A DNA stretch of 43,748 nt from Candidatus Gottesmanbacteria bacterium GW2011_GWC1_43_10. Lineage in GTDB: Bacteria > Patescibacteriota > Microgenomatia > UBA10105. This document shows, in pieces, positions 1 to 43,748 of the stretch; within the stretch, counting starts at the first letter, position 1, and each line of letters opens with the position of its first letter. A program made the position numbers and the translations under genes. The notes under the pieces were generated by a model, which was not told the origin of the DNA, ran no database searches, and was given only the letters and a program-made list of their open reading frames with translations. The stretch is from assembly GCA_000995415.1 (NCBI GenBank), contig LCEX01000006.1, positions 1 through 43,748 on the forward strand, in the 5' to 3' direction.

Positions 1-471
1 AAACTCCTGGGTCAGAAAATGGATTGAAGAACCGGCATAGGTAGCCTTGGTTTCCAAAAATTTTCTGACTGCCGCCTCGGTAAATTTGCCCCGATTCCAC
101 AGTCCTCGTGTTTGATCCGGATTTTTGACCACTCCATTAACTGTATCGGGAATCAGGCCAGGATGAAGGTTGAAAATGCGATTTGCAAACAGCTCAATCA
201 TTTTTTTAGAAATAAATTTTTTCCATCCGGCTAAGATAACAAAATCTACCCGGTAAGTATTTTTGAGAATTTGTTCAAGTATATCTTGAGGTTGCAATAT
301 ATAGTAAGGAATGTGATGTTTTTTCGCTCGTCCAAGCCCCAACGCTTTTTCTGTATCACTGATAACGATGATTAGTTGAGCATTTATGGCTTTACTTTCT
401 ACTCCATCAATAATTGCTTGCAAATTGGTACCGGTTCCGCCATCTGAAATAAGCACCGCCAACTTTTTCAT
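1..471 (-). CDS. purN: Phosphoribosylglycinamide formyltransferase PurN (3' end cut by window)
   Basis: Transfers a formyl group from 10-formyl-THF to GAR in purine synthesis. The reading frame starts at ATG 471 and stays open for 157 codons to the window edge, so the C-terminus is missing. The N-terminus MKKLAVLISDGGTGTNLQAI matches the PurN Rossmann start and GT-NLQA phosphate loop. HPGLIPD corresponds to the catalytic HPSLLP region, and GSSIHFL to the conserved G-x-SVHF segment. It lies 29 nt downstream of purF on the same strand and is probably cotranscribed with it. The assignment rests on motifs. Confidence 0.88.
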   Translation of the reverse strand, partial: MKKLAVLISDGGTGTNLQAIIDGVESKAINAQLIIVISDTEKALGLGRAKKHHIPYYILQPQDILEQILKNTYRVDFVILAGWKKFISKKMIELFANRIFNLHPGLIPDTVNGVVKNPDQTRGLWNRGKFTEAAVRKFLETKATYAGSSIHFLTQEF

Positions 472-500
472 ATTTGCTTGCAAGTATACACCTACCAACG

Positions 501-1997
501 TCAATGTTTATAAACTGTGCCGTCTTTAGCTACCGGATATCGGCCAGTCAAACCCCCACCACAACCTCCATTAAATAGAAATAAATCTCGTTCATCTTTA
601 GGATGTAACAATTTTTTATTTCCAAATTTAGCTTGCAGAAATCCTTTGGGACTGATGTAATTTACGCTCGTTGCTCCAATTGCTCGGGCGATACTCACAG
701 GATTGCTGGCAAATTGTGGAGCAATGAGTTCGGCTTGTGTCCGCATGCTCACTCCCAAATGACACGGGTGCATAACCGGCGGAAACCCCACAATCCAGTG
801 AACTTCTTTGGCTCCTTGGGCAAAAACAGCTTTGGTTACTTGTTGGGCCACATTGCCGCGGACTATTGAATCATCACCTAAAACTACAATCGCGTTTTTC
901 CAAATCCGCGGGTCCGGCACAAAAGAAATTTTTCCCAAAACTTTTGATTTGATTCGCGTTAGATCATCATCTTTCATAAATAAACGCTGGTTTCCATTGC
1001 GGTCAAAGTGGTCACGAATGATCACTTGACGATAACTAAGTCCTAAAGTTCTGGCAAAACCAATGGCGATATGAATCCCCGAATCAGGGACACCGACTAC
1101 AAATGTGGCTTTTTTAATCGGATGTTCGCGGGCTAAAGTAACACCGCAGCGCTCACGAAATTCTGTCACGGATAACCATTTATCAGGGCGCGTTCCCTCA
1201 TCAGCGGTTTGATACGTCGGGAACAAAGAATTGGGACGGGAAAAATATGCCCATTCAAAATCGCAAAAATTCCCTTTTCCGCTGGTTCCCTTTTTGAGCC
1301 GCGTGAGTCCCCGATTGTCGATCTTAAGTATTTCGCCCTTGTTAATCTCTCTTTTGACGCGTACATGCACTTTGTCAAAAGCATGAGTTTCTGAAGCCAC
1401 CAACCACCCGCCACCTGGGAGTTGGCCGATAGCTAAAGGCCTAATTCCCCAAGGATCACGGATGGCATACAAACTTTCACCAACACCCATAATCAAACTA
1501 AACGCGCCATACATTTGTGCACAGGCTGAAATTATTTTTTCATCCCAACTAACCCCGGGAGTTTGGGATAGTAACTTGGCAAACAGATATGTATCACTTG
1601 CACCAACCGGCAATTTTCCGCCAAGCCTTTTCTTCAATTTTTCAACTCCGGCAAATTCTCCGTTATGAATGATTGCCAAGGTGTCATTGGTTTTTCCAAT
1701 CGTGATAGGTTGTAAATTTTCGGAAGCATAATCACCTGAAGTTCCATACCGACAATGTACAAGTGTCCATTTGCTTTTTTGGGTAAGTTTTTTGATTATT
1801 TTTGGCGTAAATACATCCTGCAGAAGTCCTTTATCCGTGTGTTTAACTATACCCGTTTTTGGTTTAAACACTATTCCAGCTCCTTGCATCCCGCGATGTT
1901 GAACACCGCTGGCTGCAGTTAAAGCCAGAGGTAATTGATTTACAAAATCAGGTGTAAACACACCCACAATCCCACACTTTTCTGTAATTTTACCCAT
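501..1997 (-). CDS. purF: Amidophosphoribosyltransferase PurF
   Basis: Catalyses the first committed purine step, PRPP + Gln to phosphoribosylamine. The 498-residue protein has an N-terminal Ntn glutaminase domain. The expected nucleophile is Cys8 in EKCGIVGVF, which implies removal of a 7-residue propeptide. The C-terminal PRTase domain has the PRPP loop VLGDDSIVRGN and VGVPDSG. Three positions that match Fe-S ligands of the Bacillus-type enzyme keep Cys (NFCDFE, HPCHLG, GGCGGG), but the fourth (C-x-x-C-F-T-G) is Gly in CGGGLTG. The start ATG 1997 directly follows an apparent terminator, so expression is probably attenuated (see leader entries). Confidence 0.93.
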   Translation of the reverse strand: MGKITEKCGIVGVFTPDFVNQLPLALTAASGVQHRGMQGAGIVFKPKTGIVKHTDKGLLQDVFTPKIIKKLTQKSKWTLVHCRYGTSGDYASENLQPITIGKTNDTLAIIHNGEFAGVEKLKKRLGGKLPVGASDTYLFAKLLSQTPGVSWDEKIISACAQMYGAFSLIMGVGESLYAIRDPWGIRPLAIGQLPGGGWLVASETHAFDKVHVRVKREINKGEILKIDNRGLTRLKKGTSGKGNFCDFEWAYFSRPNSLFPTYQTADEGTRPDKWLSVTEFRERCGVTLAREHPIKKATFVVGVPDSGIHIAIGFARTLGLSYRQVIIRDHFDRNGNQRLFMKDDDLTRIKSKVLGKISFVPDPRIWKNAIVVLGDDSIVRGNVAQQVTKAVFAQGAKEVHWIVGFPPVMHPCHLGVSMRTQAELIAPQFASNPVSIARAIGATSVNYISPKGFLQAKFGNKKLLHPKDERDLFLFNGGCGGGLTGRYPVAKDGTVYKH

Positions 1998-2003
1998 AAA
2001 AAC

Positions 2004-2030
2004 GAAAAATCCCCCGATATATCGGGGGAT
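2004..2030 (-). terminator. Intrinsic terminator (attenuator) in the purF leader
   Basis: A perfect 22-bp palindrome at 2009-2030 gives an RNA stem AUCCCCCG/CGGGGGAU with an AUAUAU loop, followed on the minus strand by UUUUUCGUUUUU. It ends a few nucleotides before the purF ATG. It lies inside the leader rather than after a gene, so it most likely controls readthrough into purF. Confidence 0.75.
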
Positions 2031-2033
2031 GAA

Positions 2034-2075
2034 TTAAAAACAAAAAAAGAAACCATTGATCCAAAGTTTCATCAT
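2034..2075 (-). CDS. Putative purF leader peptide, 13 aa
   Basis: The frame ATG ATG AAA ... TTT TGT TTT TAA encodes MMKLWINGFFFCF and stops 3 nt before the terminator stem. Its second half is an almost pure U tract in RNA. The only ribosome-binding signal is a weak CAGG 3-6 nt upstream. Position and U-richness resemble the pyrL leader of enterobacterial pyrBI, where polymerase pausing at U tracts couples UTP level to readthrough. Translation is inferred, not shown. Confidence 0.4.
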   Translation of the reverse strand: MMKLWINGFFFCF

Positions 2076-2130
2076 AGCCTGAATTTAAGTGAGTGCTTCC
2101 GAGGCTCGGAAGTATTACGCTGTTATCTTT

Positions 2131-2160
2131 AACTTACTGCTCCACCCATATTTTTGTCAA
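2131..2160 (-). promoter_or_regulatory. purF promoter
   Basis: On the minus strand TTGACA (2155-2160) is followed after 18 nt by TAAGTT (2131-2136). Initiation near 2124 would give a leader of about 126 nt holding the hairpin at 2096-2112 (arms CTTCCGA/TCGGAAG), the leader peptide and the terminator. Confidence 0.55.
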
Positions 2161-2184
2161 GAGATCAAACAATATCATTTGTCT

Positions 2185-2730
2185 TTATGTAAAAATTGGT
2201 AACTCGCCTAAATAAATCAAATCTTTTATTGGCGTTAGCTGCTCTCCTTGTCTTATGATGGTCACATTGACTATGACTCTTGCCCCGACTTTGTCCATCA
2301 ATTTATGTAGTAATCGCATCGTCACACCGGTGGATACTACATCATCAATTAGAGCCACCCGTTTATTTTTTAAAAATTGGACATCGGTGCCATTTATCAC
2401 CAGCTGTTTGATGTGTTTGGGTACGTGTGAATCTGGCTTTAATATCAACGGATTTACCATATAAGGCTTGATGGTTTTCCGGCACACAACAAATCTTTTG
2501 TGTCCAAGACGCAAAGCAATTCCGTGAACAAGCGGCACGATTTTTATTTGCGGCCCTACCACACAATCTAAATCATAAGCACGCAGTTTTGCAGTGAGCA
2601 CGTCAGCTAGCTTTTTCACCAACTCTACATCACCCAAAACTGTTAGGTTTGCGAGCCGAGTCCGTTTCCCAACATACATCAGTGGCAACTTGCGTGTGAG
2701 TCCGAGAAGTTTGAGCGTATAATATTCCAC
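2185..2730 (-). CDS. Type I phosphoribosyltransferase, adenine PRT-like
   Basis: The 181-residue protein probably salvages a purine base with PRPP. The PRPP-binding loop is ALIDDVVSTGVTM near residue 128, and the order of elements (VVGPQIKIVPLVHGIA upstream, flexible loop in between) fits the Apt/Xpt class. The exact base is unclear. The start is GTG at 2730. TATACT at 2737-2742 lies 6 nt upstream, which suggests a leaderless message. It lies between purF and the toxin-antitoxin pair, in the nucleotide gene block. Confidence 0.7.
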   Translation of the reverse strand: MEYYTLKLLGLTRKLPLMYVGKRTRLANLTVLGDVELVKKLADVLTAKLRAYDLDCVVGPQIKIVPLVHGIALRLGHKRFVVCRKTIKPYMVNPLILKPDSHVPKHIKQLVINGTDVQFLKNKRVALIDDVVSTGVTMRLLHKLMDKVGARVIVNVTIIRQGEQLTPIKDLIYLGELPIFT

Positions 2731-2752
2731 TTTCTTAGTATAACAAAACTAT

Positions 2753-3016
2753 TTAGTAAACATCGTCATGTTTACCTATATCGACTAGTACTACGTCTCC
2801 ATACCGATACACAATAATGATTCTAACATCAGCGGTTATCGAAAAAATCCAGCTATCATGCATGCCACCCAGAAGTTTATGAAGTTTGAGACCTGGATAT
2901 TTTTGATCTTGAGAGAATAATGCTATTCTCTTTTTAACTTTTGCGGTGAGCCGTGGATCATTCTTAGTCAATTTTCTTAACTTTGATGAATACGAAGGAG
3001 TCACATATATTTTCAT
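2753..3016 (-). CDS. RelE/ParE-superfamily toxin (YafQ-like)
   Basis: An 87-residue basic protein with the RelE/ParE fold pattern: N-terminal helix pair (PSYSSKLRKLTKNDPRLTAKVKKRI), LHKLLGGMHDSWIFSI, then alternating strands DVRIIIVYRYGDVVLVDIGKHDDVY. The GxHDxW segment and C-terminal IGxHDxVY match YafQ/mRNA-interferase relatives that cut mRNA on the ribosome. The start codon overlaps the antitoxin stop by 4 nt (ATGA), the usual translational coupling of type II modules. Confidence 0.8.
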   Translation of the reverse strand: MKIYVTPSYSSKLRKLTKNDPRLTAKVKKRIALFSQDQKYPGLKLHKLLGGMHDSWIFSITADVRIIIVYRYGDVVLVDIGKHDDVY

Positions 3017-3264
3017 AACCTATCTATGTCATCAATATTCTCAAGAAGAACAGATTTCCCTGATACATGTTCTTTCATTGCTTTGTCTATAGTCTTAATC
3101 GCTTTTTTACTTAGTTTAATCGCCGGATAATCTTCCACCAAGGACTGCGCTTCCTTACTAATAAGTAATTTAATATATTTGGTTACGTTATACCCAAGCT
3201 GTTGAGCCCGAATGCTTAAAAGCTGATTTTCCTCCGGAGTCAACGTCAATTGAACTTTGTACAT
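3013..3264 (-). CDS. Ribbon-helix-helix antitoxin
   Basis: 83 residues. The N-terminus YKVQLTLTPEENQLLSIRAQQLGYNVTKYIKLLI fits a ribbon-helix-helix DNA-binding domain: a strand, then two helices. The acidic C-terminal tail (LLENIDDIDRL) would wrap the toxin. It precedes the RelE-like gene with a 4-nt overlap. Its promoter is near-perfect and carries an inverted repeat, so autorepression is likely. Confidence 0.78.
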   Translation of the reverse strand: MYKVQLTLTPEENQLLSIRAQQLGYNVTKYIKLLISKEAQSLVEDYPAIKLSKKAIKTIDKAMKEHVSGKSVLLENIDDIDRL

Positions 3265-3272
3265 ATGAGGGT

Positions 3273-3301
3273 ATTTTAGTACAAAATCAATGTTTTGTCA
3301 A
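3273..3301 (-). promoter_or_regulatory. Toxin-antitoxin promoter with operator-like inverted repeat
   Basis: TTGACA (3296-3301), 17 nt, TAAAAT (3273-3278). The spacer holds the inverted repeat ACAAAA-6 nt-TTTTGT (3281-3298), well placed for RHH autorepression. The -10 ends 8 nt before the antitoxin ATG, so the transcript is probably leaderless. Confidence 0.7.
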
Positions 3302-3318
3302 TGATAACTAAATGTTTG

Positions 3319-3954
3319 TTAACTAAGTTTCTTAGCTTCCAAATATTTTTTCCCGTGGCCAACATCTGTATTTATAGGCACGTTTGTCTTGCAGAGTGGG
3401 CATTCCACTTCATCAAATGCTTGGGCTTTTAAAACTCCCATAGCTGAAAATGGCCCACCCACCACTTCAGAAGTCACATTTTTGGGATCGCGATTTACCA
3501 TGACACAGACTGCCACGACTTCGCCGCCTGCAGCTTTGACACTATCTACCACTTTTCGCACTGATCCGCCGGTTGTAGTCAAGTCTTCAATCACCAATAC
3601 CTTCTTGCCCTTAACATGTTTGTCATAACCCCGGGTAAATATTTGTTGTTTATCAGGAGTCTTTTCCGTATAAACTCCTAAAATTTCTTTTCCTTTGAGT
3701 TGTGATAAATGAAAAGCAGTCCATTGGGAAAGAATAATGCCTCCCAAAGCGGGACCAGCTACCACATCAATGTCCATCTCTTTATATTTTTGGGCAAACA
3801 TTTCACCCACTCGCGAGGTTTCCGCTGTATGCGGATAAAGCGCGTCTTTATTTATATACACACTTCCGTGTTTACCCGATGTATATACAAAATGGCTATC
3901 CGTGATCACCGCCCCAATTTTTTTCAATATTTCCACTACTTCATTATTATCCAT
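3319..3954 (-). CDS. pyrE: Orotate phosphoribosyltransferase PyrE
   Basis: Makes OMP from orotate and PRPP. In 211 residues it shows the substrate segment YTSGKHGSVYINKDALYPH, VAGPALGGIILSQ and the PRPP loop VLVIEDLTTTGGSV. The C-terminal tail has a CPLC pair followed by VPINTDVGHGKKYLEAKK, an extension known from some OPRTs. The ATG follows AAAGGAG by 6 nt, and the gene begins 12 nt after the methyltransferase stop. The order pyrF-methyltransferase-pyrE is therefore one operon supplying the last two UMP steps. Confidence 0.93.
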   Translation of the reverse strand: MDNNEVVEILKKIGAVITDSHFVYTSGKHGSVYINKDALYPHTAETSRVGEMFAQKYKEMDIDVVAGPALGGIILSQWTAFHLSQLKGKEILGVYTEKTPDKQQIFTRGYDKHVKGKKVLVIEDLTTTGGSVRKVVDSVKAAGGEVVAVCVMVNRDPKNVTSEVVGGPFSAMGVLKAQAFDEVECPLCKTNVPINTDVGHGKKYLEAKKLS

Positions 3955-3966
3955 AATTTACTCCTT

Positions 3967-5001
3967 TTATATTTTAATAAATTCCTTTACAAGGAAAAAT
4001 TGTATAGTACCATACAATTTATGTAAAGAGTGAGTTTGTATTTGCTGTTCCGTAGCAGTCGCTTCAACAGTTTTCCCAATTTGAAACCCAGCTGCTTGAG
4101 CGTATTCTTCAAGCCAATCAGGGTGCCAAAAATTGTTAGTAATTTGAAACATGGTTCCGTTTGCCGTGAGAATTTTTCTAATAAAAGCTTCACCAGGACT
4201 AAGTGTGTCCTGTGATTGACCAGGTTGCCACTCTGTCCACCGGTTATTTGTACGATGATTAAGAGTTAACGGATGTGGCAAAGAAATCACAAATTTTCCA
4301 CCACTTTTAAGTAGTCTGAAAGCTTCTTGAAAGACGCCTTGAGTTTCATGAACCGTAGCAATATTATTTATCACCAAACTACACACAACACCATCATAGG
4401 CTCCACTTGCCAATGATGTTCTATCCGCAGTACCTAAGCCAAAAGAAGTAGAAGTCAATAAATTTGCGTTAAGTGCTCGTTCGGAAGCGACTTTGAGCAT
4501 TGCAGGAGATACATCTACACCATCTACTAATCCTCCTTCTTCCGCAAGTTTCAAACTAATAATTCCATTCCCTGACCCCAAGTCTGCCAATCTTTTTCCT
4601 TTGGCATCTCCAAGTAATTCATATATTGGACCATCACTAAACAGTTGAATATCAGAAGGATGAGTATAGTTTCGGGCTTCCTGAAGATTTCCCCAGTTCT
4701 GCTTCCCGTCTTTTTTACCCTGAAGTGCGTCTAATCTTGAAGCTAAGTTGGTAACTAATTGATCCAAACGGTTAGATGAAACGGTTCGAACAACCAACCT
4801 ATTCAATCCTGTACCAACAACGGAACCTCTTACTATTGCTCCGTTTAAAGATAAGCCTTCAAAGCAATCATCTAGTGCCAAAAATGGATGCGCGTGTGCA
4901 CCAGGTAACGTAACCTCATAATAGCGGGCACCTCCTAAAATATCACCTACAAATGCCCTTAAACTTACTTCTCTTGCTGCTAATGATACTTCACCTAACA
5001 T
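3967..5001 (-). CDS. Class I SAM-dependent methyltransferase
   Basis: 344 residues. The C-terminal two thirds is a Rossmann methyltransferase: motif I LADLGSGNGIISLKLAEEGG near residue 136, acidic VDGVDVSPAMLKVA, motif IV YDGVVCSLVINNI, then FRLLKSGGKFVISLPHP. The N-terminal 120 residues have no recognised domain. The start overlaps the pyrF stop by 11 nt, so it is translationally coupled between two UMP genes. The substrate is unknown, and a direct role in pyrimidine synthesis is not implied. Confidence 0.75.
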   Translation of the reverse strand: MLGEVSLAAREVSLRAFVGDILGGARYYEVTLPGAHAHPFLALDDCFEGLSLNGAIVRGSVVGTGLNRLVVRTVSSNRLDQLVTNLASRLDALQGKKDGKQNWGNLQEARNYTHPSDIQLFSDGPIYELLGDAKGKRLADLGSGNGIISLKLAEEGGLVDGVDVSPAMLKVASERALNANLLTSTSFGLGTADRTSLASGAYDGVVCSLVINNIATVHETQGVFQEAFRLLKSGGKFVISLPHPLTLNHRTNNRWTEWQPGQSQDTLSPGEAFIRKILTANGTMFQITNNFWHPDWLEEYAQAAGFQIGKTVEATATEQQIQTHSLHKLYGTIQFFLVKEFIKI

Positions 5002-5827
5002 ATCGGTATTTATTTATCTCAGTTTGAAGCTTTTGGGCTTCAAATCTGGCCTTTTCGGCAAAATCCGCCTCTTTCGATGCAAAGATTATACCACGTGAGG
5101 AATTTATTATTATACCCGCGTTTTTTGAGTTCAAACCGGCTTTGACAGTTTTTTCTACTTCTCCGCCTTGCGCTCCGATTCCCGGCACCAGAAATATCAT
5201 ATCTCCTGCCAATTTCCGTACTTCGGCCAGTTCTTCAGGATACGTGGCGCCTACCACCAACATGCAGCTTCCATTTTTGTTCCATTCATTAACTACTTTT
5301 TTGGCAACTAATTTATAAAGCGGTTCCCCGCCCACTATTTGATCTTGGAATTCTTTGGCTCCAGGATTTGAAGTCCGGCAAAGAATAATACTTGCTTTAT
5401 CTTTCCGATCAAGAAACGGTTGAATCGCTTCTGCCCCTAGATATGGATGTAAAGTAATTGCATCAACTCTCAAATAATCAAAAGCGTAACTTACATATCC
5501 TTTATTAGTACTTCCAATATCTGCGCGTTTGGCATCAAGAATAATGGGAATCTCGGGATACTTCTCGCGAATATAATCGCAGCTCAACTTCAACTGCCTG
5601 ATGCCTTCACTTCCCAAATATTCATAAAAAGCCGAGTTCGGTTTATAAGCACAAACAAGATCATGTGTGGCATCGACAATGGCTTTGTTAAATGCAAACT
5701 GCGGATATTCTTCTTTCTTGACTATCTCAGGCAATTTCTCCCAATCACTATCTAGCCCCACACAAACGAGGGAATTATTTTTGGTAACTAATGCGTCTAG
5801 TTTTTGCTGAAAGGTCATTAAATTCAT
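4991..5827 (-). CDS. pyrF: Orotidine 5'-phosphate decarboxylase, long (type 2) form
   Basis: Converts OMP to UMP. The 278-residue length and VCVGLDSD...YKPNSAFYE...ILDAKRADIGSTNKGY fit the longer OMPDC subgroup. DAKRADIG carries the catalytic D-x-K-x-x-D. The C-terminal phosphate site is GIGAQGG plus NSSRGI. It heads the pyrF-methyltransferase-pyrE operon. AGAAAG lies just before the ATG. Confidence 0.93.
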   Translation of the reverse strand: MNLMTFQQKLDALVTKNNSLVCVGLDSDWEKLPEIVKKEEYPQFAFNKAIVDATHDLVCAYKPNSAFYEYLGSEGIRQLKLSCDYIREKYPEIPIILDAKRADIGSTNKGYVSYAFDYLRVDAITLHPYLGAEAIQPFLDRKDKASIILCRTSNPGAKEFQDQIVGGEPLYKLVAKKVVNEWNKNGSCMLVVGATYPEELAEVRKLAGDMIFLVPGIGAQGGEVEKTVKAGLNSKNAGIIINSSRGIIFASKEADFAEKARFEAQKLQTEINKYRYVR

Positions 5828-6139
5828 TTCTTTCTGATTTATTTCTCAAACTACGGTCATCAATCATCTGAATCGTCTTTGGAAGAATCTATCCAATTTC
5901 TTTTGATGGAAAAGTCTTACCATCTTTTCACATGCCATTTTAATTCCTCTATTTTATTTGCAAGCACTTCGCATATTGTAATATATCATCTTTATTCATT
6001 AAAGGCCAATTGTCAGTCTGTTCAGCTATGTGGTATATTCTGTATGCTCCAAAAATTGGGCAGGTAAATATTACTCAATAAAAATGAGCTTTTCGTACTC
6101 TTGATTTTTTGTAAAGTATCACATATTTGTATAAATCAC
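5828..6139. other. pyrF upstream region, no confident gene
   Basis: About 310 nt between divergent genes. On the minus strand TTGGCC and TATATT, 18 nt apart (near 5985-6009), could be the pyrF promoter, and a 24-codon reading frame lies downstream (separate entry). I see no terminator and no RNA gene. Confidence 0.4.
5864..5938 (-). CDS. Possible small ORF in the pyrF leader, 24 aa
   Basis: ATG 5938 is preceded by AGAGGA at good spacing (6 nt). It encodes a basic peptide starting MACEKMVRLFHQKK and ending in TGA 37 nt before pyrF. It may be a leader peptide, but no terminator follows it, so any regulatory role is only suggested by position. Confidence 0.3.
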   Translation of the reverse strand: MACEKMVRLFHQKKLDRFFQRRFR

Positions 6140-6367
6140 ATGGTTACCAGAGAACAATTTATTAAAGAAATATATGAAACCAGTACTTATGGCAATAAAT
6201 TTCCAATAAAAATTTATTGGAATATTGAAGGATATATCTTTGATGGAAACTTAGTAAACTGTAGAACCTGTGGCCACCCAGCAAAATATAAGTATGCTAT
6301 CTATAACCATTTATTCGAACCCCAAGGATCTCTCTATTATTGCGAAACATGCGCTCCTAAAACCTAA
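6140..6367 (+). CDS. Small zinc-ribbon-like hypothetical protein
   Basis: 75 residues from ATG 6140 (MVTREQFIKEIYET). It holds two CxxC pairs, CRTCGHP and YYCETCAP, 31 residues apart from first to last pair, which suggests a zinc ribbon. No family is recognised. It is one of the few plus-strand genes and lies just before the HemN-like remnant. Confidence 0.5.
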   Translation: MVTREQFIKEIYETSTYGNKFPIKIYWNIEGYIFDGNLVNCRTCGHPAKYKYAIYNHLFEPQGSLYYCETCAPKT

Positions 6368-6916
6368 GTTCCTCCAAGGGTAAAATTTAACCGTTTATTT
6401 CTTTATTTTTATAATATTAATGACATCAACCGATACCAGGCCAACTTGGCTAAACGTCAACTTCCTATATGGAGAGTAATTGTTCAGATTTCCGATAGAA
6501 AATCGTCATCGCGAGGCTACGAAGTAGCCGCGGCAATCTCATGAGATTGCTTCGCTACGCTCGCAATGACAAAATAATAGCGGAAGTCTGAACTGTTACT
6601 ATGGAGAGGAGAATATCTAACTGGTGATGAACCACAAAGACGCACGGTCATGTTAGGTATAAAAATGGGAATAGATCGAGATATTTTTCAACAGACGTAT
6701 GGACAAGATGTAGTAATAGCTTTTGAACCTATATGGGAACGCCTGGTTAGACTTAAACTCGTGGATGTCCATACTGAATCAGTAGATTTAACTTATCTAG
6801 GTAAACTTTTTGCCGATGAAGTTGGACAACAATTTTACTCTGATCCTATGAAACGTCGGATGGCAAAGGTAGATCCAGCATTAGTATCTACGACGTGGCC
6901 GCAATTTAATCCCTAG
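6368..6916 (+). pseudogene. Remnant of a HemN/HemW-like radical SAM protein, interrupted by a MITE
   Basis: Removing 6477-6599 and one copy of the 9-bp duplication restores a single frame: NINDINRYQANLAKRQLPIWRG, then EYLTGDEPQRRTVMLGIK, a middle part, then LVDVHTESVDLTYLGKLFADEVGQQFYS. This resembles the C-terminal region of coproporphyrinogen oxidase-like radical SAM proteins (R-G-x-x-L, D-x-x-R-R, L-T-x-x-G, F-x-D-E). The radical SAM core with its CxxxCxxC is absent upstream, so the gene was already truncated or has decayed. The frame ends at 6916, abutting the hxlB stop. Confidence 0.6.
6468..6608. mobile_element. MITE-like palindromic element with 9-bp target duplication
   Basis: Direct repeats TATGGAGAG at 6468-6476 and 6600-6608 flank a 123-bp element (6477-6599). 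Its ends are imperfect 18-bp inverted repeats (TAATTGTTCAGATTTCCG and the complement of CGGAAGTCTGAACTGTTA). The core is the CGTCATxGCGAG ... CTCGCAATGAC palindrome also found inside gatB and gatD. The element has no room for a transposase and would need one supplied in trans. Confidence 0.75.
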
Positions 6917-7477
6917 TCAAGATGGAAGCAAACGCTTATCCCGATTATTTCTTTGCCATATGGCCTCCAACTTAAAAGCCGCTGCTTCAAGAAAGATGAG
7001 AGAAGCTAATTCGAAAATTGAAGCAACCGGCGGACGTTCAGGAACTCCTATTAACTCTCGCAAGTGATAAATATGTCCTAGCCGCTTTGGCAAATGAGCC
7101 TGGATTACTACAGAAAAGTGAGATATTCTTGTAATGGAAGATTTCTCAGTTGCAGTAAGACTAATCACATTCCCACGCATCACGCGGCATATTTTCACAG
7201 TTTCTACAACCGTTTTAGTCTCGCCTGAACCCGATACTGCAATCAACAAATCATTAGGCGCAATCGGAGGAGTAACTGTCTCACCAACTACATATACCAT
7301 TTTACCCAATCTAGCTAAACGAACCGCAAATGACTTAGCCACCAAACCAGAGCGACCTTCACCTGTTACGTAGACTTTTTGTGCTTTCTGAACCTGATCA
7401 ACAAAACTTACTAGATCTGGTTGTTTTATTTTTTTGGTAACTCGGACGATTTCGCGTACTAAATTTGTAATCTCCAT
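6917..7477 (-). CDS. hxlB: SIS-domain sugar-phosphate isomerase, 6-phospho-3-hexuloisomerase-like
   Basis: 186 residues covering one SIS domain: VYVTGEGRSGLVAKSFAVRLARLG, then LLIAVSGSGETKTVV and VISLTATEKSSI. Length and motifs fit HxlB/PHI, which interconverts 3-hexulose-6-P and fructose-6-P. In archaea this is used with HPS to make pentose phosphate. A partner HPS gene is not in the window. It starts 5 nt after pyrD, in the same transcript, and could link ribose-5-P/PRPP supply to UMP synthesis (inference). Another KpsF-type SIS isomerase cannot be excluded. Confidence 0.72.
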   Translation of the reverse strand: MEITNLVREIVRVTKKIKQPDLVSFVDQVQKAQKVYVTGEGRSGLVAKSFAVRLARLGKMVYVVGETVTPPIAPNDLLIAVSGSGETKTVVETVKICRVMRGNVISLTATEKSSITRISHFSVVIQAHLPKRLGHIYHLRELIGVPERPPVASIFELASLIFLEAAAFKLEAIWQRNNRDKRLLPS

Positions 7478-7482
7478 ATAGT

Positions 7483-8400
7483 TTAATCAATGCATTTTTT
7501 GATTGATTTTAAATCTCGAATATGATGTTTTTCCATTATATCCTGCATTTGCTGCGCTATTTTAGGGAATATGCTGTTTCCTACTCCAAAAATAGCTGAT
7601 CCCACACCCACAAGTGTAGCACCAACCATAATCATTTCAATAGCATCTTCACCCGTACTCACTCCACCAATTCCAATGATTGGTATATTCACCGTTTTAG
7701 CGATTTCATATACACAGCGAAGAGCTAGTGGTTTGATCGCTTTTCCCGAAATTCCCCCTATCTTATGTCCTAATTTTGGTTTTCGTTTACTTACGTCGAT
7801 AAGCAATCCAGGTCCACTTGTATTGATAGCAGATATGGCATCAGCACCAGCTTCCTCTGCTGCTCTAGCAAACTCCGTAATATCGACCACATTTGGAGTA
7901 AGTTTCGCAATCACTGGAATGTCTCCTGCAGCCCGTTTGACTTCCTGAATAGCCAATGTAGTCATAAGTAAATCAGTGCCAAATGGTTTTCCAGCTTCAT
8001 CGTCTACGTTTGGACAAGATAAATTTATTTCGATGAAATCTGGTCTTGTTTTTGCCACCCCTAAAGCAAGCGGATAAAATTCTGATATTTGAAAAGCAAC
8101 AATTGATATGATGAGAGGAACTCTAATTTGCTTTTTGATATGTAAAATGTCTTTAGCAGCCTGTTCTAATCCCGGATTTTGGAGTCCAACAGAATTGATA
8201 TATCCACTCGAATAGGGAACTACTACAGGAACGGGATGACTCTTTCGCTCACGAAGGCTAACAGATTTCCAAGTAATCGCACCGATCCCTTTTTCTTTCG
8301 CTAAAACAGCGTTGGCTTGAGGACTAGTTACAATTCCTGAGACAGAAATTAGCGGAGAAGGGAATGTAACGTTACAAAATTTAGTTTGCAAAGTTTTCAT
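7483..8400 (-). CDS. pyrD: Dihydroorotate dehydrogenase, class 1 (1B-like)
   Basis: Oxidises dihydroorotate to orotate with FMN. In 305 residues: NSVGLQNPGLE, the catalytic Cys segment EINLSCPNV, VIAKLTPNV, INTSGPGLLIDV, GGISGKAIKPLALR and the FMN phosphate site IIGIGGVSTGEDA. These fit class 1B, which usually partners PyrK. No pyrK is present here. The gene follows a consensus promoter, a leader peptide and a terminator. The ATG has no close Shine-Dalgarno; a 14-codon frame upstream ends with TGA overlapping the ATG. Confidence 0.92.
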   Translation of the reverse strand: MKTLQTKFCNVTFPSPLISVSGIVTSPQANAVLAKEKGIGAITWKSVSLRERKSHPVPVVVPYSSGYINSVGLQNPGLEQAAKDILHIKKQIRVPLIISIVAFQISEFYPLALGVAKTRPDFIEINLSCPNVDDEAGKPFGTDLLMTTLAIQEVKRAAGDIPVIAKLTPNVVDITEFARAAEEAGADAISAINTSGPGLLIDVSKRKPKLGHKIGGISGKAIKPLALRCVYEIAKTVNIPIIGIGGVSTGEDAIEMIMVGATLVGVGSAIFGVGNSIFPKIAQQMQDIMEKHHIRDLKSIKKCID

Positions 8401-8442
8401 GATAATTTACTCAAATTTAATATCCTCTGTTTTAAAAACATA

Positions 8443-8464
8443 TAAAAAAACCGCTGACGCGGTT
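8443..8464 (-). terminator. Intrinsic terminator (attenuator) before pyrD
   Basis: On the minus strand the stem AACCGC/GCGGTT with loop GTCA (8449-8464) is followed by seven Us (8444-8450). The stop codon of the leader peptide overlaps the first bases of the stem. It lies 42 nt before pyrD and downstream of a strong promoter, so it would act as an attenuator rather than simply ending pyrC. Confidence 0.7.
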
Positions 8465-8519
8465 AGGTAAGAATAATACTCTTTAAGAAAAGATGAATTT
8501 GATTGCTATTTCTTTTCAT
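8463..8519 (-). CDS. Putative pyrD leader peptide, 18 aa (pyrL-like)
   Basis: ATG 8519 has GGAAG 7 nt upstream. The peptide is MKRNSNQIHLFLKSIILT and its TAA forms part of the terminator stem. The last 30 nt of its RNA are U-rich. A ribosome following a paused polymerase to this stop codon would block the terminator, as in enterobacterial pyrBI. Function is inferred from architecture. Confidence 0.5.
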   Translation of the reverse strand: MKRNSNQIHLFLKSIILT

Positions 8520-8540
8520 CTCTATGCTTCCAATAAATTT

Positions 8541-8570
8541 ATTATATGCAGTATTTTTTTCCATAGTCAA
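8541..8570 (-). promoter_or_regulatory. pyrD-hxlB promoter
   Basis: TTGACT (8565-8570), 18 nt, TATAAT (8541-8546) on the minus strand. It overlaps the 3' end of pyrC. Initiation near 8534 would leave a very short untranslated region before the leader peptide. Confidence 0.72.
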
Positions 8571-9685
8571 GAAACATTTAATTTAGTTTTTCTTCTTTTA
8601 ATTATTGTCTCACTAATATTATTGTTTTCTGTCGTATAAGATATTGTTGAAAAAGTAACTTTCTCTACTTTACCATACAATTCCCAATTCTCAAATGGTG
8701 ACCAACCGCATTTGGTTTTTAAATTTTCTTTTTTCAAAATATAAGGTTTTTCCGGCTCAAATTCGATGTAGGTATCTTTTTGATCCGGAATATGAAAAAT
8801 ATTCTTTGGTCGATCATAGAGAAATTGTTTTACTTGTTCAAGGGCTATTTTTTTATTATGAACTGACTTAAGAAGTAATCCTAGTGTGGTTTCTAACTCA
8901 GGAACTCCAAACATTGGTTTTTCCCCAGATTTTTCTTGAAGTGTATGAGGTGCGTGATCAGATTCAACGAGATCAATCGTTCCATCCAATAAGCCTTTCC
9001 ATAAAGCATCTTGATCTTGTTGATTTCCCAAAAGCGGTTTCATAGTCATAAACGAACCCCTCCTTTCCTCCCCTTTAACAAAGGGGAGGTTAGGTGGGGT
9101 TTTTGTATCTTCAACTGTTAAAAATAAATGATGTGGAGTGACTCCCGCAGAAATAGATAATCCTTTTTCTTTTGCCTTTTGTACCATTTCAACTTCTGAT
9201 GCAAGTGCAATATGACAAACATGTAATCGTCTCTTGTATTTTTCCGCTAAAAAAATGGTGTGCTCAAGTTGCATTTGCTCTGCATGAACTAAAATAGGTT
9301 TTTCAAAATTCCAAGCTGAAAAAATGTTATCCAGTTTTTCTTTATCCTCAATGAGCAAAGTACCGGTCGTATGGTTACAATAAATTTTCAATCCAAAAAC
9401 ATGAGGGTTTTTTGCTGCTTCAGCAAACGTGTCAGTATTATTTCCATCAGTTCCGAAATGAAATCCGATATCGCACTTGGCTTTTTGTTTGGATAATAAA
9501 ATTTTTTCTTCCAGCCGATCAAGAGTTATTGTAGGCGTAGGATTATTGGGCATATCAAGAATATAGGTAAATCCTCCAGCAAGTGCAGCTATCGATCCGG
9601 TTGCGAAATCCTCTTTATGAGTTGCTCCGGGATCACGAAGATGCACGTGAACGTCGATCAGTCCGGGAAAATGAATTAAGGACAT
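8567..9685 (-). CDS. pyrC: Dihydroorotase PyrC
   Basis: Cyclises carbamoyl aspartate to dihydroorotate. In 372 residues it has DVHVHLRDPG near residue 10, DMPNNPTP, GLKIY (candidate carboxylated Lys), VHAEQ, HVCHIA and ESDHAPH, the metal-binding set of the amidohydrolase fold. Residues about 195-210 (KTPPNLPFVKGEERRG) are the translation of a palindromic repeat that also occurs between other genes here, so this is a repeat-derived insertion. Last gene of carA-carB-pyrB-pyrC. Confidence 0.92.
   Translation of the reverse strand: MSLIHFPGLIDVHVHLRDPGATHKEDFATGSIAALAGGFTYILDMPNNPTPTITLDRLEEKILLSKQKAKCDIGFHFGTDGNNTDTFAEAAKNPHVFGLKIYCNHTTGTLLIEDKEKLDNIFSAWNFEKPILVHAEQMQLEHTIFLAEKYKRRLHVCHIALASEVEMVQKAKEKGLSISAGVTPHHLFLTVEDTKTPPNLPFVKGEERRGSFMTMKPLLGNQQDQDALWKGLLDGTIDLVESDHAPHTLQEKSGEKPMFGVPELETTLGLLLKSVHNKKIALEQVKQFLYDRPKNIFHIPDQKDTYIEFEPEKPYILKKENLKTKCGWSPFENWELYGKVEKVTFSTISYTTENNNISETIIKRRKTKLNVS
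9055..9101. repeat. Palindromic repeat inside pyrC
   Basis: AACCCCTCC...CTCCCC-TTTAACAAA-GGGGAG...GGTGGGGTT forms nested inverted arms. The same family lies at 10731-10780 and 29281-29350. Here it is read through in frame. Confidence 0.8.
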
Positions 9686-9699
9686 AATTATTACAAATT

Positions 9700-9757
9700 G
9701 TCATTCCCGTGAAAACGGGAATCTATTTAAATGGATCCCCGCCTTCGCGGGGATGAC
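9700..9757. repeat. Palindromic repeat pair between pyrB and pyrC
   Basis: GTCATTCCCG...CGGGAAT, a short spacer, then GGATCCCCGC...GCGGGGATGAC. This is the same double-hairpin family as in murT (36244-36297), carB (12371-12453) and the carA-carB gap (14140-14226). Confidence 0.8.
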
Positions 9758-9779
9758 GCCTTTTGTTATTAATGTCTAA

Positions 9780-10715
9780 TTACTTTTTTAAAATCAATGA
9801 TAGCAGGGCCATCCGAATATACATCCCGTTGGCCATTTGTTCGCGCACGTATAGGGCGCGCGGATCAAGATCAACATCAATCGTAATTTCTCCAACTCGC
9901 GGAAATGGGTGCATCAAAATTGCCGATTTTTTGAGTTTTTTCATCACCTCTGGCGTAATCACATAGTAGTGTTTTAGTTTTTCATAAATATTTAAATCAG
10001 TGAAACGTTCTTTTTGCACCCGGGTCACATACAACACATCTGTGGTAGGAAGTAATTCAACCAATTTTTGATATTCATGCACTTCTACTTTGCGCTCTTT
10101 GAGGAGGTCCATAAGTTCATTTGGGAGTCGCAAAATGTCTGGTGAAACAAAGTTTAATCTGATGGGCGCATACAAAGATAATAATTTACATAAGGAATGG
10201 ATGGTCCGGCCATTTAGTAAGTCTCCAGCTAACGTCACAGTCAGGTTCTTCAGCTTTTTAAAATGCGATGTGATCGTAAATAAATCCAATAGAGCCTGTG
10301 TCGGATGCTCACCCACGCCATCTCCAGCATTGATCACCGGTTTTTCCGTAAAATCTGCTGCCATTCTAGCCGAACCTACCTCCGGATGCCGAATAACAAT
10401 AACATCTGAATAACTGGCAAAAGTCCGGACTGTATCTGGTAAAGATTCGCCTTTGGAAACTGATGAATAAGTGACTCCCTGAAGCGGAATAAATCCGCCG
10501 CCCAACCGCTGCATTGAAGCTACAAATGAACCAAACGTACGACTCGATGGCTCATAAAACAACGCAGTCATAACTTTGCCTCTTAATATTTGACTGCCGC
10601 CTTTTGTTTTGACCATTTGTTTCATTTTTTGGGCGGTGGTTAAAATCAGTTCAAGCGTTTTTTTGTCAAACTGCCCAGCGCTAAGTATGTCTTTACCATA
10701 AAGTGTATTTTTCAT
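9780..10715 (-). CDS. pyrB: Aspartate carbamoyltransferase catalytic subunit
   Basis: Condenses carbamoyl phosphate with aspartate. In 311 residues: FYEPSSRTFGSF (carbamoyl-phosphate loop, SSRT in place of STRT), GDGVGEHPTQALLDL, VLYVTRVQKERF and MHPFPRVGEI. No regulatory pyrI gene is present, so allosteric control by nucleotides through PyrI is not expected. Attenuation upstream of carA may supply control instead (inference). Confidence 0.94.
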   Translation of the reverse strand: MKNTLYGKDILSAGQFDKKTLELILTTAQKMKQMVKTKGGSQILRGKVMTALFYEPSSRTFGSFVASMQRLGGGFIPLQGVTYSSVSKGESLPDTVRTFASYSDVIVIRHPEVGSARMAADFTEKPVINAGDGVGEHPTQALLDLFTITSHFKKLKNLTVTLAGDLLNGRTIHSLCKLLSLYAPIRLNFVSPDILRLPNELMDLLKERKVEVHEYQKLVELLPTTDVLYVTRVQKERFTDLNIYEKLKHYYVITPEVMKKLKKSAILMHPFPRVGEITIDVDLDPRALYVREQMANGMYIRMALLSLILKK

Positions 10716-10730
10716 TTTGGATTCCCTCCC

Positions 10731-10780
10731 TTAACCCCTCCTCACCTCCCCTTTATAAAAGGGGAGGAAGGGTGGGGTTT
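10731..10780. repeat. Palindromic repeat between carB and pyrB
   Basis: AACCCCTCCTCACCTCCCC-TTTATAAAA-GGGGAGG...GGTGGGGTTT: nested inverted arms of the family also found inside pyrC and upstream of gatB. Confidence 0.8.
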
Positions 10781-10791
10781 AATTTTTGTAA

Positions 10792-13700
10792 TTAATTTAT
10801 CCATTCACTCCACGACTTTATTGATAAGTCTTCTAATTTGTATTTGCTGATAGCCCGTATGAAAAACCGCGCACTTTCAATATTTGTGAAAAGTGCCACT
10901 CCTAAATCAATTGCCAGGCGACGCATTTGGTATCCGTCAGAATACGATTTTGTCACAATATTTTTCTGTGTATCGCTTGTCGTTTCCGGAACCACAATCG
11001 CAAAATCAATCAGTTTCTTAATCAGTAAATCAATCGCAGTCGGACGAATGCCTTCATATATTTTTCCGACCCGGATAGTTTCAATCCCATTTTCTTTCAA
11101 AAAGAGGGCTGTGCCGCTGGTTGCATAAAGTTTATATTTTATAAATACAAGTTCACGGACACTTTCCAAAAAGGCTAACTTTGACCTCATACCTCCCAGA
11201 CTTAAAAAAACCGACTTTTGTGTAGGATACTTTTTACCAGTGGATAACTCTCCCAATAAAAAAGCTTCGTAGGCATCGCGACCAAATCCCACGACCTCAC
11301 CTGTCGAACTCATTTCCACTCGAAGTACCGGATCAGCTCCCCGAAGTTTGCGAAACGAAAACTGCGCCACTTTCACGGCTTGGGGTGTTTTTGGTGAGGG
11401 TTTAATCGGAGTAACTTGTTTGCCAATCGCAATTTCGGTGGCAAGACTGATAAAGTTGTGTCTCGTTATTTTACTCACAAAAGGGAAACTGCGGGATGCG
11501 CGTAAATTACATTCGATCACAAAAAGTTCTTCTTTGTAAATCAAAAATTGGACGTTTACCGGCCCGTTTACTTTTAGTTCTTTGATAATCTTAGCTGCCG
11601 TATCTGAAACAGCTTGAGTCAAATGGGCGTTGATTTTGACAGCCGGCAACATGAGTGTCGCATCTCCCGAGTGCACTCCTCCATGTTCGACATGTTCACT
11701 AATGGCAAATATCATAACCTGCCCGTTTTGGGCAACTGCGTCAAAATCTACTTCTACCGCAGCTGCCAAAAATTTTGACATGACCAGCGGATATTCTTTT
11801 AAGTCCAAACGACAAACGTTTAAGTAATCTTTGAATTCTTGTTCCGAATAAATCAGATTCATCGCCTTTCCCGAAAGCACAAATGAGGGTCGGACCAGAA
11901 TCGGATATCCAATCATAGCCGCTGCCCGGAGCGCCTGAGAAACAGTTCCAACTTTGGCCCAAGCCGGTTGCTTGATACTCAACTTATCAAGAATTTCACT
12001 AAAAGATTTGCGGTGTTCTGCTAAATGAATTTGCTCTGGTTGGGTTCCTAGTATGGGAATTCGCCGCTGCTTTAGTTTGGGAGCTAAGTTATTGGGAATT
12101 TGGCCGCCGACGGAAACGATAAATGGGGCTTGTTCAAGGTCATAAATATCCAACATCCGCTCGAGTGTCAATTCCTCAAAATACAAATAGTCTGAATAAT
12201 CATAGTCCGTGGACACGGTTTCCGGATTGCAGTTGATCATGATCGTGGTAATTCCTCGTTGGCGTAGTGTCGTGACTGTGTTGACCGCACACCAATCAAA
12301 TTCCACAGAAGTACCGATCGCATATGGACCACTACCTATGACAGCGACTTTATTGTTTTTATTATTCTTTGTCATTCTGGCTTGTCCAGAATCCGCCTTT
12401 CCTGATTTGTTTAGAGAATTATTTAAATAGATTCCCGCTTTCGCGGGAATGACAAGGGAATTGGCGGGAATGATATGAAAACCGGAAGGAATGGTACTAT
12501 TTGGCAGGTGATCACTTTCACTTGCGTTATATGTCATATATAGATAGTTGGTAGCCGCCGGAAACTCTCCGGCCATAGTATCAATGCGTTTAACTTTGGG
12601 AGTAATTCCCCATTTTAGTCGTTTGTTTCTGATTGTTGCTTCTTTAAGTTTGTAAATATCTGCAATTTGGCTATCGGAAAAACCCATTTCTTTAGCTGTT
12701 TTTAAAAGCTCGTAAGTTATTGGTTTGCGGTTCAATTGATCAAACAATTGCACTATTTGTTTAAGTTGTTCAATAAACCAAGCATCAATTCCGGTGAGTT
12801 TTGCAATAGTTTTAACCGGAACTTTTTTATAGAGTGCGCTACAAATGGTAAATAAGCGAAGCGGTGTGGGTTGCCTTAGTTTTTCGAGTAATTCTTTTTG
12901 GGAATTATGATTGTGGCTAACGTCAATAACACCCTTGTATCCATCATTTAACATGCGCGTTGCTTTTTGGATCGCTTCGGGAAAAGTACGAGCAATACTC
13001 ATGACTTCGCCGACACTTTTCATTTCACTACCAATACTTTCCTCAACTGCTACCAGTTTATCTAAATCCCAGCGCGGGAGTTTAACGACAATATAATCCA
13101 ATGCCGGCTCAAAAAAGGCACTGGTTTTACCTGTAACTAAATTCTTAAGCTCCGGAAGTGTTTTGCCTAACGCTAGTTTTGCAGCTACATAAGCCAAAGG
13201 ATAACCCGTAGCTTTGGAAGCCAGAGCAGAAGACCGAGAAAGCCTGGCATTGACTTCAATAATCCGGTAATCAAATTTTTTGGGGTTTAAGGCAAATTGG
13301 ATGTTGCATTCGCCGACGATTTTAAATTCGCGGATAGTATCAATTGCTACTTGGCGAAGTGCGAAATATTCTTCATTATTGAGAGTTTGCGAAGGCGCTA
13401 CCACAATTGATTCTCCCGTATGGATCCCTACCGGATCAAAATTTTCCATGTTGCAAACAGTGATACAGTTGTCGTTTTTGTCCCGAACCACCTCATATTC
13501 CACTTCTTTCCAACCGGTCAGACATTCTTCAACTATGGCTTGGGGACTCGCGGCCAGAGCATTGGTTAATATTTGTTCCAGTTGTTTGACGTTTTGGGCA
13601 ATACCTGATCCGGTTCCTCCCAAAGCAAAACCGGTTCGTACCATCACTGGAAATCCCAAATTTTTGGCAACCCCAAGTCCTTTTTTTACAGTAGAAACAG

Positions 13701-14130
13701 CTTTGCCACGCGCGGTTTTTAAGCCAATATTCATAAGTCTTTGGGTAAACCGTTTGCGGTCTTCGGTATCAATCACTGCCGAAATCGGTGTTCCCAAAAC
13801 TTGCACCTGGTGTTTTTTGAAAATCCCTCGGTGAAATAATTCCAGACCGCAATTTAAAGCAGTTTGGCCACCAAACGAAAGTAAAATGCCATCCGGTTTT
13901 TCTTTTTTAATAATTTTTTCGACAAAAAAGGGAGTCACCGGCAAAAAATAAATTTTGTCAGCGAGTCCTTCAGAGGTCTGAATCGTTGCAACGTTAGGAT
14001 TAACCAGAATAATTTCTATCTTTTCTTCTTTAAGCGCTTTGATGGCTTGAGTTCCGGAATAATCGAACTCTCCGGCCTCGCCAATTTTGAGAGCCCCAGA
14101 ACCGAGAAGTAGAACTTTATTTGTTTTCAT
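10792..14130 (-). CDS. carB: Carbamoyl-phosphate synthase large subunit
   Basis: Makes carbamoyl phosphate from bicarbonate, ammonia and 2 ATP. The 1112 residues hold two ATP-grasp halves, starting GSGALKIGEAGEFDYSGTQA and VAVIGSGPYAIGTSVEFDWC, with FGGQTALN and VGGQIPNN. The AGEFDYSG start resembles the CAD-type (eukaryote-like) enzyme more than E. coli CarB. Residues about 559-587 between the halves are encoded by an 83-bp palindromic repeat, which explains part of the extra length over about 1070. The C-terminal domain (residues about 970-1112) is MGS-like and would be the regulatory region. Confidence 0.93.
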   Translation of the reverse strand: MKTNKVLLLGSGALKIGEAGEFDYSGTQAIKALKEEKIEIILVNPNVATIQTSEGLADKIYFLPVTPFFVEKIIKKEKPDGILLSFGGQTALNCGLELFHRGIFKKHQVQVLGTPISAVIDTEDRKRFTQRLMNIGLKTARGKAVSTVKKGLGVAKNLGFPVMVRTGFALGGTGSGIAQNVKQLEQILTNALAASPQAIVEECLTGWKEVEYEVVRDKNDNCITVCNMENFDPVGIHTGESIVVAPSQTLNNEEYFALRQVAIDTIREFKIVGECNIQFALNPKKFDYRIIEVNARLSRSSALASKATGYPLAYVAAKLALGKTLPELKNLVTGKTSAFFEPALDYIVVKLPRWDLDKLVAVEESIGSEMKSVGEVMSIARTFPEAIQKATRMLNDGYKGVIDVSHNHNSQKELLEKLRQPTPLRLFTICSALYKKVPVKTIAKLTGIDAWFIEQLKQIVQLFDQLNRKPITYELLKTAKEMGFSDSQIADIYKLKEATIRNKRLKWGITPKVKRIDTMAGEFPAATNYLYMTYNASESDHLPNSTIPSGFHIIPANSLVIPAKAGIYLNNSLNKSGKADSGQARMTKNNKNNKVAVIGSGPYAIGTSVEFDWCAVNTVTTLRQRGITTIMINCNPETVSTDYDYSDYLYFEELTLERMLDIYDLEQAPFIVSVGGQIPNNLAPKLKQRRIPILGTQPEQIHLAEHRKSFSEILDKLSIKQPAWAKVGTVSQALRAAAMIGYPILVRPSFVLSGKAMNLIYSEQEFKDYLNVCRLDLKEYPLVMSKFLAAAVEVDFDAVAQNGQVMIFAISEHVEHGGVHSGDATLMLPAVKINAHLTQAVSDTAAKIIKELKVNGPVNVQFLIYKEELFVIECNLRASRSFPFVSKITRHNFISLATEIAIGKQVTPIKPSPKTPQAVKVAQFSFRKLRGADPVLRVEMSSTGEVVGFGRDAYEAFLLGELSTGKKYPTQKSVFLSLGGMRSKLAFLESVRELVFIKYKLYATSGTALFLKENGIETIRVGKIYEGIRPTAIDLLIKKLIDFAIVVPETTSDTQKNIVTKSYSDGYQMRRLAIDLGVALFTNIESARFFIRAISKYKLEDLSIKSWSEWIN
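12371..12453. repeat. Palindromic repeat inserted in frame in carB
   Basis: Outer arms GTCATTCTGG...CCAGAATC and ATTCCCGC-TTTC-GCGGGAATGAC flank a T/A-rich middle. It is read in frame as VIPAKAGIYLNN... in the linker between the two synthetase halves. Confidence 0.82.
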
Positions 14131-14139
14131 AATATTATT

Positions 14140-14226
14140 GTCATCCCCGGCTTGCCTGCCCGCCTTTGGAGGGACCGGGGATCTGTTCTTAGGTCTAGGA
14201 CAGATTCCCGCCTACGCGGGAATGAC
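14140..14226. repeat. Palindromic repeat between carA and carB
   Basis: GTCATCCCCGG...CCGGGGATC followed by ATTCCCGC...GCGGGAATGAC, the same double-hairpin family. All three gaps of the carA-carB-pyrB-pyrC operon hold such a repeat. Confidence 0.8.
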
Positions 14227-14241
14227 ATCTTTAAACTTTAG

Positions 14242-15315
14242 CTATAATTCCCCAAACATCCCAAACACCCACTCTGTATCAAATGGTCCGGGACAGCCTT
14301 CGGGATGAAACTGCATACTCATAATCGGCTTTTTTTTATGTTTAATCCCCTCATTGGTACCATCATTCAAGTTCACAAACCACTCGCTAAAATCTTGTGG
14401 TAAGGTTTTTTTATTGACTGCATAGCCGTGGTTTTGGCTCGTGATATAAGCTTTATTTGTGGAAATGTCTAAACACGGTTGATTGAGTCCACGGTGTCCG
14501 TAAGGCAATTTATAAGTATCAGCTCCGATGGCCAAGGCCAAAAGTTGGTGTCCTAAACAAATACCCACAAAAGGCAAATCAGTTTTTAAAATATTTTGAA
14601 TGATTGCCACAGTCTCCGTCCAGTCTTTGGGATCTCCCGGCCCGTTGGAACAAACCACGCCGTCAACTCGTTCGCTTAACTTTAAAGGGTCAAAATCGTA
14701 TGGTACTCGAATCACTTTGTACTGTTGCCTAAGTAGAGCGCGAATAATGCCGTGTTTTACGCCACAATCCAAAAGCGCAATTGTCCGAGCAGGTTTTCCT
14801 TTTGGCAAATAAGAAATAATTTGATTGTGACTTACCTTTTTGATTGTTCCAGGGGTATCAACGGTTTTCCAGGAAATTTTCTGACCGGAATTTGTAAGTT
14901 TCCCTTTCATTACTCCTTTCTCGCGTAAATTTAACGTCAACGCCCGGGTATCAACCCCAGTTACGCCGGGTATTTTTTGCTGTTTCAACCAGTTGTCAAA
15001 AGTGGCAAAAGATGCGTGGTGGGAGGGGTATTCAATTTGTGTACCAACTACAACTCCTTGGACCCAAATCCGCTCCGACTCAAAATTCTTCAGCAAGTGT
15101 TTGTCCTGATAAACAACTTTGGGCACGCCGTAATTTCCGAGCAAAGGATAGGTAAATGTGAGAATTTGTCCGGCAAATGACGGATCGGTGAGACTTTCGG
15201 GGTATCCGGTCATACCGGTTGAAAATACCACCTCGCCCAGTGTCTCATTATTTGCTCCAAATGCCTCGCCTTCTAAAACCGTCCCGTCCTCCAAATGTAA
15301 GTATTTCTTAGTCAT
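14242..15315 (-). CDS. carA: Carbamoyl-phosphate synthase small subunit
   Basis: Glutaminase subunit that feeds ammonia to CarB. The N-terminal domain is YLHLEDGTVLEGEAFGAN...GEVVFSTGMTGYPESLTDPS. The class I amidotransferase triad is Cys in VGICLGHQLL and His/Glu in MQFHPEGCPG. I prefer ATG 15315 (MTKKYLHLEDG). ATG 15324 is 9 nt further up and abuts a terminator U-tract with no room for a ribosome site. As with CarB, the sequence looks CAD-like (GYPESLTDPSFAGQ). First gene of the UMP operon, behind a leader with terminator. Confidence 0.92.
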   Translation of the reverse strand: MTKKYLHLEDGTVLEGEAFGANNETLGEVVFSTGMTGYPESLTDPSFAGQILTFTYPLLGNYGVPKVVYQDKHLLKNFESERIWVQGVVVGTQIEYPSHHASFATFDNWLKQQKIPGVTGVDTRALTLNLREKGVMKGKLTNSGQKISWKTVDTPGTIKKVSHNQIISYLPKGKPARTIALLDCGVKHGIIRALLRQQYKVIRVPYDFDPLKLSERVDGVVCSNGPGDPKDWTETVAIIQNILKTDLPFVGICLGHQLLALAIGADTYKLPYGHRGLNQPCLDISTNKAYITSQNHGYAVNKKTLPQDFSEWFVNLNDGTNEGIKHKKKPIMSMQFHPEGCPGPFDTEWVFGMFGEL

Positions 15316-15409
15316 ACCTGGCATAAAAAAAGAGCCCCTGGCTCTTGGATAATTTATAGCAATAAAGTTTAATTGACTTGATCATTTCGCTTGCACATAT
15401 TTCGGGCAT
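15308..15409 (-). CDS. Possible carA leader reading frame, 33 aa
   Basis: A frame from ATG 15409 (MPEICASEM...) runs through the terminator and stops at 15308, overlapping the carA ATG at 15315. A second in-frame ATG lies at codon 9. No good Shine-Dalgarno precedes either. The run before the hairpin is A/U-rich. Overlap of leader frame, terminator and next start resembles pyrBI, but this is the weakest of the leader candidates. Confidence 0.3.
   Translation of the reverse strand: MPEICASEMIKSIKLYCYKLSKSQGLFFYARYD
15325..15346 (-). terminator. Intrinsic terminator (attenuator) before carA
   Basis: The stem AAGAGCC/GGCTCTT with loop AGG (15330-15346) is followed by seven Us (15325-15331) on the minus strand and ends 9 nt before the carA ATG. 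It sits downstream of a promoter and well after the CBS gene stop (15454). Confidence 0.75.
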
Positions 15410-15418
15410 TGAGAAGAT

Positions 15419-15448
15419 TATGTATCATATCCATGAGGCTCATGTCAA
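15419..15448 (-). promoter_or_regulatory. carA operon promoter
   Basis: TTGACA (15443-15448), 18 nt, TACATA (15419-15424). The -10 is weak but the -35 is perfect, and the resulting leader of about 95 nt contains the terminator. Confidence 0.5.
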
Positions 15449-15453
15449 GATAA

Positions 15454-15936
15454 TCATTTCTTTCGCCGGATCCGATGGATCAACTTTTTGACGTTATTTT
15501 TGAACAATCCATCAAAAATATCTCCTTTAGAGATCATCCCCAACAATTTTCCTTCTTCATCTACTACCGGTAATTGCCTGATTTTCCGCACTATCATGCG
15601 TGAGAGAGCCCGCATAATATTGGATTCAGGTAAAGTATATACCACACGACGGTTCATGACTTTTTCTGCGGTCAATTTTTTGAGCTTATCAAACTTTTCT
15701 TTCAGGTCTTCATCTATTTCTTCTCCGGCGGCAAAGTCGGGGATGACATCGGCATAATCCGGGAATAGCTTGGTCAATAGATCTTCTTCGGATACGATAC
15801 CTAATAATTTGCCTTGTTTGTCAACTATGGGTAAACCATGAATATGTTTTTTGAAAATAAGCTTCCAGATCTCGGGAAGAGCCGTATTCGGGGAACCAGT
15901 AATCACTTGTTTATTCATCAATTCGCGAACTTTCAT
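15454..15936 (-). CDS. CBS-domain pair protein
   Basis: 160 residues with two CBS domains: MKVRELMNKQVITG...HGLPIVDKQGKLLGIVSEEDLL and AEKVMNRRVVYTLPE...RQLPVVDEEGKLLGMISKGDIF. Stand-alone CBS pairs usually bind adenine nucleotides and sense energy state. The target is unknown. It lies between the ATP synthase operon and carA. AAAGGAGG precedes the ATG by 5 nt, the best Shine-Dalgarno in this part. Confidence 0.88.
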   Translation of the reverse strand: MKVRELMNKQVITGSPNTALPEIWKLIFKKHIHGLPIVDKQGKLLGIVSEEDLLTKLFPDYADVIPDFAAGEEIDEDLKEKFDKLKKLTAEKVMNRRVVYTLPESNIMRALSRMIVRKIRQLPVVDEEGKLLGMISKGDIFDGLFKNNVKKLIHRIRRKK

Positions 15937-16002
15937 AAAAACCTCCTTTTCTTGTTCCGTAACTTGTTGAAATGATTTGACACGATTTGATCCGGTTACC
16001 CT

Positions 16003-16031
16003 ACTTTAGTCAGTTCGGGTTGAGAAGTCAA
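16003..16031 (-). promoter_or_regulatory. Promoter of the CBS-domain gene
   Basis: TTGACT (16026-16031), 17 nt, TAAAGT (16003-16008) on the minus strand, downstream of atpC. Confidence 0.6.
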
Positions 16032-16089
16032 GCCTAAAATATATAGATATCATTCTATGCATTGAGATATTTGAAGCTAAAATTGGGGT

Positions 16090-16512
16090 CTAATGAATGC
16101 GCTGTTTTCTGCGGCGTAAAAGTTTCAGATCAATGAGTGATTGCCGGTATAATGTTTTATAAGTGGTAAGAGCCGCACCCATAGGTTTTTGTTTAAGTGC
16201 GACTTCGGCTGCTTGTTTCGCCTTTAGGATATCTTGTTCGTTGAGTTCAGTCGATTTGACTGCTCTGGTGACAAGTACAATGGTTTTATCCTTAGCGACT
16301 TCAATGAAACCACCGCCTATAGAAAGATAGTATTCCTCTTGGTGTTTTTTGATTTTTAAGATACCTTCGGTGAGTTGTGCAAATAAAGATATGTGTCTGG
16401 GCAAAATCCCAATGTTCCCGACCTTTGTCGGCACGACGACCATCTCTACCTGATCAGTAAAGGCGATCCGTTCGGGAGTGACAATTTCTAAAGGAAAAGT
16501 CATAATTTTCAA
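16090..16512 (-). CDS. atpC: ATP synthase epsilon subunit
   Basis: 140 residues, F1 central stalk. The N-terminal beta-sandwich runs FPLEIVTPERIAFTDQVEMVVVPTKVGNIGILPRHISLFAQL, followed by the helical hairpin (ELNEQDILKAKQAAEVALKQ). Last gene of the operon, 8 nt after atpD. No clear terminator follows. Confidence 0.93.
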   Translation of the reverse strand: MKIMTFPLEIVTPERIAFTDQVEMVVVPTKVGNIGILPRHISLFAQLTEGILKIKKHQEEYYLSIGGGFIEVAKDKTIVLVTRAVKSTELNEQDILKAKQAAEVALKQKPMGAALTTYKTLYRQSLIDLKLLRRRKQRIH

Positions 16513-16520
16513 TTTGGAAA

Positions 16521-17906
<1,386 letters not shown>

Positions 17907-17910
17907 TTAG

Positions 17911-18783
17911 TTAACTTACTGCTAGTCTTGCAGTCACCATATCGGAAATTTCGTAGGTGATTTTTTCTTGTCTGGCTCGATAATATTCTAAAGTCAAAAG
18001 TTCAATAAATTCCCGAGCGTTGTCAGTAGCATTTTTCATAGCCATCATGCGGGCGCTATGTTCTGAGGCTTCCGCTTGCAATACCGCATCCCGCACTTGA
18101 TTTTCCAAGTAATGAAATAGTAGCGGGTCAAGAATCGATTCTACATCCGGTTCCACCAAAAACTCCAACGGGGTGATTTCCGGTTTTTCGACAGTTTGTC
18201 CGGCAGGAATAAATAGTCCTTTTATCGGCAACAGTTGTTTGTGAGTCGGTTCCTGCCGCAGCGCAGAGAGAAAATTATTATAAACGATCTCTACCCGCTT
18301 AAATTCGCCCTTAATGTATCCGTCGGTAATCAAAGTGGTCAGAGCCGGAATATTTTGACTAAAGGGAATTTTCTCTGAAAAATCAGCCAGAAGTGCTCGT
18401 TTACCTCTAACCAGGTAAGTCTCGCCCCGTTTTCCCAAAGTCACATATTGAAAACTAGCTAGTTCCGTCTCCTTAAACCATTTCTGCAAAGAGCGAAGTA
18501 AATTGGTGTTTAAACCACCACACAAGCCTTTGTTGGTCGTGATCAAAATCACCAAGTCCTTACCATTTGTGTTTTCTTTAAGTAGGGGGTGTTGTTCCGG
18601 ATCAATTCGTGCCACAAATTTCGTCACCATTTCGGCGATTTTTTCAGCATAAGGACGGCCAGAGACAGCCAACCCCTGGGCTTTTTTCATCTTGGAAGCA
18701 GCGACCATCTGCATCGCTCGGGTAATTTGTGAAATATTTTGGGCCGATTTGATGCGGCGTTTGATCAAACGTAAATTTGCCAT
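17911..18783 (-). CDS. atpG: ATP synthase gamma subunit
   Basis: 290 residues. The N-terminal helix is LRLIKRRIKSAQNISQITRAMQMVAASKMKKAQ, the middle is TTNKGLCGGLNTNLLR, and the C-terminal helix is MMAMKNATDNAREFIELLTLEYYRARQEKITYEI. This forms the rotor shaft. The spacing to atpD is 7 nt. Confidence 0.96.
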   Translation of the reverse strand: MANLRLIKRRIKSAQNISQITRAMQMVAASKMKKAQGLAVSGRPYAEKIAEMVTKFVARIDPEQHPLLKENTNGKDLVILITTNKGLCGGLNTNLLRSLQKWFKETELASFQYVTLGKRGETYLVRGKRALLADFSEKIPFSQNIPALTTLITDGYIKGEFKRVEIVYNNFLSALRQEPTHKQLLPIKGLFIPAGQTVEKPEITPLEFLVEPDVESILDPLLFHYLENQVRDAVLQAEASEHSARMMAMKNATDNAREFIELLTLEYYRARQEKITYEISDMVTARLAVS

Positions 18784-18784
18784 G

Positions 18785-20293
18785 TTAGGTCTTTTTCCTT
18801 CCGGATTTAAAATCAGTCAGCAGTTTTTTGAGTTGGTTTTCGACTTCTTCCGTCAATTTCTTTTCTTCCTTGATCAATTTGAGCGTTTTGCGTCCATGGA
18901 GGGATAAATATTCAGTCAAATCTTTTTCAAATTGAGGAACATCATGTCTATCCACATCATCTAAGTAACCGTTAACGCCAGACCAAATAAGTGCGACTTG
19001 GAGTTCAACCGGCAAAGGACTAAAGGGGGGTTGCTTTAGAAGTTCTGTCATCCGCGCACCCCGTTCGATTTGAGCTTTGGTGACCGGATCCAAGTCTGAA
19101 GCAAACTGGGCAAACGCGGCCAGTTCTCGATACTGGGCTAAATCCAATCTCAATTTACCAGCGACTTGTTTCATGGCTTTGATTTGCGCAGTACCTCCGA
19201 CACGGGAAACTGAAGCTCCAACAGAAATTGCTGGCCGGATGCCAGCATAAAACAAATCCGGTTCCAAAAACAGTTGCCCATCGGTGATAGAAATCACATT
19301 TGTCGGAATATAAGCTGATAAATCACCGGCTAAAGTTTCGATAAAAGGTAACGCGGTGAGTGATCCACCGCCGTATTTTTCGCTCAAACGACAGGCACGT
19401 TCCAACAAACGAGAATGAAGATAAAATACGTCTCCCGGATAGGCTTCCCGACCAGAAGGACGTTTTAAGATGAGGGAAATTTGCCGATAGCTCCAGGCGT
19501 GTTTGGACAAATCATCATAAATCACTAAAGCGTCTTTACCCTTGTCCATGAAATACTCGCCTATAGCGCAGCCGGCGTATGGAGCCAAGTATTGGAAAGC
19601 GGCCGGGTCGGCGGCGTTGGCCGCGACTACGATGGTATGATCAAGCGCCTTATGTTTTTCCAAAGCCGCAATCACCTGAGCCACACGAGAGGCTTTTTGA
19701 CCGATAGCCACATAAATACAAATCATACCCTCATCTTTTTGATTAATGATCGTATCAAGGGCAATTTGAGTTTTGCCTGTACCTCTATCTCCAATGATCA
19801 GTTCCCGCTGTCCGCGACCAATGGGAATCATCGCATCAATCGGTTTTATACCTGTGGCTAACGGCGTATTTACCGGTTGCCGCATCGTCACACCCGGAGC
19901 GACTTTTTCGACAGGATAGGATGTTTTGGTACGAATCTCTCCTTTACCGTCGAGCGGATTACCCAGGGGATCGATCACTCGGCCGACTAACGTCTCTCCT
20001 ACCGGTATCGAAAGTAATTTACCGGTATTTTTGACTTCGTCGCCTTCTTTGATACTTAAGTATTCACCCAAAACGATCACTCCGACTTCTTCTTCCTCCA
20101 AATTTATCGCCACTCCATAAATGCCGCGTGGAAATTCCACCATTTCCAGGTAGGCGACTCCGTAAAGCCCAGAAACTTTGGCTACCCCATCAGCGATTTT
20201 GGTCACTTTACCTGTAAGTTCCGCTTCTACTTTTGGCGTATAAGCAGCCAGTTTTTGTAATATTTCTTTGGCCAATTGTTTTCCGTCATCCAT
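18785..20293 (-). CDS. atpA: ATP synthase alpha subunit
   Basis: 502 residues, non-catalytic F1 subunit. The P-loop is [11 protein letters not shown] (Gly in the place of the usual Gln of GDRQTGKT). It also has [29 protein letters not shown] and [10 protein letters not shown]. It ends 1 nt before the atpG start. Confidence 0.97.
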
Positions 20294-20297
20294 GGAT

Positions 20298-20636
20298 TTA
20301 ACTCCTTAGAAATTTGATCATTGTGTCTAGTTGATGAACCAAAGTGGCATCCAATTTCCAATCCCCTACTTGAATTCTAAATCCTCCCAACAATTCTCCT
20401 TTTACCCGATATTGATAAGTGATTCGCCGAGCTAAAATCCGATTCAGTACAGTTTCCAAGTGTTGTTTGTCAGCATCAAGTAAAGCCTCAGCACTTTCTA
20501 CATCGGCTTCATGTTCACCTTTGACCTTGATCAAAGCTTCACTTATCGTCTGTTCCAGTTCGCCTGCAAATACTTGTCCTCTTTCACTGTTGATGATCCG
20601 CAAAGCTTCGTTTAGTTGGTTAGGATTTTTTTTCAT
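20298..20636 (-). CDS. atpH: ATP synthase delta subunit, shortened
   Basis: 112 residues against about 175-180 in typical bacteria. The C-terminal half is recognisable: [20 protein letters not shown], then [34 protein letters not shown]. The N-terminal helical bundle that binds the alpha crown is cut to about 45 residues. The start overlaps atpF by 17 nt. Position and the GG-x-x-I-x-V-G-D motif support the call. Confidence 0.82.
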
Positions 20637-21132
20637 GTGTACGGGCGATTTTCTCTAGTTGTTTCTCGACCAATTTATGTTGATCTGCGGTAGTTAGTAC
20701 TTCTCCCAAAAGTCGTTTCACCATTTGGGCTGAGATTTCGACGGTGCGATTTTTGATATCTGCCTCCATTTCGCGCTGCCTACCCTCAAGTTCCTGTACC
20801 AACTTACGCTTCATTTCCGCGACTTCCCGTTTGCCCTTTTCAATGATTTCCTCATGCAGTCGCATGGCGTCTTTTTTGGCGTTTTCCAAAACAACTTTGG
20901 TTTCTTCACGGGCCTCACGCAATACTTCTTGTTTTTTCAGATCCAGCTTCTCTTCTTCCTGTTTAGCTTTTTCGCCCATTTGTAGGCCTGCTTCAATTTG
21001 CCGTTTCCGGTCTTTGAGGGCTTTTAAAATAGGCTTGTACAGAAACTTGGTCAACACGATCAACATGATCGTAAAGTTGACGATCTGCGTCAGCAACAAT
21101 GGTAGTTCAACCCCTAGTTTTTCCATATACAA
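20620..21132 (-). CDS. atpF: ATP synthase b subunit
   Basis: 170 residues: one N-terminal membrane helix (LPLLLTQIVNFTIMLIVLTKFLYKP), then a long charged coiled coil forming the peripheral stalk. The position between atpE and atpH is standard. Confidence 0.94.
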   Translation of the reverse strand: MYMEKLGVELPLLLTQIVNFTIMLIVLTKFLYKPILKALKDRKRQIEAGLQMGEKAKQEEEKLDLKKQEVLREAREETKVVLENAKKDAMRLHEEIIEKGKREVAEMKRKLVQELEGRQREMEADIKNRTVEISAQMVKRLLGEVLTTADQHKLVEKQLEKIARTHEKKS

Positions 21133-21155
21133 ATAAATCTGATGCTCATGTACTG

Positions 21156-21206
21156 ATTGATACTAATGCTGCTTATATATACGAAATGATTATTATTCGT
21201 ATCAAT
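21156..21206 (-). other. Stem-loops in the atpE-atpF gap
   Basis: The 103-nt gap holds two mutually exclusive hairpins on the minus strand: ATACGAA/TTCGTAT (7 bp) and ATTGATAC/GTATCAAT (8 bp), sharing the ATAC bases. They could protect the atpE message end and help raise c-subunit output. Role inferred. Confidence 0.4.
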
Positions 21207-21235
21207 TGCATGCATTTGTATATTGGCATCAATTT

Positions 21236-21454
21236 TTAGGTAAATTTCAAAATGAGTGCTATAACTAAAGCATAAATAGCGATAGCTTCTGCAAAAGCTG
21301 CGCCCAAAATCATCGCTGTCCGGATATCACTTGCGGCTTCAGGATTGCGTCCCATCGCCTCGACAGCTTTGGCGGTGATCATACCGATAGCTATAGCCGG
21401 AGCTGCGCCGCCAATCGCGATAGTTAAACCTGTCATTATTACTTTTGGATCCAT
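21236..21454 (-). CDS. atpE: ATP synthase c subunit
   Basis: 72 residues, two membrane helices with loop GRNPEA. Helix 2 carries the ion-binding Glu in GAAFAEAIAIYALV. Helix 1 (GGAAPAIAIGMITAKA) lacks the Gln typical of Na+ rings, so proton coupling is more likely. GAGGAGG precedes the ATG. Confidence 0.95.
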   Translation of the reverse strand: MDPKVIMTGLTIAIGGAAPAIAIGMITAKAVEAMGRNPEAASDIRTAMILGAAFAEAIAIYALVIALILKFT

Positions 21455-21477
21455 ATACTAAAACCACCTCCTCACAT

Positions 21478-21543
21478 TTAATTGATAATGAATAATTGAT
21501 AATTAAAAATGCTTCAAAATTATCAATTCACAATTATCAATTC
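21478..21543 (-). repeat. AATTATCAATT-type inverted repeat between atpB and atpE
   Basis: Copies of ATTGATAATT in both orientations form a long A/T-rich stem directly before the atpE ribosome-binding site. The same 10-mer repeat is translated in gatB near 28022-28062. Confidence 0.6.
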
Positions 21544-21544
21544 A

Positions 21545-22348
21545 TCATTCGTGTCCGTGACTCATCGTCGCCATGTTCAAAAATACGGCTGTCAACATCG
21601 AAAAAACCAGCGCCTGGATGAAACCAACAAACAATTCTAACCCAAGAAAGGGTAATGGTGCAACCACCGGCATCAAAAAGGCAATTACTGTAAGCAAAAC
21701 CTCGCCCGCAAAAATATTCCCAAATAACCGGAAAGCGAAGGAAATGATTTTTGACAAATCGGAAATGATTTCCAAAATCCCCACAAAAAACATGATCGGA
21801 TTACTTAAGTTAAAATAGCGTTTAAAATAACCCAAACCCAAATCGGAAAAACCGTAATAATGGAGCGAAAAAAAGGCGATTAAAGCCATCGCCAAAGTCG
21901 TATTTAAATCTGCAGTTGGTCCGCGAAATAGGGGGATAAATTCTTCTTTTTTAGCACTACTTTCCAAAGACTCTGTAGTCGTTATCTCTTTCTCCACAAT
22001 TTCTACTTCCTTCTCGGTTTTAAATAACCCCACACTTCCGACTCCCGGCAACAAACCTGACCAGTTAGCTATAATAATGAATAAAAACAAAGTGGCCAAA
22101 AGCGGAAAAAAAGTTGCAATTTTTGCTTCACCAACGACGCTCGTAAATAGTTTGTGGATGCCTTCAATCACAATTTCGGCAATTTGTTGTAAGTTGGTCG
22201 GAACCAAAGAAATTCGGCGAGAAACTAAAAGAGCAAATACTGTAAGTAGTGCCATCACTAACCAAGTCGTCAGTATCGAATTGGTGACCGGCCAGCCGGC
22301 AATGGATGTGATTTTTTCAGCCGCGAGTGATATGTGTGGTTGTCCCAT
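21545..22348 (-). CDS. atpB: ATP synthase a subunit
   Basis: 267 residues with five or more membrane helices. The essential Arg lies in SFAFRLFGNIFAGEVLL, and RGPTADLNTTLAMAL is the conserved start of the core. Between LLPGVGSVGLFK and FIPLFRG there is an acidic loop of about 28 residues (TEKEVEIVEKEITTTESLES...) that many bacterial a subunits lack. Confidence 0.94.
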   Translation of the reverse strand: MGQPHISLAAEKITSIAGWPVTNSILTTWLVMALLTVFALLVSRRISLVPTNLQQIAEIVIEGIHKLFTSVVGEAKIATFFPLLATLFLFIIIANWSGLLPGVGSVGLFKTEKEVEIVEKEITTTESLESSAKKEEFIPLFRGPTADLNTTLAMALIAFFSLHYYGFSDLGLGYFKRYFNLSNPIMFFVGILEIISDLSKIISFAFRLFGNIFAGEVLLTVIAFLMPVVAPLPFLGLELFVGFIQALVFSMLTAVFLNMATMSHGHE

Positions 22349-22352
22349 CTGT

Positions 22353-22649
22353 TTATTTTCCTTTTTGCGAAAATTGTTTGACTGTCATAAATAAATTCCC
22401 AAACGCTACCAAAATCCCCACAAACAAAAATGAAAGCGTAAGTTTGGGATGACTCTTAAACTTATTATCCAGCCACAACCCAAAAAGAGCTCCCGCAGTG
22501 ATCGGAAGTGCGATAGAAAATCCTATTTCTGTGGCCTGGATGAAAACTCCGGATGGGGACCCCTTTTTTTTTGGTTCCTCCATCTCGGCGAACTCGTATC
22601 CAGTTGCACCTTCAAGCTTGAGAATTTTCTTTTTGACCTGTGTCTTCAT
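22353..22649 (-). CDS. AtpI/AtpZ-like ATP synthase accessory protein
   Basis: 98 residues with two membrane helices: GFSIALPITAGALFGLWLDNKF and LTLSFLFVGILVAFGNLFMTVKQF. It is first in the atp operon, 4 nt before atpB. AtpI/AtpZ proteins help c-ring assembly and Mg2+ supply. The call rests on topology, the GLWLDNKF motif and position. Confidence 0.78.
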   Translation of the reverse strand: MKTQVKKKILKLEGATGYEFAEMEEPKKKGSPSGVFIQATEIGFSIALPITAGALFGLWLDNKFKSHPKLTLSFLFVGILVAFGNLFMTVKQFSQKGK

Positions 22650-22730
22650 TTTATACCCTTTGTAATAGAATTACGCGAGGTATAACGCCTTCTTTTCTGA
22701 TCCGCCAATGATACTAATCAACTAATAAAT

Positions 22731-22759
22731 AGTATAAAATATTTGGGGTTTGAAGTCAA
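22731..22759 (-). promoter_or_regulatory. ATP synthase operon promoter
   Basis: TTGACT (22754-22759), 17 nt, TATACT (22731-22736). The -35 overlaps the dnaE stop codon. The leader is about 75 nt with no terminator seen. Confidence 0.7.
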
Positions 22760-25700
22760 TTTACTTGCAAAGTAAAGATGTCATTGGCAATTAGGGTCAA
22801 CCGGTCATCCTTTTCATCAACTCTGGCTTTGACTAAAATAGCTGTATCGGGAATGAGTAGATTTTTGACTAAAGCAAAAGTCCGGGGAAAAACTACGACC
22901 TCAATCACTCCACTTAGGTCCGACAGACGGATGAAAGCCATTTCCTGACCAGAGCTTTTGGTGATAATTTTTTTTATTTGCGAAACAATCCCACCGATGA
23001 CTACGGTCGCTCCGACATCAGCAGAGGTCAAATCTGCGATCTGGTGACTCACCTTTTGGGAAATTTGACTAAAAATCGGGGTCAGGGGATGCTCGGTGAA
23101 ATAAAAACCAAACATATCTTTTTCAAAACGCAAAAGTTCGGATTTGGTGAATTCTTCCGTTTCCGGAAGTTTAGTATCGTGACGCCGACCGGTGTCTGTT
23201 TCAAATAAACCGATTTGGCCACTTTGTGAGTGTTTTTTATCTTTTTGGACTTCTTCGACAATTTGAGAGATCCCGGTGAGGAGACCTGCCCGAGAACCGA
23301 ACTGATCAAACGCCCCGGCTTTAATCAAACTTTCCAAGGTTTTTTTGTTAACCTTGGACAAATCCACTCGATACACGAAATCTCGGATAGATTCAAAATC
23401 GCCGTCGCTTCTTCTGGCTATTAAAATGGTTTCGATCGCAGCTGTGCCGACATTTTTGATGGCGGACAAACCAAAGCGGATGCAGGGAGTATGACGGGTG
23501 TCTTTTTCAATCGTAAATTCGACATGCGCCCGGTTGATATCCGGACCCAAGAGTTGGATCCCCATCCGTTTACATTCGCCTACCAAAAGACCCACTTTTT
23601 CTTCCCGCGCCGGACCGGTGGCGGAGCGTGATTCGGCTGTCAAGACCGCCGTCATAAATTCGACCGGATACCGGGTCTTAAGATATGCTGTCTGATAAGC
23701 AATCATCGCGTAGCTTGCGGCGTGAGCTTTATTAAACCCATATCCGGCGAAAGGCTCAATTAGGTGAAAAATTTCGGCCGCCAATTCGGCGGTAATCCCA
23801 TTTTTACGACAGCCGGCGATAAACTTTTCCTGTTGTTTTTTCATCTCGGCCGGAATTTTTTTCCCGACAGCTTTGCGCAGTTTATCCGCATCACCCCAGG
23901 AATAACCGGCTAGAGTGATAGCTGTGAGCAAAACATCATCCTGGTAACAAATCAAGCCATATGATTGCTTCAAGACATTTTCCAATCTCGGATGGATATA
24001 ACTGATTTTTTTGGGATCGTGTTTACGGGCGATAAATTCAGGAATCACTTGCATGGGGCCAGGTCTATATAAAGCCACCATCGCCATCATGTCAAATATC
24101 GTCGTCGGTTTGAGTTCTTTGATGTAACGGCGCATGCCGGCAGACTCGAGCTGAAAGATACCGGTAGTTTCACCTTTGGCCAGAAGTTCAAAAGTAGATT
24201 TGTCGTTGAGCGGGATTTTTTGGATGTCGATAGTTTCTTTGTGTTGTTCTTTGATAAATTTCAATGTCTGATTAATAATAGTTAAATTTCTAAGTCCCAA
24301 GAAATCCATTTTCAGTAGCCCGATTCCGTCTTCGCCCACCGTATACATATCATACTGGGTGACGATCTTTTCGCCCTTGGTCTCTTTTTGTAATGGCGTG
24401 TATTCTACCAAAGGTTTGTCAGCAATCACCACTCCGGCGGCATGCACCGAGGCGTGTCTGGACACTCCCTCAAGTCGGCGCGCCAAATCCAAAAGTCTCT
24501 TGGTCTCGGCTTCAGTTTGGTAAGCTACCCGCAAATCCGGAGATATCTCAAGCGCTTTGGCTATAGTCATCGCAAAACCTTGGGCACCGATGGGAATCAG
24601 TTTCGCAATCCGATCGGGTTGGGCATAGGGCATACCCAATGCCCGTCCCACATCACGCACGGCAGCCCTGGCCTCCATGGTTCCAAAGGTGATGATCTGG
24701 GCGACCTTATCACTACCATATTTTTGGGTCACATAAGCAATCACTTCATCCCGTCGGTCATCGGCAAAATCCAAATCGATATCCGGCGGGGACGGCCGCT
24801 CGGGGTTTAAAAACCGTTCAAAAGGTAAACTGAAATAAAACGGATCCAAACCGGTGATGCCCAAAATAAAAGAGACCACCGACCCAGCGGCTGATCCTCT
24901 TCCGGGACCCACCAGAATACCTTGTTTTTTGGCCCAGTTGACAAAATCCGCCACAATCAAAAAATATGTGGCATAACCCTTTTTGCCGATGATTGAAAGT
25001 TCATAATCAATGCGTTCAACTACATGCGCTGGCAAAGGGTGACCGTAAAAATTTTGCGCTCCCTGATAAACCATTTTTTTTATATGGGTTTCTGGCGTGT
25101 CACTAGCAGGAACGATAAAGGGAGGCAAAATCCATTTGCCCAAGGGAATCGTCAACTCACACATGTCGGCAATTTTTCTGGTATTGGCTACTGCATCCGG
25201 GTATTGAATAAATAAACCGGTCATTTCTTCCGGAGAACGCAAATAAAAATCAGGGGAAGCAGCCAGTGACAGCGGCCGGTTTTTCTCAAGCATCGTGTGT
25301 TGGGTTTGCACACACAACAAGACTTCATGGGCTTCGGCATCTTCCTTTTCGATATAATGTACGTCGTTGGTCGCCACCAGTGGAATCCCAAGTTTTCGGG
25401 AAAGTTGCACCAACTTTTCATTGACGGTTGCTAGCTCTTTGATATTGGGATGCATTTGTAATTCAAGGAAATAATGGTCTTGACCAAAAATTTCCAGATA
25501 TTGTTTGGCCTTGGCTTCGGCCCGGACGTCCTGACCGGCTAGAAGGAGTGAGGGCACCTCACCGGCCAAACACGCAGACAGACAAATGAGTCCCTGGCAG
25601 TGTTGCCGCAGCAGTTCCAGATCGATTCGCGGTTTGTAATAATAACCTTCAAGATGAGCAAGTGTCACGAGTTTGAGTAAGTTCTTATAACCGACTGTAT

Positions 25701-25983
25701 TTTGGGCCAATAACACCAAATGATATTGGTCGCGGTCCAAATCCGGTTGTTTATCAAAGCGGGATCTGGCCGCCACATAAATCTCGACGCCAATGATCGG
25801 CTTGATGCCTGCGACCAGGGCCTGTTGATAAAATTTGATTGACCCGTACATCGCTCCGTGATCGGTGAGGGCGAGTGTATTCATCCCCAGGGCTTTGGTC
25901 CGCGCCACCAGATCCTCCATCCGACACAAACCATCCAACAACGAAAATTCGGAATGAGTATGCAAGTGTACAAAGTCTGGCAT
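22756..25983 (-). CDS. dnaE: DNA polymerase III alpha subunit
   Basis: Replicative polymerase, 1075 residues. The N-terminal PHP domain starts HLHTHSEFSLLDGL. The catalytic core has GPGRGSAAGSVV and PDIDLDFADDRRDEVI (residues about 398-413), and the finger domain is ALYRPGPMQVIPEFIARK. Helix-hairpin-helix and the C-terminal OB-fold (VVIGGIVSQIKK...LSDLSGVIEVVVFP) complete it. DnaE1 type. It starts 2 nt after the GGDEF-like gene, so the two share a transcript. Confidence 0.97.
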   Translation of the reverse strand: MPDFVHLHTHSEFSLLDGLCRMEDLVARTKALGMNTLALTDHGAMYGSIKFYQQALVAGIKPIIGVEIYVAARSRFDKQPDLDRDQYHLVLLAQNTVGYKNLLKLVTLAHLEGYYYKPRIDLELLRQHCQGLICLSACLAGEVPSLLLAGQDVRAEAKAKQYLEIFGQDHYFLELQMHPNIKELATVNEKLVQLSRKLGIPLVATNDVHYIEKEDAEAHEVLLCVQTQHTMLEKNRPLSLAASPDFYLRSPEEMTGLFIQYPDAVANTRKIADMCELTIPLGKWILPPFIVPASDTPETHIKKMVYQGAQNFYGHPLPAHVVERIDYELSIIGKKGYATYFLIVADFVNWAKKQGILVGPGRGSAAGSVVSFILGITGLDPFYFSLPFERFLNPERPSPPDIDLDFADDRRDEVIAYVTQKYGSDKVAQIITFGTMEARAAVRDVGRALGMPYAQPDRIAKLIPIGAQGFAMTIAKALEISPDLRVAYQTEAETKRLLDLARRLEGVSRHASVHAAGVVIADKPLVEYTPLQKETKGEKIVTQYDMYTVGEDGIGLLKMDFLGLRNLTIINQTLKFIKEQHKETIDIQKIPLNDKSTFELLAKGETTGIFQLESAGMRRYIKELKPTTIFDMMAMVALYRPGPMQVIPEFIARKHDPKKISYIHPRLENVLKQSYGLICYQDDVLLTAITLAGYSWGDADKLRKAVGKKIPAEMKKQQEKFIAGCRKNGITAELAAEIFHLIEPFAGYGFNKAHAASYAMIAYQTAYLKTRYPVEFMTAVLTAESRSATGPAREEKVGLLVGECKRMGIQLLGPDINRAHVEFTIEKDTRHTPCIRFGLSAIKNVGTAAIETILIARRSDGDFESIRDFVYRVDLSKVNKKTLESLIKAGAFDQFGSRAGLLTGISQIVEEVQKDKKHSQSGQIGLFETDTGRRHDTKLPETEEFTKSELLRFEKDMFGFYFTEHPLTPIFSQISQKVSHQIADLTSADVGATVVIGGIVSQIKKIITKSSGQEMAFIRLSDLSGVIEVVVFPRTFALVKNLLIPDTAILVKARVDEKDDRLTLIANDIFTLQVN

Positions 25984-25985
25984 AA

Positions 25986-27113
25986 TTATAACTGGGCGAT
26001 CAAATTTCTCTTTACTTCCAAAATAAATATATCCAACCGTCTATGTTCTCTTTTATAAGCTGTTTGATTCCTTTTTCTTAATATAGACTTTACCCATAAA
26101 GCCGTTTTTTGTTTTTTCATTTCCTCATTCGTCTCTCGGGACAAATCATCCAAAGTTGAATCATCAATACCAAAAGCTCCCCTGGCTGCATGGAATTTGT
26201 ACTTGTGAAAATCTTCATCAGTTACTGCATTTCCTCCAAATCCTTCTCCAGATTGTTTACCTATGTACAATTTACATAGTAAATCTATCCTCTCCACTGC
26301 TTTAGTATACTCTGCTTTGAAATCAGCTATTCCATCAAGAAAGTGATAATATCTTTTGTGAAATTCTTCTGTGTTTGGCAGACTAACTTCTTTTTCAAAA
26401 TTAAGATACTTATCTATGAACTCAACGACCGAAACTACTCCTGTACTAATAGATGCTGGAAGTCTGGCTTCTGGTGATATTTTAACCTTAACGACTTCTG
26501 CTCTAATTTCATTAGCTAGTTCTTGAGCTTGTTCTGCTGAACAGTTTCGTGCAATTATTCCAAATTCATCTCCCTTGGTCATAACATAACCAGAAAAATC
26601 TACAGCATGATTTTTTGCATACTCTGCCATTTTTTCTGTATTGCCGCCGACAATTTGGGCTACCTTAGCTTTATATTTATCTCCGGTTTCGTGTCCTCCT
26701 TCCAAAGTATTCGCATAAGAAAGTAAACCTATATCAAGCCGAATGAAATGAATTCTGCTAAGCTTTTCTTTATCTACAGTTATGTTGCGGTCTGGTGTTA
26801 TAGAAATGCATGATTGTAAAGCTGCGAAAGAGTCTGATTTATATTTACGCAAGGAATGCAAACCTGTTAACTCGTCAATATTCAGTTCTTTCTCCATCTG
26901 AACGGCATCATATTCAGCCTCTATTAACGCGGGTGTTGATTGACGTTTAGCGTATCTAGTTCTCGCCCCAGACCCAAATGGTTCTTTTCTAAGTCGCTGA
27001 TTTTGATCCATCCGCGTATTGATTCGTCTTGCCACTCTCTCAGCTGCGTCTGGATATTTCACCAACTTATGTCTACCTATTCCCACATATATCTCGCTAC
27101 CGGCATCCATCAT
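25986..27113 (-). CDS. Degenerate GGDEF-domain protein
   Basis: About 375 residues from ATG 27113 (a TTG at 27128 is an alternative). The central part follows the GGDEF fold: DELTGLHSLRKY, FIRLDIGLLSYANTLEGGHETGD (from D-x-D-x-F-K...N-D...GH-x-x-GD) and TKGDEFGIIARN in place of GGDEF. The first Gly of the signature is Lys and the second metal-site Asp is altered, so diguanylate cyclase activity is doubtful. The flanking N- and C-terminal regions are charged and unassigned. It lies 2 nt upstream of dnaE; the reason for the pairing is unknown. Confidence 0.6.
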   Translation of the reverse strand: MMDAGSEIYVGIGRHKLVKYPDAAERVARRINTRMDQNQRLRKEPFGSGARTRYAKRQSTPALIEAEYDAVQMEKELNIDELTGLHSLRKYKSDSFAALQSCISITPDRNITVDKEKLSRIHFIRLDIGLLSYANTLEGGHETGDKYKAKVAQIVGGNTEKMAEYAKNHAVDFSGYVMTKGDEFGIIARNCSAEQAQELANEIRAEVVKVKISPEARLPASISTGVVSVVEFIDKYLNFEKEVSLPNTEEFHKRYYHFLDGIADFKAEYTKAVERIDLLCKLYIGKQSGEGFGGNAVTDEDFHKYKFHAARGAFGIDDSTLDDLSRETNEEMKKQKTALWVKSILRKRNQTAYKREHRRLDIFILEVKRNLIAQL

Positions 27114-27160
27114 ATTAAATATTTGCAAAAAAGGGTTCCAGAGGTGTCTACTTTTATTGT

Positions 27161-27179
27161 ATCTCTTTCTCGAAGAGAT
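27161..27179 (-). other. Hairpin between methyltransferase and GGDEF genes
   Basis: ATCTCTT/AAGAGAT with a 5-nt loop. It lacks a U tract, so it is not a clear terminator. The rest of the 27129-27235 gap shows nothing else. Confidence 0.35.
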
Positions 27180-27235
27180 ATCTAATTGTGTGAAGATATC
27201 TATCTCTCAAGCTATGCTTACAAAATTAGCCTTAC

Positions 27236-27730
27236 TCACCTTTTTACAAATGCAACCACAGTAGGCGTAAATCTAGGATTAATTATTGAGGCTCCTGCAA
27301 AAGTTTCTCCCCAGTCACTACCTGGTGGAAATACTCCGGAGTAAGTTTCATAATGAACAAAACCTATATTAACAGCCATTTGCATAATATCCGGAGCTGA
27401 ATTTTGTGTCTCACACAACAAAACATATCCTTTCGAATTTCTTTTTAATATCCGATAAAACTCCTGAAGAAGTTTTATATATCTATCATCCGGCATCTCT
27501 GCTCTGATAAAGGTAGCAAATATTCTATCTACTGAATCTGAACCTAGAGGTATGTTGAGATCATCTCCAGAAACAACATTTAAAAGATTATGTTGCTTCG
27601 GACTCCTTAAAAATTGTCTTTCGAACGCAATGACTCTCGCTTCAGGATGTCCCTTTGCTAGAAGTTGAGCAGCTAAAGGAATTTCACCTGCCCCAAAATC
27701 TATATATGTTTCATCTTTATTATTATCCAT
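27236..27730 (-). CDS. Class I SAM-dependent methyltransferase-like protein
   Basis: 164 residues. Motif I is YIDFGAGEIPLAAQLLAKGHP, then VIAFERQF, VVSGDDLNIPLGSDSVDRIFATF and FYRILKRNSKGYVLL. This is the usual order of a small Rossmann methyltransferase. The start is 4 nt after the gatB stop, as the last gene of the gat transcript. Substrate unknown. Confidence 0.7.
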   Translation of the reverse strand: MDNNKDETYIDFGAGEIPLAAQLLAKGHPEARVIAFERQFLRSPKQHNLLNVVSGDDLNIPLGSDSVDRIFATFIRAEMPDDRYIKLLQEFYRILKRNSKGYVLLCETQNSAPDIMQMAVNIGFVHYETYSGVFPPGSDWGETFAGASIINPRFTPTVVAFVKR

Positions 27731-27734
27731 AAAC

Positions 27735-29267
27735 TTATTTTAACTGTTCTTGAAGTATTTTGCGAATAGAAACAGCATCTCCTCTTCCTTTGAGTTCGCG
27801 TTTGACTTGGCCAACGAAAAACATGATGATGCCGGTTTTACCCTTTTTATATTCTGCAACCGGTTGCGGATTGGCAGCGATAATTTGGTCAATCACACGG
27901 GTCAATTCCACTTCATCGACTTGTTTCACTTGTTTAGTTGCAGTAATTACCTTAATCAATTCTTCAGGAGATGCTTTTGTATAGTCTACTTTTTTATTGA
28001 TGATCCAATTGGCAAGCGACTGAATTGATAATTTTGAATTGATAATTGATAATTGGGAAGCACATTTCTCAAAAAAATTTGCCAGCTCTACTTCATCAGT
28101 CAATCTGGCTGCATCTTCAGGCTTAAGTTGGTAATTTTTGATAAATCGAGCCAATTTAACATCTGGTAACTCTGGGATTTTAGTTCTGAGTTCTGAAATT
28201 TGATCTTTCGTAACTCGCATCGGCGGAATATCCGGCTCGGGAAAATACCGATAGTCATGCGCTGCTTCTTTCCTCCGCTGGGGGAGTGTCACACCTTTTT
28301 TCTCTTCCCACCCCCTTGTTTCCTGAACAGGTGTCTCCCCTGCTTCGAGTATTTCAATCTGCCGGCCAACTTCATAATCAATGGCCTTTTTCACAAAATT
28401 GAATGAGTTGATATTCTTCACTTCGACTTTGTAGGATGGCAATTCGCTTTCATCGTCATTGCGAGGAGTCGAAGACGACGAAGCAATCTTAGATCCTGAA
28501 ACAAGTTCAGGATGACGAGGTGAAAAGGATTGCTTCGCGTTTATCCGCAATGACATTATCTTTACGGATATATTCGGCTCCAACCGCATACTTCCCTTTT
28601 CCATATCTGCGTCAGAAATATCCAAGTAGCGAATGATTTGGTGTAATTTCTTGAGGAAGGCTTTTGCCTCTTCTGATGAATTAATGTCAGGTTCAGTGAC
28701 TATTTCCACAAGCGGCACGCCACTGCGGTTGAAGTCAATTAACGAAACTTTCTTTCCATTGACTGTGGAATGAATGAGCTTTCCCGTATCTTCTTCTAGA
28801 TGAACCCGATGAATCCGGATTGTCTTGCCGTCATTGCGAGAAGTCCCGATTAAATTAAATCGGGACGACGAAGCAATCTTAGATCCTGAAACAAGTTCAG
28901 GATGACGAGGTGAAAAAGATTGCTTCGCTTCGCTCGCAATGACGATTTTTCCTCCCCGTGCGATGGGTTGATCGTATTGGGAAATCTGGTAGCCTTTTGG
29001 TAAGTCCGGATAAAAATAATTTTTGCGGTCAAATTTGGAAAAGAGCGAAATTTCGCTTCCCAAAGCCAGTCCCAACATGATCGTCCACTCAACCGCTTTT
29101 TTATTAGGAACCGGAAGCGCTCCGGGTAATCCCAAACACACCGGACAGGTGTAGATATTTGGTTTTGGCGCATGGAACGGATCGTTTTTGCAGCCGCAAA
29201 ACATCTTACTCTTGGTTTTGAGCTCAACATGTATCTCCATCCCAACGATAGTTTTGTAAGTTACCAT
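27735..29267 (-). CDS. gatB: Asp/Glu-tRNA amidotransferase subunit B
   Basis: Converts Glu-tRNA(Gln) and/or Asp-tRNA(Asn) with GatA/GatC. Start ATG 29267 (TYKTIVGMEIHVEL). It contains CGCKNDPFHAPKPNIYTCPVCLGLPG (zinc site), HLEEDTGKL, DFNRSGVPLVEIVTEPD and the C-terminal YqeY-like tail. Three stretches are repeat-derived: residues about 108-146 and 238-271 (both contain KQSFSPRHPELVSGSKIASS) and about 402-415 (SQLSIINSKLSIQS). These break an otherwise normal GatB without shifting its frame. Confidence 0.93.
   Translation of the reverse strand: MVTYKTIVGMEIHVELKTKSKMFCGCKNDPFHAPKPNIYTCPVCLGLPGALPVPNKKAVEWTIMLGLALGSEISLFSKFDRKNYFYPDLPKGYQISQYDQPIARGGKIVIASEAKQSFSPRHPELVSGSKIASSSRFNLIGTSRNDGKTIRIHRVHLEEDTGKLIHSTVNGKKVSLIDFNRSGVPLVEIVTEPDINSSEEAKAFLKKLHQIIRYLDISDADMEKGSMRLEPNISVKIMSLRINAKQSFSPRHPELVSGSKIASSSSTPRNDDESELPSYKVEVKNINSFNFVKKAIDYEVGRQIEILEAGETPVQETRGWEEKKGVTLPQRRKEAAHDYRYFPEPDIPPMRVTKDQISELRTKIPELPDVKLARFIKNYQLKPEDAARLTDEVELANFFEKCASQLSIINSKLSIQSLANWIINKKVDYTKASPEELIKVITATKQVKQVDEVELTRVIDQIIAANPQPVAEYKKGKTGIIMFFVGQVKRELKGRGDAVSIRKILQEQLK
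28022..28062. repeat. AATTATCAATT-type repeat translated in gatB
   Basis: Three copies of an ATTGATAATT-type motif in tandem, in frame as SQLSIINSKLSIQS. The same motif forms the stem before atpE. Confidence 0.65.
28454..28554. repeat. In-frame palindromic element, gatB copy 1
   Basis: Ends CGTCATTGCGAG and GCAATGAC; inner arms GAAGCAATCTT...GATTGCTTCG surround AGATCCTGAAACAAGTTCAGGAT. 101 bp, near-identical in its core to the copy at 28829-28944. Confidence 0.85.
28829..28944. repeat. In-frame palindromic element, gatB copy 2
   Basis: Full ends CGTCATTGCGAG / CTCGCAATGACG, the same inner arms and the same CCTGAAACAAGTTCAGG core, plus an extra hairpin (CCCGATT...AATCGGG). 116 bp. Confidence 0.85.
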
Positions 29268-29280
29268 AAAACATTCATAA

Positions 29281-29350
29281 CCCCTCCTCACCTCCCCTTA
29301 TCTTAAGGGGAGGAATTCCCTCTCTTAAATTAAGAGAGGGTTAGGGTGAG
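29281..29350. repeat. Double palindromic repeat between gatA and gatB
   Basis: ACCTCCCCTTA...TAAGGGGAGG followed by CCCTCTCTTAA...TTAAGAGAGGG, flanked by CCCCTCCTCACC and GGGTGAG. Family of 9055-9101 and 10731-10780. A GTG inside it opens a longer gatB frame that I do not use. Confidence 0.8.
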
Positions 29351-29428
29351 TTATGGACTTTCTAAAATTCCCGGTTTCCTTTTATGCCAATCAGTTTCTT
29401 GCTGATATGCGTATCCAATATTTAAGAG
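29351..29428 (-). pseudogene. Out-of-frame C-terminal remnant of gatA
   Basis: In a frame different from the gatA ORF this stretch reads PLLNIGYAYQQETDWHKRKP and ends at TAA 29351. This is the typical C-terminal helix of GatA. It shows that the end of the gene survives after an internal deletion with frameshift near 29428. Confidence 0.7.
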
Positions 29429-30662
29429 TGGTATACACATCAGCCAGCAAGTTTGCCAGCGGATCACTCATCAGTTCTCCAATTTTGGTGGGTGGAGTTG
29501 GATTGACAGGCATAAGGAGCACATCACAACTAGACAAGGCTTTTTCATATTCTTTGATAAATAGCGTTCGTGCTTGCTGAGCTTTTTTGTAATAAGCATC
29601 ATAGTAACCGGCAGATAGAGCATAAGTGCCGATCATAATCCGTCGCATAGTTTCGGGTGTGAATTGATTTCTTCCTTGTCCGTATCGTATCCCATCATAT
29701 CGAGCCAGGTTTGAACTCGTTTCACTCGGACCGATCAAATAGTAAACTGGTAATCCATAATCAAACATGGGCATAGATAACTCAATTAACTTTGCACCCA
29801 TTGATTCAAATTTTTTTGCTGCTATATCGATGCTTTTTTTTATTTCTGAGTCCAATCCTTGTCCAAAAAATTCTTTCGGAATACCCACTTTGATTCCTTC
29901 GATATTGCCTGTCAATTTTTGGGTATATTTTGGTACTTTGTGAGGTGAACTGGTCGCATCATAAGGATCTTGGCCGGCGACGAGTTCTAGTAGCAATGCA
30001 CAATCTTCGGCAGTTCTTGCCATGGGCCCAACAGTATCAAAAGATGAGGCGTAAGCTATGGTGCCATAACGTGACACTCTGCCATATGTGACTTTAAGGC
30101 CGGTGATATTACACCACGCAGCGGGATTTCTAATTGAACCTCCTGTATCTTCGCCTATCGCAAATGCGGACATCCGCGCCGCAATCGCAATGGCTGGACC
30201 TCCACTTGATCCACCTGCTACGCGAGTCGTATCCCAGGGATTTTTGGCTGGACCAAAATCTGTGTTTTCCGTACTTCCTCCATGACCCCACGCATCCATA
30301 TTCATTTTGCCGATAAGAATGGCGCCTGCATCCAGTAATTTTTGATAGACGGTAGCATTATACTGAGGAATATAGTTTTTTAAGACATTTGAGGCTGAAG
30401 TGGTACGAATCCTCTGGGTTATGTAGGCATCTTTGAGTACAAATGGTATTCCGTGTAGTGGAGAAGTATTTTCTGTGCGTTCATTATCTTTTTTTTGAGC
30501 GTAAGTAAGTGCAGTAGTATTGTCTATCACAGTTATAAAAGCATTTAATTCTTTTCCGTGTTTTTCAATAGCGTCATAACATTCAGTTACGATATCGACG
30601 CTAGAAAATTCTTTTTTGCGTAAACCTGCTGCTAGTTCTGATATTGTTTTATCCAATAACAT
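29391..30662 (-). CDS. gatA: Asp/Glu-tRNA amidotransferase subunit A, internally deleted and frameshifted
   Basis: Amidase subunit that hydrolyses Gln. Start ATG 30662 (MLLDKTISELAAGL), 4 nt after gatC. The catalytic Lys (GIPFVLKDAY) and the Ser-cis-Ser region (VAGGSSGGPAIAIAARM, EDTGGSIRNPAAW) are present. The frame ends at about 423 residues with ADVYTTLKYWIRISARN. In full-length GatA, DVYT is followed by about 50 residues (LAGLP-x-x-S-V-P, LPVGLQ) before the IGYAYQQ helix, and here that part is gone. Either the gene is damaged, or the assembly lost about 150-165 nt. Confidence 0.85.
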   Translation of the reverse strand: MLLDKTISELAAGLRKKEFSSVDIVTECYDAIEKHGKELNAFITVIDNTTALTYAQKKDNERTENTSPLHGIPFVLKDAYITQRIRTTSASNVLKNYIPQYNATVYQKLLDAGAILIGKMNMDAWGHGGSTENTDFGPAKNPWDTTRVAGGSSGGPAIAIAARMSAFAIGEDTGGSIRNPAAWCNITGLKVTYGRVSRYGTIAYASSFDTVGPMARTAEDCALLLELVAGQDPYDATSSPHKVPKYTQKLTGNIEGIKVGIPKEFFGQGLDSEIKKSIDIAAKKFESMGAKLIELSMPMFDYGLPVYYLIGPSETSSNLARYDGIRYGQGRNQFTPETMRRIMIGTYALSAGYYDAYYKKAQQARTLFIKEYEKALSSCDVLLMPVNPTPPTKIGELMSDPLANLLADVYTTLKYWIRISARN

Positions 30663-30666
30663 ATGT

Positions 30667-30972
30667 TTATTCTTCGAGTACTGCGTCCACCACAAAATAA
30701 CCACTGTGTGTGTTTTTAGCGTTCGAAAGCGCGGATTCTTGTGACAACATCCGTTTCTCATCGACAACATCTTCTCTAAATACATTTTCAAGACCAGTGA
30801 CTTGCGAAGTTTCCACTACTCCCTTCGTATCCAAAGCCTGAATTTTTGACATGTAACCAATTACGGAAGACAGTTGTTCAGCAATTTTTTGCAGTTGCTC
30901 ATCCGAAAGGACAAGGTTTGCCAGTTGGGCGATGTGTTTGACGTCATCAATAGTAAATTTTTTGGCTGCCAT
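30667..30972 (-). CDS. gatC: Asp/Glu-tRNA amidotransferase subunit C
   Basis: 101 residues. FTIDDVKHIAQLANLVLSDEQLQKIAEQLSSVIGYMSKIQALDT and FREDVVDE are typical of GatC, which stabilises GatA and GatB. No Shine-Dalgarno is seen. TATAAT lies 7 nt before the ATG, but the leader upstream suggests control from a distal promoter. Confidence 0.93.
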   Translation of the reverse strand: MAAKKFTIDDVKHIAQLANLVLSDEQLQKIAEQLSSVIGYMSKIQALDTKGVVETSQVTGLENVFREDVVDEKRMLSQESALSNAKNTHSGYFVVDAVLEE

Positions 30973-30985
30973 AAGCTTATTATAC

Positions 30986-31010
30986 TAAAAACCAGCCGAT
31001 TGTGGCTGGT
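30986..31010 (-). terminator. gatC attenuator terminator (stem 3:4)
   Basis: ACCAGCC (31004-31010) pairs with GGCTGGT (30991-30997), followed by UUUUAGU on the minus strand, 14 nt before gatC. ACCAGCC is also fully complementary to GGCTGGT at 31043-31049, giving a competing antiterminator. Confidence 0.65.
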
Positions 31011-31039
31011 GTGTTTTGCGCATTGATTTTAGCTTCCTT

Positions 31040-31108
31040 TCAACCAGCCTGCCCTTCCGCAAAAGCGGAATTTTGTTGCTGGTTTGGTTGCCAAAAAGCA
31101 ATATACAT
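31040..31108 (-). CDS. Putative Gln/Asn-rich leader peptide of gatCAB, 22 aa
   Basis: From ATG 31108: MYIAFWQPNQQQNSAF then AEGQAG and TGA. Five Gln codons (four at positions 7 and 10-12) and two Asn codons lie over and just before stem segment 1 (31078-31084). The likely transcription start is only 4-6 nt upstream, so translation would be leaderless. A ribosome stalled for lack of Gln-tRNA would free segment 2 to pair with 3. Function inferred. Confidence 0.5.
   Translation of the reverse strand: MYIAFWQPNQQQNSAFAEGQAG
31041..31084 (-). promoter_or_regulatory. Stem 1:2 of the gatC leader
   Basis: AACCAGC (31078-31084) pairs with GCTGGTT (31042-31048), enclosing a hairpin TTCCGC-TTTT-GCGGAA (31055-31070). 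Segment 2 can instead pair with segment 3 (31004-31010, 7 bp perfect). The set 1:2, 2:3, 3:4 is that of amino-acid attenuators. Confidence 0.6.
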
Positions 31109-31119
31109 AACTACTTACT

Positions 31120-31128
31120 ATTATAGCA
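31120..31128 (-). promoter_or_regulatory. Extended -10 promoter of the gat leader
   Basis: TGCTATAAT on the minus strand, an extended -10 element. No good -35 is seen. Confidence 0.5.
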
Positions 31129-31152
31129 TGTTTTCTGAGACTAAATGCCGTT

Positions 31153-31255
31153 GAGGTGTTTTTTGAAAAATTTCTTACTGAGTGAGCAGCTGATGTAAAT
31201 TGCATTTTTTTGCAATTTTCAGTGCGAACGAAGTTAGAAATTTCAAAAAACCCTC
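31153..31255. repeat. Long imperfect inverted repeat between glnA and gatC
   Basis: Arms GAGGTGTTTTTTGAAAAATT and its near complement (AATTTC...AAAAAACCCTC side) with an inner AATTGC/GCAATT hairpin. No reading frame of note. Confidence 0.65.
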
Positions 31256-31270
31256 ATGGGCTGTCTTTCT

Positions 31271-31308
31271 TTATCTTCCTTTCTTGGACAAGCAAGAAAG
31301 GAAGATAA
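31271..31308. repeat. Perfect 16-bp inverted repeat
   Basis: TTATCTTCCTTTCTTG, 6-nt spacer, then its exact complement. Further on, 31350-31369 holds the palindrome CCTGCCTGCCGGCAGGCAGG (also inside polX), and 31380-31399 TTCTTGA/TCAAGAA. The 440-nt glnA-gatC gap is thus mostly repeats plus the gat leader. Confidence 0.75.
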
Positions 31309-31412
31309 CTAATTTAGAAAAATCGCAAAACCTTCACGGGGCGTCTTTCCCTGCCTGCCGGCAGGCAGGTTTGGTTACATTCTTGAGACGCGTCAAGAAA
31401 GTAACATATAAT

Positions 31413-32846
31413 TTATACTCCCGAATACAAATAAAACTCGTACGGTGTGGGTCGAAGCGCGACCTCCTTAATTTCTGCTTCTTTCAAGTCCACCCACATA
31501 TCCAAAATGTCTTCGGTAAATACACTATCTCCAAGCAGATATACGTGGTCTTTTTTTAATGCATTTAAGCTGTCGGTCAAACTTCCGGGAACACTTTTGA
31601 TTTTTTTAGCTTCATCGCCAGTTAGTTCCCAAATATTTTTATCTAAGGGGCCATAACCCAATTTCACCGGGTCAAGTTTACGTTTAACTCCATCCAACCC
31701 GGCCATAAGAATAGCTGAAAAAGCAAAATACGGATTGGCTGTAGGATCTGGCGCGCGAAATTCAATGCGTTTGGTTTTGGCAAATTCGCGCCCGGAATAA
31801 TACATCGGGACGCGAATAATCGCGCTACGGTTTCTTTTGGAAAAAGCGATGTTAACCGGAGCCTCAAAGTGCGGAACCAATCTCCGGTACGAATTGGTGG
31901 TTGGCGCACAAAATGCCAGCAAGCTTTCAACATGAGTCAAAATCCCACCAATATAATAAAGCGCTAACTGTGATAATTCCGCATAGCTTTTTTCACCGTA
32001 AAATAAGTTTTTGTTGCCACGCCATAGACTATTGTGCACATGCATCCCGCTCCCATTGTCACCAAACAAAGGTTTGGGCATGAATGTAGCGGTCAGTCCA
32101 TATTTGCGGGCAGTATTTCGTACAATATATTTGTACATCAGAAGTTTATCAGCCATATTACGGAGTGAATCAAAGCGCATATCGATCTCACATTGTCCGG
32201 CTGTCGCTACTTCATGGTGGTGCATCTCTACTCTGGCTCCCCATTTCGTGAGATGCCCGACTATTTCACTACGCATATCCTGGAGCGTATCAAAAGGTGG
32301 AACGGGAAAATATCCGCCTTTGGTAGGGATTTTGTAACCCAAATTGGGAGTACCGTTGTTTTCGCCAATTTTCCAAGCCGCTTCCGGACTATCAATCTGA
32401 TAACTCATGTGTTGGGGATCAGTGGTATAAGACAAATGCGAAAAGACAAAAAATTCTGCTTCCGGGCCCCAGAAACTCACTTCAGCGATCCCACTTCGCC
32501 TGACATGCCGTTCAGCTTTTTCGGCCACGAATCGTGGATCGCGGGTATAACGGTCATTCTTTTCCGGATCAAATACATCGGCAATAAATACCAGAGTAGG
32601 AACTGTGTAAAATGGATCTATGTGAGCCGTTTCGCTATCGACGCGCAAAATCAGATCTGAATCATAAATCTGTTGGAAACCTTTGATACTTGAGCCGTCA
32701 AAACCCACGCCGTCTTCCAACACTCCACCAAGTTCTCCGATCGGAACCGACGCATGTTGCCATACTCCCAATGGATCGACGAAACGGAGATCAATGATTT
32801 GTGGTTTAGCTTCTTTAAGTAGTTTAGTGATTTTTGAAGATACCAT
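31413..32846 (-). CDS. glnA: Glutamine synthetase, type I
   Basis: Makes Gln from Glu, ammonia and ATP. 477 residues from ATG 32846, 5 nt after AAAGGAG. Motifs: VGFDGSSIKGFQ, WGPEAEFFVF, MHHHEVATAGQCEID, PLFGDNGSGMHVH, RNRSAIIRVPM and EFRAPDPTANPY. The region of the adenylylation Tyr in enterobacterial enzymes (KNLYDLP) reads KNIWELT near residue 402, so adenylylation control is not possible at that site. Control is likely by antitermination in the leader. The product feeds CarA, PurF and GatA in this window. Confidence 0.96.
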   Translation of the reverse strand: MVSSKITKLLKEAKPQIIDLRFVDPLGVWQHASVPIGELGGVLEDGVGFDGSSIKGFQQIYDSDLILRVDSETAHIDPFYTVPTLVFIADVFDPEKNDRYTRDPRFVAEKAERHVRRSGIAEVSFWGPEAEFFVFSHLSYTTDPQHMSYQIDSPEAAWKIGENNGTPNLGYKIPTKGGYFPVPPFDTLQDMRSEIVGHLTKWGARVEMHHHEVATAGQCEIDMRFDSLRNMADKLLMYKYIVRNTARKYGLTATFMPKPLFGDNGSGMHVHNSLWRGNKNLFYGEKSYAELSQLALYYIGGILTHVESLLAFCAPTTNSYRRLVPHFEAPVNIAFSKRNRSAIIRVPMYYSGREFAKTKRIEFRAPDPTANPYFAFSAILMAGLDGVKRKLDPVKLGYGPLDKNIWELTGDEAKKIKSVPGSLTDSLNALKKDHVYLLGDSVFTEDILDMWVDLKEAEIKEVALRPTPYEFYLYSGV

Positions 32847-33001
32847 AGTCGCTCCTTTCATAAAAAATGTGCTGTATTTTATACACTAATTCGAATAAAA
32901 ACCTTTTGTATACTGGCTCGTCTTCATCGATTTGGGCTAATTTATTTGGAAAATGTGATCCGATTTCAAAAAAGAGGGGCTTCAGGAACATAATTTTCCA
33001 C

Positions 33002-33047
33002 AAAAAAAGCCTTCCTCATCGCAAGCACGCTCGCGAATCGAGAAGAC
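33002..33047 (-). terminator. Intrinsic terminator in the glnA leader
   Basis: GUCUUC (33042-33047) pairs with GAAGGC (33009-33014) around an inner stem UCGCGAGC/GCUUGCGA, followed by seven Us (33002-33008). It lies about 155 nt before glnA and shares its 5' arm with hairpin P2 of the ANTAR-type site. Confidence 0.8.
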
Positions 33048-33080
33048 TTCATTGTCCTGCCTTTCACTTCTTTGTGAAAG
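33043..33080 (-). promoter_or_regulatory. ANTAR-type double-hairpin antiterminator in the glnA leader
   Basis: P1: CTTTCAC/GTGAAAG (33061-33080) with hexaloop AAAGAA. Linker GC. P2: AGGAC/GUCUU (33043-33058) with hexaloop AAUGAA. Both loops have A at position 1 and G at position 4, the hallmark of ANTAR-protein RNA targets, and P2 excludes the terminator stem. The GAF-ANTAR gene is directly upstream. Confidence 0.8.
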
Positions 33081-33090
33081 CTTACTTAAT

Positions 33091-33120
33091 CTTATAATCC
33101 AATTTCGATCATCTTGTCAA
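33091..33120 (-). promoter_or_regulatory. glnA promoter
   Basis: TTGACA (33115-33120), 18 nt, TATAAG (33091-33096) on the minus strand. The -35 overlaps the GAF-ANTAR stop codon. Transcription would begin just before hairpin P1. Confidence 0.75.
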
Positions 33121-33833
33121 GCCCCTAATTTTAATTTTTCGGCTAAAATAATCGTCTCGGCTATTTCTTTGATTGATTTGCGGCTACGCATACTTTCCTT
33201 TTGAATTTTCGTGTACGCCGTCGCCTCATCAATTTTTTGGTGCTTCATCAAAATACCTTTGGCGCGCTCAACCAGCTTTCTAAATTCCAAGGTTTCTTTA
33301 AGCTCCAGCGTTTCTTCAACCAGCAAAGCATTTTCAATGGCTCCTCCTACCAACTTGCCAATTGCCATCAACAAATTTATCTCACGTGCTTTGTACTTGT
33401 GCGGGAGCTGATGCTGCACATTTATCACTCCCACGATACCTATTTTATTTACTATCGGTACAGATAAAAAGGCGGCAAATTTGTCTTCAGGCAGGCTACG
33501 AAAATATTTAAACCGCGAATCATGATTGGCACCGGATTCGATCACCACCGGCTGTTTTTCTTTGGCTACCCAACCGGTGATCCCTTCACCCAGCTTCATC
33601 TTGATTTTCCGCAGCAGCTCCGGATGCGGATTTTGTGAGGCACGTAAGACCAACTCTTGCTTCTTTGCATCGTAAACGTAAATCAAACATGAATCGCTCC
33701 GGCTGATTTGCGAAGCTATCCGGACGATTTCGGCCAGCAATTCGCCGATTTCCAGACTATGGACAGAGCTTGCTACTCGGTAAAGGAATTCCAATTCTGT
33801 TTGCAATTCTTTGACCTGCTTCGCATCTATCAT
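33117..33833 (-). CDS. GAF-ANTAR antitermination regulator
   Basis: 238 residues from ATG 33833. Coiled N-terminus (AKQVKELQTELEFLYRVASSV), a GAF domain (residues about 25-175: SDSCLIYVYDAKKQELVLRA, GEGITGWVAKEKQPVVI, FAAFLSVPIVNK, GVINVQHQLPH), then an ANTAR domain (LVERAKGILMKHQKIDEATA, SMRSRKSIKEIAETII). ANTAR proteins bind double hairpins in nascent RNA and block terminators. The glnA leader next door carries such a site, so glnA is the likely target. The GAF ligand is unknown. Confidence 0.88.
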   Translation of the reverse strand: MIDAKQVKELQTELEFLYRVASSVHSLEIGELLAEIVRIASQISRSDSCLIYVYDAKKQELVLRASQNPHPELLRKIKMKLGEGITGWVAKEKQPVVIESGANHDSRFKYFRSLPEDKFAAFLSVPIVNKIGIVGVINVQHQLPHKYKAREINLLMAIGKLVGGAIENALLVEETLELKETLEFRKLVERAKGILMKHQKIDEATAYTKIQKESMRSRKSIKEIAETIILAEKLKLGA

Positions 33834-33840
33834 TGCCGCT

Positions 33841-33891
33841 ATTATATACCGCGAAGTTTTGGTTGCAAAATTTACCAAAATCAGCTATCTT
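33841..33891. promoter_or_regulatory. Bidirectional promoter with one shared palindromic -35
   Basis: TTGCAA (33863-33868) is its own reverse complement. Minus strand: 16 nt to TATAAT (33841-33846), 7 nt before the GAF-ANTAR ATG. Plus strand: 17 nt to TATCTT (33886-33891), 6 nt before ATG 33898. Confidence 0.6.
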
Positions 33892-33897
33892 CTAGCT

Positions 33898-34185
33898 ATG
33901 AAACTCTATCAAAAACTCTTCCAGGAAATGCTCTCGACTCACAAAGATTTGTTTACCCAATTTAAAGATATCCATGATCGCTTTGCCCAGGATCAAAACA
34001 AATATAAAAAGGAATTCAATGAAGTGGGTACTCAAGTCCTTGATGTGATTCGAAAATACGAAAATATCTTATGCGGTAAAACCGAAAACAGTCAGTATGG
34101 CAAATTTTCCAATAAACTCTCTGAAAAGTTTTGGACCGGCATCCGCGCTATTTTTCCAAAAATAGATTTTGTGGGAATTAAGTAA
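33898..34185 (+). CDS. Small hypothetical protein divergent from GAF-ANTAR
   Basis: 95 residues, MKLYQKLFQEMLSTHKDLFT..., helical and charged, ending in RAIFPKIDFVGIK. No family recognised. A promoter and ATG 6 nt apart support expression. It lies divergent from the GAF-ANTAR gene and convergent with gatD. Confidence 0.6.
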   Translation: MKLYQKLFQEMLSTHKDLFTQFKDIHDRFAQDQNKYKKEFNEVGTQVLDVIRKYENILCGKTENSQYGKFSNKLSEKFWTGIRAIFPKIDFVGIK

Positions 34186-34219
34186 AACCTGTAATTAAAC
34201 AGCTGCTTAACGATCTGGG

Positions 34220-35026
34220 TTAACGCAGAGTGGATACAAATTTGTGAGCTTGTTTTTCTAAACCATCATCCAGTTGTCGTAGTCTGATTTTCGCTACATA
34301 TTTTTTCTCTAAAGCTTTTGCGATCAACCAATCAGCAATATATGGATTTTTGGGGAGTAATGGCCCGTGAAAATAAGAACCAATGCTGTTTTTATAAAGC
34401 GCGCCTTCATATCCATCTTCACCGTTATTGCCGCCACCCTTTATTACTCTGGCAAACGGTTGCAATTTTTTCCCTAGATAAGTCCTTCCCCCATGATTCT
34501 CAAAACCGACAATCAAGTGAGAAGATTGCTTCGTCGCGGAGTTTATCCCGTACTTGGATACGGGGCTCCTCGCAATGACGTCAAATTGGTCGCTAATCAA
34601 TTCAGCCACTACGTTTCCAATCAACCGCTTGGCTTGATCTCCGGGATGCTCTGTATGTAAATCAAAAATCCCTGGCCCGGGGATTGGTTCTCCTTGATAC
34701 GGTTTGTAGAAATGTCCAACAGCTTGATATGCCGCACACACGAATAATGCCGGAACACTATTTTCAACCAGTTCTTTGATCATCGGACCTTTGTTTTTGA
34801 GGAAATCATCGCCGGCTATTTTTTGCTGCCTATCTTGGGCTCCACCCATAAAAATCAAGTCACAATTGGAAAGTTCAGAAACCTTAGTTTCTAAAGTGAT
34901 TTCTTTGATGTTTACTTCAATCCCCCGCCACTGGCAACGTTTCGTAAGCACGATAATATTTCCCCGATCACCATAAGTACTCATGAGATCCGGATACATC
35001 CAGGCGAGATTAAGTCTAAAGTTCAT
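34220..35026 (-). CDS. gatD: Lipid II isoglutaminyl synthase glutaminase subunit GatD
   Basis: Works with MurT to amidate D-Glu of lipid II. 268 residues. WMYPDLMSTYGDRGNIIVL is the conserved start, the nucleophile Cys lies in PALFVCAAYQAVG, and the His region is GSYFHGPLLPKNP. Residues about 149-168 (IARSPVSKYGINSATKQSSH) come from a palindromic repeat. The ATG lies within an AAAGTTTATAAAGTT repeat. murT is upstream, separated by the S23-type gene. Confidence 0.88.
   Translation of the reverse strand: MNFRLNLAWMYPDLMSTYGDRGNIIVLTKRCQWRGIEVNIKEITLETKVSELSNCDLIFMGGAQDRQQKIAGDDFLKNKGPMIKELVENSVPALFVCAAYQAVGHFYKPYQGEPIPGPGIFDLHTEHPGDQAKRLIGNVVAELISDQFDVIARSPVSKYGINSATKQSSHLIVGFENHGGRTYLGKKLQPFARVIKGGGNNGEDGYEGALYKNSIGSYFHGPLLPKNPYIADWLIAKALEKKYVAKIRLRQLDDGLEKQAHKFVSTLR
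34521..34580. repeat. In-frame palindromic element in gatD
   Basis: GAAGATTGCTTCG ... CTCGCAATGACG with an inner hairpin (CCCGTA...TACGGG). It corresponds to one half of the elements in gatB and the MITE at 6477-6599. Confidence 0.75.
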
Positions 35027-35054
35027 AAAGTTTAAAGTTTATAAAGTTTTTATT
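35018..35054. repeat. AAAGTTTATAAAGTT repeat, left flank of the S23-type gene
   Basis: AAAGTTCATAAAGTTTAAAG and onward. It resembles the reverse complement of the right flank at 35392-35430 and overlaps both the end of the S23-type gene and the gatD start. Confidence 0.65.
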
Positions 35055-35386
35055 AACCCCGATAATAACCTTGATATTTCTTCAGTCATTGGAATTAATT
35101 CGTTATTAAGTGAAGATTGTGATATATAGTTTAAATCGAACGCAAGATAAAGCATCGAACGGACTTCGGCACAAGACCCTTTTGCAATAAATAGAAAGTT
35201 TTTGAATTCTTTATTTCCTTTTCTTTCAAATCCTTCAGCGATATTATTCATAATAGACACGCAAGCTCTTTGAATTTGGTCACGAAATCCAAAATCTCGG
35301 TTTGATCTAAATAACATGTAAATTTCTCTAGTCAGATATCTAGACTTTTGCCATGAAACAATATCTTCGAACCTCAGAATTTTCAT
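35039..35386 (-). CDS. Four-helix-bundle protein (23S rRNA intervening-sequence/S23 family)
   Basis: 115 residues: FEDIVSWQKSRYLTREIYMLF, FGFRDQIQRACVSIMNNIAEGFER, FKNFLFIAKGSCAEVRSMLYLA. This matches the S23/avd-like four-helix bundle often encoded in 23S rRNA intervening sequences and scattered in CPR genomes. Function unknown. It splits murT from gatD, and A/T-rich inverted repeats lie on both sides, so it is probably an inserted cassette. Confidence 0.85.
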   Translation of the reverse strand: MKILRFEDIVSWQKSRYLTREIYMLFRSNRDFGFRDQIQRACVSIMNNIAEGFERKGNKEFKNFLFIAKGSCAEVRSMLYLAFDLNYISQSSLNNELIPMTEEISRLLSGLIKTL

Positions 35387-35391
35387 CTTGT

Positions 35392-35430
35392 TACCTTTAT
35401 AACTTTATAAACTTTATTAACTTTTGAACT
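35392..35430. repeat. AACTTTATAAACTTT repeat, right flank of the S23-type gene
   Basis: TACCTTTATAACTTTATAAA and onward, in inverted orientation relative to 35018-35054. It ends next to the murT stop. Confidence 0.65.
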
Positions 35431-35431
35431 T

Positions 35432-36895
35432 CTAGAGAATTTTCTTTCCCGTCAGTATTTTTCGTACTTCGAGCATGGCTGAATAAGTAGCTAAAATATA
35501 GAGAGTCCCCTCGGGCTTTATAGATTTTAAGCCTGTTTCTATAGCTTCAGCCAAATTTTCTTTAATAATCAACTGTTGCATTGCTAAATTGTTATATTGT
35601 TGGAAAGCGTACTTCATTCGTAAAGCTAAATCATATACTCTATCCCCGGAGACAATAATCTTGTGTTTATCCTGTGTCAGGATCTCAAAGTCCACGTCCC
35701 AAATCCAACTCACATCTCTGCCATCTGGAATCCGGTCATTGAGAACGAGTAATACCGTCTTGGGGTTAAGTTCCAAAACAGTTCTGAGTGACGCGTTGAA
35801 CCCAGCTGGGTTTTTGGAAAGAAAAAGTTTGACTTGTTTACTTGCCTCTCGTAGTCCTGGCGAAGTGGGGACGTTTATCGTAAATTCTTCTTGCCGGCCA
35901 AATGCGGGCTTAAATCGTTGTAACGCTTGATTGATAATATTATCTTTAATGTCCAGGGCTTTGGCCACACTAACTGCGGCCAGAGTATTATATTGATTAT
36001 AAAGACCTGGCATCGGTGAATCCCAAACGCTTAAGTCGGGTTGCGGCCGCTTCTCGCCGCAACCAACACATTTCCAAACACCAATGTGGGAATAATAAAT
36101 CCCTTCATAAACTAACCTGCCACCGCAGTTTAAACAAAATGTTGAATCAGTAGCATGTTCTTTTTGTTTCAAAAAGTGCTTTTTGTCATTGACGCCGAAG
36201 TAAAGAACATTACTGTCAGAGCGAAGCTGAAAACTTTTCTCTTTGTCATTCCCGCGCAAGCGGGAATCCGCGGATCCCCGATCAAGTCGGGGATGACTCA
36301 ATCTAATCCCTAAATGGGCAATCTGTGGATCGTCCGCGTTGAGAATCAGCGTCAATTTATTGTGTCCCGTAGCTGATGGCTGAGAGCTGATAGCTTGCAA
36401 TGCTTTTGCCCATTTTTCCGCAATCACATCCACTTCTCCATACCGATCCAATTGGTCGCGAAAAAGATTAAGTAGTACTATAATAAGTTTTTTGTCTTTG
36501 AAAATTGAAAATTGAAAATTGAAAATTATACTCGGAAGAGTATTTTCGTCAGTTTCAAACACTCCCCAATCAGCATTTATTCTTCCTAACCAATCACTCT
36601 CCTTAATGCAGGCAGATGTTATCCCGTTTAACAAATTTGCTCCGGTGGTATTGTGAATAACGGAAATCCCTTGTTTTTCCAAAATCTGTTTGATCATCAA
36701 ACTCGTCGTAGTTTTCCCGTTTGTTCCCGCCACAATCACCACTCCCTCGTGTAATTGATCAAACAATTGTGTCAATATATTTGGCGAAATGGTGAGCACC
36801 ACTTCCCCGGGCCACGTCCCACCCGCTCCCAACTTAAATAGTTGACTCAATTTAAAAGTAACCTTACCTAGAAATATCGCAAGCAAATTTCGCAT
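35432..36895 (-). CDS. murT: Lipid II isoglutaminyl synthase subunit MurT
   Basis: ATP-dependent Mur-ligase-like subunit. Start ATG 36895 (MRNLLAIFLGKVT). P-loop VVIVAGTNGKTTTSLM, FRDQLDRYGEVD, a four-Cys zinc site (FCLNCGGRLVY ... WKCVGCGEKRP) and the C-terminal DUF1727 (LVLNDRIPDGRDVSWIWDVDFE). Residues about 199-217 (SHPRLDRGSADSRLRGND) are translated from a double-hairpin repeat, and 122-131 (FNFQFSIF) from a tandem GAAAATT repeat. TTGCCT-17 nt-GATAAT lies 10 nt upstream. Confidence 0.92.
   Translation of the reverse strand: MRNLLAIFLGKVTFKLSQLFKLGAGGTWPGEVVLTISPNILTQLFDQLHEGVVIVAGTNGKTTTSLMIKQILEKQGISVIHNTTGANLLNGITSACIKESDWLGRINADWGVFETDENTLPSIIFNFQFSIFKDKKLIIVLLNLFRDQLDRYGEVDVIAEKWAKALQAISSQPSATGHNKLTLILNADDPQIAHLGIRLSHPRLDRGSADSRLRGNDKEKSFQLRSDSNVLYFGVNDKKHFLKQKEHATDSTFCLNCGGRLVYEGIYYSHIGVWKCVGCGEKRPQPDLSVWDSPMPGLYNQYNTLAAVSVAKALDIKDNIINQALQRFKPAFGRQEEFTINVPTSPGLREASKQVKLFLSKNPAGFNASLRTVLELNPKTVLLVLNDRIPDGRDVSWIWDVDFEILTQDKHKIIVSGDRVYDLALRMKYAFQQYNNLAMQQLIIKENLAEAIETGLKSIKPEGTLYILATYSAMLEVRKILTGKKIL
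36244..36297. repeat. In-frame double-hairpin repeat in murT
   Basis: GTCATTCCCGC...GCGGGAATCC then GGATCCCCGA...TCGGGGATGAC, 54 bp = 18 codons. Confidence 0.82.
36501..36528. repeat. Tandem GAAAATT repeat in murT
   Basis: Four copies of the 7-mer GAAAATT, so each copy shifts frame and three give whole codons. Read as part of FNFQFSIF. Confidence 0.7.
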
Positions 36896-36951
36896 GAGTG
36901 AAGCAATTATCTCGCGCAACTAACAAAAAGGCAACCAATGTATGTGGATAT

Positions 36952-37224
36952 TTAGGATAAAGGTGTATGTTTACCTTGGGGATGAATGTTTTCAAGATCG
37001 GTGATACGCTCTTCATGATCTGCAGGCTGATTTGAGGAAATTGCATTGTCGGCTCTTATATCTTCAAGTTCTTTAATGATTTTATCATTCTGTGTATACA
37101 GGTTATCCATTTTTTGATTAAATTCTTTTTTAGTCGGAAGATGTTCCAGTTTTTCCGTCAGAATATCTTCGATTGTTTGTCGAATGATTTGGTAGTTTAT
37201 CGCAGTTCGGTTTTTAGTTACCAT
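36952..37224 (-). CDS. Small coiled-coil hypothetical protein
   Basis: 90 residues, ATG 37224. It has predicted helix and heptads: IIRQTIEDILTEKLEHLPTK, KMDNLYTQNDKIIKELEDI, HEERITDLENIHP. No family named. It follows the 46-residue ORF by 16 nt and probably shares its transcript. Confidence 0.6.
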   Translation of the reverse strand: MVTKNRTAINYQIIRQTIEDILTEKLEHLPTKKEFNQKMDNLYTQNDKIIKELEDIRADNAISSNQPADHEERITDLENIHPQGKHTPLS

Positions 37225-37240
37225 AAGGTCTAACCAAATA

Positions 37241-37381
37241 TCATTTTCTTTCTAGTTTTATTGATCTTGAATAAATCTGTCTTTGCTCTCGATCTATTTG
37301 TCTGATTTCTCTGATCATTTGAAGCATTTTATCACTCCAGGCAATAAATTCTTGTCCGCCTGTCCATTTCTTTTCTTCCAT
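37241..37381 (-). CDS. Small charged hypothetical protein, 46 aa
   Basis: Begins MEEKKWTGGQEFIAWSDKML and ends ...RSIKLERK. Helical, rich in Arg/Lys/Glu. Supported by a promoter directly upstream: TTGACC, 18 nt, TAAATA, with the -10 only 5 nt from ATG 37381 (leaderless). It precedes the coiled-coil gene. No known family. Confidence 0.55.
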   Translation of the reverse strand: MEEKKWTGGQEFIAWSDKMLQMIREIRQIDREQRQIYSRSIKLERK

Positions 37382-37430
37382 GAATTTATTTAACACCTGT
37401 TACTTATATTGGTCAATATATCACAATCGG

Positions 37431-38324
37431 TCACATGTTTCGAAGCCGTTTGATCCGCTCCTCAATCGGCGGGTGGGTGTCAAAGAGACCCGCAAACCAG
37501 GCGCCGAAGTTTTTGTCCTTGAAGGGATTGGTGATATAAAGATGAGCTGTAGCATTAGTGGCAGCTTCAAGGACTTCCCGATCGCCGGCTAATTTTTCCA
37601 AAGCTCGGGCGAGTCCTTCCGGATAACGCGTGATTAGAGCTCCTGAGGCATCTGCTAAATATTCGCGTTGCCGGGAAATTGCGAGTTTAATGATAGTTGC
37701 CAAAATAGGAGCCAGAATGGTTAGCACAATCCCAATTAACATAAATGCACCTCCGCCACTTCTTTCTTCGCGATTCCGCCTGCCTCCCCACCATAGACTT
37801 CTCAGAAACCAATCAGTCACAAATGCAATCGTGCCAACCAACACGCCTACTACGAGCAGCAAACGAATGTCGTAATTTTTGACATGAGACAGTTCGTGGG
37901 CAATGACTCCTTCCAGTTCACGCCGATCTAGCCTTTGTAGTATTCCGGTTGTGGCAACCACAATCGCATGCTCGGGATCTCGGCCGGTGGCAAAAGCATT
38001 CATGGCCGTATCATCAATCACGTAAAGCTTTGGTTTGGGAAGTCCGGCCGCCAGGGCCAGATTTTCGGTGACAGTAAACAAGTCAAAATCCCGTTTTCTA
38101 TCTGCCTCGCGCGCGCCACTCATCGCCAGAATAAGTTGATCTCCCCAGAAATAACTTCCCACACTCGTAAGGAGTGACAGAACTACCGCTACTCCGACAT
38201 ATCCAGAGCCATACCCCAGCGCCTCGCCCATGACCCAAGCAATAAGAGCAAAAAACGCCACAAACCCGGCCATGAGAATCCAGGTTTTGGTATTATTACT
38301 TGATATTTGCGAATAGATGTTCAT
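37431..38324 (-). CDS. htpX: Membrane zinc metalloprotease HtpX
   Basis: 297 residues, M48 family. Two N-terminal membrane helices, DDTAMNAFATGRDPEHA, zinc motif VIAHELSHVKNYD near residue 140, two more membrane helices (VGVLVGTIAFVTDWF, FMLIGIVLTILAPILATII), then REYLADASGA with the third ligand and the C-terminal FDTHPPIEERIKRL. It degrades damaged membrane proteins. It usually neighbours lemA, as here, but a DUF559 cassette lies between. Confidence 0.95.
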   Translation of the reverse strand: MNIYSQISSNNTKTWILMAGFVAFFALIAWVMGEALGYGSGYVGVAVVLSLLTSVGSYFWGDQLILAMSGAREADRKRDFDLFTVTENLALAAGLPKPKLYVIDDTAMNAFATGRDPEHAIVVATTGILQRLDRRELEGVIAHELSHVKNYDIRLLLVVGVLVGTIAFVTDWFLRSLWWGGRRNREERSGGGAFMLIGIVLTILAPILATIIKLAISRQREYLADASGALITRYPEGLARALEKLAGDREVLEAATNATAHLYITNPFKDKNFGAWFAGLFDTHPPIEERIKRLRNM

Positions 38325-38338
38325 TTTACACTTGATTT

Positions 38339-38360
38339 CCTTCTCCTTTAAAGGAGAAGG
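38339..38360. repeat. Palindrome on the htpX side of the DUF559 gene
   Basis: CCTTCTCCTTTAAAGGAGAAGG, perfect, followed by AGGATGAGGTTA, which is nearly complementary to TAACCTCACCT at the other end of the cassette. Confidence 0.75.
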
Positions 38361-38371
38361 TCAGGATGAGG

Positions 38372-38731
38372 TTAATCAGGTAAATGTTCTTTAATTGTTT
38401 CTAAAACAACATCCATGTTATTAATAACTTCTTCATTGCTAAAACGTATAACTTTTACTCCTTGCAAAATTATTAGGTTTTGCCTCCACGCATCGTATAC
38501 CCTAATTACTTTTCTAGTATGATTACTTCCATCGATTTCTACCACTAGTTTTGCTTCTGGAGAATAGAAATCGACGACAAAATTTTCGATACTATATAGG
38601 CGTCGAAATTTATGTCCACTTAATTGTCTATTACGTAATCTAGTCCACAATGCACGTTCGGGATCTGGGAGTAACTTACGCAGTCCCCTTCTCCTAGCTT
38701 TAAGTTCTTTTCTAGAAAATACTCCTACCAT
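38372..38731 (-). CDS. DUF559 (Vsr-like) endonuclease-domain protein
   Basis: About 119 residues from ATG 38731 (MVGVFSRKELKARRR). LLPDPERALWTRLRNRQLSGHKFRRLYSI, VVDFYSPEAKLVVEIDGSNH, and QGVKVIRFSNEEVINN follow the DUF559 pattern of a very-short-patch-repair/restriction-like fold. Function unknown. It sits between lemA and htpX with palindromes on both sides, as if inserted as a unit. Confidence 0.85.
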   Translation of the reverse strand: MVGVFSRKELKARRRGLRKLLPDPERALWTRLRNRQLSGHKFRRLYSIENFVVDFYSPEAKLVVEIDGSNHTRKVIRVYDAWRQNLIILQGVKVIRFSNEEVINNMDVVLETIKEHLPD

Positions 38732-38743
38732 GCCACCAAAATT

Positions 38744-38780
38744 TAACCTCACCTTGGTCCTCTCCTTTTCAAGGAGAGGA
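38744..38780. repeat. Palindrome on the lemA side of the DUF559 gene
   Basis: TAACCTCACCTTGG followed by TCCTCTCC-TTTTCAA-GGAGAGGA. The outer part is inverted relative to 38361-38374. Confidence 0.72.
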
Positions 38781-38790
38781 AAGCAAAAGG

Positions 38791-39342
38791 TTAAAACTTC
38801 ACTTCGACTTTTTTCCGCTCGTCTTCGGTTGCCGCAAAGAACTCTTCAGATTTAAAGCCAAATTGACCGGCAATCAAGGAATTGGGAAACATCATGATTT
38901 TGGTGTTGTATTCCATCACCACGTTGTTATAAAACTGCCGTGAATATGCCACTTTGTCTTCAGTGTCTGACAACTCTTTTTGCAGTTGTTGAAAGTTTTC
39001 GGATGCTCTTAAATTGGGATATGCTTCAGCCACCGCAAACAAAGATTTCAAAGCGCCTGTCAACATATTGTCAGCCACAGCTTTTTCATGCGCTGACCCA
39101 GCTCCCATCAGAGCTGAACGAGCTTTGGTCACTTCCTCAAATACGCCTTTTTCGTGTTTGGCATAACCTTTGATTGTCTCAACTAGATTGGGAATCAGGT
39201 CAGCCCGGCGTTTAAGTTGCACATCAATTTGACTCATCGCTTCCTTGATGCGCACTCGAAGTGTAACTAAGGAGTTATACAACCCCCATACAAAGAGAAC
39301 TAAAAGAACTACTATTCCTAATACAATTAATAATGGACTCAT
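38791..39342 (-). CDS. lemA: LemA family protein
   Basis: 183 residues from ATG 39342, after AAAGGTGG. N-terminal membrane helix ([21 protein letters not shown]), then the helical LemA domain: [77 protein letters not shown]. LemA proteins are membrane-anchored and often accompany HtpX. Role poorly known. Confidence 0.94.
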
Positions 39343-39470
39343 ATTGTTCACCACCTTTCGTTTTAAAATCCCAATGTCAAAATCCAAATAACAAATCAAG
39401 TCCAAATATCATAATGATTTAAGATTATAGTTTTGAACTTGATTTGATATTTGAGCTTTGAAATTTGAAC

Positions 39471-41324
39471 TTAAGTTTTTAACCACCGCTTGAAATCATT
39501 ATACTCCATCGTGTTCAAAATGTCTTTTTTTTCTGCCCAGCCGCGGCGGGCAACATCCACTCCGTAAGTCATAAGCTGCATCTGCACCTTGGCATGACTA
39601 TCGGTATCAATCACCAGTTTCACGCCTTGTTTCACGGCCTGTCGCACGAGCATATCCGGTAAATCCAGACGCTCCGGCCATGCGTTTATTTCCAGAGCTT
39701 TATGTTTCTCTACACAAAATTGAAAAATCGCTTGCCAGTCAGCTTCATAACTTTCCCGACTACCGAGCAATCTGCCTGTGGGATGGCCCAGAATTTTAGC
39801 TTTCGGGTGGGCCAGTCCGGATAAGATCCTCTTCGTCATCATGTCTTTTGGCTGATTAAAACTCGAATGCACCGAAACAATGACCGCATCCACATATGCA
39901 AATGCACTTTCCGGAAGAGCTAGTTTGCCTTTCGGGTCGATATCTACTTCGAGCATGGTAAATAAATGTACCTGCCTGCCGGCAGGCAGGCTCGTAGTTT
40001 TCACGCGCTGACTCCACGAGGAATAAATTTGTTCAAATTTTTCACGCCTAGTTTTCATGAGCCTGATAATCTCGGATTCTGACTGGTTCGTCACTGCCGG
40101 ATTGTGGTCGCTAATTCCAAGATAACTATAATTTAGGTCTGCCGCAGCCTGCAGGAGCTCTTCCAAACTCGAACTACCCAAATCATGCGAAGGCTTAAGG
40201 TCAAAACTTGAATGCGCATGCACTTCACCTTTGATGTCCTTAGATTCAACAAGTCTAGGTAAACCAGAACCTTTACCCTGAGCTTGCCGAAGGGCAGCCT
40301 CAATCTCACCTGTATCTTCCCGCAGCTCTGGTTCAATGTACTTAAGTCCTAATGCCGCATAAAACGCTTCCTCTGTCTCAAATTCATATAATCCCAATTC
40401 CTTGTTAAAACTTTGAACTTTGAACTTTGAACTTTGAACTTTCTTTAACGGTTTAATTCCATGTTCGGACAATGATAGTCCTTGTTTAAGGCTATACTCT
40501 CTCAACCCAATGTTGTGGTGCTTGCTACCGGTAAAATACTGCAGCATAGCTCCATAGGCTTGAGGAGTTTGCACCCGTAAATCTACCTGTCGGCCGATAG
40601 ATAGCAAAACCGTAGCCCCTTTCGGACCCTGATCGATAATTTTACGCACTTTTGGGTATTTGACGAATGCAGCTACTACCTTCTCCGGCTTTGTTGTCGC
40701 TGCCGCGAGATCAATATCGCCAATTGTAGCTACTTTCCGGCGTAAACTTCCCAAAACATCAACCCGCGTCACTTCCGGCAACCGTTTGAGATAAGCTATC
40801 ACTTCCCGAGCCAATTCATCCGCATAAGGCAAGACCATGCGATTTTCTTTGATTTGACCACGCCGGTATGTTTCGATAGCTGAAAGCAGCTCGGTTTGAG
40901 ATTTTTCACCCCAGCCTTCCATCCGCGCCACTTTTCCCGCCCTGATAGCTTTCTCCAACTCATCCACAGCTGTTTTGGCCTGGGTTATTTTTAAGGTTTT
41001 GGTCAACTGGTAGGCGCGTTTCGGACCCAGTCCGGGCACCAGTAACAGTGTAAAAATCGCCGGCGACAAGCCTTTGAAAATACTGGCAAAATGCCTGACT
41101 TTGCCGGTCCGGAATAGTTCATCCAGATGTTGGGCAAGTGCCGGTCCCACTCCGGGAATATCTTGCAATTTGCCTTCATCCCAAAAATCCTTGACTTCAC
41201 TTGTCAAGTGTTCGATCGCGTCAGCGGCTTTTTGGTAAGCGATGATCCGAAACCTGTCTGCGCCTTTGATGATGAAAGCTGCGGCTACATTCCGGAGTAA
41301 TTGGGCGATTTCTGAGTTGGTCAT
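39471..41324 (-). CDS. polX: PolX-type DNA polymerase/3'-5' exonuclease
   Basis: Repair polymerase with C-terminal PHP nuclease, 617 residues (usual about 570). Helix-hairpin-helix motifs DIPGVGPALAQ and VPGLGPKRAYQL; catalytic VLGSLRRKVATIGDIDLAAA; PHP domain from GEVHAHSSFD to VIDTDSHAKVQM. Three repeat-derived stretches add length: residues about 294-305 (VQSSKFKVQSF), 343-349 (LRQAQGK) and 445-451 (LPAGRQV). Leaderless start likely. Confidence 0.92.
   Translation of the reverse strand: MTNSEIAQLLRNVAAAFIIKGADRFRIIAYQKAADAIEHLTSEVKDFWDEGKLQDIPGVGPALAQHLDELFRTGKVRHFASIFKGLSPAIFTLLLVPGLGPKRAYQLTKTLKITQAKTAVDELEKAIRAGKVARMEGWGEKSQTELLSAIETYRRGQIKENRMVLPYADELAREVIAYLKRLPEVTRVDVLGSLRRKVATIGDIDLAAATTKPEKVVAAFVKYPKVRKIIDQGPKGATVLLSIGRQVDLRVQTPQAYGAMLQYFTGSKHHNIGLREYSLKQGLSLSEHGIKPLKKVQSSKFKVQSFNKELGLYEFETEEAFYAALGLKYIEPELREDTGEIEAALRQAQGKGSGLPRLVESKDIKGEVHAHSSFDLKPSHDLGSSSLEELLQAAADLNYSYLGISDHNPAVTNQSESEIIRLMKTRREKFEQIYSSWSQRVKTTSLPAGRQVHLFTMLEVDIDPKGKLALPESAFAYVDAVIVSVHSSFNQPKDMMTKRILSGLAHPKAKILGHPTGRLLGSRESYEADWQAIFQFCVEKHKALEINAWPERLDLPDMLVRQAVKQGVKLVIDTDSHAKVQMQLMTYGVDVARRGWAEKKDILNTMEYNDFKRWLKT
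39971..39990. repeat. CCTGCCTGCCGGCAGGCAGG palindrome in polX
   Basis: Perfect 20-bp palindrome, identical to the intergenic copy at 31350-31369, translated as LPAGRQ in the PHP domain. Confidence 0.85.
40276..40294. repeat. CCCTGAGCTTGCCGAAGGG repeat in polX
   Basis: Imperfect palindrome translated as LRQAQGK between polymerase and PHP domains. Confidence 0.7.
40409..40442. repeat. Tandem AACTTTG repeat in polX
   Basis: Almost five copies of AACTTTG, read as VQSSKFKVQSF. Confidence 0.75.
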
Positions 41325-41330
41325 AAGTTG

Positions 41331-41360
41331 ATTATATATGTTTGTGGCAACTACTGTGAA
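41331..41360 (-). promoter_or_regulatory. polX promoter
   Basis: TTCACA (41355-41360), 18 nt, TATAAT (41331-41336). The -10 is 6 nt from the ATG, so the message is probably leaderless. Confidence 0.6.
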
Positions 41361-41458
41361 CCCAAAAATTACCTCCAGACCCTACTTGTTACTCATAAGC
41401 CTAAATGATATCATTGACAAACTGCCTGTTGACAAAGACTTAATATATTTTTTATTAT

Positions 41459-41532
41459 GGGCTCGTGGTGTAGTGGCCTAACACGCGTCCCTGTCAAGGA
41501 CGAGATCGGCGGTTCGACTCCGCTCGGGCCCG
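41459..41532 (+). tRNA. tRNA-Asp (GTC)
   Basis: Acceptor GGGCTCG/CGGGCCC with G discriminator. Anticodon stem CGTCC/GGACG around CTGTCAA (anticodon GTC). T arm GGCGG-TTCGACT-CCGCT. CCA is not encoded. Two TTGACA boxes lie upstream (41414-41435). Confidence 0.95.
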
Positions 41533-41619
41533 CAAAAATTCTATTCTGCCCCGTAATTAATTCATATTTTCTGCTCTCCCGATTCAATCGGGATTATCTG
41601 CTTAGAAAGGAGGACACAA

Positions 41620-42198
41620 ATGGCCAAAGCTGACACTGAAGAACAATTATCCGAATCATATATTTCTGTAGGTTTGGGACTTTTAGTCGTGGTCGTAGTC
41701 GGGATCTTGCTTTATAACTACTTTACCCAAAAAGGCAATAAATCAGCTGAAGAAAAAACTTCCGAGGCGGAAAAAATCGCCCAAGAAGCAACTGTTTCAG
41801 CTAAACCCGGCTCGACTTATACAGTCCAAAAAGGCGATACGCTTTGGAGTATTTCCGAAAACTCATTTAAAAGCGGTTACAACTGGTCTGATATTGCCAA
41901 AGCCAACAATTTAACGAGTCCGGACCAAATCGAAGAGGGGCAAAAATTGGTGATCCCAGAAGCTTCACCAATCTCACCCACCGCAACTGAAACACCGGCT
42001 GGTTCACCGGTTGCGGCAACTGCGACGACTGGTACACCAAGTGAATCTAGTTATACGGTAGTGATAGGCGACTCACTTTGGAATATCGCTTGTAAAACTT
42101 ATAACGACTGTTATGCCTGGACGAAAATCGCCCAAGCCAACAAACTCGTTAATCCAAACCTGATCCATCCGGGCAACGTCTTTTCTCTCCCCCGCTAA
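41620..42198 (+). CDS. Membrane-anchored protein with two LysM domains
   Basis: 192 residues after AAAGGAGG. N-terminal membrane helix (VGLGLLVVVVVGILLYNYF), charged linker, LysM 1 (YTVQKGDTLWSISENSF...DQIEEGQKLVIP), Pro/Thr/Ala-rich linker, LysM 2 (YTVVIGDSLWNIACKTYNDCYAW...IHPGNVFSLP). It probably binds peptidoglycan from the membrane. It stands alone between two tRNA genes. Confidence 0.9.
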   Translation: MAKADTEEQLSESYISVGLGLLVVVVVGILLYNYFTQKGNKSAEEKTSEAEKIAQEATVSAKPGSTYTVQKGDTLWSISENSFKSGYNWSDIAKANNLTSPDQIEEGQKLVIPEASPISPTATETPAGSPVAATATTGTPSESSYTVVIGDSLWNIACKTYNDCYAWTKIAQANKLVNPNLIHPGNVFSLPR

Positions 42199-42367
42199 AT
42201 TTTGGGGTTAAAAACGGGGGAGTTAGCTTCCGGGCTGTGATGCCTGACTTTCATAGTGGAAATTAAACTGCTAAAATATCCGCAGTGGACTTTAATTTGC
42301 GGGATGGGTTTTGTGGCAGTCGTCTCACTGACAACTCGCAGAAAAGTGGAAAATTCAAAACAGTATT

Positions 42368-42441
42368 GCGGGATTAGTACACCGGTAGTATGCGTCCTTC
42401 CCAAGGACGAGAAGGGGGTTCAATTCCCCTATCCCGCTCCA
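42368..42441 (+). tRNA. tRNA-Gly (CCC), overlapping the recombinase end
   Basis: Acceptor GCGGGAT/ATCCCGC, D arm GTAC/GTAT, anticodon stem CGTCC/GGACG around TTCCCAA (anticodon CCC), T arm GGGGG-TTCAATT-CCCCT, encoded CCA. The recombinase reading frame on the other strand covers most of it, as expected for an attachment site in a tRNA gene. Confidence 0.92.
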
Positions 42442-43748
42442 TATCGGAATCGTTTTCCGAAAGAGAGCTTTTATCCCTTGTTATCAAGCTATTTTCAGGT
42501 TCGAGCCGACCTTTTTTCTCATTGAACGCTTTTTCAACTGTTTTTAGAAAGATAAACGCTTTTTTCCCGTCAATTCGCACTAATCTGTCTTTTAGAAACA
42601 GGTTCGAGCCGAGAATGCGCAGGACAGCTCTTTTGACTTCAATATCGTCTACGTTAAAGATTCTAGTAACATTAGCGGCAAAGTGTAGAGTCTCTTCCAT
42701 TGTTTTTGTCCATGAGGCTATACCATCTGTTTCGATGCTTTCCTTTGTTTGTTTCTCCTCAGTAAGCAATCGAGCTTTTTCCTTTTGATACACTTCTTCA
42801 CTAATCATGCCATCGATCTTCATTCCATAAAGTGATTTTTTCTCAACTAAAATGGTATCCAAACGCTTACTGAGTTTTCCCTTTTGTGCTCGTTCAAATT
42901 CGAACTCTCTATCATTTCTTCGTTTTAAACTCTTTTTGATCCAATCAACAAACGCTGGCCTAATTTCTAAACTTGCAACAAAATCTCTTACCTGCTTTTC
43001 CACATCATCACCATTAAGATAGGGTTGGTGACATGGTCCCAATTTTTTAGTGCAGCGAGCGTAGACAAAAATCTGAGAAGTCCCTGAGCGCTTATAGCGC
43101 TTAATCTTTCTTTCAGCTGTAATTGAAGCTCCACACTCACCGCATTTAAGGAGTTTCATAAAGTAAAAATTATTACGTTGTTTGAAAACTCTCTTGCGCC
43201 CATCAATAATATCCTGCACTCTTTGGAATTCATCAACAGTAATCATGGCTTTATGTTTACCAATATGTCGCTCGCCATTGTAATCAAACATTCCTGTATA
43301 GAAAATATTGCGAAAGAATCGAAATGCTTCTGTGGTACTGACAGGCTTGCCGCTTTTTCTCTTACCACGCAGGCCCATCGCAGTAATCTTCTTTAGTGAG
43401 CTAACTACGGTTTCTTCGCCAGTCATCATCAACTCCCACCACTTACGACATAGATCAAAACGCTCAAGATCAGGTAGGACTTCTTTTTGACCTTTAGGTT
43501 TGAAGAAATCGTTCATATACCCCAACGGAGCGGATCCTGGTCGCCAACCATTTTGGACCTTTGTATTCATTCCTCTTTTTACATTATCGGAAAGGTCTTT
43601 GCTAAATTTAGTTGCCATACCAAATTCGATAAAAAGAAAGGTGGAGTTGTTGCGATCGTAATCCATGGTGGGGGTGACGATCAACATGCCGTTATAGTCG
43701 ACGTGATCTATCAGGGTGCCACCTTCTTTAGCATTCCGACAGAGTCGA
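42374..43748 (-). CDS. Large serine recombinase (5' end cut by window)
   Basis: The frame is open to the right edge, so the N-terminus with the catalytic Ser is outside. Present: the end of the resolvase domain (MDYDRNNSTFLFIEFGMATKFSKDLSDNVKRGM), recombinase domain (GWRPGSAPLGYMND ... IFYTGMFDYNGERHIGKHKAMI), zinc ribbon (LKCGECGASITA ... RCTKKLGPCHQPYL), coiled coil and C-terminal part. The last 20-odd residues (ERDRGIEPPSRPWEG...) are antisense tRNA-Gly, so the native C-terminus was probably changed on integration. Integrates and excises a mobile element extending to the right. Confidence 0.9.
   Translation of the reverse strand, partial: RLCRNAKEGGTLIDHVDYNGMLIVTPTMDYDRNNSTFLFIEFGMATKFSKDLSDNVKRGMNTKVQNGWRPGSAPLGYMNDFFKPKGQKEVLPDLERFDLCRKWWELMMTGEETVVSSLKKITAMGLRGKRKSGKPVSTTEAFRFFRNIFYTGMFDYNGERHIGKHKAMITVDEFQRVQDIIDGRKRVFKQRNNFYFMKLLKCGECGASITAERKIKRYKRSGTSQIFVYARCTKKLGPCHQPYLNGDDVEKQVRDFVASLEIRPAFVDWIKKSLKRRNDREFEFERAQKGKLSKRLDTILVEKKSLYGMKIDGMISEEVYQKEKARLLTEEKQTKESIETDGIASWTKTMEETLHFAANVTRIFNVDDIEVKRAVLRILGSNLFLKDRLVRIDGKKAFIFLKTVEKAFNEKKGRLEPENSLITRDKSSLSENDSDMERDRGIEPPSRPWEGRILPVY

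Follow-up and report, generated by a model that had tools for sequence, protein, structure and literature searches.

How glnA, the gene for glutamine synthetase (GS), is controlled in a bacterium of the candidate phyla radiation (CPR) is the question raised by a locus of Candidatus Gottesmanbacteria bacterium GW2011_GWC1_43_10. Little is known about gene regulation in CPR bacteria, and this locus allows all three components, a candidate regulator, the RNA it would act on and the enzyme thereby controlled, to be identified from sequence. The stretch of DNA that was analysed, hereafter the window, comprises positions 1 to 43,748 of contig LCEX01000006.1 (43,748 nt). On its minus strand, a gene for a GAF-ANTAR protein is followed by a promoter, a first hairpin (P1), the linker GC, a second hairpin (P2), a terminator and glnA.

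The regulator gene (33117..33833, minus strand) encodes a protein of 238 aa, and Pfam confirmed that this ORF (33833-33117) is the GAF-ANTAR gene that a preliminary description of the DNA had placed upstream of glnA. Its TGA stop codon (33119-33117) lies inside the -35 box of a sigma-70-type promoter for glnA. This promoter consists of TTGACA (33115..33120, minus strand), an 18-nt spacer and TATAAG (33091..33096, minus strand), just as described previously; when the window sequence was re-read, the coordinates, loop sequences and stem lengths given in that description proved right to the base. CTTGACA is invariant in nine aligned leaders, and the TA of the -10 box is conserved in the leader alignment. 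From this layout, the glnA transcript would be expected to start just upstream of P1. The gene itself (31413..32846, minus strand) encodes a type I, beta-like GS of 477 aa, as assigned by Pfam and PDB alignment, and is preceded by a Shine-Dalgarno sequence, AAAGGAG, identified by eye (32852..32858, minus strand).

By eye, positions 1-15324 and 27735-30972 make the window rich in glutamine users: they include purF, carA/carB, pyr genes and, directly after glnA, gatC/gatA/gatB. A GatD/MurT pair on the upstream side was confirmed by Pfam. At the contig end (42368-43747), a large recombinase-like ORF on the minus strand runs across a tRNA gene on the plus strand (42368-42438), a layout like that of an integration site.

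The glnA leader has the form of an ANTAR target RNA, namely two stem-loops of at least 3 bp whose six-base loops carry A at position 1 (A1) and G at position 4 (G4). P1 (33061..33080, minus strand; CUUUCAC-AAAGAA-GUGAAAG) has 7 bp and the hexaloop AAAGAA, with a shuffle-test p of 0.001. P2 (33043..33058, minus strand; AGGAC-AAUGAA-GUCUU) follows after the 2-nt linker and has 5 bp, one of them G-U, and the hexaloop AAUGAA. The linker falls inside the 2-25 nt accepted for actinobacterial ANTAR RNAs (PMC8164766) and below the 5-12 nt of eut leaders, in which, according to Ramesh et al. 2012 (PMC3369931), shortening to 3 nt impaired induction. Behind P2 stands an intrinsic terminator (33002..33050, minus strand; U7 tail at 33008-33002), the stem of which begins inside P2, at 33050: the 5' arm of the terminator is the 3' arm of P2. 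Folded alone, P1 and P2 together reach -11.6 kcal/mol and the terminator -20.8 kcal/mol (z -3.0). When the whole leader is folded (-31.2 kcal/mol, z -3.8), P1 remains and the terminator displaces P2. P2, the presumed antiterminator, and the terminator use the same bases and are mutually exclusive, and P1 is independent of the terminator; the leader therefore has what an attenuator requires. Sequence and folding thus bear out both the dimensions of the two hairpins and linker and the strong terminator sharing the P2 arm, all of which had been read from the sequence earlier. The same exclusivity was found in most relatives, leaving aside two Roizmanbacteria loci, L048 and L059. Paired A1/G4 hexaloops arise on average 0.43 times per dinucleotide shuffle of the window (n=100), and in 0/100 shuffles together with a terminator; the actual window contains two such pairs, and the one with a terminator is the glnA leader.

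Comparison with relatives shows that this arrangement is conserved. The GAF-ANTAR protein is present in 12 other genomes of the window genome's class; a further candidate carrier, G041, was dropped as its match spans only part of the GAF domain. A named collection contained carriers among the Gottesmanbacteria, Roizmanbacteria, Levybacteria, Buchananbacteria and Uhrbacteria and in a number of further phyla. The DNA beside the GAF-ANTAR genes was read by eye and scanned for hairpins, which revealed a common pattern: a P1 of varied sequence, a P2 typically reading AAGAC-RNNGNN-GUCUU, and a terminator using the 3' arm of P2. Both hairpins are kept with an invariant G4 in 14 leaders, nearly all before GS genes, and 97.9% of cells in the 14-leader alignment pair, compared with 36-61% when the partners are slid; as P1 was chosen by eye and by scans seeking pairing and G4, this selection itself accounts for part of the pairing percentage and of the G4 invariance. 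It does not account for the variety of compensated pairs, nor for the constant position of P1 between promoter and P2. Covariation on both sides was seen for four of the five P1 pairs (14 paired hairpins), and a hexaloop hairpin with G4 occurs in the 38 nt before P2 in 14 of the 16 leaders examined (shuffle p 0-0.028 each). In contrast to the variable P1, P2 is near invariant, with GAC-NNNGNN-GUC in 14 leaders.

The preliminary description had proposed searching relatives' glnA leaders for two hexaloops before a terminator, with covarying stems, and this comparison found the G4 hexaloops kept. The A1/G4 code it expected stood for G4 and was relaxed at position 1, which is A or G in the relatives' loops, A1 having changed to G in several. 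Most relatives with GAF-ANTAR and GS have the paired hexaloops and terminator, as had been anticipated. The exceptions are G051, which has P2 and the terminator and no P1, and the Roizmanbacteria loci L048 (6440-6515) and L059 (3780-3860), in which both hairpins stand just before glnA and the terminator is absent. The latter two suggest that control in Roizmanbacteria may be translational.

Other arrangements were also encountered. For example, G105 and G114 carry the motif near the ANTAR gene, and GS is absent from both genomes. Double hexaloops at L028:4584-4630, L028:5040-5090 and L029:5086-5135 lie before short ORFs of unknown identity that immediately precede the ANTAR gene; GS was not detected in these two genomes, and autoregulation is possible there. 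In G094 (L020:4880-5010), the glnA leader lies 2 kb from the ANTAR gene and begins with AATTAGGGGCTTGACA, which resembles the end of the window's ANTAR gene and is perhaps a remnant of the adjacent arrangement.

Among the genomes searched, the leader goes together with the regulator gene. A covariance model of the two hairpins, R1, gave one good match in the window's genome (36.8 bits). A wider regulon was rejected, the next-best match scoring 15.2 bits and being followed by continuing coding sequence; the regulon in this genome appears to be a single gene. In G118, which lay outside the training set of R1, a match was found directly before glnA (E 0.017) on a contig separate from that of the ANTAR gene, while 16 ANTAR-less relatives gave no R1 match below E 0.05. 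Weak matches in G011, G041, G015, G005 and others were taken as chance, as those that were read had no leader before a nitrogen gene. R1 misses G070, in which the P2 stem differs; the leader there was found by eye and by scan. Patescibacteria with GAF-ANTAR contributed 15 distinct GS loci after removal of two duplicates, and 11 of these 15 are preceded by the leader with hairpins and terminator. The four loci without a full scan match are L048 and L059, G051, and L054, which has a short P2 and a terminator missed by the terminator scan. Upstream of other GS loci the leader was found in 0/38, a group that includes three loci from other phyla with a more distant GAF-ANTAR gene on the contig (L063, L110, L113) and otherwise comes mostly from a phylum sample in which ANTAR is nearly absent. 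Matched controls come from genomes without the protein: the leader is missing before an alpha-type GS (G024) and before third-type GS in G055, G056, G083, G120 and G128, whereas GS of these types are preceded by the hairpins where the protein occurs as well (Gottesmanbacteria; Roizmanbacteria L048). The leader is common to beta- and alpha-type GS. Regulator and RNA thus appear to be kept even where the enzyme type has been swapped, which suggests that the control circuit, and not a single gene lineage, is the object of selection.

At the genome level, GAF-ANTAR was found in 13 and GS in 18 of 138 relatives, with both in 11, ANTAR only in two and GS only in seven (Fisher 4e-10, a value uncorrected for kinship and inflated by the many Gottesmanbacteria). 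Two other searched members of the window genome's family have neither GAF-ANTAR nor GS. Across 380 genomes of the phylum, PF03861 was detected in the window's genome and as two weak matches only. GS-family proteins occur in 69/380 genomes of this wider sample while ANTAR is nearly absent; the coupling therefore belongs to certain lineages and is no general CPR rule.

The C-terminal domain of the window protein belongs to the ANTAR family both by score (PF03861, 68.1 bits against a curated cut-off of 27.3; 5.6e-19, Pfam) and by predicted fold, the AlphaFold model (pLDDT 89) comprising a GAF domain, one long helix and a three-helix ANTAR domain. By Pfam and the model, GAF covers residues 28-167, the connecting helix 149-199 and ANTAR 177-229. 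R185, K186, K192, E203, Y207, M215 and R218 correspond to R142, K143, K149, E160, Y164, M172 and R175 of EutV; these are the residues by which, in EutV, the flipped G4 is held and the loop filled. Other RNA-contact positions are changed relative to EutV (K147 to Arg, R168 to Gln, N173 to Arg and R177 to Ser). A1 is reported to make no specific contact in EutV (PMC8934654), which fits the drift from A1 to G in relatives. For the GAF domain, the nearest solved structures, by profile and by fold, come from PtsP, whose GAF domain is reported to bind both glutamine and alpha-ketoglutarate (PMC13104625). By analogy with PtsP, the signal sensed would most likely be glutamine and/or 2-oxoglutarate. 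The ANTAR tree does not resolve the exact neighbour of the window protein, so a transfer of the regulator-leader module from Gottesmanbacteria is only suggested.

The reading we favour, with a probability of about 0.9, is that a one-component ANTAR transcription-antitermination switch controls glnA. Transcription would start at the promoter that covers the stop codon of the regulator gene and would produce P1 and P2 at once. Without active regulator, the 3' arm of P2 would be drawn into the terminator and RNA polymerase would stop before glnA, leaving the gene off by default. On registering nitrogen need, the GAF domain would activate the regulator; a GAF-ANTAR dimer would then grip G4 of the hexaloops and hold P2 (and P1) closed, the terminator would be blocked and glnA would be read. 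These proposed steps match the established ANTAR mechanism (PMC8934654, PMC3369931). That the ANTAR protein prevents termination before glnA was the earlier reading too, and at the level of sequence it is supported by the comparative evidence and by the conserved loop-holding residues of EutV.

Several alternatives can be weighed against this switch. The regulator might bind P2 alone as a single hexaloop, with P1 an accessory or a stabiliser of the 5' end and antitermination retained. Consistent with this, one EutV dimer holds one hexaloop at a time in the solved structure (PMC8934654), the sequence of P2 is near invariant where that of P1 varies, and G051 does without P1 altogether. However, 14/16 leaders retain P1 with its G4 and with compensated stem changes, so P1 is under selection, and both loops are required in eutP (PMC3369931), which leaves binding of P2 alone unlikely, if the most credible of the alternatives. 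A main effect of the regulator on translation or RNA stability in place of termination is decidedly improbable: in the window, about 200 nt separate P2 from the first codon of glnA, and one arm of P2 forms part of a strong terminator, as it does in most relatives. Such action would suit the Roizmanbacteria hairpins standing close before glnA without a terminator, as well as actinobacterial ANTAR RNAs, which often overlap the ribosome site (PMC8164766).

A terminator does lie downstream of the ANTAR gene, and it could be the ordinary terminator of that gene, with the hairpins arising by chance or forming a constitutive attenuator. This is very hard to reconcile with the conserved promoter between the ANTAR stop and the hairpins, the covariation, the G4 conservation, the shuffles and the absence of the leader before other GS genes; shuffles and covariation together rule out a chance origin of the hairpins. 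Equally implausible is a protein-free metabolite riboswitch, for example for glutamine, even though a biosynthetic gene controlled by attenuation would be a natural place for one. The leader tracks the ANTAR gene and not GS, and it consists of two small hairpins without an evident ligand pocket. A search of Rfam with the leader found no matching family, ruling out a known Rfam riboswitch.

The proposed antitermination switch would also form a minimal nitrogen circuit, controlling GS in genomes in which searches revealed no P-II, GlnE or ammonium channel. Trp406 occupies the position of the adenylylation Tyr in the PDB alignment, in agreement with the earlier claim that the enzyme lacks this residue. 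GlnE was undetected in 15 genomes and detected in three control genomes; with Trp at the target position as well, neither mark of GS adenylylation control was found. P-II was found in 0/15 genomes, compared with 13/14 controls, and AmtB was undetected in 15 genomes, the controls being positive. The idea that RNA control replaces post-translational control fits the undetected GlnE and P-II, with the qualification that this evidence of absence comes from draft genomes. More broadly, nitrogen control in these CPR genomes (no P-II, GlnE or ammonium channel) might consist entirely of one protein, which would sense glutamine or 2-oxoglutarate through its GAF domain and hold the glnA leader, and the pair of regulator and leader might be a portable module placed before unrelated GS types. 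We offer this wider reading tentatively, with the odds leaning somewhat against it.

GAF-ANTAR loci in other groups show related arrangements. In Uhrbacteria (L057:6670-8013), a double hexaloop and a terminator stand between a GAF-ANTAR gene and a gene for an ammonium transporter (PF00909), and similar hairpins occur before amtB near GAF-ANTAR relatives in L057, L063 and L077. In Nitrospirota and other phyla (L063, L077, L072, L064, L086, L069, L080), GAF-ANTAR genes often stand in tandem pairs, and nearby hexaloop hairpins precede genes for amtB, glutamine-dependent NAD synthetase and substrate-binding transporters, which agrees with the published nitrogen theme. At two Planctomycetota GAF-ANTAR loci, L036 (~3850-3930) and L037 (~930-990), both hexaloops start with C and keep G4 (CTTGAT/CATGAA and CTTGCC/CATGAA), and Arg occupies the site equivalent to EutV Met172 in their ANTAR domains; this is possibly a different loop code.

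ANTAR antitermination is already known, and ANTAR RNAs have been predicted before glutamine synthases. Ramesh et al. 2012 (PMC3369931) predicts such RNAs before glutamine/glutamate synthase, ammonium transporter and P-II genes in other bacteria and calls GAF-ANTAR uncharacterised. No description of ANTAR regulation in CPR bacteria was found in the open-access literature, where the term GAF-ANTAR was met in one paper only, in passing; the preliminary statement that no CPR description was known holds within the literature searched. What this locus adds is the CPR lineage, a candidate target for a sensor of the GAF-ANTAR type and an apparently single-gene regulon. The GAF-ANTAR class thereby gains a concrete candidate target and a testable signal.

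Among known systems, the leader resembles that of eutP in Enterococcus faecalis, with dual A1/G4 hexaloops, AC-loop-GU closing pairs and a P2 overlapping the terminator, and the regulator shares with EutV the main ANTAR residues that contact RNA. EutV differs in its phosphorylated receiver domain and kinase EutW, its several ethanolamine-gene targets and its 5-12 nt linkers, whereas the window system has a GAF sensor, no adjacent kinase gene, one target and a 2-nt linker. NasR and the nasF leader of Klebsiella oxytoca are also similar, combining a one-component sensor-ANTAR protein with a two-hairpin leader before a nitrogen-assimilation operon; there, however, the sensor is a NIT (nitrate) domain and not GAF, and the target is nitrate assimilation. 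PtsP (EI-Ntr) provides the nearest solved structure to the sensor domain, but its output is phosphotransfer and not RNA binding. Compared with the RNAs of Ramesh et al. 2012, the consulted passages of which make no mention of the CPR group, the RNA element and the target class, including glutamine synthase, are the same; here the system belongs to the CPR group, the regulator adjoins its target and the regulon apparently consists of one gene.
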